NCBI RefSeq assembly: GCF_012849095.1
Contig: NZ_CP051680.1
Location: 4,619,501 to 4,683,500 of the forward strand
DNA from: Cohnella herbarum
GTDB lineage: Bacteria; Bacillota; Bacilli; Paenibacillales; Paenibacillaceae
Direction of reading: 5' to 3'
DNA: 64,000 nucleotides
Shown here: piece after piece, positions 1 through 64,000 of the stretch
How positions within the stretch are numbered: position 1 is the stretch's first letter
Layout of the letters: every line of letters starts with the position of its first letter
Notes under the pieces: model-generated
The model's input: the letters and a program-made list of their open reading frames with translations, nothing else
Told to the model about the DNA's origin: nothing
The model's database searches: none
Program-made: the position numbers and the translations under genes

Positions 1-798
1 ACGGAAGAAGCGCTCCGCCGAATAGTCCCTCTCGGCAAGAGTCGGAATGCCTGCCGAGGCAAGCGTTACGCCGGCATCGTTCCAAGCCGCTTGCAGAGCC
101 GAGTCCGTCGCGTATTTCTCGCTAAGCCATTGCCGAAACGCCGCGACCATCGGAGGCGAGTAATCTTCCCCCGCTCCGATCCTCGCCTCGCTATTGGAGT
201 CGAAGTACCACTCCCCGCTATCCATGTTCATAATCTGAAAGCCCAAAATCCGATCCGAATAGGGCTGCTGTTTCAGCCATGCGATATAATCGGTCACTAA
301 GTCGCTCAACTGATTCCGCCAATCCGCGGAAGCCAACGACGGCCACCCGGAACGAAGCCCCCTTTCCGTGACCGCGTATTGGTCGGCCGACAGATCGAAC
401 AACTGCTCGTCGGCGATGCCGATTCTCAGAATGCCGTAAGCGCCGGGATCGCGCTGGAACACGTCTTCGTTAACTTGTTCGTTCCACGCCATATCGTCAA
501 GCACGTTAATCCAGAACTTCACGTGCACGTCGCGCGAATTCGCCATATTGATCGTATCTAGAAAAGGAACGTAGTTCGCGTGGATCTTCATCGTGCTGCC
601 GTACAGAAATTGCGGTACGACCGGAGTTCCGTTGATTTTGAACACCGGACCGCCGTTCTCGTTGCCCATCGTTGCGGTCACGGGCCAATCCGCGGATGCG
701 TAAGCCCGGGAAGGTTTATCCGGGGAAAACTGCACGATCCCCGTCATGCACAATACGATTGCCAAACAGAAGCGAAGCGTCGATGATATGCGGTTCAT
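1..798 (-). CDS. Secreted glycoside hydrolase (GH42-like), 3' end outside window
   Basis: The frame stays open from an ATG at 798 to the window edge (266 codons), so the C-terminus is missing. Residues 1-34 form a signal peptide: a basic start, a hydrophobic stretch, and cleavage probably after AYA. The mature part reads like a TIM-barrel glycosidase of the beta-galactosidase (GH42-like) type. It has a substrate-facing N-terminal strand (FKINGTPVVPQFLYGST), a helix with WRNQLSDLVTDYIAWLKQ, and a later FRQWLSEKY...LQAAW stretch typical of that family. A GAGGAG ribosome binding site lies about 11 bases upstream. It follows a sugar ABC importer in the same direction, so it probably releases sugars for uptake. 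The exact family and substrate are uncertain. Confidence 0.7.
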   Translation of the reverse strand, partial: MNRISSTLRFCLAIVLCMTGIVQFSPDKPSRAYASADWPVTATMGNENGGPVFKINGTPVVPQFLYGSTMKIHANYVPFLDTINMANSRDVHVKFWINVLDDMAWNEQVNEDVFQRDPGAYGILRIGIADEQLFDLSADQYAVTERGLRSGWPSLASADWRNQLSDLVTDYIAWLKQQPYSDRILGFQIMNMDSGEWYFDSNSEARIGAGEDYSPPMVAAFRQWLSEKYATDSALQAAWNDAGVTLASAGIPTLAERDYSAERFFR

Positions 799-841
799 GA
801 TAATCCCATCTCCTCATCTTCTCGTCGTAATCGGAATCGAC

Positions 842-1708
842 TTACCCTTTAACCGCGCCGGACATCAGTCCGGACACGAAGTGTTTCTGCCCGAATATAA
901 ACAACGCGACCACGGGAAGCGAAACCATGATCAAAAAGGCGTACACCAAGTTCCAATTTCGGACGTACTGGCTGATAAAGTTGTACACGAGCATCGGAAG
1001 CGTCCACTTGCTGCTGTCGTTCAGGAAAAACAACGGCATGCTCAAATCGTTCCATACCCCGACGAGAGACAGAATCGCTTGAGTCGTAATGACCGGGGTA
1101 AGCAGAGGCAAAATGATATGCAAAAAAATTCTCGTCGTTCCGAAGCCGTCCACGAAAGCCGATTCGTCCAATTCTCGTGGAATGCCTTTGATGAAGCCGG
1201 TAAAAAGAAAGACGGCGAACGGAAGATTCGTCGCGACGACGACTAGAATCAATCCCGTGAGCGTATTCATCAAATTCAGAAATTGCAGCGTTTTGATCGT
1301 CGGAATGTACATTAACGGAGCGACGAGACCCGCGATAAACAGAAAATACGCGCCAGCCGAAAATCCGCTCTTCCTTCTCGCCATGACGAAGGAGGCTATC
1401 GCCGCAAGCATGATGGTCAGGAAGATCGAAAGAAAAGAGATACACACGCTGTTCTTCAAAGATTGCAGGATTCTATCGCCGGATAACACTTGCCGGAAAT
1501 TCCCGAACTCCCAAACCTCGGGCCAAAGCTTGTTAAAGGAAGCCGCCTCCATAGAACTCTTAAACGAACCGAGAATCATCATCAAGACGGGAAAAAAATA
1601 AAAGAACGCGGCAACGGTAAGCACGATCTCCAAAAGGAGTTTCCCCTTCCCCTTCGCCAACTTGGCTAGTCCGTTTCGGGCCGCGCCGGAGCTTGTACGG
1701 GTCGTCAT
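842..1708 (-). CDS. Carbohydrate ABC transporter permease, MalG type
   Basis: A 288-residue integral membrane subunit of a sugar importer. Hydrophobic segments lie near residues 25-48, 85-110, 118-140, 152-174 and 250-275. The cytoplasmic EAA loop that docks on the ATPase is at about 178-206 (core ELDESAFVDG, then LPLLTPV). The start ATG follows the stop of the upstream permease by one base, so the two are translationally coupled. No ATPase gene is present nearby; importers of this class in Firmicutes commonly share an MsmX-type ATPase encoded elsewhere (family knowledge). Confidence 0.93.
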   Translation of the reverse strand: MTTRTSSGAARNGLAKLAKGKGKLLLEIVLTVAAFFYFFPVLMMILGSFKSSMEAASFNKLWPEVWEFGNFRQVLSGDRILQSLKNSVCISFLSIFLTIMLAAIASFVMARRKSGFSAGAYFLFIAGLVAPLMYIPTIKTLQFLNLMNTLTGLILVVVATNLPFAVFLFTGFIKGIPRELDESAFVDGFGTTRIFLHIILPLLTPVITTQAILSLVGVWNDLSMPLFFLNDSSKWTLPMLVYNFISQYVRNWNLVYAFLIMVSLPVVALFIFGQKHFVSGLMSGAVKG

Positions 1709-1709
1709 G

Positions 1710-2579
1710 CTAGATGTCCACTTCTTTTCTTTTGAAATAGGCCAACGTCACGAAAGATATTGCCGTTATGAGAAGAAACAATACGAGATTCATCGCGGTA
1801 CCGAGCCCCCATCTGCCGTCGCCGAACATCTGGAAAGCGATCGAGTTCAGCACGGAGGAAGCGTAGCCCGGCCCGCCGTTCGTCAGCACGAACACCTGCT
1901 CGAACACTTTGAAGCCCGCGATGAGGCTGAGCACGATATTGACGCTGACCGCTTGCATCATTAAAGGCAGCTTGATGCGGAAAAATTCCTGAAGAGCGTT
2001 CGCTCCGTCGATCTGGGCGGCTTCTCCGTAATCGCGCGGAATGGCAAGCAGGCCCGCCATGAAAATAATCATGTGAAAGCCCGTTCCTTTCCACACGTCG
2101 ACGAAACTGACCGTAAACATGACGACGTTCCGATCCACCAGCCACTCTTGCCGCAACCACCCAAGCCCGACTTCTCCCAGGAACTGATTGAGGAATCCCT
2201 CGGGGTGCAGCAGCGCCGTGAACAATACGCCGACGACGATAAAGCTGAGCACGGTCGGAAGGAAAAACACGGTACGGAACAACCGCTTCATTCCGATCCG
2301 GCTGCACAGGGCTACCGCGAGCAACAGGCCGAGCGCGTTTTTCCCGATGCTGGTCACGACCGCGAAAAGCACCGTATTGCCGATCGACAACATTAAGTCG
2401 CCGTTGGTTACGATTTTCGTGAAGTTGTCCAAGCCCGTAAACCGGATGTTGTCGCGATAGGCGTTCCAATCGGTAAACGAGTAGACGAAGCTGAATAAAG
2501 TCGGGAAAATAAACAGAACCAAATAGACGAGCAGCGCCGGATAAATAAAAAAGTAAGGGTAAAGCCGTTTGCCTATCAT
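1710..2579 (-). CDS. Carbohydrate ABC transporter permease, MalF/LplB type
   Basis: A 289-residue partner permease with about six membrane segments, the first at residues 10-34. Its EAA loop is at about 184-207 (YGEAAQIDGANALQEFF followed by KLPLM). It has the short N-terminus seen in sugar importers of Paenibacillaceae. The ribosome binding site GGAGG precedes the ATG. It lies downstream of the solute-binding protein gene, separated by a stem-loop, and is directly coupled to the second permease, so all three belong to one importer. Confidence 0.93.
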   Translation of the reverse strand: MIGKRLYPYFFIYPALLVYLVLFIFPTLFSFVYSFTDWNAYRDNIRFTGLDNFTKIVTNGDLMLSIGNTVLFAVVTSIGKNALGLLLAVALCSRIGMKRLFRTVFFLPTVLSFIVVGVLFTALLHPEGFLNQFLGEVGLGWLRQEWLVDRNVVMFTVSFVDVWKGTGFHMIIFMAGLLAIPRDYGEAAQIDGANALQEFFRIKLPLMMQAVSVNIVLSLIAGFKVFEQVFVLTNGGPGYASSVLNSIAFQMFGDGRWGLGTAMNLVLFLLITAISFVTLAYFKRKEVDI

Positions 2580-2607
2580 GGAGCCATTCCTCCGAACCGT
2601 AGATATA

Positions 2608-2645
2608 AAATAAGAAGAGGCTTCCTTGCGTCGGCCTCTTCTTCG
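2608..2645 (-). terminator. Intra-operon stem-loop between binding protein and permeases
   Basis: Arms AAGAAGAGGC (2612-2621) and GCCTCTTCTT (2634-2643) pair perfectly around a 12-base loop, and a short T-rich run follows on the minus strand. Placed after the binding-protein stop and before the permease start, it probably acts as a partial terminator or RNA-stabilising hairpin that keeps the binding protein in excess over the membrane subunits (inference). Confidence 0.65.
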
Positions 2646-2663
2646 GCGGCTATGCCCCGCGGC

Positions 2664-3986
2664 TTACCATCCCGGTAATTCAGCGGCTTTAGCCAACTCT
2701 TCGACCTTCTCGTCCCAAGCTTTCAACACTTGTTTCGGCGTTTTCCCTTTACCGAACATGTCTTGATAGAGCCGGAACAGCTCGGACGTATCCACCGCGA
2801 TCAAATCGTTGTATTGACGTACGACTTTTCCTTGGGAGATATACTCGTCGTACTCGCCCTGCATTAATGGATTAAAGTTTACTTCGATATCCTTGAACGC
2901 CGAGAACCTCGGATCTTCCGCGTATTGGATGCTCATGATGTCCGGTTGGCTCCAGAAATCAAGAAACTTCTTCGCTTCCTCGACGTTCTTGGAGTTTTTC
3001 GAGATAAACCAGCCCGTCACGGTGCCGACGGTCAAGTCGGGATTATCAACGCCCGGCGTAGCGAAAATGCCATAATCGCCGACCTTGTCTCCCGCTTCGA
3101 GGAAGTCTCCCAGCACGGTCATCGCCGCTTTGCCGGAGTTCATCGCCGCTCCCAAGCCGTCGAAGCCCACGGAGAGATGATCCTCGTTCACGTAGCCTTT
3201 CTCGAACAGCTGCATCACTTGTCCCAGAGCTTCCTCGAATCCCGGAACGTCAGCATGCTTGAGCTGGTTGGAGTTGATTTTGTCCATGATGTCGGTTCCT
3301 TTAATGACTTCCGAGAACGTGGTCAAGCCCCAGATTTGCGCGACCCATCCGTCTTTGTTCCCGAGGTAGAACGGCGTAATGCCGTTCGTCTTCAACGTCT
3401 CGCACACTTGCAGAAGCTCTTCGAACGTCTTCGGCACGCTCAGATTCAGATCGGCAAACATTTTTTTGTTGTATACGATGCCCAGAGCCGATCCTGAAGC
3501 GGCGAACGGCAAATTGTAGATGCTGCCGTTTATTTTGATAATCTCCGGATTAACGAGTCTCGCGACCCACGGCTCGTTGGACAAGTCGACGAAATTGTCG
3601 GCCGGATTGTATCTTCTCGCCATGTCCGAGACGTTGTGCCCGATGATGTCCGGCAAGTTTTTCGTCGCGATGCGCGTTCTAAGCAACGAGTCGTATTGGC
3701 TGCCGTCAACGGTTTGAAGATCGAAAGTCACATGCGGGTTCCGTTTGCTGTACTCTTTCGTAATCGTTTCATAAAATTTATTGTTGCCCCCGACCATCAG
3801 AGAGAGCGTGACTTTCTCCGGCGCGGGATCCGGGCTGGCCGATTGACTAACCTCAGGCGTTTCCGTCGCGGGCTGCGAGCCGCTGGCGGACGGTTGGGCC
3901 GTCTTCCCGGATCCGCATGCCGCGAGCAACGTCAGAGAGATACACATGAGGAGCACGATCACGGATTTCTTTTGGCGCAAATTCAC
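2664..3986 (-). CDS. Extracellular sugar-binding lipoprotein of ABC importer
   Basis: A type 1 solute-binding protein of 440 residues. I start it at the GTG at 3986, which follows GGGGGA by eight bases and gives a proper lipoprotein signal: a basic QKK, a hydrophobic stretch, then the lipobox LAAC with Cys near residue 24. The longer ATG frame upstream would put 41 non-signal residues first. A Thr/Ser/Pro-rich linker follows the lipid anchor, then a typical binding fold (VTLSLMVGG..., YNKKMFADL, GDFLEAG). It is the first gene of the importer operon, divergent from the YesM/YesN pair, which is the usual arrangement for regulators of such operons. Confidence 0.92.
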   Translation of the reverse strand: MNLRQKKSVIVLLMCISLTLLAACGSGKTAQPSASGSQPATETPEVSQSASPDPAPEKVTLSLMVGGNNKFYETITKEYSKRNPHVTFDLQTVDGSQYDSLLRTRIATKNLPDIIGHNVSDMARRYNPADNFVDLSNEPWVARLVNPEIIKINGSIYNLPFAASGSALGIVYNKKMFADLNLSVPKTFEELLQVCETLKTNGITPFYLGNKDGWVAQIWGLTTFSEVIKGTDIMDKINSNQLKHADVPGFEEALGQVMQLFEKGYVNEDHLSVGFDGLGAAMNSGKAAMTVLGDFLEAGDKVGDYGIFATPGVDNPDLTVGTVTGWFISKNSKNVEEAKKFLDFWSQPDIMSIQYAEDPRFSAFKDIEVNFNPLMQGEYDEYISQGKVVRQYNDLIAVDTSELFRLYQDMFGKGKTPKQVLKAWDEKVEELAKAAELPGW

Positions 3987-4055
3987 TTGCTTATTCCCCC
4001 GTTCGTTTGGATGACTGATTCGATTCGTTTGCGATGGACATGTCCCGATCTCTAT

Positions 4056-4069
4056 TGTAAACGCGTTCA
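4056..4069 (+). promoter_or_regulatory. Candidate cre (CcpA) site
   Basis: TGTAAACGCGTTCA matches the catabolite-responsive element consensus TGWNANCGNTNWCA except for one position (G where T is expected). It lies 70-83 bases upstream of the binding-protein start in the divergent control region, a sensible place for carbon catabolite repression of a sugar importer. This rests on sequence similarity only. Confidence 0.45.
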
Positions 4070-4143
4070 TTTTCGATAAGAATAGATCAATTAGGAAAGT
4101 TGCATGCACGATTTAGCACAAAAATCCTTTCCCGCGGAAAGGT

Positions 4144-4173
4144 TTGACGGATTCCCGATCCATTTGATACATT
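4144..4173 (+). promoter_or_regulatory. SigA-like promoter of the yesM/yesN pair
   Basis: TTGACG (4144-4149) and TACATT (4168-4173) are separated by 18 bases, about 40 bases before the sensor kinase ATG. This is a plausible vegetative promoter for the two-gene plus-strand operon. Confidence 0.5.
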
Positions 4174-4213
4174 ATGCTGAAATGCAAGATCATCCAGAAG
4201 CGGGGTCGACCGG

Positions 4214-6040
4214 ATGTTTCGAAACTGGAGCCTTCAGAAAAAAATATTCGCGACGTACTCTATCATTATCGTGCTTATAATCGTCTGCTTCGTCGCCGCG
4301 TTCGCGGTTTACGCGTCGAAAATGATTCAGAATAACATCTATTCCGGCACGGAACGCCTGCTTCAGAAAATCACGGAGCAATTTGACGGCTTGATCGGAG
4401 ACATGGAAAGAATCAACGTCAGCCTTCTCATGGACGAAAACTTGAACAAGCACCTTTACAACCCCGGCAGCATCCCCGGCCTCGGCGTACAAGAAACGAG
4501 AAAGCTGACGAATTCCATTTTCTCGATCAACGGCCCGTTCAGCTCCGCCTATAAGATCGTCGCCTTTAATTTCGAACACGAATACGCGCTCTCTCCGCAA
4601 TCCGTCGATAATGCCGATACGCTGTTCAAAGCCGGAATCGAAGGCATTCCGATCTTCGAATCGCTGGCGAATAGCGACGGAGGCTTCAAGCTGCTTCCCC
4701 CGCACAACGACAATTGGTCCCAATTGCAAGTCCCGGTATTTTCTCTAAGCCGTAAAATCATGGACACGGCGGGCAAGGAATACGGCTATATCGAAGTTCA
4801 GCAAAGATATAGCGACCTAAGCAGGCTATACGATTCCGATCCTTCCATCGATTCGGAGTTCTATATCTTCGACGAAACCGGAAATCTCTTTTATCCCCAG
4901 CCATCGATAGAACCATTGAAATCTCCCGAAGACGCCGCTTTATACCGAACGTCCGTTTTCGACGGCAAAAGCGGCTCGACCACCGTCAGGAACAGCGAGG
5001 GAGAAGATCGCCTTCTGACGTACCGCCAATCTCCGCTCACCGGACACGTCATCGTCATCTCCCAATCCCGGCAAGAAGCGCTTGCCTCCGTCCATCTGCT
5101 CAGCACCTTGATTACGAGCGCAGGATTGCTATTCCTGATCGTCACCCTGATCGTTCTGTACAGCAGTTCGAAGAGATTGACCCTCCCGCTTCGTACGTTA
5201 GGCGGTTCGCTGAAACAAGTTTCATTGAGCAACCTTGCGCTGAATATCGAAAATACGGACAAGAACAATGAGATGCAGCTGCTAGACCGCATGTTCAAAA
5301 AGATGTTCTCGCGTTTGCAGCATTCGATCGAGCAGCTTACGGAAGCCAAGGAACGAGAGGCGAAAGCACAACTTCTCGCGCTTCAATCCCAGATCAATCC
5401 GCATTTCATCCATAACACGCTGGCGACGATCGGAGCCGCGGCCAAACATGCCGATCAACGCGAGAAAGTGGCGGAGATGTGCAGGCAGCTCTCATCTCTG
5501 CTGCATTACACGACTTCTTCGGCCGACTGCGTTCGGGTCGAGGACGAGCTGCAATATACGAGAAACTATCTGAATCTACTGAAATACAGATATGAGGAAC
5601 ATTTCGGCTTCGCGATCGACGTCGATCGCGAACTTCTTGATATCGAAATCCCGAGAATAACCATTCAACCATTCGTCGAAAACGCGATGAAGCACGCTTT
5701 TAACAGCGTCCCTCCTCCATGGCATATTCGTATTTTCGGCTCATGTCGGGAGAATAAGTGGGAACTATCGATAAGCGACGACGGGGCAGGCGCCGACGAA
5801 AACCGGTTGAAAGCCATCCGTGAACGAATCGATGCGATTATCGCGAACGGCGAACGGTCGGAAGACGCCGCTTCGACGGAGACGGAAGATGAAGGGTTGG
5901 GCATCGTCAACACATTTGCGAGGCTTGTCCTCTTGTTCGGGGAAAATACGTGGATGACGATCGAAAATCTTCCCGAACGGGGGCTGCGCGTCTCATTCGG
6001 GGGAACGATCAACTCACGAGCGGAGGGACAACATGTATAG
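4214..6040 (+). CDS. Sensor histidine kinase, YesM type
   Basis: A 608-residue membrane sensor. One membrane helix lies at about 12-35, an extracellular sensing region at about 36-285, a second helix at about 290-312, then a HAMP-like linker. The His-kinase block (QSQINPHFIHNTL, phospho-acceptor His397) and an HATPase domain (FVENAMKHAF; DDGAGADENRL; GLGIVNTFARL) follow. This is the architecture of YesM/LytS-like kinases that sense extracellular sugars or their binding proteins. Its last eight bases overlap the regulator gene. Divergent orientation to the importer suggests that this operon is its target (inference). Confidence 0.93.
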   Translation: MFRNWSLQKKIFATYSIIIVLIIVCFVAAFAVYASKMIQNNIYSGTERLLQKITEQFDGLIGDMERINVSLLMDENLNKHLYNPGSIPGLGVQETRKLTNSIFSINGPFSSAYKIVAFNFEHEYALSPQSVDNADTLFKAGIEGIPIFESLANSDGGFKLLPPHNDNWSQLQVPVFSLSRKIMDTAGKEYGYIEVQQRYSDLSRLYDSDPSIDSEFYIFDETGNLFYPQPSIEPLKSPEDAALYRTSVFDGKSGSTTVRNSEGEDRLLTYRQSPLTGHVIVISQSRQEALASVHLLSTLITSAGLLFLIVTLIVLYSSSKRLTLPLRTLGGSLKQVSLSNLALNIENTDKNNEMQLLDRMFKKMFSRLQHSIEQLTEAKEREAKAQLLALQSQINPHFIHNTLATIGAAAKHADQREKVAEMCRQLSSLLHYTTSSADCVRVEDELQYTRNYLNLLKYRYEEHFGFAIDVDRELLDIEIPRITIQPFVENAMKHAFNSVPPPWHIRIFGSCRENKWELSISDDGAGADENRLKAIRERIDAIIANGERSEDAASTETEDEGLGIVNTFARLVLLFGENTWMTIENLPERGLRVSFGGTINSRAEGQHV

Positions 6041-7577
6041 AGTCATGGTCATAGAAGACGAACCTCCATTAATTCGGGATATCCAATACGAGATCGAGAG
6101 AATCTCCTCTTTTTTCAAGGTTACGATGACGGCCATTAACGGCGCCGAAGCTCTGAAGAAACTGGAAACGGAAACGCCCGACGTTATTTTCACCGATATT
6201 CGGATGCCGGTCATGGACGGGCTGCAACTGATCAAAGAAGTCCGCAAGCGCGACGCCGATATTCCTTTCGTCATTCTAAGCGGGTACAGAGACTTCGGCT
6301 ATGCCCAAGAAGCGCTGAAATTCCATGCTTACGATTATCTATTGAAACCCGTCTCCCCTGACGATCTGCAAGAAGTGCTGCATAAGCTTCGGTCGAAACT
6401 GGATGGTACGAAGGAAGAGAAGGTTAGGTCTGCGTTGGCCTCGGCACTGCACGGAGAAATGCTCGAGAACGAAGTCGACGAACTCTTCTTGAAAGGCAGA
6501 ACGGCCGTGTTGTTGGTTGCACACTGCGGAGGAATGTTTGCGGAAGCGAGCGGAACGACTCCATCGATGGCCTTGCCTACCAACTCGGAAATCGAAATTC
6601 GGCTGGCTAACATGCTCGGCCCGGGCAATAAGATACATGCGTTTAACGGCAGCGCTCCCACGGAAAAAATCGCGATTTTCGTCTGCGACGACGAAGGAGC
6701 GCAGGTAACGGAGGATTCGGCGGAGTTGGCGTTAGCCCTGCAAAACTCGCTAAGCGCGCAGTCAAGGACGACGATCAACGTCGCGATCGGCGAGCCGATC
6801 GCCCGATTGCGCGACATCGGCGCTTCGCTCTTCTCGCTTAGAAAGCTGCTGCGCCAAAGGTCCGAGTTCGGCGTGTCGAAAATGATAAGGGAACATTCGA
6901 CTTCTCAAGAGGAACCGAGTTATCCGGTTGCCATTCTGTCGGATGCACGCATAGACTCGTTGCGGACGATGATCCAACTGCAACAAAAAAGCCTGTTCAA
7001 AGCCGAAATGTCTTCTCTGTTCGAAACCTGGCAAAGTTCCCGTCTTCATGCCGTAGACTTTGCGGCACTTCTAAAGAGGACGATCCATGCCTTAGGGGAC
7101 GCTCATTGGCCGCAATCGTCCGAGATCGATTCCGTCATCGACGAAGCGATGAAGAGCCGTTCTTCCTACGATGCCGTCCGCGATGAACTGTGGCCATGGC
7201 TTGAAGGTGCCTTGTTCGAGAATGAAAGCCCGCGAAATTCTCCGGAAAGCGTCGTGGACTTGCTGGACGATCATTTAAGAGCCAACTGCCACTCGAACAT
7301 AGACATCAAGCGGTTGGCTTTAAGCGTAGGACTTACCGCTCCTTACTTAAGTAAACTATTCAAGCTCTATAGGGGAATGCCTTTAATCGAATACGTGTCC
7401 TATCTCAAGATCGAGAAAGCCAAACAATTGATCCGCTCCGACCCGAACTTGCTCGCGAAGGAAATCGGCGATCTGCTCGGGTTCGCCGATCCGTTTTATT
7501 TCAGTCGTCTCTTTAAGAAGTTCGAAGGATGCAGCCCTTCCGATTATCGAAAACGCTTAGAGGTTCGGAATAAGTAA
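6033..7577 (+). CDS. Response regulator with AraC-type HTH, YesN type
   Basis: 514 residues. The N-terminal receiver domain (1-120) has the acidic pair near E8-D9, phospho-acceptor Asp55 in FTDIRMP, and a conserved Lys in LLKPVSP. A central linker of about 280 residues is unrecognised. The C-terminal AraC/XylS double helix-turn-helix (about 410-512) contains IDIKRLALSVGLTAPYLSKLF and DPFYFSRLFKKFEGCSPSDYR. The ATG lies inside the kinase gene and follows GGAGGG. It is probably the transcriptional activator of the adjacent sugar-uptake genes. Confidence 0.93.
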   Translation: MYRVMVIEDEPPLIRDIQYEIERISSFFKVTMTAINGAEALKKLETETPDVIFTDIRMPVMDGLQLIKEVRKRDADIPFVILSGYRDFGYAQEALKFHAYDYLLKPVSPDDLQEVLHKLRSKLDGTKEEKVRSALASALHGEMLENEVDELFLKGRTAVLLVAHCGGMFAEASGTTPSMALPTNSEIEIRLANMLGPGNKIHAFNGSAPTEKIAIFVCDDEGAQVTEDSAELALALQNSLSAQSRTTINVAIGEPIARLRDIGASLFSLRKLLRQRSEFGVSKMIREHSTSQEEPSYPVAILSDARIDSLRTMIQLQQKSLFKAEMSSLFETWQSSRLHAVDFAALLKRTIHALGDAHWPQSSEIDSVIDEAMKSRSSYDAVRDELWPWLEGALFENESPRNSPESVVDLLDDHLRANCHSNIDIKRLALSVGLTAPYLSKLFKLYRGMPLIEYVSYLKIEKAKQLIRSDPNLLAKEIGDLLGFADPFYFSRLFKKFEGCSPSDYRKRLEVRNK

Positions 7578-7595
7578 CCCAGCCCTCCTCAAGAT

Positions 7596-7648
7596 AAAAA
7601 AGAAGCGCGCCCTCGCGATTATGGCTGGGGCACGCTTCTTTTTTTTAA
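7596..7648. terminator. Bidirectional Rho-independent terminator
   Basis: A-run, AGAAGCG-C-GCCC, a loop, GGGGC-A-CGCTTCT, then eight Ts. The symmetrical A and T runs let it stop both the plus-strand regulator gene and the minus-strand argH, which converge here. Confidence 0.9.
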
Positions 7649-7657
7649 TTCTCCGGC

Positions 7658-9073
7658 TTACCTGCTTTTCGCCTCGTACTCCGAGATCCACTCGGCCGTT
7701 CCGGCCAGCCCGGTTTCGGCGCGAGCGATAGCCGCCTCCACCTGAGGCGTAGCCGTACCGCCGTAGACGTTACGGGCATTAACAACGGCCTCCGGCTGCA
7801 ACACCGCATAGATCCGGTCGTCGAACAGTTCGGAGAACTGCTTGAATTCTTCTAACGTAAGATCAAGCAGGAACTTGTTTTGTTGGATACAGTACAGCAC
7901 AGTCTTGCCGATGACTTCGTGCGCTTGGCGGAAAGGCAAGCCTTTGCCAACGAGGAAGTCGGCGATGTCCGTCGCGTTGGAGAAGTCTTGATCGACCGCG
8001 CGGCGCATCTTGTCTTTGCGAACCTTCATCGTCTCGATCATAGACGCGAATAGCTGCAGCGCTCCCTGAAGCGTTTTGACGGTGTCGAACATGCCTTCCT
8101 TGTCTTCCTGCATATCTTTGTTGTAAGCCAGCGGAAGCGACTTGAGGACGGTCAGGAGGCCGATCAAGTTGCCGTAGACGCGACCGGTTTTACCGCGAAC
8201 GAGTTCGGGCACGTCCGGGTTCTTCTTCTGCGGCATAATGCTGGAGCCCGTGCAGAAAGCATCGTCGAGCTCCACGAACTGGAACTCGGTGCTGGACCAG
8301 AGGATCAGCTCCTCGCTTAAGCGCGACAAGTGCGTCATGATCAGAGAAGCGCCGCTCAGGAATTCCACGATAAAATCGCGGTCGCTGACGGCATCGAGGC
8401 TGTTCTCGTAAACGCGGCCGAAGTTAAGCTGGCTCGCCGTGAAATGGCGGTCGATCGCGAAAGTCGTGCCTGCTAAAGCACCTGCTCCAAGAGGGAGGGA
8501 GTCTATCCGCTTGTAGCTGTCTTGCAGGCGCTCGATATCGCGGCCGAACATCGATACGTAAGCCATTAGGTGATGCGCGAACAGGATCGGTTGCGCCCGT
8601 TGCAGATGCGTGTAGCCCGGAACGATCGTATCCAGGTTTTGCTTGGCTTGTCCGATCAGCGCGGCTTGCAGCTTATGAAGCTGATCCACGAACTCTACCA
8701 CGCGCTTGCGCAAGTACAAGTGCATGTCCGTCGCCACTTGATCGTTACGGCTGCGGCCCGTGTGCAGTTTGCCCCCGACCGGACCGATCTCGTCGATCAG
8801 CGCTTTCTCGATATTCATATGAATATCTTCGTCGGAGATCAGGAATTGTTGCTCCCCGCTGCGGATACGCTCGCGAACTTTGAGCAATCCCGCTTTGATC
8901 GTTTCCACGTCGTCCGCGGGCAAAATGCCGCAATGTCCCAGCATCGTTACATGCGCTAGGCTACCTTGGATATCTTCTTCGGCCAATTCTTTGTCGAACG
9001 TAATCGACGCCGTATATTCTTCCACTAGCTGGTCCGTTTTTTTCGTGAAACGGCCGCCCCATAACTTACTCAT
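7658..9073 (-). CDS. argH: Argininosuccinate lyase
   Basis: Splits argininosuccinate into arginine and fumarate, the last step of arginine synthesis. I use the start MSKLWGGRF at 9073, preceded by AGAGGGG; the upstream ATG at 9112 adds 13 residues that the family lacks. The resulting 471 residues is normal. Signature regions are visible: [20 protein letters not shown]-like [11 protein letters not shown], and the fumarase-superfamily signature [12 protein letters not shown] near residue 275. It is the last gene of the arg group and ends at the shared terminator. Confidence 0.97.
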
Positions 9074-9117
9074 GTTCGGTATACCCCTCTGCTTTGATTT
9101 AATGCCAAGCATAAACG

Positions 9118-9180
9118 GCTACCGCCGTCCTTAGGGATGGCGAGGGAACGTTTATGTCGGAGGTCATTCAGAAATGAATA
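9118..9180. repeat. Intergenic repeat, copy 1 (partner at 12572-12634)
   Basis: The stretch starting GGCTACCGCCGTCCTT and containing GATGGCGAGGGAACGTTTA recurs at 12572 with small indels and substitutions, and both copies run into ATTCAGAA. In transcript direction one copy follows argG and the other follows argD. Neither contains an ORF. It may be an RNA structure, a processing signal or a small dispersed element. Confidence 0.7.
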
Positions 9181-9206
9181 TGCGTAAACATATAAATTCT
9201 GAATGA
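9164..9206 (-). other. Stem-loop between argG and argH
   Basis: TCATTCAGAA (9164-9173) is perfectly complementary to TTCTGAATGA (9197-9206), with an inner ATATG/CATAT pair at 9178-9193. No T-run follows, so it looks more like an RNA stability or attenuation structure than a simple terminator. GC-rich inverted sequence at 9260-9274 (CCCCGCC/GGCGGGG) adds more structure to the 246-base argG-argH gap. Confidence 0.55.
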
Positions 9207-9319
9207 TCTAGTAAAACGGCAAAAGGGGAGCGCCGTCAGCGAAGGTGCCTCCCGCATTGCCCCGCCTGGCGGGGGATGGTTCGGCAGGCTTCGCGCCCGG
9301 ATCTCCCTTTTGTCTTTTA

Positions 9320-10561
9320 TCAGTTAATGCCGGAAGCGCCGGTAACGCCCGAAGATACCTTCAGGCGAAGCGCGTTCAGGCGGATAAAACCGGTAGCGTC
9401 GCCTTGATCGTACGCTTGCGTAGGGTCCGCTTCCATCGTCGCGATGTGCGGATTGTAGAGGCTGACCGGGCTCTTCAGTCCAGCCGCCATGATATTGCCT
9501 TTGTACAGCTTCAGACGGACCGTGCCCGTCACGTTCTTCTGGCTTTCGTCGACCAGCGCTTGAATCGCGATGCGCTCGGGCGCGAACCAGAAACCGTTGT
9601 ATACCAGGGAGCTATATTTGGAGATCAAGGAGTCGCGAAGATGCATAACGTCGCGGTCCATGGTCAACGATTCCATTTTGCGATGAGCGGTGAACAGGAT
9701 GCTTCCGCCCGGAGTTTCGTACACGCCGCGGCTCTTCATGCCGACAAAGCGGTTCTCCACCATATCGACGCGGCCAACGCCGTGCTTGCCGCCGATTTCG
9801 TTCAGCTTCTCCATGACGGCGAGCGGGCTAAGGGCTTCGCCGTTAATCGCTACGCAGTTGCCGCCTTCGAAATCGAGCTCGATATACTCGGCTTGATCGG
9901 GAGCTTTCTCCGGAGAAACGCTGAGGACGTACATGTCTTCGACATCGGCTGCGCTCGAATCGAACCATGGATCCTCGAGCATGCCGCTCTCGAAGCTGAT
10001 GTGCAGCAGGTTGCGGTCCGTGGAGTACGGCTTGGAAGCCGATGCCGTGACCGGAATGCCGTGTTTCTCGGCATAAGCGATCATCTCCGCGCGTCCGGGG
10101 AAAGCTTCGCGGAACGCCTCAAGACGCCAAGGAGCGATAACTTCGATGTTCGGAGTCAGAGCCGCGGCCGTCAGTTCGAAACGGACTTGGTCGTTTCCTT
10201 TGCCCGTCGCGCCGTGCGCGATAGCCGTTGCGCCTTCCGCGATGGCGATTTCAACCATGCGCTTCGCGATCAATGGACGAGCGATGCTGGTGCCGAGCAG
10301 GTACTGGCCTTCGTACAAAGCGCCGGCTTGGAACATCGGGTAGATGAAATCTTTCGCGAACTCGTCGCGAAGATCGTCGATGTACACTTTGGATGCGCCG
10401 GTTTTGAGCGCTTTTTCTTCCAAGCCGTCGAGTTCGTCCTTCTGGCCGATGTCGGCGGTGAAGGTGATGATCTCGGCGTCATACGTTTCTTTAAGCCACG
10501 TTAGGATAACCGAAGTGTCGAGGCCGCCGGAGTAGGCCAGCACGATTTTATTTTTTGCCAT
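9320..10561 (-). CDS. argG: Argininosuccinate synthase
   Basis: Joins citrulline and aspartate to argininosuccinate using ATP. The 413 residues are full length. The N-terminal ATP-pyrophosphatase P-loop is visible as [10 protein letters not shown] (residues 9-18), with further family blocks [14 protein letters not shown] and [22 protein letters not shown]. The ATG at 10561 follows AAAGGAGC with good spacing. It lies after a 600-base repeat-rich gap following argF and before argH, so it probably has its own promoter. Confidence 0.97.
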
Positions 10562-10589
10562 GGGGATGAAAGCTCCTTTAGATTAGTTG

Positions 10590-10695
10590 TGTTGCTGGTG
10601 TTGCTGGTGTTGCTGGTGTTGCTGGTGCTGCTGGTGTTGCTGGTGTTGCTGGTGTTGCTGGTGTTGCTGGTGTTGCTGGTGTTGCTGGTGTTGCT
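10590..10695. repeat. 9-bp tandem repeat array in the argG leader
   Basis: Eleven full copies of TGTTGCTGG plus a seven-base partial copy, with one variant unit (TGCTGCTGG at 10626-10634). The array ends 28 bases before the argG start codon. The minus-strand unit (CCAGCAACA) would read Asn-Thr-Ser if translated, and because the unit is nine bases, copy-number change would not shift a frame. Such arrays change length easily by slippage. Confidence 0.95.
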
Positions 10696-10780
10696 ATCCC
10701 GTTCGCTCAGGAATAGGAAGTCAATTTGACCGGATAATACCGCTGTCCTGCCCATATTGCCACTATCCCGTTCGCTCAGG
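10694..10780. repeat. Two 18-bp direct repeats upstream of the argG array
   Basis: CTATCCCGTTCGCTCAGG occurs exactly at 10694-10711 and again at 10763-10780, 69 bases apart. No gene is visible here. The exact conservation in otherwise unlike sequence suggests a dispersed intergenic element. Confidence 0.85.
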
Positions 10781-10793
10781 CGAAAATGATAAC

Positions 10794-10799
10794 ATTATA
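10794..10799 (-). promoter_or_regulatory. Candidate -10 element for argG
   Basis: A perfect TATAAT on the minus strand about 230 bases upstream of argG. No convincing -35 hexamer lies at 16-18 bases. Together with the palindromic array starting 44 bases upstream, this could be an activator-dependent promoter (inference). Confidence 0.35.
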
Positions 10800-10842
10800 G
10801 ATCCGTAGTGTTGCATGCAGACTTTATCGACTTAGAGTAAAT

Positions 10843-11031
10843 CTAAATGTAAAATATACACTTAATTACACGTGTAAAAAGTACTGACAGTTACGCAAGT
10901 GTAAAACATACACTTAGTTTAACAACATCTTGCCTGTCGTCGATGATTCACTCTATCTAAGTGTAGATATTACAATTAGTTTTGATGAAAACCATGCTCT
11001 CTTCCTATCTAAGTGTAGAAATTACAATTAG
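10843..11031. promoter_or_regulatory. Array of four 23-bp palindromes (9-5-9)
   Basis: Four sites share the pattern CTAAGTGTA-N5-TACAMTTAG: 10843-10865, 10895-10917, 10957-10979 and 11009-11031. The second has a perfect AAGTGTA/TACACTT core; the last two differ from perfect symmetry at one position and share flanking bases. A further perfect palindrome TTACACGTGTAA is at 10866-10877. Start-to-start distances of 52, 62 and 52 bp place all four on the same helix face. They look like operators or a family of dispersed palindromes, between argF and argG. Confidence 0.7.
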
Positions 11032-11056
11032 TCTTGAATAGCGAACGGTCTCCCGT

Positions 11057-11144
11057 GCATGTTCGGGCCGGTTAAGCAGCTCCTGGCGGGTTATTCGGTC
11101 AGTTCGAGCATGTTCGGACTGTTTAAGCCGCTGCAAGCGGGTTA
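11057..11144. repeat. 37-bp imperfect direct repeat downstream of argF
   Basis: 11057-11093 and 11108-11144 both begin GCATGTTCGG and end GCGGGTTA, match at 29 of 37 positions, and start 51 bases apart. They lie just after argF in transcript direction and have no coding capacity. Confidence 0.7.
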
Positions 11145-11162
11145 ACGCGGCGAGATCCGTGA

Positions 11163-12122
11163 TTACATAATCGCGGCCATGATTGCTTTCTGAGCGTGCA
11201 GGCGATTCTCGGCTTCGTCGAAAATGACGGAGTTTTTGCCGTCGATGACGCCTTCCGTCACTTCCTCGCCGCGGTGCGCGGGCAGGCAGTGCATGAAGAG
11301 ATAATCCTGCTTCGCATGGCTGACGAGCGCTTCGTTCACTTGATAGTTCTTGAACGCTTTCTCGCGTTCCTTCTGCTCTTCCTCGAACCCCATGCTCGCC
11401 CAGACGTCCGTATATACGATGTCCGCGCCTTCGATCGCTTCTCGGGCATCCCGCAAAATCCGTACGCTGCCGCCCGTTTCCGCCGCTGCTTCGATCGACG
11501 ACTTCACGGAACGTTCGTCCGGATCGTAGCCTTCCGGAGATGCGCTGGCGAAGTGCATGCCAAGCTTAGCCGCGCCCATCATCAGTGAGTGAAGCACGTT
11601 GTTGCCGTCGCCTATGTAGGCGACTTTAAGCCCTTCCAGCTTCCCTTTATGCTCCAATGCCGTCTGGTAGTCGGCAAGAGCTTGGCAAGGATGCGATTGG
11701 TCGGACAACGCGTTGATGACCGGGATGGTCGCTCCGCGCGCCAGCTCCACGACGTTGCGGTGACCGAACGTGCGCAGAATCATCCCGTCCAAGTAGCGGG
11801 ACATGACTTGAGCCGTGTCGAGAATCGTCTCGCCTCGTCCCATCTGAATGTCGTTACGGCTAAGGAACAGCGCTTGGCCTCCCAATTGGTACATGCCGAC
11901 TTCGAACGATACGCGAGTACGCGTGGACGACTTCTCGAAAATCATGCCGAGAGACTTGCCCTTAAGCGGCTGGTACGCCTCTCCTGCCTTGTGCTTGCGC
12001 TTGATCTCTATCGCCAAATCCAGCAGGTAGCGGATTTCTTCGGGCGAATAATCGACAAGGCCTAGAAAATCGCGGCCTTTCAGTTGCAATGCTATTTGTT
12101 CCAGGTTTGCAGCCGTAGGCAT
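11163..12122 (-). CDS. argF: Ornithine carbamoyltransferase
   Basis: Transfers the carbamoyl group to ornithine to give citrulline. The chosen start, MPTAANLEQ at 12122, follows GGAGGGG; the upstream ATG would add 14 unlike residues. This gives 319 residues, normal for the family. Diagnostic motifs are the carbamoyl-phosphate loop STRTRVSFE, HPCQALAD, and the ornithine-binding FMHCLPAHRGEEV near the C-terminus. It lies between argD and argG with long repeat-containing gaps on both sides. Confidence 0.97.
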   Translation of the reverse strand: MPTAANLEQIALQLKGRDFLGLVDYSPEEIRYLLDLAIEIKRKHKAGEAYQPLKGKSLGMIFEKSSTRTRVSFEVGMYQLGGQALFLSRNDIQMGRGETILDTAQVMSRYLDGMILRTFGHRNVVELARGATIPVINALSDQSHPCQALADYQTALEHKGKLEGLKVAYIGDGNNVLHSLMMGAAKLGMHFASASPEGYDPDERSVKSSIEAAAETGGSVRILRDAREAIEGADIVYTDVWASMGFEEEQKEREKAFKNYQVNEALVSHAKQDYLFMHCLPAHRGEEVTEGVIDGKNSVIFDEAENRLHAQKAIMAAIM

Positions 12123-12231
12123 GGCAACCCCTCCTCTATGGTTAAGTGTCAGGCTTAACGGCAACGCCGCAGGGCAATCGCATTAGGAATCGAATCGCTT
12201 AGTATTTTAGGATCACTACACGAGTTTAGCT

Positions 12232-12430
12232 TCCATCTAACGGAAGCAGCAGCCGTTATTCTGCTCAAAAAGGTACTTCTCAAAATCTAACGGAAATGAG
12301 CGCTCTTATTTAAGTGTATTCCAGTGAAAACATGCCATTTGAGCATAGATAGAGGCGTTCAGCTCCGTTAGAATTTTAAAACCCTTATTTTCGACTAAAT
12401 AGCGTCTGTGGCAGCCGTTAGAAACTAACG
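12232..12430. repeat. TCCGTTAGA motif repeated in the argD-argF gap
   Basis: The 518-base gap upstream of argF has no credible gene. It contains TCTAACGGA at 12236-12244 and again near 12286-12294, TCCGTTAGA at 12363-12371 and a related CCGTTAGA at 12415-12422. Two of them continue into an ATTTTRA-type tail. The mixed orientations suggest a small dispersed repeat or a hairpin-forming region. Confidence 0.65.
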
Positions 12431-12571
12431 CATGACAGGTTGGCAATGTACGATCAATCGACGGACTGTAGGCGGCCTTACGTTGAAAAGGACCGTTACA
12501 GCAGCGAATTTTCGCTGGATTTAAACCGTTATACGCATTTAGCAGCAAAACAAGTCTAATGCGCTAGCCCT

Positions 12572-12634
12572 GGCTACCGTCCTTCGATGGCGAGGGAACG
12601 TTTAAGTCAGCGACGATTCAGAATGTCAGAATGC
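12572..12634. repeat. Intergenic repeat, copy 2 (partner at 9118-9180)
   Basis: Starts GGCTACCGTCCTTCGATG, shares GATGGCGAGGGAACGTTTA with the copy between argG and argH, and also ends near ATTCAGAA and ATGCG. In transcript direction it lies directly after the argD stop. Confidence 0.7.
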
Positions 12635-12640
12635 GTCTTC

Positions 12641-13831
12641 TCAAGAACCGACCGTCTTGGCCGCGGCCTGTTCCGTAAGCACGGAAGCGATCAGGCCGAC
12701 CGCCGTATCGATCTCTTCGTGGGTCACGAGAAGGTTAGGGAGCAAGCGAATGACGTTAGGACCCGCCGGGACGACCAGCAACCCGCGTTTGTGCAATTCC
12801 GCAATGGCTTCGCCGGCAGGAACGTTGCACAGAATTCCGATCAGGAGGCCTTTGCCGCGTACTTGATCGACATTCGGCAATCCTTCAAGCTTCTCTTGCA
12901 ACTGTCCGATTAAGTACTCGGAAGCTTCAGCCGCGCGTTCTACCACGTTTTCCTTCAGCATCGTTTCGATCGTCGCCGCTACCGCTGCCATCGCAATCGG
13001 AGTGCCCCCGAACGTCGTCGCATGGGCACCCGCCACGAATGCCGGCTTCAAGTGGGCTTTCGCCAGCATCGCGCCGACCGGGAAGCCGCTTCCGATGCCT
13101 TTCGCCAACGTGAATACGTCGGGCTCGACGTCGTAATGCTCATAAGCAAACATTTTACCCGTACGTCCCATACCCGTCTGAACTTCATCCAAAATCAAGA
13201 GAATGCCATGGCGATCGCACAGCGCGCGAACTTCCCTTAAGAAGTCCTGATCGACGGGGATAACGCCGCCTTCGGCTTGCACGAGCTCCAGCATAATAGC
13301 AGCCGTTTTATCGTTAACGGCAGCTTCCAAAGCCGCGATATCATGAAGAGGCACGTGCTTGAAGCCTTCCGGCAACGGCAAGAAGCCTTCTTTCACTTTC
13401 TCTTGTCCCGTAGCGGTCAAAGTCGCCAAAGTCCGGCCATGGAACGATTGGTTAAAGGTAATGATCTCGTAACGGCCGTTTCCCTTCACCTTCTGGTGAT
13501 AACGACGCGCGATCTTGATCGCCGCCTCGTTCGCTTCGGCGCCGCTGTTGCAGAAAAATACGGCGTCGGCGCAGCTGTTATCCACGAGCAGTCTCGCCGC
13601 TTTCTCTTGGTTGGGATTGCTGAACAGATTGGACATATGCCACAGTTGATCCAACTGGTCCACGAGGGCGTTCTTAACGGCATCCGGAACATGCCCAAGG
13701 TTCGTTACGGCCAAGCCGCCCATAAAATCAAGATATTCTTTCCCTTGATCGTCCCACAGGCGGCTTCCTTTCCCCTTCACCAAAGTAATCGGAAACCTCG
13801 CATACGTCTGAAACAACGCGCTGTCGCTCAT
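12641..13831 (-). CDS. argD: Acetylornithine aminotransferase
   Basis: A PLP enzyme converting N-acetylglutamate semialdehyde to N-acetylornithine. Started at MSDSALFQTY (13831), which follows AAAGGAGAG; the longer frame adds 14 residues. 396 residues fits class III aminotransferases. Visible are FCNSGAEANEAAIKIARRY, the PLP-contact LILDEVQTGMGRTG, and the Schiff-base lysine in TLAKGIGSGFPVGA. It follows argB with only 42 bases between. Confidence 0.96.
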   Translation of the reverse strand: MSDSALFQTYARFPITLVKGKGSRLWDDQGKEYLDFMGGLAVTNLGHVPDAVKNALVDQLDQLWHMSNLFSNPNQEKAARLLVDNSCADAVFFCNSGAEANEAAIKIARRYHQKVKGNGRYEIITFNQSFHGRTLATLTATGQEKVKEGFLPLPEGFKHVPLHDIAALEAAVNDKTAAIMLELVQAEGGVIPVDQDFLREVRALCDRHGILLILDEVQTGMGRTGKMFAYEHYDVEPDVFTLAKGIGSGFPVGAMLAKAHLKPAFVAGAHATTFGGTPIAMAAVAATIETMLKENVVERAAEASEYLIGQLQEKLEGLPNVDQVRGKGLLIGILCNVPAGEAIAELHKRGLLVVPAGPNVIRLLPNLLVTHEEIDTAVGLIASVLTEQAAAKTVGS

Positions 13832-13873
13832 TTCGCTCTCTCCTTTTTTCAACCGATTATGATTCTCGCACAC

Positions 13874-14665
13874 TTAAGACCTTACGATCCTCGTTCCGAT
13901 GTTGCCTTCCGTTACCGCGCGGCTTAGCACGCGTTCCGCGGAACCGTCCACGATCAGCACTTCCTTCACGTTGCCGTGCAAGCAGCTCATCGCCGCCCTG
14001 ACTTTCGGAATCATGCCGCCGTAAATCTCTTCGGTTCGAATCATTTCTTCTATGTCTGCAAAAGTAACCTGCGGAAGCACGACCTTCTCCCCGTTTACCG
14101 TGCGCATGATGCCCGGAACGTCCGTAACGACGATCATCGTATCCACGCCCAGTTCGGAAGCCACCGCGCCCGCTGCCGTATCCGCATTGATGTTGTACCG
14201 TTGGCCCGCGTCGTCTATGCCGATCGGAGCGATCACGGGTAAGTATCCGAGCTCGATGATGCCTTCAACAAGAGAAGCATTCACGCCGGTAACGTCGCCG
14301 ACTAGCCCGACTTCATGCGCGTTGGCGACCGGCCTAGCCTCGATCAGTTTGCCGTCCGTACCGGAAAGCCCGATGGACTTGGCGCCGTTCTGTTGCAGCT
14401 TGCGTACGATTTCCTTGTTAATGCGTCCGGCCAGCACCATCTCGACGACGTCGAGAGTCGCTTCGTCCGTGACGCGAAGTCCGCTGACGAACCGGCTTTC
14501 GATCCCCAACTTGCCGAGCGTTTCGTTAATCGCCGGACCGCCGCCGTGCACGATGACGGGCTGCGTGCCGCCTGCTTGCAAATCCCGCAAATCCTCGAAA
14601 AAAGCATCCGGAAGCGCCGCTAACGTACTGCCGCCGCATTTCATGACAAATCGTCGTTTACTCAT
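13874..14665 (-). CDS. argB: Acetylglutamate kinase
   Basis: Phosphorylates N-acetylglutamate. The start MSKRRFVMKCGGS at 14665 follows AAGGGAG and keeps the amino-acid-kinase motif KCGGST near the N-terminus, as in the family; 263 residues is typical. VHGGGPAINETL binds substrate, and INADTAAGAVASEL is the nucleotide-binding block. The stop of argJ lies 14 bases upstream. Confidence 0.96.
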   Translation of the reverse strand: MSKRRFVMKCGGSTLAALPDAFFEDLRDLQAGGTQPVIVHGGGPAINETLGKLGIESRFVSGLRVTDEATLDVVEMVLAGRINKEIVRKLQQNGAKSIGLSGTDGKLIEARPVANAHEVGLVGDVTGVNASLVEGIIELGYLPVIAPIGIDDAGQRYNINADTAAGAVASELGVDTMIVVTDVPGIMRTVNGEKVVLPQVTFADIEEMIRTEEIYGGMIPKVRAAMSCLHGNVKEVLIVDGSAERVLSRAVTEGNIGTRIVRS

Positions 14666-14679
14666 GCGTATCCGCTCCC

Positions 14680-15909
14680 TTACGTCCGATATGCGGCGTT
14701 GATGCGCACGTAATCGTAGGTGAGATCGCAGCCCCATGCCGTCGCTTGCCCGCTGCCCATGTTCAGGTTCACGTTGATGCCGACGGTATCGCCTTTTAAA
14801 TACTCTAATGCTATCGCTTCGTCAAAAGGGATCGGCCGCGATTGCTCCAGCACGAGGATATCCCCCAAACGGATGTCTACAGTTGCTATGTTAACCGGCT
14901 GTCCCGCCCGGCCCACTGCCGCAATAATGCGTCCCCAGTTGGCATCCGCGCCGAATACGGCCGATTTCACCAAGCTGGATCCAATAATGGTCTTCGCGAT
15001 CGCTTGCGCCGCTTCGTCAGTTGCCGCGCCGACGACCGTCGTCTCGATCAGCTTCGTCGCGCCTTCTCCATCGCGGGCAATCGCCTTGGCGAGCTCCGAG
15101 CAAACATGCCTCAAGCCGTCTGCGAATGCCGCGAAATCCGGATGGCTTCGCGTCAACTCCGCGTTCTCGGCCAAACCGCTTGCCATCGCCACCAGCATAT
15201 CGTTCGTGCTCGTGTCGCCGTCCACGGTGATCATGTTAAAGCTGACATTCGTCACTTCGCGTAACAGCTCTTGCAGAAGCGAAGCGCCGATACGAACATC
15301 CGTCGTGACGAACCCGAGCATCGTCGCCATGTTCGGATGAATCATTCCCGAGCCTTTGGCCGCGCCCGCTATCGTCACTTGCCGTCCATCTACGGTCAAG
15401 GTTACGCAGCTGACTTTTTTCACGAGATCCGTCGTCAGAATCGCTTGACAGAAATCGTCGGAGCCTTGAATATCGTTTCGCAGCTTAGCAGGCAGCTTCT
15501 CGATGCCCGAGTTCACGCGATCCATCTTGAGCAACTCGCCGATCACGCCGGTAGACGCTACCGCCACTTGATCCTTGCTTACGCCGAGCGCTTCCGCCGT
15601 ATTCGCTTGCATCGCGCGCGCATCCGCTTCGCCTTGCGCTCCCGTGCAGGCATTGGCGTTGCCGCTGTTCACGACAACCGCGCGGAGAATACCTCCCTCG
15701 CCAAGAGCTTCCCGGGTGACCAGCAGCGGTGCCGCTTGGAACAAATTCGTCGTATATACGGCAGCAGAAGCAGCCGGTACCTCGCATACGATAACGCCCA
15801 GATCGTGCCGATCCGTTTTTTTCAAACCGCAATGAAGGCCTCCGGCCTTAAAGCCTTTAGGCGTCGTAACGCCTCCGCCTTCCACGATCTCATAACGCTT
15901 ATTTCCCAT
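14680..15909 (-). CDS. argJ: Bifunctional glutamate N-acetyltransferase / ornithine acetyltransferase
   Basis: Recycles the acetyl group from acetylornithine to glutamate and, in bifunctional forms, also uses acetyl-CoA. At 409 residues it is full length. The self-cleavage site is clear in KGSGMIHPNMATMLGF, where the Thr becomes the nucleophile of the beta chain. AVVVNSGNANACTG is another family block. No separate argA or argE gene is seen, which agrees with the cyclic acetyl pathway. Confidence 0.96.
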   Translation of the reverse strand: MGNKRYEIVEGGGVTTPKGFKAGGLHCGLKKTDRHDLGVIVCEVPAASAAVYTTNLFQAAPLLVTREALGEGGILRAVVVNSGNANACTGAQGEADARAMQANTAEALGVSKDQVAVASTGVIGELLKMDRVNSGIEKLPAKLRNDIQGSDDFCQAILTTDLVKKVSCVTLTVDGRQVTIAGAAKGSGMIHPNMATMLGFVTTDVRIGASLLQELLREVTNVSFNMITVDGDTSTNDMLVAMASGLAENAELTRSHPDFAAFADGLRHVCSELAKAIARDGEGATKLIETTVVGAATDEAAQAIAKTIIGSSLVKSAVFGADANWGRIIAAVGRAGQPVNIATVDIRLGDILVLEQSRPIPFDEAIALEYLKGDTVGINVNLNMGSGQATAWGCDLTYDYVRINAAYRT

Positions 15910-15938
15910 GATTGTCCGTCGTTCCTCTCGTCCGCGAA

Positions 15939-16991
15939 TTAAGGGTAAACCGGGGTAAACTGAAGTCCGAGCGTCTCGTCCCAGTTCATCAATAAGTTCA
16001 AATTCTGAATAGCCTGGCCGGCCGCGCCTTTAACCAGGTTGTCGATGACCGAAATAAAAGTAATGCGCCCGGTTCTCTCGTCGACCGAGAAGCCGATATC
16101 GCAGTAGTTCGTGCCGAATACTTCCTTCGTCGCCGGCCATTTGCCATCCTGACGCACGCGGACGAATTTGCGCCCTTCGTAAAATTGACGATACAGCTCA
16201 ACGAAATCCGCGCTCGACCGCTTCTCGGTGAGGCTCGCGTACATCGTGCACATAATTCCTCTCGTCATTGGCACGAGATGCGTCGTGAAAGTCGTAATGA
16301 CCGGACGTCCGGCCGCTTCGGACAAAACTTGCTCGATTTCGGGGGTGTGCTGATGTTTGTTTATTTTGTAAGCCTTGAAATTTTCGTTGATTTCGGAATA
16401 ATGAGCGCCTAAACTCAAGCCTCGTCCCGCTCCGGATACTCCGGATTTGGCATCGATAATGATGCTGTCGGGATTGATCCAGCCGGCCTTCACGGCAGGA
16501 TACAGTCCGAGCAGCGCGGTCGTCGTGAAGCAGCCGGGATTGGAGATGAAGTCGGATTTCGCGACCTGCTCGCCGTATACTTCTGCAAGCCCATAGACGG
16601 CCCGTTGAACGAGTTCCGCGTCAGCCGGCTCGTGCTTATACCATTGTTGATACACTTCGCCCGATTTCAAGCGGAAATCACCGGATAGATCGATGACCTT
16701 AAGTCCCGCTTCGAGAAACTCGGGAACCAACTTCATGCTTATGCCGTGCGGCGTCGCCAGGAATACGACATCCGCCTTCGAACGGATGAGATCAACATCG
16801 ATCCCGTCGAGCAGGTCCGTGCGGATTTCCGTCAGATGAGGAAACCCTTCCGCGATCGGAGTGCCCGAAGCGGAGGAGGAAATGACCGACGTAACGGTGA
16901 CTTTAGGATGCGATTGCAGTAAACGAATAAGTTCGACGCCGCCATAGCCGGTAGACCCGACGATCGCCGCGCGGATTGAAGATGAATTCAT
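15939..16991 (-). CDS. argC: N-acetyl-gamma-glutamyl-phosphate reductase
   Basis: NADPH-dependent reduction of acetylglutamyl phosphate. I start at MNSSSIRAAIVGSTGYGG (16991), which follows GGGGGA, so that the Rossmann glycine motif lies at the N-terminus; the longer frame adds 17 residues. The 350 residues are normal. The catalytic Cys is in SNPGCFTT, and GVSGAGRGL and HQHTPEIEQ are family blocks. It is the first gene of the arg cluster. Confidence 0.96.
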   Translation of the reverse strand: MNSSSIRAAIVGSTGYGGVELIRLLQSHPKVTVTSVISSSASGTPIAEGFPHLTEIRTDLLDGIDVDLIRSKADVVFLATPHGISMKLVPEFLEAGLKVIDLSGDFRLKSGEVYQQWYKHEPADAELVQRAVYGLAEVYGEQVAKSDFISNPGCFTTTALLGLYPAVKAGWINPDSIIIDAKSGVSGAGRGLSLGAHYSEINENFKAYKINKHQHTPEIEQVLSEAAGRPVITTFTTHLVPMTRGIMCTMYASLTEKRSSADFVELYRQFYEGRKFVRVRQDGKWPATKEVFGTNYCDIGFSVDERTGRITFISVIDNLVKGAAGQAIQNLNLLMNWDETLGLQFTPVYP

Positions 16992-17186
16992 AACGATTCC
17001 CCCAGACATAGCGTACTTATTGCTTTTATGAAAGTCGTTCAAAAATGTTTGCTTTTTGAACTTTCGCTTTTTGGCAAAACCATCCTCATTGTACCTAATA
17101 ACGAACGGGAATGAAAGCTAGGATTATAGCCAAGCGGCTATGCTTTTTAAGGAAAAAAGAAGTCACCGATTGATAAGTTATGTATT

Positions 17187-17215
17187 ATTATACATTCAAA
17201 GTATTATTTATTCAA
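17187..17215 (-). promoter_or_regulatory. argC promoter with overlapping ArgR-like half sites
   Basis: On the minus strand TTGAAT (17210-17215) and TATAAT (17187-17192) are separated by 17 bases. The same stretch contains two TTGAAT-type half sites in an AT-rich context (TGAATAAATAATAC and TGAATGTATAATAA), resembling the Bacillus ArgR/AhrC box. Overlap with the promoter fits repression by arginine. About 195 bases of leader follow, including an ATAGCC/GGCTAT hairpin near 17127-17141. Confidence 0.6.
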
Positions 17216-17246
17216 TGGTCCGATTCAAAAATAAAGCTGATTATTA

Positions 17247-18161
17247 CTATAGATGCCGTTCGTCATGAAACCCTTCCCCCAACACTTCCGCCGCGTTGGT
17301 AATAATGACGAATGCATCCGGATCCGCATCCCGGACAAGCAGCTTCAATCGCACCACTTCATTCTGTCCGACCACCGCCAGCAAGACGGGACGGTCATCG
17401 CCCGTATATCCGCCGACTCCATGCAGTCTTGTAAGCCCCCGGTCTAATTCATGCAAGATCGCGTTCGATACCAAGTCCGGATGTTTGGAAATAATGAACG
17501 CCGCCTTGGAATTCTCGAACCCCGTTTGGATGAGGTCGATCGTTTTGCTCGTTGCGAATAATCCAATTAGCGCATACAGCGCATTCTCGAGAGAGATGAA
17601 CAATCCTGCGGAGAGAATAACGAGTCCGTCCAATAAGGCGACCGCAAGACCGATTCGAATCCCGATCAAGCGTTGAAGAATCTGAGCCGCCACGGACAGT
17701 CCGCCCGTCGAGCCCCTCCCTCGGAAGACTAGCCCCAGACCAAGCCCGACTCCAAGCCCTCCATATAAGGAACCGAGCAGCGGATCATGGGTCGGAGGCG
17801 TCCAGTTAGAGGTTAATAATACGAATAATGGCAGCACGACCGAACCCACCGCCGTCTTAACCGCGAACGGCCTGCCCAATACGACAACGCCGGCGATGAA
17901 GAACGGAATATTGAGCGCCCATTGCGAATAAGCAGGGGGAACGTCCGCTAACGTATCGAGAATGACGGAAATGCCCGACACGCCGCCCGAAGCGATCTGA
18001 TTGGGCAGCAGAAACAAATTAAAACTAGCCGCCACAATGAAGCTTCCGAGCAGCATAAGGAAATAACTGAAAACCATCCTCAAACGCGGCGTAAGCTTGG
18101 GCTTTGCCCTTTTGCTCGATAATGTCGGTATGGATCTATTCGGGTTATCGCTTCCAGTCAT
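17247..18161 (-). CDS. YitT family membrane protein
   Basis: 304 residues: a basic cytoplasmic N-terminus, then five or six membrane helices between about residues 32 and 195 (first at 32-55), then a soluble C-terminal domain of about 90 residues of the DUF2179 kind (FIISKHPDLVSNAILHELDRGLTRL...VLLAVVGQNEVVRLK). This matches the YitT/DUF161 family, whose biochemical role is unsettled. It is transcribed toward argC but is functionally unrelated; the argC promoter lies between them. Confidence 0.9.
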   Translation of the reverse strand: MTGSDNPNRSIPTLSSKRAKPKLTPRLRMVFSYFLMLLGSFIVAASFNLFLLPNQIASGGVSGISVILDTLADVPPAYSQWALNIPFFIAGVVVLGRPFAVKTAVGSVVLPLFVLLTSNWTPPTHDPLLGSLYGGLGVGLGLGLVFRGRGSTGGLSVAAQILQRLIGIRIGLAVALLDGLVILSAGLFISLENALYALIGLFATSKTIDLIQTGFENSKAAFIISKHPDLVSNAILHELDRGLTRLHGVGGYTGDDRPVLLAVVGQNEVVRLKLLVRDADPDAFVIITNAAEVLGEGFHDERHL

Positions 18162-18196
18162 CCGTTCTCCTCATCTCCCGCATCTACGCCAAGCGA

Positions 18197-19000
18197 TCAT
18201 GCTTTACAATTTCCGCAGCCTGCAAACACTTTAATAGAACCGACGTCCCGTGATAATTCTCTTCCCAGCAAGGCTCCGTCGAATGAAATTTGTTTCTGCT
18301 CTCCCGGTCTGATTCTTTCAGGGGTATAAGTGATATAAGTTTTCGTATCGCCACCAATAAGAGTTCCATTTGAATCATAAAAGTACACGACGAATTGCAG
18401 TTTTGACGTGTCCACATTTAAGGTAGAAGAATTACCGAATTCGGCATCGATTTTCAACAGAGTATTTCCCGGATCCGCATCCTCGAATCGATAACTCGTG
18501 CTTAGTGTATCCAGATTTGTATAAGGAACGCTCGCACCTTCCTCCTTAACCAAATCGAAAGTAATCTCGCTTGAACCAAAATCCTCGCGGAAGTTAATTT
18601 CGCTAAGGTAAACGGTACCGGCCACATGAGCAACTTCCCCCGGAGCTAACGTGCGACGCGTTACAAACCCAAACCCCTCGTCCGAGGAAATTCGGGAATC
18701 CGACGTATCGTACGTATCGTTTATTGCGCCGATAATCGTGATCGGAAAATCATGAGGATTGGTTATCGTTAACGCTTTAGCGAAATACACCCTCTCACTG
18801 TCACCTTGCGGCGTTTCCCCCGTGCTAGTATATCCATAAATACTTTCGCCTTGTTCTATGATTTCAACTGAAGGCTTGACTGCAATTACGGGTTTTGGAG
18901 CAGGCGCAACTTCCTCGCTTTTGTTCATGAACATGACATATAAAATCGCAATGATAATGAGAGCCAATAAAAACAAATTGAATTTCCAAATCCTGCTCAC
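18197..19000 (-). CDS. Membrane-anchored protein of unknown function
   Basis: 267 residues with an uncleaved signal-anchor helix at about 7-24, then an extracellular part rich in beta strands. Two similar segments (about 65-165 and 170-262) look like immunoglobulin-like or FxLYD-type folds: ALTITNPHDFPITIIGAIND and KLQFVVYFYDSNGTLIGG. The C-terminus ends GCGNCKA with two cysteines. I do not recognise the family. It lies between the prfB terminator and yitT, so it may be transcribed with yitT. Confidence 0.8.
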   Translation of the reverse strand: MSRIWKFNLFLLALIIIAILYVMFMNKSEEVAPAPKPVIAVKPSVEIIEQGESIYGYTSTGETPQGDSERVYFAKALTITNPHDFPITIIGAINDTYDTSDSRISSDEGFGFVTRRTLAPGEVAHVAGTVYLSEINFREDFGSSEITFDLVKEEGASVPYTNLDTLSTSYRFEDADPGNTLLKIDAEFGNSSTLNVDTSKLQFVVYFYDSNGTLIGGDTKTYITYTPERIRPGEQKQISFDGALLGRELSRDVGSIKVFAGCGNCKA

Positions 19001-19072
19001 TTATGTTCCCCTTTTCTACTCGATGTAACATTCTCCTATTTAGTTATAGTCGGTAATGATCTTCGAGTAAAG

Positions 19073-19106
19073 AAAAAAACTTCCCGCACCGGATAGGTGC
19101 GAGAAG
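19073..19106 (-). terminator. prfB terminator
   Basis: On the minus strand CTTCTCGCACC pairs with GGTGCGGGAAG around a five-base loop, followed by seven Ts. It lies 21 bases after the prfB stop. Confidence 0.9.
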
Positions 19107-19126
19107 CGTCGTGAATCGCTATGTGT

Positions 19127-20246
19127 TTATTGGACTTCCTGCTTAATCTGATGACGTAAGTAACCGTCGATAAAGGAATCTAGATCGCCGTCCATTACCG
19201 CGCCGATATTACCCGTTTCCACGGAAGTACGGTGATCCTTGACCATGCTGTACGGGTGGAAAACGTAGGAGCGGATCTGGCTGCCCCATGCGATATCCAT
19301 CTGTTCTCCACGAACCTCGGCCAATTCCTTCTGCTGCTCCTGAATCTTGAGCTCGTATAGCTTGGACTGGAGCATCTTCATCGCCTTATCGCGGTTCTGA
19401 ATCTGCGAACGCTGCGTTTGGCAAGCGACGACGATCCCCGTCGGTAAATGCGTAATCCGAATCGCGGAATCCGTCTTGTTGATGTGCTGTCCGCCCGCAC
19501 CGCTAGCGCGGTACGTATCGACTCGCAAATCCTCGGTACGGATTTCGATCTGGATATCGTCATTGATCTCCGGCACGACATCGCAAGATACGAATGAAGT
19601 ATGCCGTCTGCCCGAAGCGTCGAACGGAGATATCCTAACCAGTCGGTGCACGCCTTTCTCCGCCTTGAGGTAGCCGTAGGCGTTGTGGCCTTTGACAAGG
19701 ATCGTTACGCTCTTGATCCCCGCTTCGTCGCCCGGAAGATAATCGAGCAGTTCAACCTTGAAGCCGCGCTTCTCGGCCCATCTCGTATACATCCGGTACA
19801 ACATTTGCGCCCAATCCTGAGACTCGGTACCCCCGGCACCCGGATGCAGCTCCAGGATGGCGTCGAGTTTGTCGTACGGTTGGTTTAACAGCAACTGAAG
19901 CTCGAAGGAATCGACTTTGGCCGTTAACCCCGTGACGCTCTCCGACCATTCCGTCGCCATCGATTCGTCCGCTTCTTCTTCAAGAATCTCGAGCATATCC
20001 AGCAAGTCCTGGCATTCGTTCGCCAAACCCTCGAATTGATCGACGATCGCTTTGATCGCGTTCATCTCGCCGATGACGGTTTGCGCTTTCTCGTTGTCGT
20101 CCCAGAAGTTCGGATCGCTCATTTTCACTTCGTAGTTCTCGATCTGTTCTTTCTTCAGATCTAAGTCAAAGGGACCCCCTGAGTTGCTGAAGTCGCTTCG
20201 CGTTCCCACGAAGATCTTGCTTAACGGATACGTCTAGCTCGAACAT
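19127..20246 (-). CDS. prfB: Peptide chain release factor 2, with programmed +1 frameshift
   Basis: Terminates translation at UGA and UAA codons. The gene starts at the ATG at 20246 (preceded by GAGGTG). It reads 26 codons to an in-frame TGA at 20166-20168, and resumes in the +1 frame to 19127, giving about 372 residues, which is the normal RF2 length. The second frame alone lacks the true N-terminus. The RF2 anticodon-like tripeptide SPF (RISPFDASG) and the peptidyl-hydrolysis motif GGQ ([13 protein letters not shown]) are both present. It lies 35 bases downstream of secA. Confidence 0.96.
20165..20180 (-). promoter_or_regulatory. prfB: RF2 autoregulatory frameshift site
   Basis: The minus strand reads CAGGGGGTCCCTTTGAC: an internal Shine-Dalgarno-like AGGGGG followed closely by the slippery CTT-TGA-C. 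When RF2 is scarce the ribosome pauses at UGA and slips forward one base. This is the conserved bacterial prfB control element. Confidence 0.95.
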
Positions 20247-20281
20247 GTTGAAATCACCTCATAAAATCTTGTGCTTGCGAA

Positions 20282-22795
20282 TCAGTCTATGCGACCGTGG
20301 CACAATTTGTATTTCTTGCCGCTACCGCATGGGCACGGATCGTTACGGCCTACAGCGCTGGCGCTGCGGGTCTTAGGTTTCTTAGGCGCTTCCTCGGCTT
20401 TCGAATCGACCGCTTGGCCTTCCGCTACCGCTTCGCGCTTAGGCGTCGTCTGAACTTGAGCTCTCATGATGTACATCGTGATCTCTTCTTCGATCCGTTC
20501 GATCATGGAGAGGAACATGTTATGTCCTTCGAATTGGTATTCGCGAAGCGGATCGTTACCGCCGTACGCCCTGAGATGAATCCCTTGACGAAGGTGATCC
20601 ATCGAATCGATGTGATCCATCCATTTGCTATCTACGGCGCGGAGAACGACGACCTTCTCGAATTCGCGCATCGTTTCCATACCGATCGATTCTTCGCGCT
20701 CATCGTACAGCTTATCGACTCCCTCGACGAGAAACTCGATAATTTCTTCTTTTTCCTTGCCCCACAGATCATCTTTGCTTAACCGGTCTTCCGGCAAGAA
20801 ATGTTGATGAGCATAAGTGACGAGGCTATCCATATCCCAATCTTCGGGAACGTCGTTATCCGAACAATGGCTGTCCACCGCGCGGGTGATGACGGAACGA
20901 ATCATGCCCGTAATTACGTCGCGGATGTTGTCCGAATTCAGGATCGCGCGGCGGTCTCCGTAGATTTTCTCCCGTTGCAGGTTGATGACGTCATCGTACT
21001 GAAGCACGATGCGGCGGGTGTCGAAGTTGTTGCCTTCGACGCGCTTCTGCGCGGATTCGATCGCGCGCGAGATCAGCTTGCTCTCGATCGGAGAATCCTC
21101 GTCGAAACCGAGGCGCTCCATCATGCCCATAATATTGTCCGCTCCGAAACGGCGCATCAGCTCGTCTTCCATCGACAGATAAAATTGCGACGAACCTTGG
21201 TCCCCTTGGCGACCCGCGCGTCCGCGCAATTGGTTATCGATCCGGCGGGATTCGTGGCGTTCCGTTCCCATGATATGAAGGCCGCCGACTTCGGCTACGC
21301 CCTCTCCAAGATGGATATCCGTACCGCGACCGGCCATATTGGTCGCGATCGTAACGGTGTTATATTGACCGGCGTTGGAGATAATCGCGGCTTCCTCGGC
21401 ATGGTACTTGGCGTTCAATACTTGGTGAGCGACGCCTTTTTTCTTAAGCATATCCGAGATGCGCTCGGAATTCTCGATCGATACGGTACCCACGAGGACG
21501 GGTTGTCCCGTCGAATGCCGTCTTACGATTTCTTCGACGACCGCGCGGTACTTGCCGTTCTCGGACTTGTAGACAACGTCCGGAATGTCGTTACGGATCA
21601 TCGGACGGTTCGTCGGCACTTGGATAACGTCCAAGCCGTAGATCCGTTTGAACTCCTCTTCCTCGGTTTTCGCAGTACCGGTCATGCCGGCAAGCTTGCC
21701 GTACATCCGGAAGTAGTTCTGGAAGGTGATCGTGGCGAGCGTCATGCTCTCGTTCTGAACCGTGAGCTGCTCCTTCGCTTCGATCGCTTGATGCAGACCT
21801 TCGCTATAGCGACGGCCGGCCATCAAACGTCCGGTAAACTCATCGACGATAATAACTTCGTCTTCTTGAACGACGTAGTCGACATCGCGTTTCATAATAT
21901 ATCTAGCACGTAGCGCTTGATTGACGTGGTGGTTAAGCGTCACGTTGTCATGCGCGAATAAGTTCTCGATGTTAAAAGCGCGTTCTACCTTCGTAACCCC
22001 TGCTTCGGTTAGGGCTACGCTGCGCAATTTGATATCGACTGTGAAATCCTCGGTATCGGTAAGCCGGCTAACCAAACGATCGGCGGCGTAATAGAGCTCC
22101 GTCGATTTCTGGGCTTGGCCGGAAATAATGAGCGGAGTCCGTGCTTCGTCGACGAGAATGGAATCCACTTCATCGATGATCGCGTAGTGAAGCGGACGCT
22201 GCACCATTTGTTCCTTATAAAGAACCATGTTATCGCGCAAATAATCGAACCCGAATTCATTGTTCGTACCGTAAGTAATATCGCACGCGTAAGCGGCTTG
22301 TTTCTCTTCATGGGAAAGCCCGTGAAGGTTACAGCCGACCGTCATGCCAAGGAAGGAATAGATTTGTCCCATAAGTGCGCTATCGCGTTGCGCCAAATAG
22401 TCGTTGACCGTGATAACGTGTACGCCTTCGCCTTGCAGCGCATTTAAGTACACGGACAAGGTACCGACGAGCGTCTTCCCTTCACCGGTTCTCATCTCGG
22501 CGATCTTGCCGTGATGCAGAACCATGCCCCCGATTAACTGTACGTCGAAATGGCGCATGTTCAGCGTGCGCTTGGAAGCTTCCCTTACGACTGCGAACGC
22601 CTCTGGAAGAATGTCATCCAAGGACTCGCCTTTGGCGATGCGGCCACGGAATTCATCCGTCTTCGCGCGAAGCTGATCGTCGCTCAGCGGGGTGATTGAT
22701 GACTCCAAACCGTTAATCTGTTCAACGGTTTTAAGGAGCCGTTTCACCTCACGTTCATTAGCATCTCCGAATATTTTTTTGACAAGTCCCAACAT
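20282..22795 (-). CDS. secA: Preprotein translocase ATPase
   Basis: The motor that drives preproteins through SecYEG. At 837 residues it is full length. Walker A is MRTGEGKT (101-108), the DEAD-like Walker B is [14 protein letters not shown], and the helicase-like regions GTDIHLG and [11 protein letters not shown] are clear. The C-terminus carries the zinc-binding SEC-C tail ([16 protein letters not shown]) that binds SecB or ribosomes. It is transcribed ahead of prfB, the usual neighbour in Bacilli. Confidence 0.98.
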
Positions 22796-22839
22796 ATAGG
22801 ATGTACCCCTCTCTCTCGCGGGTCTAACAACATCTTCTC

Positions 22840-22868
22840 ATTTTATCAGTTTGGGGAAATTGGGGCAA
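22840..22868 (-). promoter_or_regulatory. secA promoter
   Basis: On the minus strand TTGCCC (22863-22868) and TAAAAT (22840-22845) are separated by 17 bases, about 40 bases upstream of the secA start. It looks like a SigA promoter. Confidence 0.55.
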
Positions 22869-22930
22869 GGAAGGGAATCTGGAAATGGAAGGAGGTTAAG
22901 AAAAACAACAATAATGCGGGTTTTGGGTAC

Positions 22931-22976
22931 AAAAAAAACTGCCGCATAGGGAGCAGAAGCTTCTTGGTTCGGCAGT
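22931..22976 (-). terminator. Terminator after the heptad-repeat gene
   Basis: ACTGCCG (22970-22976 read on the minus strand) pairs with CGGCAGT, with an inner AGAAGC/GCTTCT pair, followed by eight Ts. It separates the upstream gene from the secA promoter. Confidence 0.88.
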
Positions 22977-23024
22977 ATTTATTTGGTTATGAAATTGCGA
23001 TGGAGAACGCTTGCCGTAGTTGCT

Positions 23025-23429
23025 TTATGTGGTCCGTTGCATTTTCCGGATAATCGTTTCTTGCTCTAAAGAATGAAGAGCTAACGTTTCTAGTACTCGA
23101 TCGTGTCTGCCTTGACCAGATTTCAATTCTGCGACGTCCTCTTTCAGGACGGCTACGTCTGTCTTCAGAACGGCGACGTCCTCTTTCAGTACCGCAACGT
23201 CCTCTTTCAGTACTGCAACATCCTCTTTCAGTACCGCAACATCCTCTTTCAGTACCGCAACGTCCTCTTTCAGTACTGCAACATCCTCTTTCAGTACTGC
23301 AACATCCTCTTTCAGTACTGCGACGTCTTCTTTCAGTACTGCGACATCCTTTTGAATCCCGGTAATTTTCGCATCCATGACTTCAACGACATGTTTAATT
23401 GCCAACAAGATTTCCTTCGTTTCATCCAT
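23025..23429 (-). CDS. Small coiled-coil protein built from exact heptad repeats
   Basis: 134 residues with no signal peptide or membrane segment. Residues 28-104 are eleven consecutive heptads DVAVLKE (the ninth ends in T, the last is DVAELKS), giving Val/Leu at the a/d positions: a continuous coiled coil of about 77 residues. The flanks (MDETKEILLAIKHVVEVMDAKI and GRHDRVLETLALHSLEQETIIRKM) are also amphipathic helices. Function is unknown. The start ATG follows AAGGAG, and a terminator closes the gene, so it is a single-gene unit. Confidence 0.8.
   Translation of the reverse strand: MDETKEILLAIKHVVEVMDAKITGIQKDVAVLKEDVAVLKEDVAVLKEDVAVLKEDVAVLKEDVAVLKEDVAVLKEDVAVLKEDVAVLKTDVAVLKEDVAELKSGQGRHDRVLETLALHSLEQETIIRKMQRTT
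23118..23348 (-). repeat. 21-bp tandem repeat (eleven units) inside the coiled-coil gene
   Basis: The unit, about GAGGACGTTGCGGTACTGAAA, is repeated eleven times with only third-position differences. Low divergence at DNA level indicates recent expansion, and copy number could vary between strains without breaking the reading frame. Confidence 0.92.
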
Positions 23430-23484
23430 TGGACCAGCTCCTTAAAAGAATTATAACAGATGCGGACAAATGAAGTGAACAGAA

Positions 23485-23522
23485 AAAGCCGCCCAATTCT
23501 CCGATTAGGAGAACGAGCGGCG
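23485..23522 (-). terminator. Second terminator in the hpf downstream region
   Basis: On the minus strand GCCGCTCGTTCTCC, a TAATC loop, and GGAGAATTGGGCGGC are followed by TTTTTC. It lies 125 bases beyond the hpf terminator, so it must end a different transcript or act as a backup. Confidence 0.8.
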
Positions 23523-23646
23523 TGTGCTTCACGTCCGTGATATCTAACTAGATTGATCGTATCATGATTTAGATGGTTAAGCAATATTTTCGGGTATAAC
23601 CCCTTCAGCTCATTACCTATGCAGTTCGAACGATTATACAATTCGC

Positions 23647-23680
23647 AAAAAAGCCCCGGCTATGAGCGGCCGAGGCTTAC
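23647..23680 (-). terminator. hpf terminator
   Basis: On the minus strand AGCCTCGGC and GCCGGGGCT form a stem around CGCTCATA, followed by six Ts. It lies directly after hpf. Confidence 0.88.
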
Positions 23681-23691
23681 GTTTTATTAGT

Positions 23692-24255
23692 TTATTCAGC
23701 GGATTCGATTAACCCGTACTTCCCGTCATTCCGACGATACACGACACTGACTTCCTTCGACTCCGTATTGGCGAATACATAGAAGTTATGACCTACCAGA
23801 TTCATTTGGAGAATCGCTTCTTCCACGTCCATCGGCTTCAGATTGAATCTCTTCGTCCTTACGAGCTCGAGGTCGTCCTCTTCATCCCTGGCAAGCGTCG
23901 TAACTCCGCTGCCATTGCCGAAGTCTTCCTTAAAGAGAGCTCTTGCCGATCCGGCTTCACGGAAATTGCGATTAATTTTCGTTTTGTGTTTGCGAATTTG
24001 GCGTTCGAGTTTGTCCACTACAAAGTCAATCGATGCGTACATGTCCTCGCGTTTCTCCTCCGCCCGCAATAGCGCTCCTGGAAGAGGGATCGTAACCTCG
24101 ATGGCTTGTTGGCCTTTCGTAACGCTTAGGGTTACATTTACATCAGATTGGGGAGGTGCTTCAAAATATCGCTCCAGTCGACTCAGCTTCTTCTCCACAT
24201 ACTCTCGAAGAGCATCTGTCACTTCCAAACGCTGACCACGAATGTTGTATTTCAT
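23692..24255 (-). CDS. hpf: Long-form ribosome hibernation promoting factor
   Basis: 187 residues. The N-terminal S30AE domain (about 1-100) begins MKYNIRGQRLEVTDALREYVEKKL and binds the 30S decoding region. A charged linker carries EEDDLELVRTKRF, and the C-terminal dimerisation domain (about 130-185) contains KPMDVEEAILQMNLVGHNFYVF. Long HPF alone makes 100S ribosome dimers in Firmicutes at stationary phase. The ATG follows AAAGGAGGAG. Confidence 0.96.
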   Translation of the reverse strand: MKYNIRGQRLEVTDALREYVEKKLSRLERYFEAPPQSDVNVTLSVTKGQQAIEVTIPLPGALLRAEEKREDMYASIDFVVDKLERQIRKHKTKINRNFREAGSARALFKEDFGNGSGVTTLARDEEDDLELVRTKRFNLKPMDVEEAILQMNLVGHNFYVFANTESKEVSVVYRRNDGKYGLIESAE

Positions 24256-24281
24256 GGGGCACTCCTCCTTTGCATGACTCT

Positions 24282-24311
24282 ATGATAACACACACTGGGC
24301 TGACGTTTCAA
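24282..24311 (-). promoter_or_regulatory. hpf promoter
   Basis: On the minus strand TTGAAA (24306-24311) and TATCAT (24282-24287) are separated by 18 bases, about 30 bases before hpf. It looks SigA-like; no clear SigB or SigH pattern was seen. Confidence 0.5.
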
Positions 24312-24378
24312 AACATTCCAAAAATAAATTTGAATTATCAGAATATTTGACTAAATTGTTACGATGGTGGAGCTTTAA

Positions 24379-24408
24379 AATAAAAAACCCTGGATTTCTC
24401 CAGGGCAC
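24379..24408 (-). terminator. Cold-shock gene terminator
   Basis: On the minus strand CCCTGG-AGAAAT-CCAGGG is followed by TTTTTTATTTT. It is a strong, compact hairpin about 65 bases after the csp stop. Confidence 0.92.
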
Positions 24409-24474
24409 GTGGCAAACATTGCTACATGTAATCCACATCTTGTATGATTGTTCGACGCGGATGCGCCGGAATGA

Positions 24475-24672
24475 TTACACTCTAGTAACGTTAGCTGCTT
24501 GAGGGCCTCTAGCTCCTTGAACGATATCGAATTCAACCGTTTGGCCTTCTTCAAGAGCTTTGTAACCGTCCATTTGAATAGCGGAGAAGTGAACGAACAC
24601 GTCGCCACCTTGCTCTGTTTCAATGAAGCCGTAACCTTTTTCCGCGTTAAACCATTTAACTTTACCTTGCAT
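24475..24672 (-). CDS. Cold-shock protein (CspB/CspD type)
   Basis: A 65-residue single-stranded nucleic-acid-binding beta barrel that acts as an RNA chaperone. RNP1 (KGYGFIE) and RNP2 (VFVHFSA) are intact, and the protein begins [13 protein letters not shown] as usual. The longer frame starting at 24698 is a shadow in another frame. It is a single-gene unit with its own promoter and terminator. Confidence 0.96.
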
Positions 24673-24740
24673 GTGTTAAACATTCCCTTCATATTCAAAT
24701 GACGTTAGACGTAAGCATTTATGCCTAGCCCACATTTCGA

Positions 24741-24769
24741 ATATAACATCAGGTAAAGATTGGTGTCAA
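24741..24769 (-). promoter_or_regulatory. Cold-shock gene promoter
   Basis: On the minus strand TTGACA (24764-24769) and TTATAT (24741-24746) are separated by 17 bases. The leader before the ATG is about 60 bases. Confidence 0.7.
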
Positions 24770-24813
24770 TGATTTTTTGTAAGCGGATACAGAGTGTGCT
24801 CGTAAACGATTAT

Positions 24814-25974
24814 TTATCCTCGTAAGACTTCTTTAATCGCATATATGACATCTTGTACGTCATCGTCAGTCATTCCCGGAAAAAGCGGTAGACACATCGC
24901 TTCCTCGTAATATGCTTCGGCGTGTAAGCATTGTTTCTGCTCATATCCGAGATCCCTATAATACGGTTGATTATAGACGGGAATATAATGAACATGAACC
25001 CCGATATTGCGACTACGCAGCTCCTCAAAAGCTTTCGCTCGATCCGTTCCTTGATTCCACCTGATGACATATAAATGCCAACTAGACTCCGCTGCAGGAT
25101 GTTGATACGGAATCGTAATACCTTCGTTTTCCGAGAATGCTTGATTGTATTGTGCAGCAATTTCTCTACGTCGTGCAACGAAACGATCGAGCTTGTCCAT
25201 CTGAGAAACGCCTAGCGCAGCTTGGATATCCGTCATTCTGTAGTTGTAGCCTAAAGTTTGCATTTCATAGTACCAGGGTCCGTCATTACGCTCCATCTGC
25301 TCAGGTTCTTTCGTAACCCCATGACTGCGGAACATCAATAACCGATTCCTATACTCTTCGCTATTCGTTGCAATGACGCCTCCTTCACCCGTAGTGATAT
25401 GCTTAACGGGATGAAAGCTAAACATCGTCATGTCCGCTAGTGATCCGACTTTTCGACCTCCGAAAGAGGCTCCAATCGAATGCGCGGCATCTTGTATGAG
25501 CACCAAGCCGTGATCATGCGCAAGCATTGACAATCGGTCTGTTTCCGCCGGTTGCCCGCTAAAATCCACAGCTATGATTGCTTTAGTTTTAGGGGTGATT
25601 TTACGGGCGACCTCATCCGGATCAATATTATAAGTGTCAGGACGGATATCCGCGAATATCGGAGTTCCGCCGGAATACAACACGCAGTTACTACTTGCCA
25701 CGAATGTGATCGGCGTTGTAATAACCTCATCCCCGGGCGCGATTCCCGCCGCGAAACAAGCCCCGTGTAATGCCGCTGTTCCATTACAGAAGGCTACGAC
25801 ATATTTCGCCCCAACGTGTTCCGCTATTTTACGTTCAAACCGCTCAATAGAAGGGCCTTGCGTAATGAAGTCACTTCTTAAAACGTTAACGACGGCTTGG
25901 ATGTCATCCTCATCAATGGATTGCTTGCCGTAGGGAAGAAAAGACGTTCTTTTCGGACGGTGATGGCAGTGCAA
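24814..25974 (-). CDS. pseC: UDP-4-amino-4,6-dideoxy-N-acetyl-altrosamine transaminase
   Basis: The second step of pseudaminic acid synthesis: PLP-dependent amination at C4 of the PseB product. A DegT/DnrJ/EryC1-fold enzyme whose N-terminal FLPYGKQSIDEDDI and VLRSDFITQGP blocks are PseC-like. The PLP lysine is in FHPVKHITTGEGG, and IQDAAHSIGA holds the cofactor Asp. I favour the TTG at 25974, eight bases after AGGTGG (386 residues); a GTG at 25986 is inside that ribosome binding site. It is the last gene of the pse block. Confidence 0.9.
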   Translation of the reverse strand: MHCHHRPKRTSFLPYGKQSIDEDDIQAVVNVLRSDFITQGPSIERFERKIAEHVGAKYVVAFCNGTAALHGACFAAGIAPGDEVITTPITFVASSNCVLYSGGTPIFADIRPDTYNIDPDEVARKITPKTKAIIAVDFSGQPAETDRLSMLAHDHGLVLIQDAAHSIGASFGGRKVGSLADMTMFSFHPVKHITTGEGGVIATNSEEYRNRLLMFRSHGVTKEPEQMERNDGPWYYEMQTLGYNYRMTDIQAALGVSQMDKLDRFVARRREIAAQYNQAFSENEGITIPYQHPAAESSWHLYVIRWNQGTDRAKAFEELRSRNIGVHVHYIPVYNQPYYRDLGYEQKQCLHAEAYYEEAMCLPLFPGMTDDDVQDVIYAIKEVLRG

Positions 25975-26004
25975 CAGTTTTACCACCTCTCTAGTATCGT
26001 AGAA

Positions 26005-27084
26005 TCACTTTAAGGCTATAACTTCATTTAATATATTAGTTAATTTGAGATATCCATTGGTATTCAAGTGATCGTAGTCGGCAAAGTAATTGTAATTAAA
26101 GTCAGAGCTATCATATAAATCGATCATTTGAAAATCAAACTGCTGCTGAATTCCCCAAACTATATTCTTAAACTCATCCGCTTTTTTATCACCAAATCCA
26201 ATTCGGTACTCCTTAAGCTGAGGACTGATAATAACTATAGGTTTTATCTCATTTTCACTAAGTAAAGATAAATACTTAGAAAGTATTTCGATGTTTTCCT
26301 CTACGGTTTCCTTATAACTCCTATTTGAATGTCTACGACCAAGTTCTTCCCTAGCTATCTCTAAATTTTGACCAACTCTAAAACAAGAAGTATCATCGAC
26401 TTCCTTCAACTGAAACAAAGATTTTAACTCATGAATTTCACGCATAAAGGTTTCACAATGTTGGTCTGCTAATATAAATCTATCTAAAGAATGTTCTTTA
26501 ATTTTATCTCGAATCAAATTCAATCTGCTGTATAAACCAACTAATGATCTCGATGGTTGGTTTATAAAATTACTTTTGAATAAATCATAATCAAAGCTAT
26601 AGTAGGCCAAACCGATAACTGCCGTCTTTGGTTTGAAATTATATTCTTTACAACGGTCCAGATAAGATTCCAGCCAACAGTAATCCATGAACAAATCTTG
26701 AGAAGGTGCAGCAAGATTTGCTGCGGGTTGTGCTAACTGATGGCTCAAGATTCCCTTAGCATACGAAAGTCCAGTAATTGTTGTTTTATAGAGTTCTTCG
26801 GGTATATTGTTATGCATTACAAAATCAACAGCCGGAAGAATCTTAAATTCCTCTACACCGAGCGTTACTAGCTGCTTACTTATCTCGGAAAAAGCTGAAC
26901 TAGCAACTAGAATATAATCATAATCTAGTTGAACAGCATGAAGCGGAGGAAGTACCTTCATGCCTTTATACAATTGTCCCGCCTGATAACTATCAGTATA
27001 AGCAACGATAATAACATCTTCCTTAAGATGATGAAGCACACGATTGCATCCACTTCCGATGCCATAAATAATAACTTTTTTCAT
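26005..27084 (-). CDS. Rossmann-like plus SGNH-like protein of the pse block
   Basis: 359 residues in two parts. Residues 1-90 form a small Rossmann-like module (KKVIIYGIGSGCNRVLHHL...VLPPLHAV...ILVASSAF) also seen in other island enzymes. Residues about 150-359 resemble an SGNH-type hydrolase or O-acyltransferase: AVIGLAYYSFDY near the start and a C-terminal DYDHLNTNGYLKL carrying a plausible Asp-His pair. A nucleophile Ser was not identified with confidence. It may add or remove O-acyl groups on the sugar (inference). Confidence 0.6.
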   Translation of the reverse strand: MKKVIIYGIGSGCNRVLHHLKEDVIIVAYTDSYQAGQLYKGMKVLPPLHAVQLDYDYILVASSAFSEISKQLVTLGVEEFKILPAVDFVMHNNIPEELYKTTITGLSYAKGILSHQLAQPAANLAAPSQDLFMDYCWLESYLDRCKEYNFKPKTAVIGLAYYSFDYDLFKSNFINQPSRSLVGLYSRLNLIRDKIKEHSLDRFILADQHCETFMREIHELKSLFQLKEVDDTSCFRVGQNLEIAREELGRRHSNRSYKETVEENIEILSKYLSLLSENEIKPIVIISPQLKEYRIGFGDKKADEFKNIVWGIQQQFDFQMIDLYDSSDFNYNYFADYDHLNTNGYLKLTNILNEVIALK

Positions 27085-27131
27085 ATCTTTCTTTAGACCT
27101 CATCGAGAAATAAAAAGCATATCCGTTTCTA

Positions 27132-28079
27132 CTAAATCAGATTGGTCATACGAATCCAATCTTCCGTTCTTCGAATTCCCTCTTCCAATGTGACTTCCGG
27201 ATTCCAACCAAGAAGGTGATTCGCTTTTTCATAGCTACATAGAAGCTTTTGGATCTCGCTTTGCGGGTGAATATGCTCAATATGAGCAATTCGGGCTTTA
27301 TCCCCGACGATGAGCTCCGCTAGATCATTAATTGTAATGTCGCGACCTAAACCCGCATTCACGATCTCACCGTTGACTTGATCGGAATACCCCGCTTCTA
27401 CGACGAAACGCGCGCAATCTTCCACATACAGCAAATCCCGGGTTTGCTTACCCTCGCCATAAATATTGAGAGTTTTGCCCGCCAGCTTGTTTTTGATGAA
27501 AATCGCGACTACCCCGCCCTCCCCGCCCGTCTTCTGGAACGGACCGTAGGTGTTGAAAGGCCGGATGACGACCGTCGGAAGCCCATAAGCGTAATAATAG
27601 GATAGCACCATGTTCTCTGCGGCAATCTTAGCGCCTGCGTAAGGAGAAGCAGGTTTAATCGGATGAGCTTCGGTAATGCCCGTATCATCGTTGCAACGGT
27701 CATAAACCATGCATGTGCTCATGAAGACGACTTTGACTCGATGCTTGCGACATTGCTCAAGAATATAGAACGTGCCGATCGTATCGTTATTAAAGGTCGT
27801 ACGGGGATTATCGATTGAATCCTGTACGTTGATTGACGCGCCTAGGTGATAACATATATCGAACGAATTCGTAGCAAATAGATCAGCTAATAAAGTCTCG
27901 TCCAGCAATGAACCATGTACGAAGGATTTAAGACCGGGATGGCTACTGAACTCTTCGATATTTACTTCGCGTCCGTTGGATAGATCATCAAGTATCCAGA
28001 CGGCATGCCCATCGTCTAGCAACCTCTTGACAACCCATCTTCCGATAAATCCGGCTCCGCCGGTGAGTAGGATGTTCAT
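27132..28079 (-). CDS. NAD-dependent sugar epimerase/dehydratase
   Basis: An extended SDR of 315 residues. The cofactor motif TGGAGFIG is at residues 6-13, an acidic NAD-selecting D-D follows (WILDDLSNG), and the catalytic groups are MSTCMVYD and YAGAK (Tyr-x3-Lys). NTYGPFQ and VNAGLG are typical of GalE-like and dTDP-glucose-dehydratase-like enzymes. It is not PseB, which is at 56331. Its substrate is unknown; placement among pse genes suggests a nucleotide sugar. Confidence 0.85.
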   Translation of the reverse strand: MNILLTGGAGFIGRWVVKRLLDDGHAVWILDDLSNGREVNIEEFSSHPGLKSFVHGSLLDETLLADLFATNSFDICYHLGASINVQDSIDNPRTTFNNDTIGTFYILEQCRKHRVKVVFMSTCMVYDRCNDDTGITEAHPIKPASPYAGAKIAAENMVLSYYYAYGLPTVVIRPFNTYGPFQKTGGEGGVVAIFIKNKLAGKTLNIYGEGKQTRDLLYVEDCARFVVEAGYSDQVNGEIVNAGLGRDITINDLAELIVGDKARIAHIEHIHPQSEIQKLLCSYEKANHLLGWNPEVTLEEGIRRTEDWIRMTNLI

Positions 28080-28139
28080 TAGCTAACCAACCTTTCGAAC
28101 TCTCATTTAGAATATATCAAATATATAGAAACACTTGTT

Positions 28140-28865
28140 CTAAATCGTGCCGTTATCTACATGTATAACCGTTCCCGTTATTGAACGCGACTTCTCCGAA
28201 AGCAAGAACAATACCGTATTTGCTACGCTTTCCACGTCCGTATCTCTTTTCAACGAAGTTCTTTTGTAAATACGATCCTTCTGTTCTGAAGTTAAAGAAG
28301 CGCTCATAGCCGTTTCCATGAATCCCGGAACTACGCAGTTGGATCGTATCCCCTTGCTGCCCCATTCCCTAGCAACATTAAGCGAAAATGCTTCTATTGC
28401 ACCTTTGCTAGCCGCATACATGCTCAATCCCTTGTATCCCGTATGCGCGCTTACAGACGAGATATGTACGATAGACCCTTCAACGTGATTTAGCAGCATA
28501 TCTCTTATTGCATACTTAGTTAGATTCATTGCGGAGAATACATTAACGTGAAACATTTTCTCCAATTGCTCCAAGTTCAGGTTGGAAACGATATCATCGT
28601 AAGCCGATGCCGAATTATTCACCAGTCCGTATATCGGTCCTATTTTGCGGATTTGCTGCATATACAACTGTTTGATTCCACTCGAGTCAGACAGATCGAA
28701 GGCTAGGCGTTTATATCTTTCGGGGTATTCTTCCATAAGCTTCTCGGACAGGTCCCCTGCCGATCGGCTGATCCCTATCACTCCATAGTCTGTTTCCGAG
28801 AGGATTTGGCTAACGGTCTTTTCCCCGAGCCCCTTGGAATCCCCCGTAACTATAATCCACTTCAT
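28140..28865 (-). CDS. SDR family oxidoreductase (FabG-like)
   Basis: A classical short-chain dehydrogenase of 241 residues: TGDSKGLGEKT cofactor loop near residue 7, NNSASAYDD, the catalytic Ser in HISSVSAHTG, and YAASKGA (Tyr-x3-Lys). Its start overlaps the stop of the acyl-activating gene by four bases (ATGA). Coupling to an ACP and acyl-activating enzyme suggests that it reduces a beta-ketoacyl or similar acyl group, for example to a 3-hydroxyacyl (inference). Confidence 0.85.
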   Translation of the reverse strand: MKWIIVTGDSKGLGEKTVSQILSETDYGVIGISRSAGDLSEKLMEEYPERYKRLAFDLSDSSGIKQLYMQQIRKIGPIYGLVNNSASAYDDIVSNLNLEQLEKMFHVNVFSAMNLTKYAIRDMLLNHVEGSIVHISSVSAHTGYKGLSMYAASKGAIEAFSLNVAREWGSKGIRSNCVVPGFMETAMSASLTSEQKDRIYKRTSLKRDTDVESVANTVLFLLSEKSRSITGTVIHVDNGTI

Positions 28866-30106
28866 TTTCTAGCCTTCTTTCCCGTTCTGGTAGTCAAAAT
28901 TTCTTCCACGAACGTAATGATCCGAGGCACTTTCCATTCCTGCAATTGTAGCGATGCTGCCTGTTTGATCGTTTTTTTGAGATCTTTCTCTTCAAGACCA
29001 TGTTCTTTCACGATATCCGCTACAAGAATCATGCCTGTTACGCTGTTTTCTTTGCCTTTCACCAGCGCTTCAACAACGCCCGGAACCTTCATCAATATGT
29101 TCTCGACTTCTATCGGATTTACTTTGTAACCGCCGACGTTAATAAGATCCGATTGACGCGATAGAAACTTGAAACTAAATCTATCAAGTTGCTCCACAAG
29201 GTCACCCGTATTAAACCATTCACCGTCCAATACCAAAGACTCTGATGCTCCCAACAGTGCCCGATGAATGAATAATTGGTTTTCTCTTATAGTTACAAAG
29301 GGACGAATCGATTCCGAGATATAGAATATATTGCCTCTAGCGACAAACAAGCTCCCCGCTTCCGTAGATGCATATATATTTCTAATTACAGCCCGAGGAA
29401 AGATTTGCTTGAATGCGCTCTCTAGAGCCGAATCATATTTTTCACCGCCGAATGCTATACTTCCTACGCTGGGATAGACTTGGTTATGAAAATAATGTAT
29501 AGCATTTCTATAAAACGTAGCCGTGGCCGAAATATGCGTAATTGAGTACTTCTCTAATAACTGAGGATAGTTCTTGGGTTGCTCGTCAAAAAAATAAATC
29601 ATCGTATTGCCGTTGAGCAGAGATTGGAAAAACACTTGCAATCCAGCCATATGGGTTGGGTTATAAGCAAACGCCCAGATAGCCCCATCAAACTTATCAT
29701 TTACTTTAATATTCCTAGTTAACGTATTGAAGGTATGGCTTACCTTCTTTGGTCGACCGCTTGTACCAGAGGTATATAAGGTCAAAGTCCACTTTTTATT
29801 TTGTTTTATCCGATGGAACAAATCGTTCCTATCCATAACTCTAAGCTGGAGATCCACTTCAACAGTGACTGATAACATTGCCTTCTCTATACCGATGTTT
29901 TCGAGCTCTTGTTCTGAGAAGTCTCCATCCAGTAGTTCAAGGGAATAATCGTATACCAGGCTATGGATGATCGATAAGAATATATCATACGGCTCGTTAT
30001 GTTCGATGTATAAGTAAGGGCTACAATGTCGTTTACTATTCAAATCCTCAATTAACTTGTTAAACGTATATTGATGCTCCCCGTGAACTAGAAAAATAGA
30101 TTCCAT
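28862..30106 (-). CDS. Acyl-activating (ANL superfamily) enzyme
   Basis: A 414-residue AMP-forming ligase. The phosphate-binding motif LYTSGTSGRPKKVSH is at about 113-127; later motifs are YASTEAGS, GEWFNTGDLVE, and NVGGYKVNPIEVE. The C-terminal catalytic-lysine motif is TRTGKKARK at the very end. It is shorter than most family members because the N-terminal part before the P-loop is reduced. The ACP gene is three bases upstream, so it probably adenylates a carboxylic acid and loads it onto that carrier. Confidence 0.85.
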   Translation of the reverse strand: MESIFLVHGEHQYTFNKLIEDLNSKRHCSPYLYIEHNEPYDIFLSIIHSLVYDYSLELLDGDFSEQELENIGIEKAMLSVTVEVDLQLRVMDRNDLFHRIKQNKKWTLTLYTSGTSGRPKKVSHTFNTLTRNIKVNDKFDGAIWAFAYNPTHMAGLQVFFQSLLNGNTMIYFFDEQPKNYPQLLEKYSITHISATATFYRNAIHYFHNQVYPSVGSIAFGGEKYDSALESAFKQIFPRAVIRNIYASTEAGSLFVARGNIFYISESIRPFVTIRENQLFIHRALLGASESLVLDGEWFNTGDLVEQLDRFSFKFLSRQSDLINVGGYKVNPIEVENILMKVPGVVEALVKGKENSVTGMILVADIVKEHGLEEKDLKKTIKQAASLQLQEWKVPRIITFVEEILTTRTGKKARK

Positions 30107-30109
30107 AGG

Positions 30110-30322
30110 TTATTTCCCTTCAATCTGCGAAATGATCTCCCCGATCGTCTGTACAATGACGTTCTCGAAAATATCGACTTCAAACTCTGCTTCGATCCGA
30201 ACCGTTAACTCGGCTAACATAAGAGAATCCATGTTTAAGTCGTCTCTTAAATGCATTGAACTTTCTATGCTGCTTATTTGTTGTCTGCCGGACTCCTCGA
30301 ACATTTCATTTATAATTTTCAA
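30110..30322 (-). CDS. Acyl carrier protein
   Basis: 70 residues of the four-helix ACP fold. The phosphopantetheine serine is Ser33 in DDLNMDSLMLAEL, and helix IV ends GEIISQIEGK. The first canonical start is TTG at 30322. However, an AGGAGG at 30343-30348 is 20 bases from it and only eight bases from an in-frame ATT at 30332-30334, which would add four residues. The true start may therefore be the ATT. A dedicated ACP here, with an ANL ligase beside it, points to acyl transfer onto a sugar or protein rather than bulk fatty-acid synthesis. Confidence 0.88.
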   Translation of the reverse strand: MKIINEMFEESGRQQISSIESSMHLRDDLNMDSLMLAELTVRIEAEFEVDIFENVIVQTIGEIISQIEGK

Positions 30323-30357
30323 TAATCGGTTAATCGCAATCGCCTCCTGATGTTCAT

Positions 30358-30897
30358 CTATTCCTCAAACCGGCCTTTATAATTCTTGAATAGCTTTGAC
30401 TTCAGTTCCCACTGTGACTTAGTTAGCTCCATAACATAAACATCATGAAACCTTTGATACTTAAACACATGTTGTTGATAAACGCCAACATCTCGATATC
30501 CATGCAGCTTATGGATTTTCATGATGTTCTCGTTTCCTTCCATCACTTCAGCCGTAATTTTATTAAAATTCAGTTCATAAAATATATAATTATATAAGTA
30601 AGGGGGAATAATCCCCCCATATATTCCGTATTGCTCGTCTCCGATGTAGTAACCCCAGCTAGTCCTTTTATTCTTTTGGTCGATTCCGTTCAACGAAATT
30701 AAACCTACCAAAAGACCTTTAATTGATATAACCCAATACTTTTCCGAGTTTGATTGGGAAATTGTCTCATACCACTTTATCTGATTTTCTAAATTATACT
30801 CGATATCATTGTACATATATTGAGTGACAGCAGCTTTCGTTCTCCAACCTAGCACTTGTTCAAGGTGACATTCTTGCAACTTGACAAATTCTATCAT
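30358..30897 (-). CDS. pseH: PseH-like sugar N-acetyltransferase (GNAT)
   Basis: 179 residues from the ATG at 30897, which follows GGAGG; the longer TTG frame starts inside the ribosome binding site. The GNAT fold resembles PseH, which N-acetylates the 4-amino group of the pseudaminic acid precursor: WRTKAAVTQYMYNDIEY near the N-terminus, WGYYIGDEQYGIYGGIIPPYL, and a C-terminal MKIHKLHGYRDVGVYQQHVF. Next to an ACP, it might accept acyl-ACP rather than acetyl-CoA (inference). Confidence 0.8.
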   Translation of the reverse strand: MIEFVKLQECHLEQVLGWRTKAAVTQYMYNDIEYNLENQIKWYETISQSNSEKYWVISIKGLLVGLISLNGIDQKNKRTSWGYYIGDEQYGIYGGIIPPYLYNYIFYELNFNKITAEVMEGNENIMKIHKLHGYRDVGVYQQHVFKYQRFHDVYVMELTKSQWELKSKLFKNYKGRFEE

Positions 30898-30928
30898 GAC
30901 ATCCTCCAACTAATGGCTTAAATCGGAT

Positions 30929-31729
30929 TTAAAATGCTTTAACCAAGTTCGGAGCATCCGGTGCGAACTCCCCGTTCAAATACCGATCTACGATATCATT
31001 GTCGAAGGTGTTGTAAATTAATCTGAGATGCTGCGGCATCCAATCCGCGGACATGAATAACTTGCCGTTGCTTCTCTGCGGAACTGCTACGATCTTCTGA
31101 TTATTGCGAACAAGCTTGAGGATATGGATCAGATCCTCCGCGACTTGCTTTACAGCATTGCAAGCCACATCATGTATTCCTTCCCCTTGGCTTAATTGAG
31201 GTACTGAATGATGAATAATGGATCCACCGTCCAGCTTCGAGGTTAGATGATGGATAGTCATCCCCGCCCAGTTCGGCTTCAGGAAATAAAAAGGCCAGAA
31301 CAGCGTCGTGTTGCCTCTATACCATGGGGAAAGACCTCCGTGGATGTTCCATGCGCGTTCGGGCAAAGCGGCCAGCATGTCGTCATTCAGCTTATGAATG
31401 CCATAACTGAGAACGGTTTCCGAATACATAGAGCCAACCCACTGAGCCGTCTCCAGACTATTCAATTGATCAATGGTTACTTGTTTAATAGGAATTCCCT
31501 TAAAGTAATCGAGCTTAATCACGCCAAATGATCTCTGCTCGGAAAGATCACGATCATGGAAATGCCTGATGAAGTTATTTCTATCTATTTCAGGCCAGCT
31601 TAAAGACGGACTTGGCACAAAATCCTCACGCTTCTCGACGAGTAATCCGCAAAGAAGGCCTTCGTCGTATAATCTCTTAGCGATATGCAAGTGCCTAGGG
31701 TGTGAGCCGGTCATGAAAATCGTAGTCAT
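30929..31729 (-). CDS. Formyltransferase-family protein
   Basis: 266 residues related to 10-formyl-tetrahydrofolate-dependent formyltransferases. The catalytic Asn-His pair is in WNIHGGLSPWYRG and the Asp in LDGGSIIHH. In surface-sugar loci this family makes N-formylamino sugars. Here it could formylate an amino group of the nonulosonate or of a perosamine-like sugar. The start overlaps the preceding stop by four bases (ATGA). Confidence 0.82.
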   Translation of the reverse strand: MTTIFMTGSHPRHLHIAKRLYDEGLLCGLLVEKREDFVPSPSLSWPEIDRNNFIRHFHDRDLSEQRSFGVIKLDYFKGIPIKQVTIDQLNSLETAQWVGSMYSETVLSYGIHKLNDDMLAALPERAWNIHGGLSPWYRGNTTLFWPFYFLKPNWAGMTIHHLTSKLDGGSIIHHSVPQLSQGEGIHDVACNAVKQVAEDLIHILKLVRNNQKIVAVPQRSNGKLFMSADWMPQHLRLIYNTFDNDIVDRYLNGEFAPDAPNLVKAF

Positions 31730-33072
31730 AATGAAACCCCCTTCTCAAAATATGGCCCATCGATTATCCCTTTTTGTGATAATAACTTAACATAGGGGAG
31801 GAGGCTTTCAATGCTGCATCGACATAGGTCAGCAATTTCAGTTAATAAGTGCTCTCCGTCCGCATAGTTAAGAAAGGTTAAGGTTCGATTTAACTGAACT
31901 CGATTATCTTCTATTTGATTATTCGATCGTACAAATGTCGTAGATGAGTTCATATCTGGGTACAAACCATGCTTATCTAGCTTTACCTCTCCATAAGGGA
32001 AACGATTAATGTAATATCCTTCTGCTTCATTCGCAAGGAGTATTTTTTCCAAGTCGTCCACGCTGTGCTGAAGAGCTTCAATTGTCATGGTTTCCTTAGT
32101 ATCTAGCGAATTATGATAGCCAGGATATGCTCCATAAACCATTCGCGACATTTGCCCTACAGGAAGATTAAACCCCGGAGAGCAATATTGGCGTTCGTCT
32201 GATCCATGTTCAGGCGTAAAATGACGTGTGTTGCCTTGGAGAGACTCTTGGGCAAGCATTTGCTTCCATATCCTGTCAATTGGGTTGAATCCCGATCGGG
32301 AAAGCTTATAACTTAATGATTTTTCTCCACCCAGACACGTTAAAACAAGCCCAGCATGCAAGTTCTGCTTTAAGTGGTCTCCAAAACGATGTAAGTACGA
32401 AATACTCCCAATCGTTTCGGGTAAAAAGACAAATCGGTAAGTAAACCTGCGTTGTTGCCATTGTGCTATCCGCTTATACAGAAATGTTGCAACGAGAGGT
32501 CCACTTAGTTCATTATTGGCCAAAGAAGGATGACAAATATAGCTACTGATGAGCACCTCACGATCGCTCTTCCCAGGCAAAACAGAGTGTCCATAGTTCA
32601 GCTCACCTTGAATAAATGAACTATCGATAAATGCCTCATATTCGCCTTCCGGCAATGCTTCCAGCACTTCATGAGAAATACAAAACCCCCATCTTCTCTT
32701 GTAGTAAGAAGTCACATAAGGGATAGCCTTCGGAAGATGTGGAACGGTATACAAGTGCTTTTTCATTTCATCCAGAGACAACTTAACATGTATGGGTTCG
32801 CTATAGTTGACAATGTGTAAATTGGATACCTTAAAATCAGCAATCACATTGCCATGAGGATCCTTTAACCAAGCATCGCGGATAACCCACTCTTGCGGGA
32901 TTTCCCAATCAAATACCCGAGTACCTGTGGGTACGGCAAAATTCTCAAGCGGGAGATGCTCTGTTAGCAATGAAAGGGTCTCACGGAGCCCTTCCCCCGT
33001 GATGCTTCGGCATATCGGAAATAAACTGTCGAACAATTGATCCATTTGTTGGAGTTCATGATTTTTGTCCAT
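31726..33072 (-). CDS. Aminopeptidase-like protein (DUF4910/DUF2172 type)
   Basis: 448 residues. The central part carries a zinc-peptidase-like core (ISSYICHPSLANNELSGP; FLPETIGSISYL; HSLDTKETM with GYHNSLD). It is followed by a small C-terminal winged-helix-like domain (LLTEIADLCRCSIESLLPYVKLLSQKGII). The N-terminal CRSITGEGLRETL block is characteristic. Members occur in polysaccharide and nonulosonate loci, but their substrate is not established. It may remove an amide group from a sugar intermediate (inference). Confidence 0.78.
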   Translation of the reverse strand: MDKNHELQQMDQLFDSLFPICRSITGEGLRETLSLLTEHLPLENFAVPTGTRVFDWEIPQEWVIRDAWLKDPHGNVIADFKVSNLHIVNYSEPIHVKLSLDEMKKHLYTVPHLPKAIPYVTSYYKRRWGFCISHEVLEALPEGEYEAFIDSSFIQGELNYGHSVLPGKSDREVLISSYICHPSLANNELSGPLVATFLYKRIAQWQQRRFTYRFVFLPETIGSISYLHRFGDHLKQNLHAGLVLTCLGGEKSLSYKLSRSGFNPIDRIWKQMLAQESLQGNTRHFTPEHGSDERQYCSPGFNLPVGQMSRMVYGAYPGYHNSLDTKETMTIEALQHSVDDLEKILLANEAEGYYINRFPYGEVKLDKHGLYPDMNSSTTFVRSNNQIEDNRVQLNRTLTFLNYADGEHLLTEIADLCRCSIESLLPYVKLLSQKGIIDGPYFEKGVSL

Positions 33073-33079
33073 GTTCGGT

Positions 33080-34132
33080 TTAGAGCAACTCCCAAGAAAG
33101 AGGAGTTCCTTTCTTAATATCTTCTTTCGCGGATTTACCTAGAATTCGTTCCAAGTACTTGGTAGGAAGACCAAGCCCGGGACGAATCGCCCGAACGTTC
33201 TGTTCGTTAAATATATCCCCAGCCTTCATATTTTCAGCAATATATAAGGAACGTCTATATTTCAAAGAGTTTTTTTCCGCACCCGTAGCGCCATAAGAAA
33301 TACGTCCAAGCGATTGCCATGCTCTTTCGGTCTCTATCGCAAGAGATCGAAATTCCTGCGGCTCCAATGAAAAGGTGGAATCCACTCCCCCATCTGCCCT
33401 GGAGAACGTGAAGTGCTTCTCGATCACGCTTGCACCCAAAACAACGCTAGCAACAGCCGCGCCAACTCCCATCGTGTGGTCGGATAGACCGACTTGGCAT
33501 TGAAAGAGTTGTTCCATATGGGGAATAGTTGCCAGATTCGAATTGACGGGACTGGATGGGTAAGTGCTTGTACATTTTAACAAAATAAGGTTTGTACACC
33601 CTGCCTCCCGAGCAGTAATCACGGTTTCATGAAGTTCTGAAATGGAAGCCATCCCCGTAGAAATAATAAGCGGCTTCCCAGTTGACGCAGCTTTCCGGAT
33701 CAATGGTAGATCCGTATTCTCGAATGAGGCGATTTTATACGCAGGAACATCTAAAGATTCTAAAAAATTGACTGCACTCGCGTCGAACGGAGTACTGAAA
33801 GCGAGTATTCCACGTTCTTTGCAGCGATCAAAGATTGGTTTGTGCCACTCCCAAGGGGTATACGCTTCCTCATATAGCTTATACAAAGAAGTTCCTTCCC
33901 ATATGTTATTCGAGTCCGAAATAAAGAAATCGCCTTCGTGAACGTCCAATGTCATCGTGCTTGCTGTATATGTCTGAAGCTTGAGCGCATCGGCTCCTGC
34001 ATCAGCCGCAGCGTCGACGATTGCCAGTGCACGATCCAAAGATTGGTTGTGATTGCCTGACATTTCAGCAATGAGAAACGGCTTATGGCCTTTACCTATT
34101 AAACGGCCTGCAATCGCGATGTCTTGAATCAC
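33080..34132 (-). CDS. pseI: Pseudaminic acid synthase
   Basis: Condenses the 6-deoxy-altrose diacetamido sugar with phosphoenolpyruvate to give pseudaminic acid. 350 residues. The NeuB-type TIM barrel (about 10-275) has FLIAEMSGNHNQ and ADALKLQTYTAS; the C-terminal SAF (antifreeze-like) domain contains RSLYIAENMKAGDIF and LGKSAKEDI. The GTG start follows GGAGGAAATTTAAA, with the pseG stop in between. Confidence 0.94.
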   Translation of the reverse strand: MIQDIAIAGRLIGKGHKPFLIAEMSGNHNQSLDRALAIVDAAADAGADALKLQTYTASTMTLDVHEGDFFISDSNNIWEGTSLYKLYEEAYTPWEWHKPIFDRCKERGILAFSTPFDASAVNFLESLDVPAYKIASFENTDLPLIRKAASTGKPLIISTGMASISELHETVITAREAGCTNLILLKCTSTYPSSPVNSNLATIPHMEQLFQCQVGLSDHTMGVGAAVASVVLGASVIEKHFTFSRADGGVDSTFSLEPQEFRSLAIETERAWQSLGRISYGATGAEKNSLKYRRSLYIAENMKAGDIFNEQNVRAIRPGLGLPTKYLERILGKSAKEDIKKGTPLSWELL

Positions 34133-34133
34133 T

Positions 34134-35207
34134 TTAAATTTCCTCCAATAGAGCTTCTAACACCCTGTTATATGCGGCTTCTGGCTGGCTTTCCATTAAT
34201 GTAAGCCCGTTTAATCCCAACTTTAGCAGATCTTCAGGGATAGCAAGGGCATTAGATAATATATCGGCATAATGACCCGAATTTATTTGTTCATGCCATC
34301 CCATATTCCAGATGCAACCCGATGATTCTGCAAAACGTACGCCATCTCTTTGGTTATCCGCCACGATTGTTACGGCTGAAGGCAACCCAAGATAGCAACG
34401 CTCCCACATGGCGACTCCTCCTGATCCTAAGGCGAAGTCCGCTTGAGAGATGAAATCGTCCATGTTTTCCACTTGGACATGCAATTTGACATTGGGCATC
34501 TTTATGCAACTTTGCTCTAGCTCAAAGCGATTAGTATTAATTTGACCAATAATAATATCAACCCGCATGAAATTCAGGTCTATACCATAAAGCGCATCTA
34601 AGACCTTTGCTGTCTCATTCGTTGGGTCGCTCCCACCAAAAAAAACCAAAATTCTATTAACTTTGCCGTTTCTCTTCCTAAGTTTACGCCTTGACTCGTA
34701 AAAGGAAGGTTTAAGCAATAGATACTTCGGTCCCAAGAGTTGTATGCACTTCTCCGGAACTAGACCTGCATAACGCTTTTTGGTAATATCACTAATATTT
34801 TGATCCAATAACATATCTCCAATATGGGGGCGATCGGCTAGATCATCGATTATCAGCATGCGACCGACAATCGGTTTTATAACGCTTTCCCATTTCTCGT
34901 CTATGCCGTAATGATCCACAATAAACCAATCTGGTGGATTTAAGAAGCTTGTTATGATTTGTTTGGTAAACTCGGCGTCACTAGATACATTCGCGAAGTC
35001 TATAGGAGCTTCCGCTAGTATTCGGTATACTTGAAACCCACGAGATTCGATGTAGTCAGCCATATTGCCCTCTGTCATTCGACATATAAATACGACTTTG
35101 AATCCCGCACACCTCAAGCCATCTGCAATAATTAGACACCTCATTACATGACCGGTTCCTATTGCAAGAGAAGCATCCGCTCTTATGACTGCTATTCTTC
35201 TGTTCAC
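34134..35207 (-). CDS. pseG: UDP-2,4-diacetamido-trideoxy-altrose hydrolase
   Basis: Removes UDP from the pathway intermediate. 357 residues with a GT-B-like fold. The N-terminal motif LAIGTGHVMRCL contains the proposed catalytic His, and the nucleotide-binding C-terminal half has GSGGVAMWERCYLGLPS. The GTG start overlaps the pseF stop by four bases (GTGA). Confidence 0.93.
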   Translation of the reverse strand: MNRRIAVIRADASLAIGTGHVMRCLIIADGLRCAGFKVVFICRMTEGNMADYIESRGFQVYRILAEAPIDFANVSSDAEFTKQIITSFLNPPDWFIVDHYGIDEKWESVIKPIVGRMLIIDDLADRPHIGDMLLDQNISDITKKRYAGLVPEKCIQLLGPKYLLLKPSFYESRRKLRKRNGKVNRILVFFGGSDPTNETAKVLDALYGIDLNFMRVDIIIGQINTNRFELEQSCIKMPNVKLHVQVENMDDFISQADFALGSGGVAMWERCYLGLPSAVTIVADNQRDGVRFAESSGCIWNMGWHEQINSGHYADILSNALAIPEDLLKLGLNGLTLMESQPEAAYNRVLEALLEEI

Positions 35208-35932
35208 CTTACCACCGGCTTTTGTTCAATATGTTTGTTTAATGCGGATACATCCGGATTCCTCAGTAAGTAATCTAAAACTTCACTAGATAAAACATCT
35301 TTCTGACCCGAAAATGCATTAGCAATCGCTAAACAAAGAGTATAGTCCTCCTCCGTATCCATGGTAACGCGAAGCTCAGGATACTGTAAATCGCTCGGCA
35401 CTTGGACCATCGTTTGAGTAAATTGATCAGCGAACTCATATGCATAATAGGTAACATGCTCACGATGTCGTAGTTCATGGCCAATTTCATATATTTTCTT
35501 TAGCGCCGACATCGAGATCATCTCAACTGCTAGCCCACGCGGGAGGTTTCCTTTTAATACCGCAAAATCTGTTGGGTTATCTGTCATTGTTTCTACAAAA
35601 ATACTAGCAAGACGATAATCGACAAAAGGGCAATCCGATGTTACACGGATCACATAGTCTGGATCGTACAATAATGAACACTCATAGAAGCGCGCAAGAA
35701 CATCCTCCTCGGAACCCCTGAAACAAGAAACCTTATGTTGGTCGCACCAGGCCACTATCCGATCATCAGAAGGTAGCGTGGAAGTTGCAACTACCACTTC
35801 CTCTACGTTCGGAATCAGTCTGCAGCGATGAACTACATAATCTAGAACACAACTTTCTCCAAGAGGAAGCAGTATTTTACCCGGAAGTCGAGTTGACCCC
35901 ATTCTTGCTTGTATGATAACGATAGTTTTCAC
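35204..35932 (-). CDS. pseF: Pseudaminic acid cytidylyltransferase (PseF/SpsF type)
   Basis: Activates pseudaminic acid as CMP-Pse. 242 residues with a nucleotidyltransferase N-terminus IIQARMGSTRLPGKIL and RVTSDCPFVDYRL, the SpsF-like form used in Gram-positive pse loci. The start is GTG, preceded by GGGAAAGGGAC. It is the first gene of the pse block pseF-G-I-(DUF4910)-(formyltransferase)-H-ACP-ANL-SDR-epimerase-SGNH-C. Confidence 0.87.
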   Translation of the reverse strand: MKTIVIIQARMGSTRLPGKILLPLGESCVLDYVVHRCRLIPNVEEVVVATSTLPSDDRIVAWCDQHKVSCFRGSEEDVLARFYECSLLYDPDYVIRVTSDCPFVDYRLASIFVETMTDNPTDFAVLKGNLPRGLAVEMISMSALKKIYEIGHELRHREHVTYYAYEFADQFTQTMVQVPSDLQYPELRVTMDTEEDYTLCLAIANAFSGQKDVLSSEVLDYLLRNPDVSALNKHIEQKPVVR

Positions 35933-36193
35933 TATTTTGTCCCTTTCCCACTATCAATTTAATCGAAATGCAAATATACTATAAATCCATTGAGCGTGAT
36001 TTTTTATCTAGACGCTTTCCCATCTTAGTTCTATTAATAACATCCTTTCTGGAAATAAGAAAGGCTAAAATGACGTGCAGGCAAAGCGTATACTTTCACC
36101 TCTGAATCGATATTATCAACTACCTAATCACCCCATATTCCGCATGAATAAAATAGTAATTTTCATATACCCGGCAGGGATTGACCCGGAGGT

Positions 36194-36470
36194 ATGGCGA
36201 TGGCAAGTGAATCCCTTGTTCCTGTCCATGCGGGACCAAGTGGGCTTAATACTGCGTTATGCAGTAAGCTCCGCGTCGAGCGTATAGTGAACAAAATGGC
36301 CCATTGGGGTCTAGCTCAATGGAAGCAATCACCCGCCGCTTGTCAAAGCGTTTATCATCAACGCATTGTGTGCCAGGCGACCGCTCTACCGGGTCGAGGA
36401 ATTCTAAGCCGATCTGGACGTCTAGAATTTGCTTAGGGCGTATGTAACTGCGCAGTCATTTAACTTGTAC
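36194..36470 (+). pseudogene. Decayed transposase fragment (DUF4277/IS1634-like)
   Basis: One frame reads SLVPVHAGPSGLNTALCSKL followed by RVERIVNKMAHW (about 36200-36335). It continues only after a frame change at about 36346 as KAFIINALCARRPLYRVEEF, stop, ADLDV, stop, NLLRA. This resembles the N-terminal domain of IS1634-type transposases from memory of the family. Frameshift and stops show that it is dead. The 937-base gap 35933-36869 holds this fragment, a terminator, and otherwise unrecognised sequence. Confidence 0.65.
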
Positions 36471-36680
36471 AGTGCATTGCGTTCTGTAAGGATATTAAAT
36501 GAGTAGCACTTTAACGCGAAGGCCGGGCGAGAGCTTGTAATCGTTGCGATTGCTTCGATGAGTTTCACAGAATCCACCGTGATAAAACTGCTTATGCAAC
36601 CGAACGAAAGGTCGTGCTTACCTATAGATGGTTGGTCGATAATATCGTCTCCACTACCTTGAATCCATAAGAACTAATCT

Positions 36681-36725
36681 AAAAAACGATTCAACAACCT
36701 CACATAAGTGTGGTTCCTGAATCGT
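36681..36725 (-). terminator. Terminator of the fucose/glycosyltransferase cassette
   Basis: On the minus strand ACGATTCAGGAACC pairs imperfectly with GGTTGTTGAATCGT around a 12-base loop, followed by TTTTTT. It lies about 145 bases after the acetyltransferase gene and separates the cassette from the pse block. Confidence 0.82.
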
Positions 36726-36869
36726 GCATTGCAATTACTCAAATTGTCCTTATCTTATTGCTTCAAAAAGTTCACCTGTTCCATCAGGTCGTTAACCGCT
36801 TCCGGTATTCATGCAAGAATCGCAACACTCAAGTAAGTCAGCTTGCCAAACGCGCACCGTCTCCCCCCC

Positions 36870-37871
36870 TTAAAGTACCTCTCGGTTAAAAACATGTATA
36901 TCTGAGGAGCGCAATCCTTCCACTCCTCCCACCTCCACCTCGCCCTCGGAGAAGTATTGAAAAAATTTATTCGGGTGCTTTAGAAAGTCTGACATAGATG
37001 CGATCTTTTCATCTAACCAATCCCACCATTTTACACGATTTAAGATGCTAATTTCCTCAGGACTAAATCGATACTTAATTACTTTGGCAGGTACTCCACC
37101 AACTATTGCGTAGTCTGGAACATCCTTAGTTACGACCGCCCCGGCTGCAATAATTGCTCCATTACCTATCTCTACAGAGGGTAAGATAATTGTTCCTGCA
37201 CCGATCCACACATCATTCCCAATTACGACCCTCTCGTTTTTTGTATTAGACTCCCAATCACCCGAAAGGATTTTTTTTTCTAGCAGATCATTAGGAATTC
37301 CATTTCCAATTGTTTTACCTGAATAATATAGAAATGGATGTGTCGAAATTAAAGTAGTAGGGTGATTAGCCATGCCAATTAGAGAATGTTCATTTATTGA
37401 ACAAAAAGCACCTATACTTGCAATAAGAGCGCCAGGATAGCAATGCTTGTCAGCGCCATAGCTATACTTTCCTATTCTTACGTCATTAACCACTCGTTCT
37501 GAGCGTGCTTCCTTGCTTATCAACTGATGGCTTTCTAGGGTTGTGCAAAAATCAATACTTTCTCTATATCCCATATCTAATAATTGACTTGAAATCACAT
37601 CATAATGCATGCTTGCAATAAGAATAAACAAATTATCTCCTTTTTCTCTTATTAGTACACCCGGCTGCTTAATAGCTGTCCCCATAATAAAAGTTCCATG
37701 TCTAGAGTGATCATTATCTACAAAATAGGCTACAGGAATGGATAAAAGTCTTAATGCCGAAAGGGTCATTTTCCCTCCTTTTCCAGTTCCGAATATTACT
37801 ATTTTTTTATTTGCAATGTTGCTTTCTATTTCAAATAGGTTTTCAATAATGCTCGTTAAAATTTTAACCAC
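36870..37871 (-). CDS. CatB-like acetyltransferase with N-terminal Rossmann module
   Basis: 333 residues. Residues 1-115 form the small Rossmann-like module shared by several island proteins ([16 protein letters not shown]...[12 protein letters not shown]...LFILIASM). Residues about 130-285 are a left-handed beta-helix O-acetyltransferase of the CatB/xenobiotic type, with hexapeptide repeats ([45 protein letters not shown]). It is the last gene of the cassette. The GTG start is weakly supported; no good ribosome binding site was seen. Confidence 0.82.
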
Positions 37872-37964
37872 TACTTTCCAATATCAGATGTAGACAAGTA
37901 GAGTAATTCAATATCTATCGACTCAATATGCTAAAAAATGTAATCAAATTGTCTGACCTGAAAA

Positions 37965-39353
37965 TCAAAGAGGCCTAATCGCATGATCTAGCTCAACGCG
38001 TTGAATTATCTGATCCCAATCCATAAATTCACGATGAATATCTTCCTCTATTAATTCCCGACCCATTTGTACTTCGATGAGTTCCAAATCGGAAATTGCT
38101 TTTATCGCATGTCGGGTTCCGGGAGTAATCGTAATCGAGAAACCTGGACTAACTAGTCGACGTACTTCGTTTATCACGCATTCTCCATTTCCTGTATAAA
38201 CCGTCCAAATTTCCGTCCTATCGTAATGTACCTGATAGCTGAGATTTTTACCTTTATGTATTCCGATGCGTTTCGTTAAAACCTCATGGCCACTATCGTT
38301 TTTTGCATAATCTAAAATACGATACCACCCCCACAAGCGTTCTTCATACATCGGCCGCTGCTGTATATCGCTAATCATGAGCTTAAGTCGTGAGCTAGCA
38401 TCCTTATCCGCTACTAAAATCCCGTCAGGACTTGCTGCAACAATAGCATTAGTTATTCCCATTACCTTAATAGGAATGTCTAATTCATTAATTATATGTG
38501 TATTCACGCAATCATTGCTAAGGCCGCCCTTACCTAATACCGGCTTCCGAAACTCCTCCGATAATGCAACCCATGTACCAAGGTCTTTCCATGATCCTTC
38601 ATACGGCAGTACAACTATATTTTCTGTTTTTTCTACGACTTCAAAATCAAAGCTGATTTTCGGAAGACTATTATAATTATCTGAAATCCATTGGTAATCT
38701 AACTTAATTCCCTTACAGTGCAAAACATTGAGCAAAAATTTCTGACGAAAAGCAAATACTCCGCAGTTCCATAATGATTGACTAGCTATAAGTTCAGAGG
38801 CTAGCCGTTCCTCCGGTTTTTCCACAAAATACTTAACCTTAGAATAATTACTTGTCGATTCTCCTTCCACCGGCACGATATACCCATAATTTTCGGATGG
38901 ATGCGATGGCTTTACTCCAAGTAAAGCCAAATCAGCCGTAGAACTATTGAGTACTTCATTCATTTCCAAAATTTTTTGAAAATACGAGTAATCAACAAAA
39001 GGATCTACTGGTAAAACGCAGATTATTTCCTCTGAATCTATCTTCTCGATGTCCTTCAGATAAAGAACCGCTAACGCGATTGCGGGAAAAGTATCCCTAC
39101 GTTCCGGTTCCAGAATAATCGGCACTTCAGATCCTAATTGGCTTCTTAACATATCAGTTTGAATTTTATTCGAAGCAATATATGAGATTCTGTCCAATCC
39201 AAATGAACTCAACTGTCGCCAAACTCTTTGGACCATCGATTCCATTCCGCCTTCACCGTCATCCAACACTTTGAGAAACTGCTTTGAACGAGCATCGTTA
39301 GACAATGGCCAAAGGCGTTTTCCAGATCCCCCGGACAGCAATATTAGCTTCAT
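37965..39353 (-). CDS. manC: Mannose-1-phosphate guanylyltransferase with cupin domain
   Basis: Makes GDP-mannose. 462 residues: a nucleotidyltransferase (1-280) with ILLSGGSGKRLWPLS and the FVEKPEE block, then a type II mannose-6-phosphate isomerase cupin (about 345-455, WGWYRILDYAKND... and LELIEVQMGRELIEEDI). Gmd and Fcl follow upstream in the same direction, so the product feeds GDP-4-keto-6-deoxymannose and GDP-fucose synthesis. Confidence 0.92.
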   Translation of the reverse strand: MKLILLSGGSGKRLWPLSNDARSKQFLKVLDDGEGGMESMVQRVWRQLSSFGLDRISYIASNKIQTDMLRSQLGSEVPIILEPERRDTFPAIALAVLYLKDIEKIDSEEIICVLPVDPFVDYSYFQKILEMNEVLNSSTADLALLGVKPSHPSENYGYIVPVEGESTSNYSKVKYFVEKPEERLASELIASQSLWNCGVFAFRQKFLLNVLHCKGIKLDYQWISDNYNSLPKISFDFEVVEKTENIVVLPYEGSWKDLGTWVALSEEFRKPVLGKGGLSNDCVNTHIINELDIPIKVMGITNAIVAASPDGILVADKDASSRLKLMISDIQQRPMYEERLWGWYRILDYAKNDSGHEVLTKRIGIHKGKNLSYQVHYDRTEIWTVYTGNGECVINEVRRLVSPGFSITITPGTRHAIKAISDLELIEVQMGRELIEEDIHREFMDWDQIIQRVELDHAIRPL

Positions 39354-39366
39354 AATTTAATCCCTT

Positions 39367-40308
39367 CTAATCGTCGTTACGAGAAATGAACCATTCGTAC
39401 GTCTGACGAATGCCTGCCTCTAACGGAGTCGTTGCTTTCCATCCTAGTCGATTTATCGAAGATACATCCAATTGCTTCCTCGGTGTACCGTCAGGCATGC
39501 TACTATTAAATTTAATGTCACCCTTGTAGCCTACAATGTTCTTTACAGTATTAGCCAACTCTGCAATTGTGATATCTTCGCCGGTTCCAATATTCACGTG
39601 CGTCCCGATCTCCTGCCACCCGAAGTTCTCCATGAGAAACACGCATGCATCCGCTAAATCATCTACGTAGAGAAATTCCCTTCTGGGCTTACCAGTTCCC
39701 CATACTTCAACGAATGGTAGATTAGCGCGCTTGGCTTCATGAAACTTTCTTAGAAGCGCTGGAAGCACATGAGAATTACTTAAATCGAAGTTATCATTAA
39801 TTCCATATAAATTGGTGGGCATAACGGCTAAGAAATTCGTGCCGTATTGTCGATTATATACTTCACACATTTTTATGCCCGATATCTTTGCAATAGCATA
39901 AGGTTCATTTGTAGGTTCCAATAATCCCGTTAACAAATACTCTTCTTTAATAGGTTGTTGCGCGAATTTGGGATAGATACATGAACTACCCATAAAGAGA
40001 AGCTTCTTGACATTATTTTCTTTACCTGCGTTAATCACATTCGTCTGTATTGCTAGATTGTCATACATAAAAGTTGCAGGATACGTATTATTAGCTCCTA
40101 TTCCGCCTACTTTTGCTGCGGCAAGAAATACATATTCCGGTTTTTGATTATTGATAAATCGATTAACCGCATGTTGATCTCGTAAATCGAGTTCCTGACT
40201 TGAACAAGTTATGATGTTACTATATTCTGAAGCTTCTAGTCTTCTCCTAATAGCTGAACCCACTAACCCTCGATGTCCAGCAATATAGATTCTAGAATCT
40301 TTTTGCAT
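39367..40308 (-). CDS. fcl: GDP-L-fucose synthase
   Basis: Epimerises and reduces GDP-4-keto-6-deoxymannose to GDP-L-fucose. 313 residues: cofactor motif [11 protein letters not shown], the catalytic block MGSSCIYP, and YAIAKISG (Tyr-x3-Lys), with MPTNLYG. It lies 52 bases downstream of gmd and 13 upstream of manC. Confidence 0.94.
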
Positions 40309-40360
40309 TGAGCATTCTCCTGAATCAATCTAATAATGTCAGTAAAGTTTCCAGACGTTA

Positions 40361-41446
40361 TTATTCGAAATAATTTTTCGTTTGAAACCCTTCCTGCTTC
40401 ATAACAAGTTCTTTCTTAGCTCCACCAAAATCTGACATAACCATCATTTTAACCAATTCTTCAAAAGTCACCTTGGGTGTCCAACCTAGCTGGGCTTTGG
40501 CTTTAGACGGATCTCCTAACAGTAACTCTACCTCAGTTGGTCGAAAATATCTGGCATCAATCTCAACTAACACCTCTCTAGTTAATGAATTGATCCCTTT
40601 TTCATTAATCCCATGGCCTTCCCAGGAAATTGGGATGTCAACCTCTTTAAATGCTGCTTCGACAAAGCTCCTCACCGAGTAAGTTCTTCCAGTAGCAATT
40701 ACGAAGTCTTCCGGATTCTGTTGTTGAAGCATCAACCACATAGCCTCTACGTAATCACCGGCAAATCCCCAATCTCTCTTTGCATCCAGGTTCCCTAAGT
40801 AAATGTTTTTTTGAAGTCCAAGTTTAATTCTCGATACTGCACGTGTAATTTTCCGGGTTACAAAAGTTTCTCCTCTCAATGGAGATTCATGATTAAACAA
40901 GATACCATTACAAGCAAACATATTGTAAGCCTCTCTATAATTGACCGTGATCCAATAAGCGTAAATTTTCGCTGCGGCATATGGGCTACGAGGATAAAAA
41001 GGGGTCTTCTCACTTTGCGGAACTTCTTGAACTTTACCATACAATTCACTTGTAGACGCTTGGTAAAACTTCACCTTTTCTGAAAGTCCGAGTATTCGGA
41101 TTGCCTCAAGAAGTCTCAAAGTACCCAAAGCATCCGAATTTGCCGTATATTCTGGTGTTTCAAATGAAACCTGCACGTGACTTTGCGCTGCTAAATTGTA
41201 TATTTCATCAGGTTGAACTTCTTGTACAATACGAATTATATTCGTGGAATCTGTCAAATCTCCATAGTGTAAGATTAAACGAACATTCTCCTCATGTGGA
41301 TCTTGGTACAAGTGATCAATTCGATCCGTATTGAAGGAGGAAGACCTGCGTTTAATACCATGAACTTCATAACCCTTTTCAAGCAAAAATTCCGTTAAAT
41401 AGGCTCCATCTTGACCCGTTACGCCAGTTATTAATGCACGTTTCAA
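40361..41446 (-). CDS. gmd: GDP-mannose 4,6-dehydratase
   Basis: 361 residues. The N-terminus has [16 protein letters not shown] and the family hallmark [15 protein letters not shown]; the active site is [10 protein letters not shown] and [12 protein letters not shown]. The start codon is TTG at 41446, nine bases after GGAGG. The product, GDP-4-keto-6-deoxymannose, is the branch point for fucose (fcl) and possibly a perosamine-like sugar (the DegT enzyme at 46954). Confidence 0.95.
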
Positions 41447-41498
41447 AACGTATCGCCTCCGGCTAACTTGATTTTTTTGTATCCCTAAATGTATCTGT

Positions 41499-42695
41499 CT
41501 ACAGTTTACCTATTACCGCTGTAACCTTGCTACTCAGTACTTGATTATCGTAGTTGTTCCATACCCATTCTCTACCAGACGAACCGATTCTATGAGCATA
41601 TTCTACATCTGATAATACACGTTTGATTTCATAAATATAGCTTTCTTTATCATCTGCTATTAGTATGTTTTCATTTGCTTTATATTGGATTCCTTCAGCT
41701 CCAAATGTAGTACTAATCATTGGTAGAGAAGTTGCCCAACCCGTTAACAATTTAATTCTCGCTCCAGCACCTGAGAAAATCGGAACTATAAACGCCCTGC
41801 TTTCGTGAATATATGGAGTCAAGTCTTTCTGAAAGCCAAGGAAAACAATTCTATCATCATGCGCATATTGGTTCACAAGTTCGGGACTTGGATTTCTTCC
41901 TACAATAAGGAGACGGTCTGCTTGATCTCGAATTTGTGGCCAAATTCGATCAGCAAACCAACTGATACCCTGAATATTAGGGAGATAACCCATATCTCCC
42001 GTAAATAAAATCGATTGCCCCCGATAGTCCGACGGAATGACAGATGAGGTCTCTATCCCTGTTGGGATAAAAGAGACTCCGACTTTAGGCGCCATTTCCT
42101 TAAACATATCCATTTCTATCGTCGAGAGAGCAAAGCAATGATCGTATAAAGGATAAGTTTCCCGTTCGTAAGTATCCATCCGTTTCCAGTTTAAGTACTG
42201 CTTCATTTTTTCGAAAAAATCATCCTGTGCTTGCCATGTACTCTCGTAAAACCTTGCTTCAATATTGTGCAAATCTAGAATAATTCTTGCTTCAGACCGT
42301 TCTCGAATGAATGAAATTAGCGAACCAAAATAAGAATGTTCCATCACAATAAGATCATAGGTTTGCTCAGACAGGACAGTTGCTAAGTGATCTTGTGTTT
42401 GCTGACTACAAAATCGAAGCACAGGGTCCGGAACAGTGACATGTGGAAGTACTTTCTCAAAATAGTCCTGATAGTGGCTCCGATCAGGTTCAGCTAGAAA
42501 AATGCTCGACGAAGGATGCTGCATCTGAATCGTCTCCAAGCAAATTTCCCCATCTTTCGGAGGAGAATTAAACATAAAGAAGTCAATTTTAGAACCACTC
42601 GCTTCTAGTAACTGTACAACGCTGAGCATCCTGCTTTGACCACCAAAGGTTACAGGATACAATAAGTAAGGACTCATCATCAGAATTTGTTTCAT
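41499..42695 (-). CDS. Glycosyltransferase, GT4-like (GT-B fold)
   Basis: 398 residues. Start [15 protein letters not shown] at 42695, five bases after GGAGG (an ATG three bases earlier is also possible). The N-terminal half has [16 protein letters not shown], and the C-terminal donor site includes [37 protein letters not shown]. It probably adds one sugar of the surface glycan; donor and acceptor are unknown. Confidence 0.87.
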
Positions 42696-42722
42696 CATGT
42701 CCTCCAATAGTTCCAGCTTTCG

Positions 42723-43829
42723 CTATAAATAACTCTTTTCAATCAATTCTTTCCAAGTAATAATTGTTTTCTTATGGCTGTTCAACAATTGCTCCAACTG
42801 TTGCTTGACAATCTGATCACTGTCGGACTCGATTGCTATTAGAACCGCGTCATATTCCCCTGGATGTTGGATCAGCCAATCAGGTGAATAAATGTGCAAG
42901 CCATTTACAAGATAATCTTGCCGCTCTGGGTCATTATCCAATAATACCTGAACTTGAATTCCCTGTTTCTTCATATCAGTCACAAGAATAGTAGAGAGAA
43001 GCAACGTACCGAATACGGCTACCTTATTACTACCCATTTCTTTCAATACTGCAGTAATATCCCTATTCGTTAGAATCGATTGAGTTAACCAACGCTTATA
43101 GTATTCGTTAATCATTATATTCGTAATTGTTGGCGACATATCGATACCAAAATGTTTGTTGACGATGTCAAACGTTTCAGATAAGCTTTTCCGTTTCGTT
43201 CTAATGTTGCTGGATACACCGCCCTCACGGAAAACATTAATACTTCGCTTGAAATATCGTGTTGTATATGAGGAATTCATAAAACACCTAAGAACAAAAT
43301 CAAAATCTCCAGAAATTTGATATCCTGTATTAAATAAGCCAACTTCGTCAAACAATTCTCTACGTACAAATACTCCAGCATGATGAGGCATATGACCTTG
43401 TTTAAAGTCATTTACCGTATATACCCTTCCGATCTTTCTGAATGGTGCGTTCGCATCGGGAGCTTCATTCAAATGTACATTGCCATATACTAATACAGCA
43501 TTAGTCTCGATAAAAAAATTCACAACATCCTTAATGACATCGGAATCCGCTAGGTAATCGTCCGATCCTAAAAAGTATACAATTTCGCCCGTCGAAGCCT
43601 GTACCCCTTTATTAAAGGCGTCATAAATACCGTTATCTTCCTCTGAAATGACAATGGAAATAACCCCTCTATGCTGATCTACAATTTCCAAAGTTCGGTC
43701 CTTAGAGTATCCATCAACTATTATATATTCAATATTAGGATAAGTTTGTTTTGCTACGCTACGAATTGTATCCTCAATATATCGCTCACTATTGTAACAG
43801 GCAGTAACAATGGTAATTTTGGGCAGCAT
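42723..43829 (-). CDS. Glycosyltransferase, GT2 fold, with C-terminal Rossmann module
   Basis: 368 residues. The GT-A catalytic domain (1-230) begins ITIVTACYNSERYIEDTI, with the metal-binding region FLGSDDYLADSD and YQISGDFDFVLRCF. The C-terminal 95 residues (NKVAVFGTLLLSTILV...VLLDNDPERQDYLVNG...AVLIAIESD) match the small Rossmann-like module of other island proteins. It is one of four GT2 enzymes in the island. Confidence 0.87.
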   Translation of the reverse strand: MLPKITIVTACYNSERYIEDTIRSVAKQTYPNIEYIIVDGYSKDRTLEIVDQHRGVISIVISEEDNGIYDAFNKGVQASTGEIVYFLGSDDYLADSDVIKDVVNFFIETNAVLVYGNVHLNEAPDANAPFRKIGRVYTVNDFKQGHMPHHAGVFVRRELFDEVGLFNTGYQISGDFDFVLRCFMNSSYTTRYFKRSINVFREGGVSSNIRTKRKSLSETFDIVNKHFGIDMSPTITNIMINEYYKRWLTQSILTNRDITAVLKEMGSNKVAVFGTLLLSTILVTDMKKQGIQVQVLLDNDPERQDYLVNGLHIYSPDWLIQHPGEYDAVLIAIESDSDQIVKQQLEQLLNSHKKTIITWKELIEKSYL

Positions 43830-43865
43830 TGTACTAGTACCCCTTCAAGCAAATTTTTAAGATTT

Positions 43866-44897
43866 CTATATAATAAATTCAGGAAATAATTCGATAATAT
43901 TCTCTTCAATGAAACCACTATTCATTAAGAAGCACTTAATGTCATTCATTGCACTAGGTATGGAAACTGCGATAATAACTACGTCTATTCCAGTAAAAGT
44001 TTCAATTTCAGGAGAATGTACTTCTGTTCCATATAGAGTTGTTCCAACCAGACCTAATGATCCGTCAACGATTTTAATAATTTGCAGTGTTGATGTTTTC
44101 CGATCACATTCCTTCAAAAACTTCTTACCCGCTTGCCCAGTTCCCCAGACTAATATTTTTTTGTCGGATGAAATATTTCTACTGAAATATTCTGCTTGGA
44201 TTTGAAGTGTTAAACTTATTGTATCTATCTGATAAGTATACGAGTCCGTATGACGCCTATACCGATAGAGCTCGTCTTGTATTTTCCCGATTTTATGCCT
44301 CTCTCTAATACGTAAAAACATTTCCCAATCCAGAAGTTGTTTGTATCTTTGCTGGTACAATCCGGCTTCGATAGCAATACTCCTTTTGAACATTGCAGTG
44401 CCATTGGCTATACAACTTCCTTTTAACATCTCTGTAGGTAATCTATCGCCTACTGAAGAGTTGTACCACCTGAGAAACCTGTTGGAATTACTTCTTTCTT
44501 CCTCGGATACGGATGATTCATATAAAAATTGCATATTCGTACCCAATAATGTGAGTTCTGGATCATCAATCATTCGTTCTATTTGTAATGCCAACCGATT
44601 CGGCAGACTAACATCATCCGCATCATGAATAGCGACGTAATCGCCCGATGAGGAATTAATCCCATAATTCATAGCTGCAGCAATACCCCGGTTGGTATTA
44701 AATTTATGCAGTCTAATTCTATTATCCAACCTAGCATACTCGTTTAAGATAGAATTACTATTATTCGTTGAACCATCGTCCACAATAACAAATTCAAATT
44801 CGGAACAAGTTTGTCCCAGAATACTTTCAATAGATTCCCTTAGCCATTCTTCTCGCGGGTTATAAACAGGCATGACTACCGAAAGTCGCGGCTTCAT
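43866..44897 (-). CDS. Glycosyltransferase, GT2 fold, with C-terminal Rossmann module
   Basis: 343 residues. The GT-A domain has SVVMPVYNPREEWLRESIESI, VIVDDGSTNNS, and the DXD-type IHDADDVSLPNRL. The C-terminal module (about 245-343, KKILVWGTGQAGKKFLKEC ... IIKIVDGS) again resembles the PglD-N-like fold. The ATG follows GGAGGAGAA. Confidence 0.88.
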   Translation of the reverse strand: MKPRLSVVMPVYNPREEWLRESIESILGQTCSEFEFVIVDDGSTNNSNSILNEYARLDNRIRLHKFNTNRGIAAAMNYGINSSSGDYVAIHDADDVSLPNRLALQIERMIDDPELTLLGTNMQFLYESSVSEEERSNSNRFLRWYNSSVGDRLPTEMLKGSCIANGTAMFKRSIAIEAGLYQQRYKQLLDWEMFLRIRERHKIGKIQDELYRYRRHTDSYTYQIDTISLTLQIQAEYFSRNISSDKKILVWGTGQAGKKFLKECDRKTSTLQIIKIVDGSLGLVGTTLYGTEVHSPEIETFTGIDVVIIAVSIPSAMNDIKCFLMNSGFIEENIIELFPEFII

Positions 44898-44924
44898 GGG
44901 TTCTCCTCCTACAACGAGACAAAA

Positions 44925-45267
44925 CTAATGCTCCGTTGAATTGTAGTAAAAACAACTATCGACCAATTTACGATATTTATCAATGATTTGAACACCCGGT
45001 TCCACTACAGGATTATCTTCATCCGGCAGAACATAATACTCTTCAATTCCATTGTCGTACAGCACATATTTGTCGAACTGTCCTCGTTCCATTTTGCAAC
45101 CATGAAAAAGGTTTGGATTCAGGTTTTGAAAAGAGGGGATCCTCCTTCATTTTTTTAATTAGAATAGAACCTCTTTGCATTTCTACGTATTCACGAAGCT
45201 CAATATTGAGTCTATCTTTTTTTGTAAGATCAAGGAGGAGCTTCGATAAATCCTTCACTCCGAGCAA
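44925..45267 (-). pseudogene. Frameshifted remnant of an unrecognised gene
   Basis: An ORF from 45267 (GVKDLSKLLLDLTKKDR...LREYVEMQRG) loses frame near 45130-45145. In the +1 frame it continues as NLFHGCKMERGQFDKY, VLYDNGIEEYYVLPDEDN and IIDKYRKLVDSCFYYN to a stop at 44925. Further upstream, to about 45470, short coding-like stretches (RNDKNIHYDVVISIW) are broken by stops. The 588-base gap between glycosyltransferases thus looks like decayed coding DNA; I do not recognise the family. Confidence 0.55.
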
Positions 45268-45485
45268 AACTTATCTGTTCATCTACATAATGCAGTGCTA
45301 CTGTATATTGATTTTGGGCTTATGCTATTCATTGCTTATTTTGATTTACATTTTTATAAATAAACTATGGAAAGTACCCGAGTAATATGATCTGTTCCCC
45401 AATATACTTCCCATCGCTCTACCATATAGAAATCACTACATCATAATGTATGTTTTTATCATTCCTAACCCTTACTTCCAATAGA

Positions 45486-46865
45486 CTAAATTTTAATAAA
45501 ATCTTTAATATTAGAAGGCGTAAGTATTTTGCAGCCAAGATTCATTGCTTGAATTTCTTCTTTGACTTCATTTTGCCATTTCAAAGTTGAAACAAATACG
45601 ATATCTACTGCATGCTCTTTTAATAATCGCGGAGCTCTAACCGGAATATCCATTAATGTTTGATTTTGTTTCGATGTATCGGAATCAACTATAAATTGAA
45701 TACGTTTGTTTTCTTGCAAATAACTTAGAACAAACCTGGTGGTATCACCTGCTCCCCAAATGGCAATTTTCTGATCAAAACTTAACAGACAATGCAACAT
45801 TTCTATAATAAAAGCGGTGGTAAACTCGAATTGTGGTTTTTGGTATTTCAGTTGCACTTGGGCCTCATATTGAATGACAAGCTGTCTGATAAAACCCGGA
45901 ACTTTATTCAGTTCCTTTTCCAATTGCAACCTCTCAGAATCCATGTTAACTCCGCAATTTTTCAATTCATATATTTGATTAATTGCGTCTTTATAAACAT
46001 GAATGTTATTCACTTGAAATGGGCCCAGATTCCCGCTATATTTGGTTTTTACATCATTGAAATCACTGAGCAAAGAATTATATGCGGTATTCAGTTTCAC
46101 TCCGCTTTTTTGGAAGCATGTTTCAAACCGACCATTTAACGTTAACGCAATAAAATCTTCGGTATCTATGGTATTAAATTTTTTCTGTGCAAAGTTTTTC
46201 CCGCTACTGAATTGATCATTAAAGTGAATCAATTGCGTATCAATAAATATCAAACGGTCAAAATAGGACAACTGGGTAAACATTGACGTATAATCAGGAG
46301 ATAATGGCTGAAAGAAGTCTTGATGTATCTCATTAGTGTACTTAAGAATCGAGCGATGACAACAAGAAAAAATCATTTTTGGTAAAATCGGATTAATGCT
46401 GTTTAGATCTTCATTCAGAAACAACTGGATGATCTCACTTGTAGTGAATTCAAAAGTATTAATACTGTCTACTTGTGGAGGGAAGCTTTCTTCGTTAAAA
46501 GCATATCCCCATACAAATATAGATGCTTGTTTGCTTTGCTTTATGATACTATCGATAACTTCAAAAGCCTGCGGCGAGTAATGGGCTTTATCCTGTAACA
46601 CGGTAATATAGTTCCCAGTTGCTACTTGCAATCCCCGCTCCCAGTTTTCGTGCATAGGCAAATTACCCGTACGGATATATTTAATCTTATCGCTGATGTA
46701 GGATTGAACAACTTCGTATGTCTTATTATCAACATCGTTATCTACGATAATAAGTTCCCAATCCTCACATGTTTGATAAATGACACTCTGAATAGCTTTT
46801 TCTACAATGAAACTGCGGTTACGTGTAGGAAGAATAATGGAGAACTGAGGGGTAGATGAGAGCAT
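45486..46865 (-). CDS. Glycosyltransferase, GT2 fold, with C-terminal Rossmann module
   Basis: 459 residues from the ATG at 46865, preceded by AAAAGGAGGAGG; the longer frame adds 26 residues upstream of that site. The GT-A domain begins FSIILPTRNRSFIVEKAIQS, with IVDNDVDNKT and VLQDKAHYSP. A long middle region of about 200 residues is unassigned. The C-terminus (QKIAIWGAGDTTRFVLSYL...FIVDSDTSKQN...IVFVSTL) is the recurrent small Rossmann-like module. Confidence 0.85.
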   Translation of the reverse strand: MLSSTPQFSIILPTRNRSFIVEKAIQSVIYQTCEDWELIIVDNDVDNKTYEVVQSYISDKIKYIRTGNLPMHENWERGLQVATGNYITVLQDKAHYSPQAFEVIDSIIKQSKQASIFVWGYAFNEESFPPQVDSINTFEFTTSEIIQLFLNEDLNSINPILPKMIFSCCHRSILKYTNEIHQDFFQPLSPDYTSMFTQLSYFDRLIFIDTQLIHFNDQFSSGKNFAQKKFNTIDTEDFIALTLNGRFETCFQKSGVKLNTAYNSLLSDFNDVKTKYSGNLGPFQVNNIHVYKDAINQIYELKNCGVNMDSERLQLEKELNKVPGFIRQLVIQYEAQVQLKYQKPQFEFTTAFIIEMLHCLLSFDQKIAIWGAGDTTRFVLSYLQENKRIQFIVDSDTSKQNQTLMDIPVRAPRLLKEHAVDIVFVSTLKWQNEVKEEIQAMNLGCKILTPSNIKDFIKI

Positions 46866-46953
46866 ATTTCGCCTCCTCCTTTTTTGAATATTTGGTCTTT
46901 CATCCTTTAACAAGCCTTTAGAATACTTGTCCTCATGAATCACATTTTTATTT

Positions 46954-48090
46954 CTATTTCTTTTTATATAAAATATCTTTTACAGCCTTACTAATATATT
47001 GAACATCGTCTTTGGTTATATTTAACCCTGACGGAAGGTTGATTCCATAAGGGGAAATCATGTAGGAATAAAGATTATTATCCCTGTACCGCTGAACCTC
47101 TTTCAAATTAGAAAATGCCGGTAAAGAACTTAGTGGATGAAAATAGGGCCGGGTATCTATCCCTAACAGCTCTAGTTCTTTCATAAAATATTCCTTTGGA
47201 AGTTTCAGTTCTACTTTAACAATTATGGTGACCATCCAATATGTGCTATTAATATGGGGTGCAACCGAATTCAGCATTACATCAGGAATATCGGCCAAGA
47301 AATCTCTATACCACTGAAAAATCTCCCTTTTTCTTTCGACTAATTCATCCATTCGCTCTAGTTGAGCTAGTCCTAATGCAGCTTGGAGAGCACTCATTTT
47401 ATATTTATACCCAACTTCTTGATTATAAAAAAATTTATCACCAGGCGTTCTCCCATGATCCCTGTAGGATAAAACCTTATGTAATATTTCCTCATTGTCA
47501 GTTACCAGCATCCCCCCCTCACCCGTTGTCATGGTCTTAGAACCGTGAAAACTAAAGACGCCAGTATCTCCGAACACTCCAGCTCTTTTACCCTTATACT
47601 CGCTACCAATCGCTTCAGCGGCATCCTCAACAATCCAGATATTATGTTTTTTTGCGATATCGCGGATTGTTTCCATATCAGGAATATTCCCATATAGATC
47701 AACGGGTATCACTGCCTTGGTTTTTTCTGTAATATTCTTCTCGAAGCTCTCTGCGGAGAGACACCATGATTGAGGATCTATATCTGCGAATACTGGAGTA
47801 GCTCCCACATATATTACGGGGGCTGCCGTCGCTATCCAAGTGATATCAGGCACTATTACTTCGTCCCCTGGACCAACACCCATCGCCAATAAAGACAAGT
47901 GAATCGCTGATGTGCAAGATGGCAAAGATACCGCATATTTGGTTCCCACATAATCAGCAAAAGCTTTCTCAAACTTATTATTGTAGATCCCTGCATTATC
48001 GTACCATGCATTCATGACAGCATCACTAACGTATTCTAACTCTTTAGCGGTAATTGAAGGACCGGAAACGGGTATTTTATTACGCTCCAT
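46954..48090 (-). CDS. DegT/DnrJ/EryC1 aminotransferase (perosamine-synthase-like)
   Basis: 378 residues from ATG 48090, which follows TGGAGGACTAAT. A PLP sugar aminotransferase: LPSCTSAIHLSL, VEDAAEAIGSEYKGK, and the PLP lysine in FSFHGSKTMTTGEGG. It is closest in feel to GDP-perosamine synthases that aminate GDP-4-keto-6-deoxymannose, which gmd in this cassette would supply. A CDP-4-keto sugar is another possible substrate. It is coupled to the small gene upstream. Confidence 0.88.
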   Translation of the reverse strand: MERNKIPVSGPSITAKELEYVSDAVMNAWYDNAGIYNNKFEKAFADYVGTKYAVSLPSCTSAIHLSLLAMGVGPGDEVIVPDITWIATAAPVIYVGATPVFADIDPQSWCLSAESFEKNITEKTKAVIPVDLYGNIPDMETIRDIAKKHNIWIVEDAAEAIGSEYKGKRAGVFGDTGVFSFHGSKTMTTGEGGMLVTDNEEILHKVLSYRDHGRTPGDKFFYNQEVGYKYKMSALQAALGLAQLERMDELVERKREIFQWYRDFLADIPDVMLNSVAPHINSTYWMVTIIVKVELKLPKEYFMKELELLGIDTRPYFHPLSSLPAFSNLKEVQRYRDNNLYSYMISPYGINLPSGLNITKDDVQYISKAVKDILYKKK

Positions 48091-48091
48091 A

Positions 48092-48256
48092 TTAGTCCTC
48101 CACACATAATAAAAATCCGCTTGGGGCTACGGTTAATAACAGCTTTTGTTCTATTTTTGTATCAATAACAAACCTTTGATTTTGAGTTAAGTTCTGATCT
48201 TCTGCCTGTAAATTAATATTTTTGATTTTTTCCTGTTCAAACTCGCCATGAGGCAT
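48092..48256 (-). CDS. Small protein of unknown function (54 residues)
   Basis: Begins MPHGEFEQEKIKNINLQ and ends APSGFLLCVED. The ATG follows AGAGGATGATGACAG. The stop TAA is separated from the aminotransferase ATG by one base, and it begins 17 bases after the methyltransferase stop. Its own frame carries the aminotransferase ribosome binding site, so it looks like a real coupled gene. No membrane segment or known motif. I do not recognise the family. Confidence 0.6.
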   Translation of the reverse strand: MPHGEFEQEKIKNINLQAEDQNLTQNQRFVIDTKIEQKLLLTVAPSGFLLCVED

Positions 48257-48272
48257 CTGTCATCATCCTCTA

Positions 48273-49061
48273 TTATTCTTTTTGAATACATGCATATACA
48301 ATATTACACTCTTCGGGATATTCTTTACCCACCTCATAGCATGCTCTACTAAATTCCTTTTTCCAATCCTTGTCGGACTCACCTACTCGCCCCCAACCGA
48401 ATCCCCCTTCTTCCCATGGGCCCTGCTTTAGAAACCAGTCCATTTGTGGAGATGAGAGCATTTTATAGAAAACTCCACCCGTCTTGATTACCTTTAAACC
48501 TGCATTTCCAATATCTTTCTGCAGTAAGTCCAAGGTATAGTATCTTCGGTGCCCTGCAATATCGATGTCAAAAGGTGATAACTCATTGCAAGTTCTCAAC
48601 GTCCCCATTTTTACTGCAATCTTCCTATTTATTGCATTTGCATTTGGGACATGGACAATCAGATTACCTCCTTTATTCAAAAAACTTGCGGCTTTTTTCA
48701 AGACTTGAATAGGATCGATGACATGCTCTAAAACATTGATCATAAACACATTATCAAATTTCTCAGTCAGCGTGAGTTCTTCTATCAAACTTTCATGAAA
48801 TGGGATATGTGGGAGTCTTTGTTTAGCTTGTTCCAAATGAGCACTTGAAGCATCAACTCCTACAACACGAGAAAAGTGCCTGTCAAAAATCTCCGTAATA
48901 AATCCATCTCCACACGGTAAATCGAGAGCACTGTTTCCGGTAGAGTTTTCAATACAAGATATCGCTTGATAGTATCCTAGTATTTTATTGTACTCTTCAA
49001 AAAATGTTGATCTTTCCCACGGATATTTTTCTTGATTATCCTTTTCACTTTGGTTAATCAT
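48273..49061 (-). CDS. Class I SAM-dependent methyltransferase
   Basis: 262 residues of the UbiE/Methyltransf_11-like fold. Motif I is ALDLPCGDGFITE, motif II VVGVDASSAHLEQA, and FDNVFMINVLEHVIDP is the post-I region. The C-terminus has a long aromatic tail (WFLKQGPWEEGGFGWGRVGE). The ATG lies inside the end of the preceding gene (8-base overlap). It probably O- or N-methylates a glycan sugar. Confidence 0.88.
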   Translation of the reverse strand: MINQSEKDNQEKYPWERSTFFEEYNKILGYYQAISCIENSTGNSALDLPCGDGFITEIFDRHFSRVVGVDASSAHLEQAKQRLPHIPFHESLIEELTLTEKFDNVFMINVLEHVIDPIQVLKKAASFLNKGGNLIVHVPNANAINRKIAVKMGTLRTCNELSPFDIDIAGHRRYYTLDLLQKDIGNAGLKVIKTGGVFYKMLSSPQMDWFLKQGPWEEGGFGWGRVGESDKDWKKEFSRACYEVGKEYPEECNIVYACIQKE

Positions 49062-50343
49062 TGTTTTCCCCCCATTGATAGTTTGCTTTTGTGTTATTTG
49101 TAGTCACTTTGTTGACACGTTCTTTAATCCAGTCATTAAAGCATTTACTTGGCTGCCAGCCTGTCATTTTATTAAATTTAGAGGTATTCATTGTAATATT
49201 TGCAGTAAAACCATCGATATCAACATGACTAATGGAACTTTTGGAGTTTGATAAATCAACAATTAAACCTGCCACATCTTTCGTTGCGATGGCAATACCA
49301 CTCCCAATGTTATAGTCACCGGATATATTTTTTTGTAGAGCAAGATGCAATGATTCAACAGCGTCTTCAATGTGTAATAAATCTAATTCAGGAATACCAT
49401 TCGTATACATGTGCGTTATTATATCCTCATTTTTTTTCGCCTTATTAATAAAATTATATATAAACCTTGGTTTATCCGATCCATGTCCATATATTGTTGA
49501 GAACCGTAATATTGTTACATTTAGGTTGAAATAATTAATGTAATGCTTTATTAATAACTCGGAGAGATATTTAGTCTCTCCATACGTTCCTTTTGGCAAT
49601 AATGGTAGAGCTTCATTCGCATACATCTTTTCAGACTGATAGCCGGAATAAACTTCCCAATTAGACGGATAAATCAATCGAATGTTGTTTTCCAAACAAA
49701 CATTAAGAACATTAGTTAACATCGTAATGCTTTTTCCCACAGAACGGTTTATTGTATAAATCCTGGGGTTTGCCAGGTGAATAATACTGTCGATTCCATG
49801 ATCTTTCACAAACAAATCCAATTGTACCGCTTCATTCTCAAGATCAAGTTGATTAGGAATATGTATTGATATTTCATCTAATTCGCCTAATCTTTTCACT
49901 AACCGCGACCCAATAAACCCCATAGCCCCAGTTATTAGAACCGCTGATTTTCCTGATGATTGAGATTTCCTGGTATCATTCCGATCGATTGCATTCCTGA
50001 CTATATTTATCATCTCAATCTTAATCGATGTTTCCCCTGTTGATTTAAGAACGGTTCTAACTGCATCATCTAGAGGGATTTCTTCCTGTTTCGATAGAAT
50101 TCCCGAAGCCACAGCATTACTACGCGACATTCCATAATCGCAACAAATCACCACTTTCTTTCCACTCTCTATTAAATCAACAGCCTCATCAATATACTGT
50201 TTCACCTTCTTGGGCGAATTCCCTGATTTATCAACTAAATCTCTTACGTCAATAATATTCCAATCCTGGGGGGATTCATTCAGTACTATCTGAACATGAT
50301 TATAACTCGCTGTTCCTAAGTATGGTTTTATCCATTTGATCAC
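49054..50343 (-). CDS. Fusion: dual-specificity-phosphatase-like domain plus NDP-sugar epimerase/reductase
   Basis: 429 residues from the GTG at 50343, eight bases after GGGGGA. Residues 1-120 look like a small tyrosine/dual-specificity phosphatase: NIIDVRDL, then KKVVICCDYGMSRSNAVA, with the C-x5-R signature Cys68 to Arg74. Residues 133-420 are an extended SDR: VLITGAMGFIGSRLVKRL, IHLANPRIY, YPSNWEVY, YGETKYLSE (Tyr-x3-Lys), and DLLHIEDAVESLHLAL. Such a fusion is not one I know. The N-terminal domain may be regulatory, or may act on a sugar phosphate. Confidence 0.8.
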   Translation of the reverse strand: MIKWIKPYLGTASYNHVQIVLNESPQDWNIIDVRDLVDKSGNSPKKVKQYIDEAVDLIESGKKVVICCDYGMSRSNAVASGILSKQEEIPLDDAVRTVLKSTGETSIKIEMINIVRNAIDRNDTRKSQSSGKSAVLITGAMGFIGSRLVKRLGELDEISIHIPNQLDLENEAVQLDLFVKDHGIDSIIHLANPRIYTINRSVGKSITMLTNVLNVCLENNIRLIYPSNWEVYSGYQSEKMYANEALPLLPKGTYGETKYLSELLIKHYINYFNLNVTILRFSTIYGHGSDKPRFIYNFINKAKKNEDIITHMYTNGIPELDLLHIEDAVESLHLALQKNISGDYNIGSGIAIATKDVAGLIVDLSNSKSSISHVDIDGFTANITMNTSKFNKMTGWQPSKCFNDWIKERVNKVTTNNTKANYQWGENND

Positions 50344-51385
50344 TAATAATATCCCCCTTTGCAACAAAAGCCTCGTTGAAACTTCTAAGATAGTAGCCAT
50401 ACTTAATTTGTTTTGGCATACTTACTTGTCCAAATTCCATATACTTCAATAAAACATCTATCTCATTAAATCCCGCCATCGTCCTCAAATGGGTTGAAGC
50501 AGAAAACCGTGGATTGATTTCAAAAGGTACAAACTTGCCCTTCTTTATTCTACCCTGAATATTTATCGGTCCTCGGCTATTGATTAGCTTCGATATCTTT
50601 TCTGCAGTTGACCTAATATCAGGAAAATCATCAATTAAACCTTGCGTATATCCACTCGAAATTATTCCTGCTTCACTGTTAAACAACACAGACAATTTAG
50701 AATTCAACAATCTTTTTAGACCTATTGACCCCACTAGTTCGCCATTACTTAACGAAAGAACTCCAACTGTGAACTCACCATCCGCATGTGTTACATACTC
50801 TTGAACAATAATCTCCTTCTTGTTGATCATCAAGTAATTTATATAAAGCGTTGCTTCTTCTTTATTAGATGCTAGATAGACATCACTACTTCCTCCCGAA
50901 CCTTTTGAGGGCTTAATGATGCATGGATATATCAAATCTTTTACTTGTTTAATGTCTGTAACACCAACGGTCCAAGGAACTTCAACACCTAATTCCGATA
51001 ATACTTGGAAGGTTTTTCTTTTGTCAGAGCACATTCCAATTATTTCCGGCGAATTTGCTACAAGAATAATCCCGTTAAGCTCAAGTAAGTTTCTATTTAG
51101 ATTTAGTAACATCAAGGGTTGTTCCCCACCGGGAATCACATATTTTATCCCCTCCTCGTTGCAAATACTAATTACAGATTGAACATAGTTATTGGACTGA
51201 ATTAATATTGTTTTCTCCATATCAGATACATAGTGACCGAAAGCATAAGGAGATATATCACAACCATATATTTTATAGGAGTTAGCGCAAATTAACGTTT
51301 TAATAATTTCTGTTCCTAAGGATGCTCCACCAATTCCCGCGACCAATACTTTAATTGGATTCGTTAAATTATTAATAATATTCAT
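50300..51385 (-). CDS. ATP-grasp ligase (carbamoyl-phosphate-synthase-like)
   Basis: 361 residues. The N-terminal Rossmann-like preATP-grasp part has KVLVAGIGGASLGTEIIK. The ATP-grasp core contains YPCIIKPSKGSGGSSDVYLA, IVQEYVTHADGEFTVGV, and the Mg-binding KFVPFEINPRFSAST. Such enzymes join a carboxylate to an amine or similar. In a glycan locus it could attach an amino acid or acyl group to a sugar (inference). Its end overlaps the fusion gene by 44 bases. Confidence 0.85.
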   Translation of the reverse strand: MNIINNLTNPIKVLVAGIGGASLGTEIIKTLICANSYKIYGCDISPYAFGHYVSDMEKTILIQSNNYVQSVISICNEEGIKYVIPGGEQPLMLLNLNRNLLELNGIILVANSPEIIGMCSDKRKTFQVLSELGVEVPWTVGVTDIKQVKDLIYPCIIKPSKGSGGSSDVYLASNKEEATLYINYLMINKKEIIVQEYVTHADGEFTVGVLSLSNGELVGSIGLKRLLNSKLSVLFNSEAGIISSGYTQGLIDDFPDIRSTAEKISKLINSRGPINIQGRIKKGKFVPFEINPRFSASTHLRTMAGFNEIDVLLKYMEFGQVSMPKQIKYGYYLRSFNEAFVAKGDIISDQMDKTILRNSEL

Positions 51386-51408
51386 TTCCTTTCTATGCCA
51401 CGTTAAAG

Positions 51409-51942
51409 TTACTTTACGTGAAACAAAGGATAGCTTCGATCTTTCACAGAAATTACTGCCACCTCGAGGGGCCAGAAAATTTGAAATTTAGAATCATCCC
51501 ACCGAACTCCCGTTGCTGCTTCTTGATGATAATACTCCCCCATTTGATAAAAAACTTCCGTATCATCCACTAGGGTTTGAAAACCATGAGCGAAGCCCTC
51601 TGGGACGTAGATCATTTTTTGATTTTGTTCGTTCAATTCCGCAGCGAACCACTTCAAATACGTTTCTGAATCTTCGCGCAGATCGATTATTACATCATAA
51701 ATGCTCCCACGCACGCAACGGATGAGCTTCGGTTCAGCATGAGGTGGAAGTTGATAATGCATACCTCGAACCGTACCGCGTTTCTTGTTGTAGGAAGTAT
51801 TGGCTTGTACTATGTTTAGGATTATTCCGCGAGCGGAAAACTCTTTTACGCAAAAAGTTCTGGCAAAAAAACCTCGCTCATCTTCAATTCGATCCAGATC
51901 AATAATATAAGCCCCACTCAATGGAGTTTCGGTGAACTTCAT
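51409..51942 (-). CDS. dTDP-4-dehydrorhamnose 3,5-epimerase family (RmlC-like cupin)
   Basis: 177 residues from the ATG at 51942, which overlaps the upstream stop by four bases (ATGA). The RmlC cupin has RIEDERGFFARTF, the catalytic His in RGTVRGMHYQLPPHAEPKL, and VPEGFAHGFQTL. Among rfbF, rfbG and a C-methyltransferase it probably epimerises a CDP-4-keto-6-deoxyhexose rather than the dTDP sugar. Confidence 0.88.
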   Translation of the reverse strand: MKFTETPLSGAYIIDLDRIEDERGFFARTFCVKEFSARGIILNIVQANTSYNKKRGTVRGMHYQLPPHAEPKLIRCVRGSIYDVIIDLREDSETYLKWFAAELNEQNQKMIYVPEGFAHGFQTLVDDTEVFYQMGEYYHQEAATGVRWDDSKFQIFWPLEVAVISVKDRSYPLFHVK

Positions 51943-53174
51943 CCCAACACCGTCACTTCCGGAATCGGCACGATCCATTTGCCACCCCACTCACGAATGA
52001 AATCCGTCTGAACCATGATCTCTTCTTTCAAATTCCAAGGTAAGATAAGAACATAATCGGGTTTGGTTTCTTTGAGTTGATCCGGAGCATAAATAGGAAT
52101 TCTTGAACCGGGCAAATACAAGCCTTGTTTATACGGACTGCGATCTACCGTATAATCCAAATAGTCTTGATCGATGCCGCAATAGTTTAATAGCGTATTC
52201 CCCTTTGCAGGCGCACCGTAACCAACTACAGTTTCTCCTCTTTCCTTGATATCAATCAGGAAGCGGACTAACTGCCTTTTTAACCTGACTACTTTGCCAT
52301 AAAACTCCTTGTACGTTTGCAACTTGGTCATACCAGCGACGACTTCTTCTTCCAACAAATCCGCTACTTTCGTAGAGACCGCTTTACTCTCATCATGAGA
52401 ATGTCGTCCAAAAATACGAATGGACCCCCCATGAGTAGGTAATTGTTCTACGTCAAAAATCACCAGGTTATGATTTTCGAACAAACGGTTGACAGCAGAT
52501 AGCGAAAAGTAAGAAAAGTGTTCATGATAAATAGTGTCAAACTGATTGGATTCCAATAACCTCATTAAATGGGGGAATTCCATCGTGATGATGCCCTGAT
52601 CACTTAAGAGCAATTTCATTCCGGCAACAAAATCGTTCAAGTCCGGAACGTGTGCTAAGACGTTATTACCTAGCAGTAAATCTGCCTGCTTTCCTTGTTC
52701 TCGCAAGCTTTGCGCTAGTTGGCTGCCAAAAAAATCTACAACCGTTGAAATCCCTTTCTGTGTAGCTATTTCGGCCACATTTGCAGCTGGCTCAATTCCT
52801 AGTACGGGGATGTTTTTCTCTTTGAAATACTGGAGCAGATATCCATCATTACTTGCAATCTCTACAATCTGATGGTTTCCAGATAGAGAGAATCTCTTAG
52901 TCATTCTTTCGACGTATACACGACAATGTTCCAGCCAACTATCTGAATAACTGCTAAAGTAAGCGTAGTCGCTAAAAATATGTTCTGGTGACTCAAAGTC
53001 TTCCACTTGTACCAGAAAACAATGTTCGCATACGAATGTGAGTAAAGGGTACATAGGCTCCATATGGCTAAGTTTAACCTTTGTCACATAAGAATTAGCT
53101 AATGGGGAAATCCCCAGATCAACAAATGTATGAATTAAAGGCTGGTTGCAACAACGACAATTCTTAGTTCCCAT
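51939..53174 (-). CDS. NDP-hexose C-methyltransferase
   Basis: 411 residues. The N-terminal zinc-binding region has cysteine pairs (NCRCCNQPL and FVCEHCFLVQ). A SAM-binding core follows (HQIVEIASNDGYLLQYF; VLGIEPAANVAE), then the catalytic YHEHFSYFSLSAVNRLF. The C-terminal domain has VVGYGAPAKGNTLLNY and YTVDRSPYKQGLYLPG. This is the architecture of TylC3/TcaB9-like enzymes that methylate C3 of a 4-keto deoxysugar, implying a branched-chain sugar. Confidence 0.92.
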   Translation of the reverse strand: MGTKNCRCCNQPLIHTFVDLGISPLANSYVTKVKLSHMEPMYPLLTFVCEHCFLVQVEDFESPEHIFSDYAYFSSYSDSWLEHCRVYVERMTKRFSLSGNHQIVEIASNDGYLLQYFKEKNIPVLGIEPAANVAEIATQKGISTVVDFFGSQLAQSLREQGKQADLLLGNNVLAHVPDLNDFVAGMKLLLSDQGIITMEFPHLMRLLESNQFDTIYHEHFSYFSLSAVNRLFENHNLVIFDVEQLPTHGGSIRIFGRHSHDESKAVSTKVADLLEEEVVAGMTKLQTYKEFYGKVVRLKRQLVRFLIDIKERGETVVGYGAPAKGNTLLNYCGIDQDYLDYTVDRSPYKQGLYLPGSRIPIYAPDQLKETKPDYVLILPWNLKEEIMVQTDFIREWGGKWIVPIPEVTVLG

Positions 53175-54242
53175 TATTCAGACCCCTTAGTTCGTTAAAC
53201 CTTCGAATTTGATCCAAAGTTACTTGTTTCATTTCTTCTTTCTCGGCAAAACTTTTATACCAGTTCATCGTCCACTCTATTGCATCCCTAACTGGCAAAT
53301 CAATTGACCAGTTTAAAGCACTCTTGGCCTTAGTGCTATCGAGCATTAGATAAGATGCTTCATGAAGCTGATCTTCATTTTCTAATTTGATTTCAATTGG
53401 GCTTCCCCATGCTTCCGATGCAATACGGATCAACTCTTCGACGGTGACTAACGAATCTTCCCCAGGTCCAAAATTCCATCCCTCGGCATATTCATCACCA
53501 TGCTCCCATAGGTGTTCAGCAAGTTTCAGATAGCCATGCAGAGAATCTAGTACATGCTGCCATGGACGAACGGCTCTTGGATTACGAACAACCATCGGCA
53601 CTCCGTTAAGAACAGAACGGATCATGTCCGGAACTAGTCTATCCTGCGACCAATCTCCGCCTCCAATAACGTTTCCAGCCCTAGCAGTTGCCAGATATTT
53701 CCCCCAGTTGAGTAAAAGGAACTACGGTAAGCTTGAGTTACCAATTCCGCGCAGCCCTTACTCGAACTATAGGGATCGAAACCACCCATCGGGTCATTCT
53801 CAATAAATTCTCGACGCTCTAATTCCAAATTCCGATAACATTTATCACTAGTTACGTTTACGACCACTTTTACCGAATCCGATCTTCGGGCAACTTCCAG
53901 AAGATTTACCGTGCCTATGACATTCGTCTGAAACGTCTCAACCGGATTATGATAGGAGTATCTAACCAAAGGTTGGGCTGCCAAATGAAACACAATTTCA
54001 GGCTCCACTTCCTTTAAGACCGCATCTAGTTGTTTCAAGTCACCTATGTCTCCAAAGAAGGATGTTATACCATCAGATGCCTGACATAACTCATATAGAT
54101 TAGGGGTGGTTATTGGCTTCTGTGCATATCCAAAAACTTCAGCTCCAATTGATTGAAGCCATAAAGATAACCAACTCCCTTTAAACCCTGTATGCCCCGT
54201 AATCAGAACTCTCTTATTTTTCCAGAATAACGCACTACTCAT
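53164..54242 (-). pseudogene. rfbG: CDP-glucose 4,6-dehydratase, frameshifted
   Basis: The N-terminal part (from ATG 54242, ATGA-coupled to rfbF) has VLITGHTGFKGSWLSLWLQ, VTSDKCYRNLE and YSSSKGCAELV. It is then thrown out of frame at a run of five Gs (minus strand, 53701-53705). The other frame continues perfectly: KYLATARAGNVIGGGDWSQD, then the C-terminal half to 53164. One extra G would restore a normal protein of about 360 residues. All catalytic residues are otherwise intact. It may be a recent mutation, a phase-variable tract, or a sequencing error. Confidence 0.85.
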
Positions 54243-55009
54243 GACCATACCTGCCACGGGGCTATTCCAGTCTGCCATAACTCTTCTAGTTTCACTTTAT
54301 CTCTCATGGTGTCCATCGGTTGCCAAAAACCCTCATGTAAGTACGCGGATAATTGACCTCTTCTTGCCAGTTCCTCAACGGGATCTTGCTCCCATGTGGT
54401 TCCATCCCCTTCTATGTAATCAAAAATGCTCGGTTCAAGAACGAAAAAACCACCATTGACCCAATTACCATCTCCTTGCGGTTTTTCTTTGAAGCCAACA
54501 ATACGATCTTCATGCAAGTCTATAGCACCAAAACGTCCAGGGGGTTGTACAGTCGTTACAGTTGCAAGTCTTCCTTTTTGATTGTGGAATTTAATTAATT
54601 GTTCTATATTCACATTCCCTACCCCGTCACCGTAGGTAAAACAGAAAGTTTCATTGCCAACATGCGATCGTACTCGCTTCAACCTTCCTCCTGTCATCGT
54701 ATTTTCTCCCGTATCGACAAGCGTAATGCGCCAAGGCTCCGCCTTGTTCTGGTGAACCGTCATCTCATTAGATCTAAGATCAAAAGTTACATCCGATGTA
54801 TGTAAAAAGTAATTTGAAAAGTACTCTTTAATCATATACCCTTTATAACCAAGGCAAATAATGAAATCATTCACCCCATAAAAAGAATACAACTTCATAA
54901 TATGCCAAAGGATCGGCTTTCCACCGATTTGAATCATAGGCTTCGGCATTAGGTGAGTTTCTTCGCTTATTCTAGTTCCGAATCCCCCAGCCAAGATGAC
55001 TGCTTTCAT
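54239..55009 (-). CDS. rfbF: Glucose-1-phosphate cytidylyltransferase
   Basis: Makes CDP-glucose. 256 residues with [22 protein letters not shown] at the N-terminus (activator-binding/pyrophosphorylase loop), [27 protein letters not shown] and the C-terminal [13 protein letters not shown]. Its last bases overlap rfbG. It opens the CDP-6-deoxyhexose branch (rfbF, rfbG, C-methyltransferase, epimerase). Confidence 0.96.
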
Positions 55010-55134
55010 AAACTCTCTCCTTTGGCTTTTTGATAGACACGGCTCATAGGTTGAATACTAGCTCAATGATTCTCCTCAATTGCATACCCTATATATCGGT
55101 TAAACTACTAATTAGCATTAAAAATCAGGATTAA

Positions 55135-56286
55135 TTAACTGTAACTAAGCAAGACCGGTCTCAATTCTCTCCAAGTAAAGTGCGGTGATTCATTCTTATT
55201 ACCATTTATGATCGATAAGTTTTTATTCACATCCATATAGTTAGGGAGAAGTTCGAAAGCACGTAATAAATAACTCTTCGCTTCAATGACTTTATCTAAA
55301 GATAAATAGCAAGCTCCTAAGTTATTTAATATTTCACACCGATTTGAGTCCCGGGCTAATGCTGTATGGAAGGTTATTATCGCTTTCTCAAAATCTTTGT
55401 TATGTACTTCATACATTCCTTTAAATAAGTAACCGGCTATAGAATCAGGATGGGTTTCCAAAAGTTTCAAAATGATTTCATACCCGAGATCCCATCGTTC
55501 AAGCCTATACATTACAGAAACAAAGTCAACGGTGTTTTTCTCCTCGGTTAGATTCCTTTTATGGATAGCTTCTTGTAAGGAGGAAGTGCTGTACTTCTCG
55601 AGCACCTTTCGTTCTCCAACGGCAACACTTTCAATTGTTCTGGAGGCATTTTCATGATGTCTTCTGATTAAGGCTAAAGGCTCATCTTGATACAAAAATC
55701 CTCCTCTAGCTGCCAAACGAAGCCACAGATCCCAGTCCTCACAGTGAGTTAAATTCTCATCAAAACCGCCAACTGCTAATATCTCTTCCTTATCTACTAT
55801 AGTCCCTGATAAATACACATAATTCCGCACAATTTCATAACCTAATATCTCCTCGGGCAAAACCTGTTTGAATCGGAATACCCCCTCAAGAACTTCACCC
55901 TGTTCATTCATTTGTTGAAATGCGCTATGCGATAGTACCCAGTGCTTTTTGGAGTCTGCGCTTCCCCATAATTCCACATGAGATTGCGTTAGTCGATCAT
56001 GGGCAAGATCATCCGCATCCATAAATAATATAGCCTCGCCGACGGACTCCCTGATGCCCCTATTTCTAGAAAAAGATACCCCTCTATTGCAGTCATTAAT
56101 AATATGACGAACTTTTAATTCGCTTGTTACTATAAACGCATCCACGATCTCAGCTGAGCGATCCGTACTACAATCATTAACTACAATAATCTCATTTAAG
56201 GGATAGATTTGATTTTCCAAATGCCTTAGCGTTTCTAAAATATATTTCTCGCCGTTATACAGGGGGACAATGGCGGATATTCTCAT
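55135..56286 (-). CDS. Glycosyltransferase, GT2 fold, with C-terminal TPR region
   Basis: 383 residues. The GT-A domain (1-230) has SAIVPLYNGEKYILETL, VVNDCSTDRSAEI, the DXD region FMDADDLAHDRL and HCEDWDLWLRL. Residues about 260-360 form two to three tetratricopeptide-like repeats (AGYLFKGMYEVHNKDFEKAI; CEILNNLGACYLSLDKVIEAK). TPRs often dock a glycosyltransferase to a protein acceptor. It follows pseB, so flagellin glycan extension is plausible. Confidence 0.88.
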   Translation of the reverse strand: MRISAIVPLYNGEKYILETLRHLENQIYPLNEIIVVNDCSTDRSAEIVDAFIVTSELKVRHIINDCNRGVSFSRNRGIRESVGEAILFMDADDLAHDRLTQSHVELWGSADSKKHWVLSHSAFQQMNEQGEVLEGVFRFKQVLPEEILGYEIVRNYVYLSGTIVDKEEILAVGGFDENLTHCEDWDLWLRLAARGGFLYQDEPLALIRRHHENASRTIESVAVGERKVLEKYSTSSLQEAIHKRNLTEEKNTVDFVSVMYRLERWDLGYEIILKLLETHPDSIAGYLFKGMYEVHNKDFEKAIITFHTALARDSNRCEILNNLGACYLSLDKVIEAKSYLLRAFELLPNYMDVNKNLSIINGNKNESPHFTWRELRPVLLSYS

Positions 56287-56330
56287 TCTTTGTTGTCTCC
56301 TATTCTTAATGCCTTTAAATCAAACAATTC

Positions 56331-57344
56331 TTAAAGGAGATTCTCATACATCAACCAGTCAAGAAGTTTTTCCTTACCAATAATCTCATTCGAAGAATAT
56401 TTCATTTTGTCGGACAACCAATTTCCCGAAGAGTAACTATTTTTATCTATCTGTTGACCATAAATAGGAGGAATAATATACATTAAATCTGTTTCGAGTA
56501 CATTGTGCTGCTCGTCTACCGTCATTAATTCCTCTTCCAATTTCTCTCCGGGGCGAAGTCCTATCTCTTCGATTCGCACATCTCCATGATAAGGAGTCTC
56601 CTTTGTTAATTGCTCTATCATTACTTCAGTGAGATCTGCCAGTCTAACTATCGGCATTTTTAATACAAATACTTCCCCCCCATAAGACATTCCATTAGCT
56701 TCCATCAACAGACTAATAGCTTGTTGAGGGGTCATCATATATCTTGTCATTCTTAAATCTGTAATCGTGACTTTTTGTTGTTCAAGAATCTGTTTTTTGA
56801 ATAGCGGAATTACCGACCCTCTAGAACCCATAACATTACCAAACCTAACGGAAGCAAAGGAAGTCACCTTCGACCCCTTCTGATAACCCGCTGCAGAAAT
56901 TAATCTCTCAGCAGTTAACTTGGTAGCCCCATATGTATTGGAAGGCGACACCGCTTTGTCCGTGCTCGTAAACAGTACTTTTTCAACGCCTGCTTGAATC
57001 GCGGATTGTATCACGTTCTGGGTACCGATTACGTTAGTCTGTACAGCTTCAAATGGGTTATATTCACAGAATGGCACGTGTTTCATAGCCGCCAGATGAA
57101 AGACATAGTCGATATCCTCCATCGCTCTCGCTAATCTCTGTTGATCGCGAACATCGCCAATCAGAAATCGGAGTTTATTGGCATCTTCTTGAAAAGCTAG
57201 TCCCATTTCGTATTGCTTATATTCATCACGACTAAATATACGAATGACCTTTGGATTTTCTTGCAACAATCGTTTTGTCAAATGGTATCCGATTGTTCCT
57301 GTTCCGCCAACAATAAGTATTTTCTTGTCCGTATATATCCCCAT
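56331..57344 (-). CDS. pseB: UDP-GlcNAc 4,6-dehydratase (inverting)
   Basis: The first step of pseudaminic acid synthesis: dehydration with C5 inversion. 337 residues: LIVGGTGTIGYHLTKRLL, the hallmark FSRDEYKQYEM, HLAAMKHVPFCEYNPFEA, and the active-site TSTDKAVSPSNTYGATKLTAE. It lies six bases after the Maf gene, 20 kb away from the other pse genes. Such a pseB-maf linkage next to flagellin is common in Firmicutes. Confidence 0.93.
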   Translation of the reverse strand: MGIYTDKKILIVGGTGTIGYHLTKRLLQENPKVIRIFSRDEYKQYEMGLAFQEDANKLRFLIGDVRDQQRLARAMEDIDYVFHLAAMKHVPFCEYNPFEAVQTNVIGTQNVIQSAIQAGVEKVLFTSTDKAVSPSNTYGATKLTAERLISAAGYQKGSKVTSFASVRFGNVMGSRGSVIPLFKKQILEQQKVTITDLRMTRYMMTPQQAISLLMEANGMSYGGEVFVLKMPIVRLADLTEVMIEQLTKETPYHGDVRIEEIGLRPGEKLEEELMTVDEQHNVLETDLMYIIPPIYGQQIDKNSYSSGNWLSDKMKYSSNEIIGKEKLLDWLMYENLL

Positions 57345-57350
57345 GGTTTC

Positions 57351-59189
57351 CTATCCTCTTTCATTGAGCTTCTCTAGTAGATTTGTTATATAGATATCCA
57401 TAAGAGGAACAAGTTCATGTAGACCTACTATTAAGGGGCTAATACATTCTATCAACTTAATGTGCTTCAGTTCATTATCCGCCTCGTTAAACATATCGCT
57501 CCAATGACGTTCCGTATGATTTCTCTCAGCAGTTAACAGGAACGAAAATATCTTTGTATATAACGTATGTTCTATAACCGGTGACCAGAGTGCTACAAAT
57601 TTTTGTAACCAACCTTGAATATCCCTCGATTTGAACTGAATATGCTTTTCCAACATCTTTAACTTCTTATGCAAGTCCGCTAACTCTAGATATGTAAGTT
57701 TAATTTTATCTAAGATCGCCTGCCTTCTTACTTCTGGGAAAACAGATAATGTCTGAACTACTTTTTCTCTAAACCAATCATCGGCGATTATGTGATGTTG
57801 GTGCTCCTCAATCATTTCCTCAAATTTCTTAAGCTCGGTATGTTCAATCACCGCTCCTACGGTTGATGCATTATAAAATGAAATATTCGGAAAAGCCCCG
57901 ATCACGGCTTCCACATCTCTTTTGAGATTTAACATGGAATGGTTCGTTCTATTTTGATAACCAGCTACACTTTCTACCGAGAGTATGGAATTGACAACCC
58001 CATATTTCTCCCACTCAATAAGGTGATTAACTCCATCTGAATACATTCTATCACCAGGATAGGAGAAGTCCTGACCTATAAATGTAATCTCTGCAAATCC
58101 AAGATGCGCCGCAACTTGAATACAAGTCCCTGTAACAGAAGAAGTAGAAGCAAGAATTCCATCTTCTGTTGTTAAATCTATGAAATAATGAGAAACAACA
58201 TCCATATCGAAAAATCCATGCATCAAATACGGAGACCGATCATCCCTGATCGCCTCATATTTAATACTCGGGATATATAAGAAGGGAATATGGCCAACAT
58301 CAAGCTTTTCGAAAACGCGTTGGTTAGGTGCACCGCCATCCATTGAGACAATCAAATGCGGCTCAATCCCATGATGCAATAGCCCCTGAACGCTTGAACC
58401 AGCAGCAATAATAAAGACATGCTTTTTAAGTTCACGCAATATATCAGCTTCCATACCCAAAGATGGACCTGATCCTACAATGATTGCCGCCATCCCATGA
58501 CATATATCCTTCAAAGGGAAGAAGGTAGGCGTCCGTAAATTTCTCTCCATATTCAAAATCATGTTTTCCAACCATTCCGCCTTGTAGTGCGAGATGGTTC
58601 TAACATCTGTGCCATAACTCAATGCCAACTTCGGAATTAAATCAGAAAGTCGGCTCTCCAGGTCCGGGGCTAACTTCCTGCAATAAGGAAGTACAGTGAA
58701 ACCGAATTGTCCCTTTAAGGTCTTATACATTCCTATTAACAATTCGGTTATTACACCTTCATCATTACCAATTGCGAACATCGCAATTTGTCGACTCCCG
58801 AGAATCGGCCTTAAATCCACCGTTTCAATAGCTGCAAGAAAAACATTCAAATCCGGTTCATAGATATATAAACGTTTATCCGGGTGTTGGACTAAAAGGG
58901 TGTCCAGATGATAGCCCAATCCAAATCCGGCCACCAACACATCATTCGAATTTAGGATGTTATCGTCTATAGACTCAACCCATCTTTTAGTTTCAAGCTC
59001 CGGATCATACTTACTATACATATGAAAACCCACACCATCTTCCGACGGAATAAGTAAGTTTGATTGTCCGTTCTTAGCTGGTTCTATGGCAACAAGTTCC
59101 TTATTATAAGTTTGATTCCTAACAAGCTTATAGATTTCCGGATACTGCTCCCTAAGAAACATCAAATTATCTGCTGCATACTTCTTCAT
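57351..59189 (-). CDS. Motility accessory factor (Maf) flagellin glycosyltransferase
   Basis: 612 residues. The central MptE-like (DUF115) domain carries AAIIVGSGPSLGMEADIL, IIAAGSSVQGLLHHGIEPHLIVSMDGG and ITFIGQDFSYPGDRMYSDG. The N-terminal part (DVLVAGFGLGYHLDTLL; LYIYEPDLNVFLAAIE) and a helical C-terminus complete the Maf layout. Maf proteins transfer CMP-nonulosonates to Ser/Thr of flagellin before export. It overlaps the upstream gene by four bases (ATGA) and is followed by pseB. Confidence 0.93.
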   Translation of the reverse strand: MKKYAADNLMFLREQYPEIYKLVRNQTYNKELVAIEPAKNGQSNLLIPSEDGVGFHMYSKYDPELETKRWVESIDDNILNSNDVLVAGFGLGYHLDTLLVQHPDKRLYIYEPDLNVFLAAIETVDLRPILGSRQIAMFAIGNDEGVITELLIGMYKTLKGQFGFTVLPYCRKLAPDLESRLSDLIPKLALSYGTDVRTISHYKAEWLENMILNMERNLRTPTFFPLKDICHGMAAIIVGSGPSLGMEADILRELKKHVFIIAAGSSVQGLLHHGIEPHLIVSMDGGAPNQRVFEKLDVGHIPFLYIPSIKYEAIRDDRSPYLMHGFFDMDVVSHYFIDLTTEDGILASTSSVTGTCIQVAAHLGFAEITFIGQDFSYPGDRMYSDGVNHLIEWEKYGVVNSILSVESVAGYQNRTNHSMLNLKRDVEAVIGAFPNISFYNASTVGAVIEHTELKKFEEMIEEHQHHIIADDWFREKVVQTLSVFPEVRRQAILDKIKLTYLELADLHKKLKMLEKHIQFKSRDIQGWLQKFVALWSPVIEHTLYTKIFSFLLTAERNHTERHWSDMFNEADNELKHIKLIECISPLIVGLHELVPLMDIYITNLLEKLNERG

Positions 59190-59779
59190 GAATATACCTC
59201 TGCCTCTAAATGATTCAGTAATGCCTTGAAAGTATCGGGCAGCTCATATTTAATGATATCGCCCGCCCTAGAATAGTCATTCTGCTGTAAACCCGCTTCA
59301 AGATCCTCTATCTGACCTTCCACTTCAGACACGAAACGAGTGAGAATGATGGTCGGTATCCCTTCCATTCTCTTGGCATTCTCTAATAGAACATGCACGG
59401 ATTGCCCGACCCATTGCATCCCTTCCGTCAATTGACCGAAATGATTCCAATCTTCGTCTTTCATCACCCCATAAAACAATTCAGAGATTGAATCACAAGC
59501 CTTAATCAACTTAGGAAGGTAATCCTTCAAATCAGCTTTAATATCATTCACTATTATCGCTTCATGAACTGTTTTTATTTCAATAGACTTTATATTCATC
59601 AGATTCTCAAGTAAGTAATTATTATAGTTTTCTCTATAAGCAACCCCGTCAATAATAACTTCTTGAACGATCTCTAGCTGGTCATACAACGCCTTAAACA
59701 AAGCGTTCAACGACTCTAGTCTAGCCGCTTGATCCTGATTGCGTAAATCTATAGTTCCATGTATGGATACAATAATCAT
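59186..59779 (-). CDS. Helical protein of unknown function upstream of maf
   Basis: 197 residues, mostly alpha-helical, with no signal peptide or membrane segment. It begins MIIVSIHGTIDLRNQDQAA and has a conserved-looking ELPDTFKALLNHLE near the end. It is translationally coupled to the Maf gene and is the first gene after a SigD-like promoter, so it probably works with Maf, for example as a chaperone or specificity partner (inference). Confidence 0.72.
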   Translation of the reverse strand: MIIVSIHGTIDLRNQDQAARLESLNALFKALYDQLEIVQEVIIDGVAYRENYNNYLLENLMNIKSIEIKTVHEAIIVNDIKADLKDYLPKLIKACDSISELFYGVMKDEDWNHFGQLTEGMQWVGQSVHVLLENAKRMEGIPTIILTRFVSEVEGQIEDLEAGLQQNDYSRAGDIIKYELPDTFKALLNHLEAEVYS

Positions 59780-59813
59780 TTAACTCAACACCTTATTGGC
59801 TTATTTACACTAT

Positions 59814-59839
59814 ATATCGGCATTTATCGACATTTTCTA
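59814..59839 (-). promoter_or_regulatory. SigD-type promoter of the maf operon
   Basis: On the minus strand an exact GCCGATAT (59814-59821) is preceded at 14 bases by TAGA (59836-59839), close to the SigD consensus TAAA-N15-GCCGATAT. It lies about 35 bases before the first gene of the maf-pseB unit and just after the flagellin terminator. Confidence 0.7.
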
Positions 59840-59844
59840 AATAG

Positions 59845-59875
59845 AAAAACTCCCCAGTCATTAGACTGGGGAGTT
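59845..59875 (-). terminator. Flagellin gene terminator
   Basis: On the minus strand AACTCCCCAGTC-TAAT-GACTGGGGAGTT forms a perfect 12-base stem, followed by more Ts. It separates hag from the maf operon. Confidence 0.93.
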
Positions 59876-59890
59876 TCCAATTCAAGGATA

Positions 59891-60706
59891 TTAGCCAAGT
59901 AGACGAAGTACGTTTTGCGGTACGGAGTTTGCTTGCGCCAACATAGCTGTACCAGCTTGTACAAGAATTTGTCTGCGAGTGAAGTCTGTCATCTCTTTAG
60001 CCATATCTGCATTGCGGATACGGGATTCAGAAGCGGACAAGTTCTCGGAGTTTACGCCAACGTTGTTGATCGTGTGCTCCAAGCGATTTTGTACAGCACC
60101 GAACTCAGCACGACGTTGCGATACAACGCTGATTGCGGATTGAATAGCAGCAATTGCTGTTTGAGCACCGCTTGCAGTACTTACATCAAGGCTACCAACG
60201 CCGATTTTGGATGCTTGCATACCGCTACCCAAAGATACGGAGATTGTCGTGTTAGCTTCGAAACCAACTTGGAAAGATACGCTGGATTGAGTTCCATTCA
60301 ATAAGCTGATGCCATTGAACTTCAAGCTAGTAGCAATGTTGTCGATTTCAGCAACAAGCGCAGTTACTTCCAGACCGATTTTCTCGCGGTCGGATTCAGC
60401 CAATGTTCCGTTGGAAGCTTGGTTAGCCAATACGTTCAGACGTTGCAACATGGAGTGAACTTCAGTAAGCGCACCCTCTGCAGTTTGGATCAAGGAGATA
60501 CCGTCTTGAGCATTGCTGATCGCTTGGTTGTAACCGCCGATTTGGTAACGCATTTTTTCGGAAATCGCCAAACCTGCAGCATCGTCAGCAGCGCGGTTGA
60601 TACGGTAACCGGAAGAAAGTTTTTCCATTGTTTTGCCCATTTGGGTGTTGTTGGATCCCAAGTTGCGATGAGCGTTGATTGCACTAACGTTTGTGTTAAT
60701 GTACAT
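59891..60706 (-). CDS. hag: Flagellin
   Basis: The filament subunit, 271 residues from the ATG at 60706 (MYINTNVSAINAHRNLGSNN). The conserved D0/D1 ends are complete: KLSSGYRINRAADDAAGLAIS near the N-terminus and SRIRNADMAKEMTDFTRRQI with QANSVPQNVLRLLG at the C-terminus. The middle (about 145-190) is short, so the outer D2/D3 domains are almost absent, as in B. subtilis Hag. The gene has its own SigD promoter, CsrA-type leader sites and a strong terminator. Confidence 0.97.
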   Translation of the reverse strand: MYINTNVSAINAHRNLGSNNTQMGKTMEKLSSGYRINRAADDAAGLAISEKMRYQIGGYNQAISNAQDGISLIQTAEGALTEVHSMLQRLNVLANQASNGTLAESDREKIGLEVTALVAEIDNIATSLKFNGISLLNGTQSSVSFQVGFEANTTISVSLGSGMQASKIGVGSLDVSTASGAQTAIAAIQSAISVVSQRRAEFGAVQNRLEHTINNVGVNSENLSASESRIRNADMAKEMTDFTRRQILVQAGTAMLAQANSVPQNVLRLLG

Positions 60707-60710
60707 AATG

Positions 60711-60725
60711 ATCATCCTCCATGAT
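60711..60725 (-). promoter_or_regulatory. hag ribosome binding site overlapping a CsrA GGA motif
   Basis: The minus strand reads ATCATGGAGGATGAT just before the hag ATG. The Shine-Dalgarno GGAGG also provides an AGGAUG core, the usual place for the repressing CsrA site (BS2 equivalent). Confidence 0.6.
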
Positions 60726-60735
60726 ATTAGATAGT

Positions 60736-60753
60736 GGTCACATCCTTGCGACC
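60736..60753 (-). promoter_or_regulatory. CsrA-binding hairpin in the hag leader
   Basis: The minus strand reads GGTCGCA-AGGA-TGTGACC: a seven-base stem (one G-U pair) displaying GGA in its loop. The CAAGGATGT core matches the CsrA SELEX consensus RUACARGGAUGU closely. It begins within a few bases of the predicted transcription start and probably is the high-affinity site (BS1 equivalent). Confidence 0.75.
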
Positions 60754-60761
60754 TAAATAAT

Positions 60762-60788
60762 ATATCGGATAGTCAAAACAGAATATTA
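60762..60788 (-). promoter_or_regulatory. SigD-type promoter of hag
   Basis: On the minus strand TAAT (60785-60788), 15 bases, then TCCGATAT (60762-60769), against consensus TAAA-N15-GCCGATAT. The expected start near 60755 gives a leader of about 50 bases. Confidence 0.75.
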
Positions 60789-60855
60789 ATACTTTTGATC
60801 TATTTTTCAGGAAAAATTTTCAGATATTTTTCATGTATCATTCCCATACATCGAA

Positions 60856-61281
60856 TTACTTTTTCTCATCGAAGTAATACGATATCTGATCGTCGGAATT
60901 CATGCCGCTATAAGCATTGAAAACTTTTCGTTGAGTCTTAGCCGAACCCAACTCAGCACCGGTTGAAACCATCATCGTTTCGATCTTAAAAGCCGATTCG
61001 GTTGTCAGAACTCTTGCTGATTCAGCCGTTGCTTGTATTTCTGCTTGAAATAATCGTTTCATCTCTTCAGTGCCGAGATCACTTTTCAGCGACTTCTGAA
61101 TCCGTTCTATCTCAACCCGAGTAGCCGTTTTCTTTTCCGTTAATTGCTGCATACGTGTCCAAAGTTGATCTTCCGGAGACATGGACTTAAGCAGTGTAAG
61201 CTGCTCCATACTGATCTTCGCTAGCTGTTCGTAGCCCATCTGCCACTCACGAATTCTCGCGGCAACATCAGCCGTTCCCAT
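60856..61281 (-). CDS. FliT-like flagellar protein
   Basis: 141 residues, entirely helical and charged. Start ATG 61281 follows GAGGTTGCCA and lies inside the end of fliS. Position directly after fliS and size suggest the FliT export chaperone for FliD, but sequence similarity by eye is weak, so I leave the symbol open. Confidence 0.65.
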   Translation of the reverse strand: MGTADVAARIREWQMGYEQLAKISMEQLTLLKSMSPEDQLWTRMQQLTEKKTATRVEIERIQKSLKSDLGTEEMKRLFQAEIQATAESARVLTTESAFKIETMMVSTGAELGSAKTQRKVFNAYSGMNSDDQISYYFDEKK

Positions 61282-61663
61282 TGGCAACCTCTTTCCCTAA
61301 CTGGTTCCATGTTTGGCGGAGATCGCCAAGGATAGTTTCAGACTCTAGCAAAAGTTCTTTTTGCTTATGAATATTCGCTTGAGTAAGCTGGTTAACCAAA
61401 TAGAAATAGATCTCCTTAAGATTCTTAGCGATAACATCGCCCTGCTCCTCGTTCAAGCACGCCATCAACTCAAACACGATAGCCTGCGCTTTCTGGATAA
61501 ACTTATGAGCATCGGCTTGCCGACTTGAATCAAGGGCTTGTTTAGCTCTGTTTATGTTGGTTAATGCTCCGTCATATAACATTAGAATAAGTCGGTGAGG
61601 CGATGCTGTCTCGTATTTGTTCTTCTGATAAGCTTGATATCCAGGCATGTGTTGTACAGTCAC
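61268..61663 (-). CDS. fliS: Flagellin export chaperone FliS
   Basis: Binds the C-terminus of flagellin in the cytosol, and in B. subtilis also joins the FliW-Hag circuit. 131 residues with the diagnostic YQKNKYETASPHRLILMLYDGAL at the N-terminus and an all-helical fold. The start is GTG, eleven bases after AAGGAG. It lies 43 bases after fliD. Confidence 0.95.
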   Translation of the reverse strand: MTVQHMPGYQAYQKNKYETASPHRLILMLYDGALTNINRAKQALDSSRQADAHKFIQKAQAIVFELMACLNEEQGDVIAKNLKEIYFYLVNQLTQANIHKQKELLLESETILGDLRQTWNQLGKEVANGNG

Positions 61664-61706
61664 CGAATTTCCATCTCCTTGTCACTTCTTGCTACGATAA
61701 CGGAAA

Positions 61707-63131
61707 TTAGCCCCACGAATTGATTTGGCTTGACATCCACGACTTCTCGTTATTAAGCGATGACAGCGCCGTCTCCATTGCAGTGAACTGTTTTTGTAAC
61801 TGCTTTTCTTTCATCGTTAAACGCAAATTCATATCTTCCATTTGCTGCGTAATGGTCTTCAGATCCGCATCATAACCGGATACCTTATAAGCCAATAATC
61901 CCGTCCCGGTTTTAGTCCAATTGAATAATCCATTGTATAGACGAGTAGCTATTCCTTTATCCTTATTAGCAGCAGCTGCATTGGAACTGAATAAGTCGGC
62001 AACCGCTCCCGGATCTTTATTATAAGCTTCGGTAAACTTATTTTTATCAAAGGTCAGTTTACCGGTCATTTCTTTTCCGCTTGTAACACCCTTGTCTATT
62101 TCAAGTCCGATTTCGAATAAGAACTTATAAGCTCCGGTACCTTTGACTTGACCGTTAACTAGTTCATTTAATTCGGATTGTAAAGTGCGCAACGTTGAAT
62201 CGCCTTGCATTTTAGCATCCTTGGCACTATTTGAGCGTACCGCGGTAATCGCATCGTTATAGGCGTCGACGAAGGTTTGGATTTTCGCGGCTATCTTGTC
62301 CGTATCGGTTGCTACCGTGATCGTGCTGGAAGCATTTTCTTTTAACAAGTTAATCGTAACTCCGGGAATAATATCCTTCAGCTCGTTGCTAGCCGATGAG
62401 ACCGTTATCCCGTTAACTTCCGCAGTCGCATTCTGAGCCGATTGTCTTGTGTTTAAGCTATTATCGGCTTTCTTAATACCGAGCGATTTAAGCAATGCAT
62501 CCGAACCATCCAGATAAACGTGACCATCCGGGGTTCCAGGCATTGTCCCAAATTGTATATCCGCATCCGCACCGAACTTATCCGTTGTCAGCACCAACGT
62601 TTGTTTACCCGGCGTGGTCTCCACAATACTTGCAGTTACGCCCTTCTTGGCGGCATTAATATCGTTTTTAAGATTATTCAGAACTTCCTGATTATTGGCA
62701 CCCTTTATCGTAATCTCGGCAGCTGTGGCACCACCGCTTCCAAACAAGTTAAACTTAGCCCCTGCCGTTAGGTCCTGACCCGTTTTCGAAAACTCGCCCG
62801 AACTAACCACATGTTTCTTAGCTAATTGAGTAACATTAACATTGTAGCTTCCCGTTACGGCTTGATCCGTTGCAGTTACGCTAAATACAGAACTGTCGCT
62901 AGCTTTAGCAGATGTCAAATTATAAGAAGTACTATACATTAAGTCGGCTACGGCACTCCGTAAAGTAACCAACTTCGTATTAATACCCCTAATTAACCCT
63001 TGTTCCTCGGACAATGTGCTCTTCTTCGTACCAAGTTTTTCATATGGAATGCGTTCAAGCTTCATTAAAGATTCTATCATTTCGCCTGTATTTAGTCCTG
63101 ACGCCAATCCGTTCAAACTTATTCCGCTCAT
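61707..63131 (-). CDS. fliD: Flagellar filament cap protein FliD (HAP2)
   Basis: 474 residues. N-terminal domain MSGISLNGLASGLNTGEMIESLMKLER, variable beta-rich middle, and C-terminal coiled helices (LKTITQQMEDMNLRLTMKEKQLQKQFTAMETALSSLNNE) ending SQINSWG. It caps the growing filament so that flagellin subunits polymerise under it. Confidence 0.96.
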   Translation of the reverse strand: MSGISLNGLASGLNTGEMIESLMKLERIPYEKLGTKKSTLSEEQGLIRGINTKLVTLRSAVADLMYSTSYNLTSAKASDSSVFSVTATDQAVTGSYNVNVTQLAKKHVVSSGEFSKTGQDLTAGAKFNLFGSGGATAAEITIKGANNQEVLNNLKNDINAAKKGVTASIVETTPGKQTLVLTTDKFGADADIQFGTMPGTPDGHVYLDGSDALLKSLGIKKADNSLNTRQSAQNATAEVNGITVSSASNELKDIIPGVTINLLKENASSTITVATDTDKIAAKIQTFVDAYNDAITAVRSNSAKDAKMQGDSTLRTLQSELNELVNGQVKGTGAYKFLFEIGLEIDKGVTSGKEMTGKLTFDKNKFTEAYNKDPGAVADLFSSNAAAANKDKGIATRLYNGLFNWTKTGTGLLAYKVSGYDADLKTITQQMEDMNLRLTMKEKQLQKQFTAMETALSSLNNEKSWMSSQINSWG

Positions 63132-63182
63132 CGCTTAATCCTCCCCCCAACTTATATAACCCTTTTATGCAGCCTTTCCAAA

Positions 63183-63596
63183 TTACAACCGTTTATCAAG
63201 AAACATCCCGATTAGCTCTTTCATCCTGACTGAAAGATCGATTAGAAATTCCGGCGGTAAACTTACGAGAACCTTCTGCGATTCCGCATCGATGACTTCA
63301 ACATAAGTCGCTTTCGCCTTCTCGTCATACTTAAACTTCAGCATTTTCCCGGAAGACGCCAACGTATCGTTCATCTTCTTGAGCTCTTCATCCAGCTTCT
63401 TCTTTTCTTCCTCTTTCAAGTTACTAATATCGAACGCAGTCAAATCTTCCTTTTGTACGAAGGAAGTTGTCGAGGCCTTAGCCTCAACCGTACTTTCTCC
63501 TGCGTACTTATCCTTCGCCAAGTTCCTTTGATCGCCGAATTCGTACTTTGGCATCTCCGTCTTCTGAACACCGCTAACACCGCCGAAACTAGCCAT
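63183..63596 (-). CDS. flaG: FlaG family flagellar protein
   Basis: 137 residues. ATG 63596 follows GAGGAG by eight bases. The conserved C-terminal part is LKFKYDEKAKATYVEVID followed by LPPEFLIDLSVRMKELIGMFLDKR; the N-terminal half is charged and low-complexity. FlaG proteins influence filament length. It begins six bases after csrA. Confidence 0.9.
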   Translation of the reverse strand: MASFGGVSGVQKTEMPKYEFGDQRNLAKDKYAGESTVEAKASTTSFVQKEDLTAFDISNLKEEEKKKLDEELKKMNDTLASSGKMLKFKYDEKAKATYVEVIDAESQKVLVSLPPEFLIDLSVRMKELIGMFLDKRL

Positions 63597-63601
63597 GTCA
63601 A

Positions 63602-63862
63602 TCACTCCTCATCCTTATCAGATCTCAGCTTATTGAAGCTCTTAAGCAAACCGAGTACTTGTGAACTTTGTAAGGAATCAGGCTGGCCTGCTTGGAGATT
63701 CTCCAAGAGCAAGCCTTCATATAGCTCCTTGCGTAAGATCTGGATGTGACGTGGAGCGACGAAGCCTAATTTTACGGTTTCCCCTTCGACTGCAAGCACT
63801 TGTATTTCTATAGAGTCTCCCAACATGACTTTTTCTCCGACTTTTCTCTTCAGTACAAGCAT
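63602..63862 (-). CDS. csrA: Carbon storage regulator CsrA
   Basis: An RNA-binding dimer that represses hag translation in Firmicutes. 86 residues: the core MLVLKRKVGEKVMLGDSIEIQVL and VKLGFVAPRHIQILRKELYE are intact, including the RNA-contact Arg in the second region. The tail is about 25 residues longer than minimal CsrA. The start overlaps the fliW stop (TGATG) and follows GGAGGAG. Confidence 0.96.
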   Translation of the reverse strand: MLVLKRKVGEKVMLGDSIEIQVLAVEGETVKLGFVAPRHIQILRKELYEGLLLENLQAGQPDSLQSSQVLGLLKSFNKLRSDKDEE

Positions 63863-64000
63863 CAGTTCTCCTCCTTGCCGGTCAATGGAAGCCGGATCGG
63901 ATAATCGCTCTGATGAATGATGAATTGACAGCCGGTACGTTGATTGGGAGCTATTAATATGGGAGCTTTTAAATTCACGTGCAACACATCGTCAATAATG
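63862..64000 (-). CDS. fliW: Flagellar assembly factor FliW, C-terminal part (cut by window)
   Basis: Only the last 45 codons are in the window: IIDDVLHVNLKAPILIAPNQ and QFIIHQSDYPIRLPL, then the stop overlapping the csrA ATG. FliW binds and inhibits CsrA and is itself titrated by flagellin; the NLKAPI and YPIRLPL pieces are typical of its C-terminus. Confidence 0.9.
   Translation of the reverse strand, partial: IIDDVLHVNLKAPILIAPNQRTGCQFIIHQSDYPIRLPLTGKEEN

Follow-up and report, generated by a model that had tools for sequence, protein, structure and literature searches.

A tightly packed run of minus-strand genes, for a formyltransferase-like protein (FMT), a PseH-type GNAT, an ACP, an ANL ligase and a FabG-like SDR, lies within a flagellar pseudaminic acid (Pse) operon of Cohnella herbarum, in a stretch of 64,000 nucleotides referred to here as the window. 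Judging from the sequences, we consider it probable that ACP, ANL and SDR form a plug-in acyl supply, with the GNAT passing a hydroxyacyl group to a Pse precursor. The same operon also holds genes for Pal, PseC, PseG, PseI and a putative SpsF-like cytidylyltransferase. The features concerned are as follows.

24814..25986, minus strand: PseC aminotransferase (TIGR03588, 509 bits, cut-off 423.5)
26005..27084, minus strand: protein with C2185-like_N and DltD-like domains (PF22674, PF04914)
27132..28079, minus strand: Pal (PDB 6bwl, E 4e-148)
28140..28865, minus strand: FabG-like SDR, third cassette gene (PF13561/PF00106)
28862..30106, minus strand: short ANL acyl-activating ligase, 414 aa (PF00501, PF13193)
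30110..30334, minus strand (mechanical ORF to 30322): ACP with DSL serine (PF00550, 30.3 bits, cut-off 20.8)
30358..30897, minus strand (mechanical ORF 30358-30909): PseH-type GNAT acyltransferase of the window-type branch (TIGR03585)
30929..31729, minus strand: formyltransferase-like protein, ArnA/PseJ relative (PF00551, 27.4 bits, cut-off 26.1)
31726..33072, minus strand: DUF4910/DUF2172/HTH_47 metallopeptidase-like protein (Pfam; PDB 3k9t, E 1e-93)
33080..34132, minus strand: PseI, pseudaminic acid synthase (TIGR03586, 492.1 bits, cut-off 340.25)
34134..35207, minus strand: PseG, UDP-sugar hydrolase (TIGR03590, 279.6 bits, cut-off 153.55)
35204..35932, minus strand: SpsF-like cytidylyltransferase (weak KdsB-type matches, all below cut-off)
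56331..57344, minus strand: PseB/Pen-like dehydratase (TIGR03589, 337 bits, below cut-off 407.75; PF02719)
57351..59189, minus strand: Maf flagellin glycosyltransferase (PF01973, PF20157)
59891..60715, minus strand: flagellin (PF00669, PF00700)

Twelve operon genes were screened, ten with Pfam and the other two with NCBIfam. The gene set and placement proposed in the initial annotation (FMT, PseH-type GNAT, ACP, ANL and FabG-like SDR) proved real by these models, and its claim of coupling agrees with the sequence, in which ACP and ANL are separated by 3 bp while ANL and SDR share an ATGA overlap. The DUF4910 and FMT genes overlap by 4 bp. No terminator-like site was detected between the FMT, GNAT, ACP, ANL, SDR and Pal genes, all matches in the stretch lying within genes. 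The epimerase at 27132-28079 was considered as PseB and rejected, its PDB match being Pal, and this identification places a Pen/Pal route in the window. The PseB/Pen-like gene adjoins the Maf and flagellin genes, and the flagellin is the likely final acceptor of Pse. A further acyltransferase may be encoded at 36870-37871, in the form of a hexapeptide-repeat protein.

The ACP gene probably starts at ATT 30334, preceded by AGGAGG at 30348-30343; this start gives a protein of 74 aa, and the orthologues in loci L039 and L040 begin at the same residue. For the GNAT, the probable start is ATG 30897, with GGAGG at 30907-30903. The ANL carries a TSGTSGRPK loop, a GGYK hinge and a C-terminal GKK, invariant or near-invariant in alignments; these are adenylation motifs and the C-terminal catalytic lysine. 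In a fold search its top matches are mainly CoA ligases, MenE among them, with EntE-EntB and DltA ranking lower. The SDR scores 163.6 bits against the FabG model TIGR01830, under the cut-off of 297.75; its top PDB matches are 3-oxoacyl-ACP reductases, and it has the Ser-Tyr-Lys active site pattern (S..YxxxK) that all 82 ANL-adjacent SDRs in the compared loci share. Fold searches were uninformative about the identity of the acid, returning generic ANL and GNAT matches, and a search of viral contigs with ANL patterns gave no match.

Across 86 ANL loci, a set that excludes the duplicate loci L039 and L043-L046, ACP is directly upstream of ANL in 84, as detected by a profile trained mostly on these same loci, and an SDR is adjacent in 82. 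Grouping at this frequency is not chance, and the comparison supports ACP-ANL-SDR as a conserved, portable cassette of amino-sugar loci in several phyla. Its partners vary by locus among GNAT, LbH and AAC(3)-like acyltransferases. Genes of these three kinds make up 56 of 396 within three genes of ANL vs 16 of 492 at a distance of six or more, with near genes favoured by cluster profiles that were built from genes no more than seven from ANL and named through Pfam on one representative apiece. A KAS III-cluster gene is present in 8 of the 86 cassettes. Neighbours in L042 and L047 were guessed by eye to be BtrH-like, a label dropped since Pfam assigned them no family. The quartet GNAT-ACP-ANL-SDR is also found alone (L040). 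In all ten GNAT loci of the ANL-derived set (L051, L052, L054, L056, L057, L064, L073, L084, L040 and L041), the GNAT gene is directly beside the ACP gene; because these loci were found via ANL, their linkage to the cassette follows from how they were chosen.

The main count rests instead on a search for PseH. The window GNAT passes the TIGR03585 cut-off (108.7 bits vs 93.1), and PseC, PseG and PseI of its operon all score above curated cut-offs. Its AlphaFold2 model has a pLDDT of 94.3, with PDB matches that include H. pylori PseH (4ri1). In a phylogenetic tree, window-type GNATs form one clade (94/96) apart from ordinary PseH, with 25-29% identity to it where labelled. The search gave 31 matches over cut-off, 30 of which were made into loci; the exception, an ordinary PseH from genome G161, was read in L167 and is likewise without an ACP. 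The initial annotation had proposed comparing pse loci with and without the ACP/ANL/SDR genes, and in that comparison ACP supply tracks the window-type GNAT: an ACP set occurs in the same cluster for five of six window-type GNATs outside the window vs one of 23 ordinary PseH. Two of those five come with the ACP-ANL-SDR cassette and three with ACP, ANL, LuxE and LuxC. About 17-19 kb was read around each ordinary PseH (22 stretches of 17-19 kb searched); in the window-type set, two of the ACP genes are more than 1.5 kb from the GNAT, and 1.5 kb per side would therefore be too narrow for a fair comparison. The ACP of L179 matches the ACP profile (E 3e-5) and no Pfam model. L168 keeps a window-type GNAT, with no ACP in 18 kb, and in L178 and L174 ordinary-type PseH GNATs are joined to an ACP set. 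These results support placing the window GNAT in a PseH branch with an apparent link to acyl supplies built on an ACP.

In L064 (Tissierella) and L052 (Lysinibacillus), the GNAT cassette sits in pse loci where labels, plus Pfam on ten unlabelled proteins, revealed no formyltransferase or other acyltransferase, and the window-type GNAT appears to take PseH's place in some loci that lack a formyltransferase. In G161 an ordinary PseH operon coexists with a quartet 208 kb distant from it, so there the quartet need not replace PseH. The GxG of the CoA loop is absent in 17 of 17 ACP-linked GNATs vs present in 25 of 27 others, counting L175 as ACP-linked and the L148 and L073 rows as read by eye; eleven of the 17 are the window-type clade plus related forms. 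We rejected this loss as proof that ACP is the donor, given that the first Gly of GxG is also missing from H. pylori PseH, whose structure was determined with acetyl-CoA; the change is thus a weak sign, suggestive only as to the donor. Replacement of the catalytic Tyr was likewise rejected as a mark of the branch, since His occupies that position in ordinary Gram-positive PseH too.

The FMT has PDB matches to ArnA (E 4e-10) and PseJ (E 2e-7), all NCBIfam scores being below cut-off. It travels with DUF4910, and several loci with the GNAT cassette lack it; its function is therefore probably separate from the acyl cassette, and it may act on the other Pse amine. For DUF4910 there is a solved structure, and the paper on the family (PMC4000134) offers possible activities only. 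In a broader scheme, which we consider possible but doubtful, ACP-ANL-SDR would serve bacterial amino sugars at large as an N-acylation plug-in spread by horizontal transfer, with DUF4910 deacetylating the other amine in this operon and FMT capping it to give Pse without acetyl. An example of such a sugar is Pse with N-formyl plus N-hydroxybutyryl, with a residue mass of about 346.14 Da. Calculated residue masses are 360.153 for Pse5Ac7Hb and 346.138 for Pse5Fo7Hb, compared with 316.127 for Pse5Ac7Ac and 302.111 for Pse5Ac7Fo.

The system has published precedents in Aeromonas and enterobacterial flagellar islands, V. cholerae O1 tetronate and Flavobacterium R-groups. Aeromonas Group II polar flagellin islands, as described in PMC7874193, carry ACP, SDR, ANL, luxE and luxC after pseH, and their flagellin bears a non-standard Pse derivative of 376.14 Da; by our arithmetic, Pse5Ac with one N-dihydroxybutyryl is 376.148, which fits. 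Like the window, those islands place ACP, 3-oxoacyl-ACP reductase and AMP-dependent synthetase genes after pseH, but their order is ACP-SDR-ANL and luxE and luxC are present; neither LuxE nor LuxC was found among the window's 12 operon genes by Pfam and NCBIfam. Loci L169, L170 and L178 are of the Aeromonas Group II type and the window is not. In V. cholerae O1 tetronate synthesis (RfbK/RfbL, WbeL; PMC12208996 and PMC3441752), an ANL activates a hydroxy acid, putatively attaching it to CoA or to a carrier protein, and the acid goes on to N-acylate an amino sugar, as proposed here, though the sugar is a different one (perosamine). L171 resembles this module. The V. cholerae tetronate module includes Fe-ADH and LuxC-type reductase genes; neither was detected among the 12 operon genes with the same models. 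In petrobactin synthesis (AsbC-AsbD-AsbE), a small ANL charges a free-standing carrier with an acid destined for an amine, but the acid is an aryl acid, the acceptor a polyamine and the transferase unrelated, and no SDR is known to take part; the AsbD model matches the window ACP at 30.7 bits (cut-off 100). The F. psychrophilum R-group genes wfpC-G (PMC6519341) include a dedicated ACP and a ketoacyl-ACP reductase, with a predicted acyltransferase moving a hydroxyacyl from ACP to a UDP-amino sugar; they differ in having ketosynthases rather than ANL, a PglD-type transferase rather than GNAT, and Qui2NAc4N as the sugar. H. pylori PseH shares GNAT fold and family with the window protein (21% identity in the structural match), but is an acetyl-CoA enzyme (PMC4363471).

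The initial annotation's acyl-supply idea stands as far as a set that looks like a dedicated acyl supply paired with an acyltransferase, which the comparisons support, and a GNAT whose branch is linked to ACP supplies; beyond this, we infer the donor, the acid and the position N7. Most likely, a short hydroxy acid is loaded on the ACP and moved to the precursor amine from which N7 of Pse derives. ANL would adenylate a short carboxylic acid and attach it to the dedicated ACP through the phosphopantetheine, and the SDR would fix its oxidation state, in the simplest case from 3-oxo to 3-hydroxy; 3-hydroxybutyryl is a first guess at the acid, and an uncertain one. The GNAT would transfer the hydroxyacyl to the 4-amine of UDP-4-amino-4,6-dideoxy-AltNAc, which after PseG and PseI would become N7, and the SpsF-like enzyme and then Maf would place the sugar on flagellin.

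A scheme differing from this one in the donor alone has ANL making an acyl-CoA or exchangeable thioester, with ACP serving only for storage or reduction and CoA as the GNAT donor. The CoA ligases among the nearest ANL folds would suit it, as would the common use of CoA by GNATs and the similar loop with which H. pylori PseH binds acetyl-CoA, but it leaves a dedicated ACP directly upstream of nearly every ANL, and a FabG-like SDR, whose class has ACP thioesters as substrates, harder to explain; we think it possible but doubtful. Less probable still, and in our view unlikely, the GNAT is an ordinary acetyl-CoA PseH, and the ACP, ANL and SDR acylate another flagellar glycan sugar via another transferase. 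TIGR03585 is named an N-acetyltransferase, the hexapeptide-repeat protein could be that other transferase, and G161 retains the quartet in addition to an ordinary PseH operon; against these points, the GNAT gene adjoins the ACP gene in every ANL-derived GNAT locus, even the lone quartet, and the branch diverges from ordinary PseH.

It is highly improbable that the set serves lipid synthesis, with a fatty chain put on the glycan as a liposugar. The authors on the enterobacterial islands (PMC4875605) and those on the Aeromonas islands (PMC7874193) proposed this for similar sets, but Pfam and NCBIfam revealed no ketosynthase in the 12 operon genes, and the published Aeromonas Pse derivative is only about 60 Da above Pse5Ac7Ac.

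If the plug-in acyl supply is real, the 'fatty acid' genes of flagellar glycosylation islands would be suppliers of nonulosonate N-acyl groups rather than lipid genes, and swapping of the cassette would explain how one sugar pathway changes its acyl group. Exact flagellin masses would become predictable, and the DUF4910 family would gain a possible role.

Twelve genes occupy the minus strand between 35932 and 24814, as follows.

35932-24814, minus strand: in transcription order, genes for SpsF-like protein, PseG, PseI, DUF4910, formyltransferase-like protein (FMT), PseH-type GNAT, ACP, ANL, SDR, Pal, C2185/DltD-like protein and PseC
27132-28079, minus strand: Pal gene (PDB 6bwl, E 4e-148)

A scan of the stretch found no terminator-like site between the FMT, GNAT, ACP, ANL, SDR and Pal genes. 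The operon proposed in the initial annotation is real. PseC, PseG, PseI and the GNAT exceed their NCBIfam cut-offs. A PseB/Pen-like gene (337 bits, under the PseB cut-off), a Maf glycosyltransferase gene and a flagellin gene lie at 56-61 kb and mark a flagellar glycosylation region. It is well supported that an acyl module of plug-in type sits in a real operon. The ACP gene probably starts at a rare ATT codon (30334-30332), with AGGAGG eight bases upstream of it and the same first residue in orthologues. The gene at 26005-27084, which joins a C2185-like N-terminal domain to a DltD-like end and is absent between Pal and PseC in comparison loci L039 and L041, conceivably encodes a sugar O-acyl-modifying enzyme. 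A small protein with about ten AVLKEDV coiled-coil repeats is encoded at 23025-23429. Elsewhere in this genome lies another pse cluster (L050, C1 7415500-7435000), with a PseB over the cut-off (527 bits), two DUF4910 genes and a small PF00551 formyltransferase gene, and no PseH among its labelled genes.

Searching 246 genomes of the order for PseH gave 31 matches over the cut-off, 30 of which became loci. Ordinary PseH accounts for 23 of these, with 25-29% identity to the window GNAT where labelled and a position mostly between PseG and PseI; the other seven, window counted, show 48% or more identity. Window-type GNATs and further sequences from the ANL search form one clade in the tree (support 94/96, the first value just below the tree program's own star). 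Outside the window, two of the six window-type GNATs accompany an ACP-ANL-SDR cassette and three accompany ACP, ANL, LuxE and LuxC plus an SDR or Fe-ADH, while no ACP was found in 18 kb at the sixth, L168. The claim that the acyl-activation genes belong with this GNAT gains from comparing pse loci with and without them: an ACP set occurs at five of the six window-type GNATs outside the window versus one of 23 ordinary PseH genes. That one (L139/L178) also has SDR, ANL, LuxE and LuxC, and its ACP set sits exactly between GNAT and PseI. Around the remaining 22, stretches of 17-19 kb contain ordinary pse genes, and profile and BLAST labels detected no ACP, LuxE, LuxC, DUF4910 or FMT at any. In L174 an ordinary-type GNAT is joined to an ACP-ANL cassette on a contig that ends within the ANL. 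Because L139/L178 and L174 have ordinary-type GNATs with ACP sets, the coupling of PseH-type GNATs to an ACP-based supply seems to have arisen more than once. Between PseG and the GNAT in L168 lies a 147-aa frame (9614-10057), ANL-like by eye at its beginning, possibly a decayed acyl-supply set.

The cassette is patchy: counting the window's own genome both times, 2 of 37 genomes in the genus have an ANL orthologue, as do 11 of 392 in the order at E below 1e-60. When the ANL alignment served as the pattern for scanning the genome collection, 167 relatives came up; the best 80, with loci from another search and minus duplicates, make a set of 86 loci. Titles among the best 80 of 167 name Bacillota, Bacteroidota, Cloacimonetes, Spirochaetales, Chloroflexi and others. 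In the 86-locus set, with its best 80 of 167, ACP lies directly upstream of ANL at 84 loci (one of the other two is cut by a contig end; in L059 an ACP is labelled farther downstream) and SDR is adjacent at 82, with the Ser-Tyr-Lys pattern in all 82. In alignments the ANL preserves the motifs of its adenylation loop, its hinge and its C-terminal lysine, and the window ACP keeps its DSL. In the nearest relative, Cohnella cholangitidis (L039 8273-8997, also locus L051), the SDR gene is in two overlapping frames and hence frameshifted in that assembly.

The placement of the GNAT argues that it would take PseH's step, at N4 of the UDP-sugar, which becomes N7 of Pse. The genes of L064 (Tissierella) run PseB, PseC, SpsF-like, GNAT, ACP, ANL, SDR, PseI, PseG; L052 (Lysinibacillus) has the same arrangement, with PseB not among the labelled genes, and in L168 the GNAT holds the usual PseH position between PseG and PseI. 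Pfam found no formyltransferase or acyltransferase family in the ten unlabelled proteins of L064 and L052, three of which have no family at all. L054 is similarly arranged, judged by labels alone. Genome G161 has a complete pse operon that includes a PseH, and an isolated GNAT-ACP-ANL-SDR quartet 208 kb away from it. As to the donor, the GxG of the CoA loop is missing in 17 of 17 ACP-linked GNAT rows and present in 25 of 27 others, and a single clade supplies most of those 17, which leaves few independent cases; a structure model of the window GNAT has the loop helical. In H. pylori PseH the first Gly of GxG is missing too, yet the enzyme binds acetyl-CoA; Gly103 and Lys133 lie at its pyrophosphate. 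The loop change thus lends weak support to an ACP rather than a CoA donor.

DUF4910 lies near the GNAT in six of nine ACP-linked genomes, each time adjoining FMT, versus none of 22 ordinary-PseH genomes; a distant DUF4910 occurs in one of those 22 and, on another contig, in one of the nine. DUF4910 and formyltransferase-like pairs lie among pse genes with ACP-linked GNATs in the window (DUF4910 at 31726-33072), L041, L056, L057, L169, L170 and L178. The pairing is not fixed, because of nine DUF4910 loci in the 86-locus set (best 80 of 167 included) three have FMT and six (L070, L107, L111, L115, L117, L119) an AAC(3)-like protein instead. Das et al. (PMC4000134), who solved the DUF4910 structure 3k9t, report that its residues fit no known peptidase site, offer sugar-amide deacylation or transacylation, and describe a C. 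acetobutylicum DUF4910 locus where an ACP gene adjoins an aminosugar acetyltransferase gene. As a guess, DUF4910 and FMT might exchange the acyl group on the other amine. Pilin of P. aeruginosa 1244 carries pseudaminic acid with N-formyl and N-3-hydroxybutyryl groups.

KAS III-cluster genes occur within four genes at eight of the 86 loci, best 80 of 167 included (L075, L076, L080, L086, L089, L112, L113, L121), which suggests longer acyl groups such as dihydroxyhexanoyl there. With these, the SDR's nearest likeness to 3-oxoacyl-ACP reductases favours a 3-hydroxyacyl product, 3-hydroxybutyryl being a first guess. For Aeromonas, which has the LuxE/LuxC type, PMC7874193 gives a Pse residue of 376.14 Da with a terminal moiety of 102 Da. 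By mass arithmetic, Pse5Ac with one N-dihydroxybutyryl is 376.148 and C4H6O3 is 102.032, so that residue could be N-dihydroxybutyryl Pse5Ac, other compositions being possible.

Similar gene sets in flagellar islands of Aeromonas (PMC7874193) and Enterobacteriaceae (PMC4875605) are interpreted as a possible liposugar. For N-acylation fed by a ligase or an ACP, the closest models are V. cholerae RfbL and the F. psychrophilum wfp genes. Literature joining pseudaminic acid, acyl carrier protein and ligase, with most subscription journals outside the scope, yielded no title on Paenibacillaceae; a Geobacillus island paper makes no mention of acyl carrier, AMP, luxE or ligase, and a Clostridium paper none of AMP-binding, formyl or DUF4910, with "acyl" twice.

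With neighbour clusters named from one representative each, 49 of the 86 loci (best 80 of 167 included) have, within four same-strand genes of ANL, an LbH (35), GNAT (10) or AAC(3)-like (6) gene, these overlapping, and 37 have none of the three; within eight genes, 44 have a DegT-type aminotransferase and 17 a NeuB/PseI-like synthase. These acyltransferase clusters make up 56 of 396 genes within three of ANL versus 16 of 492 at six or more (Fisher P 4e-9), a test that favours near genes, because profiles were built from genes within seven of ANL, and in which neighbours at the same locus are not independent observations. Since acyltransferases are commoner near ANL and vary in type, the cassette looks like an acyl supply with exchangeable transferase and sugar.
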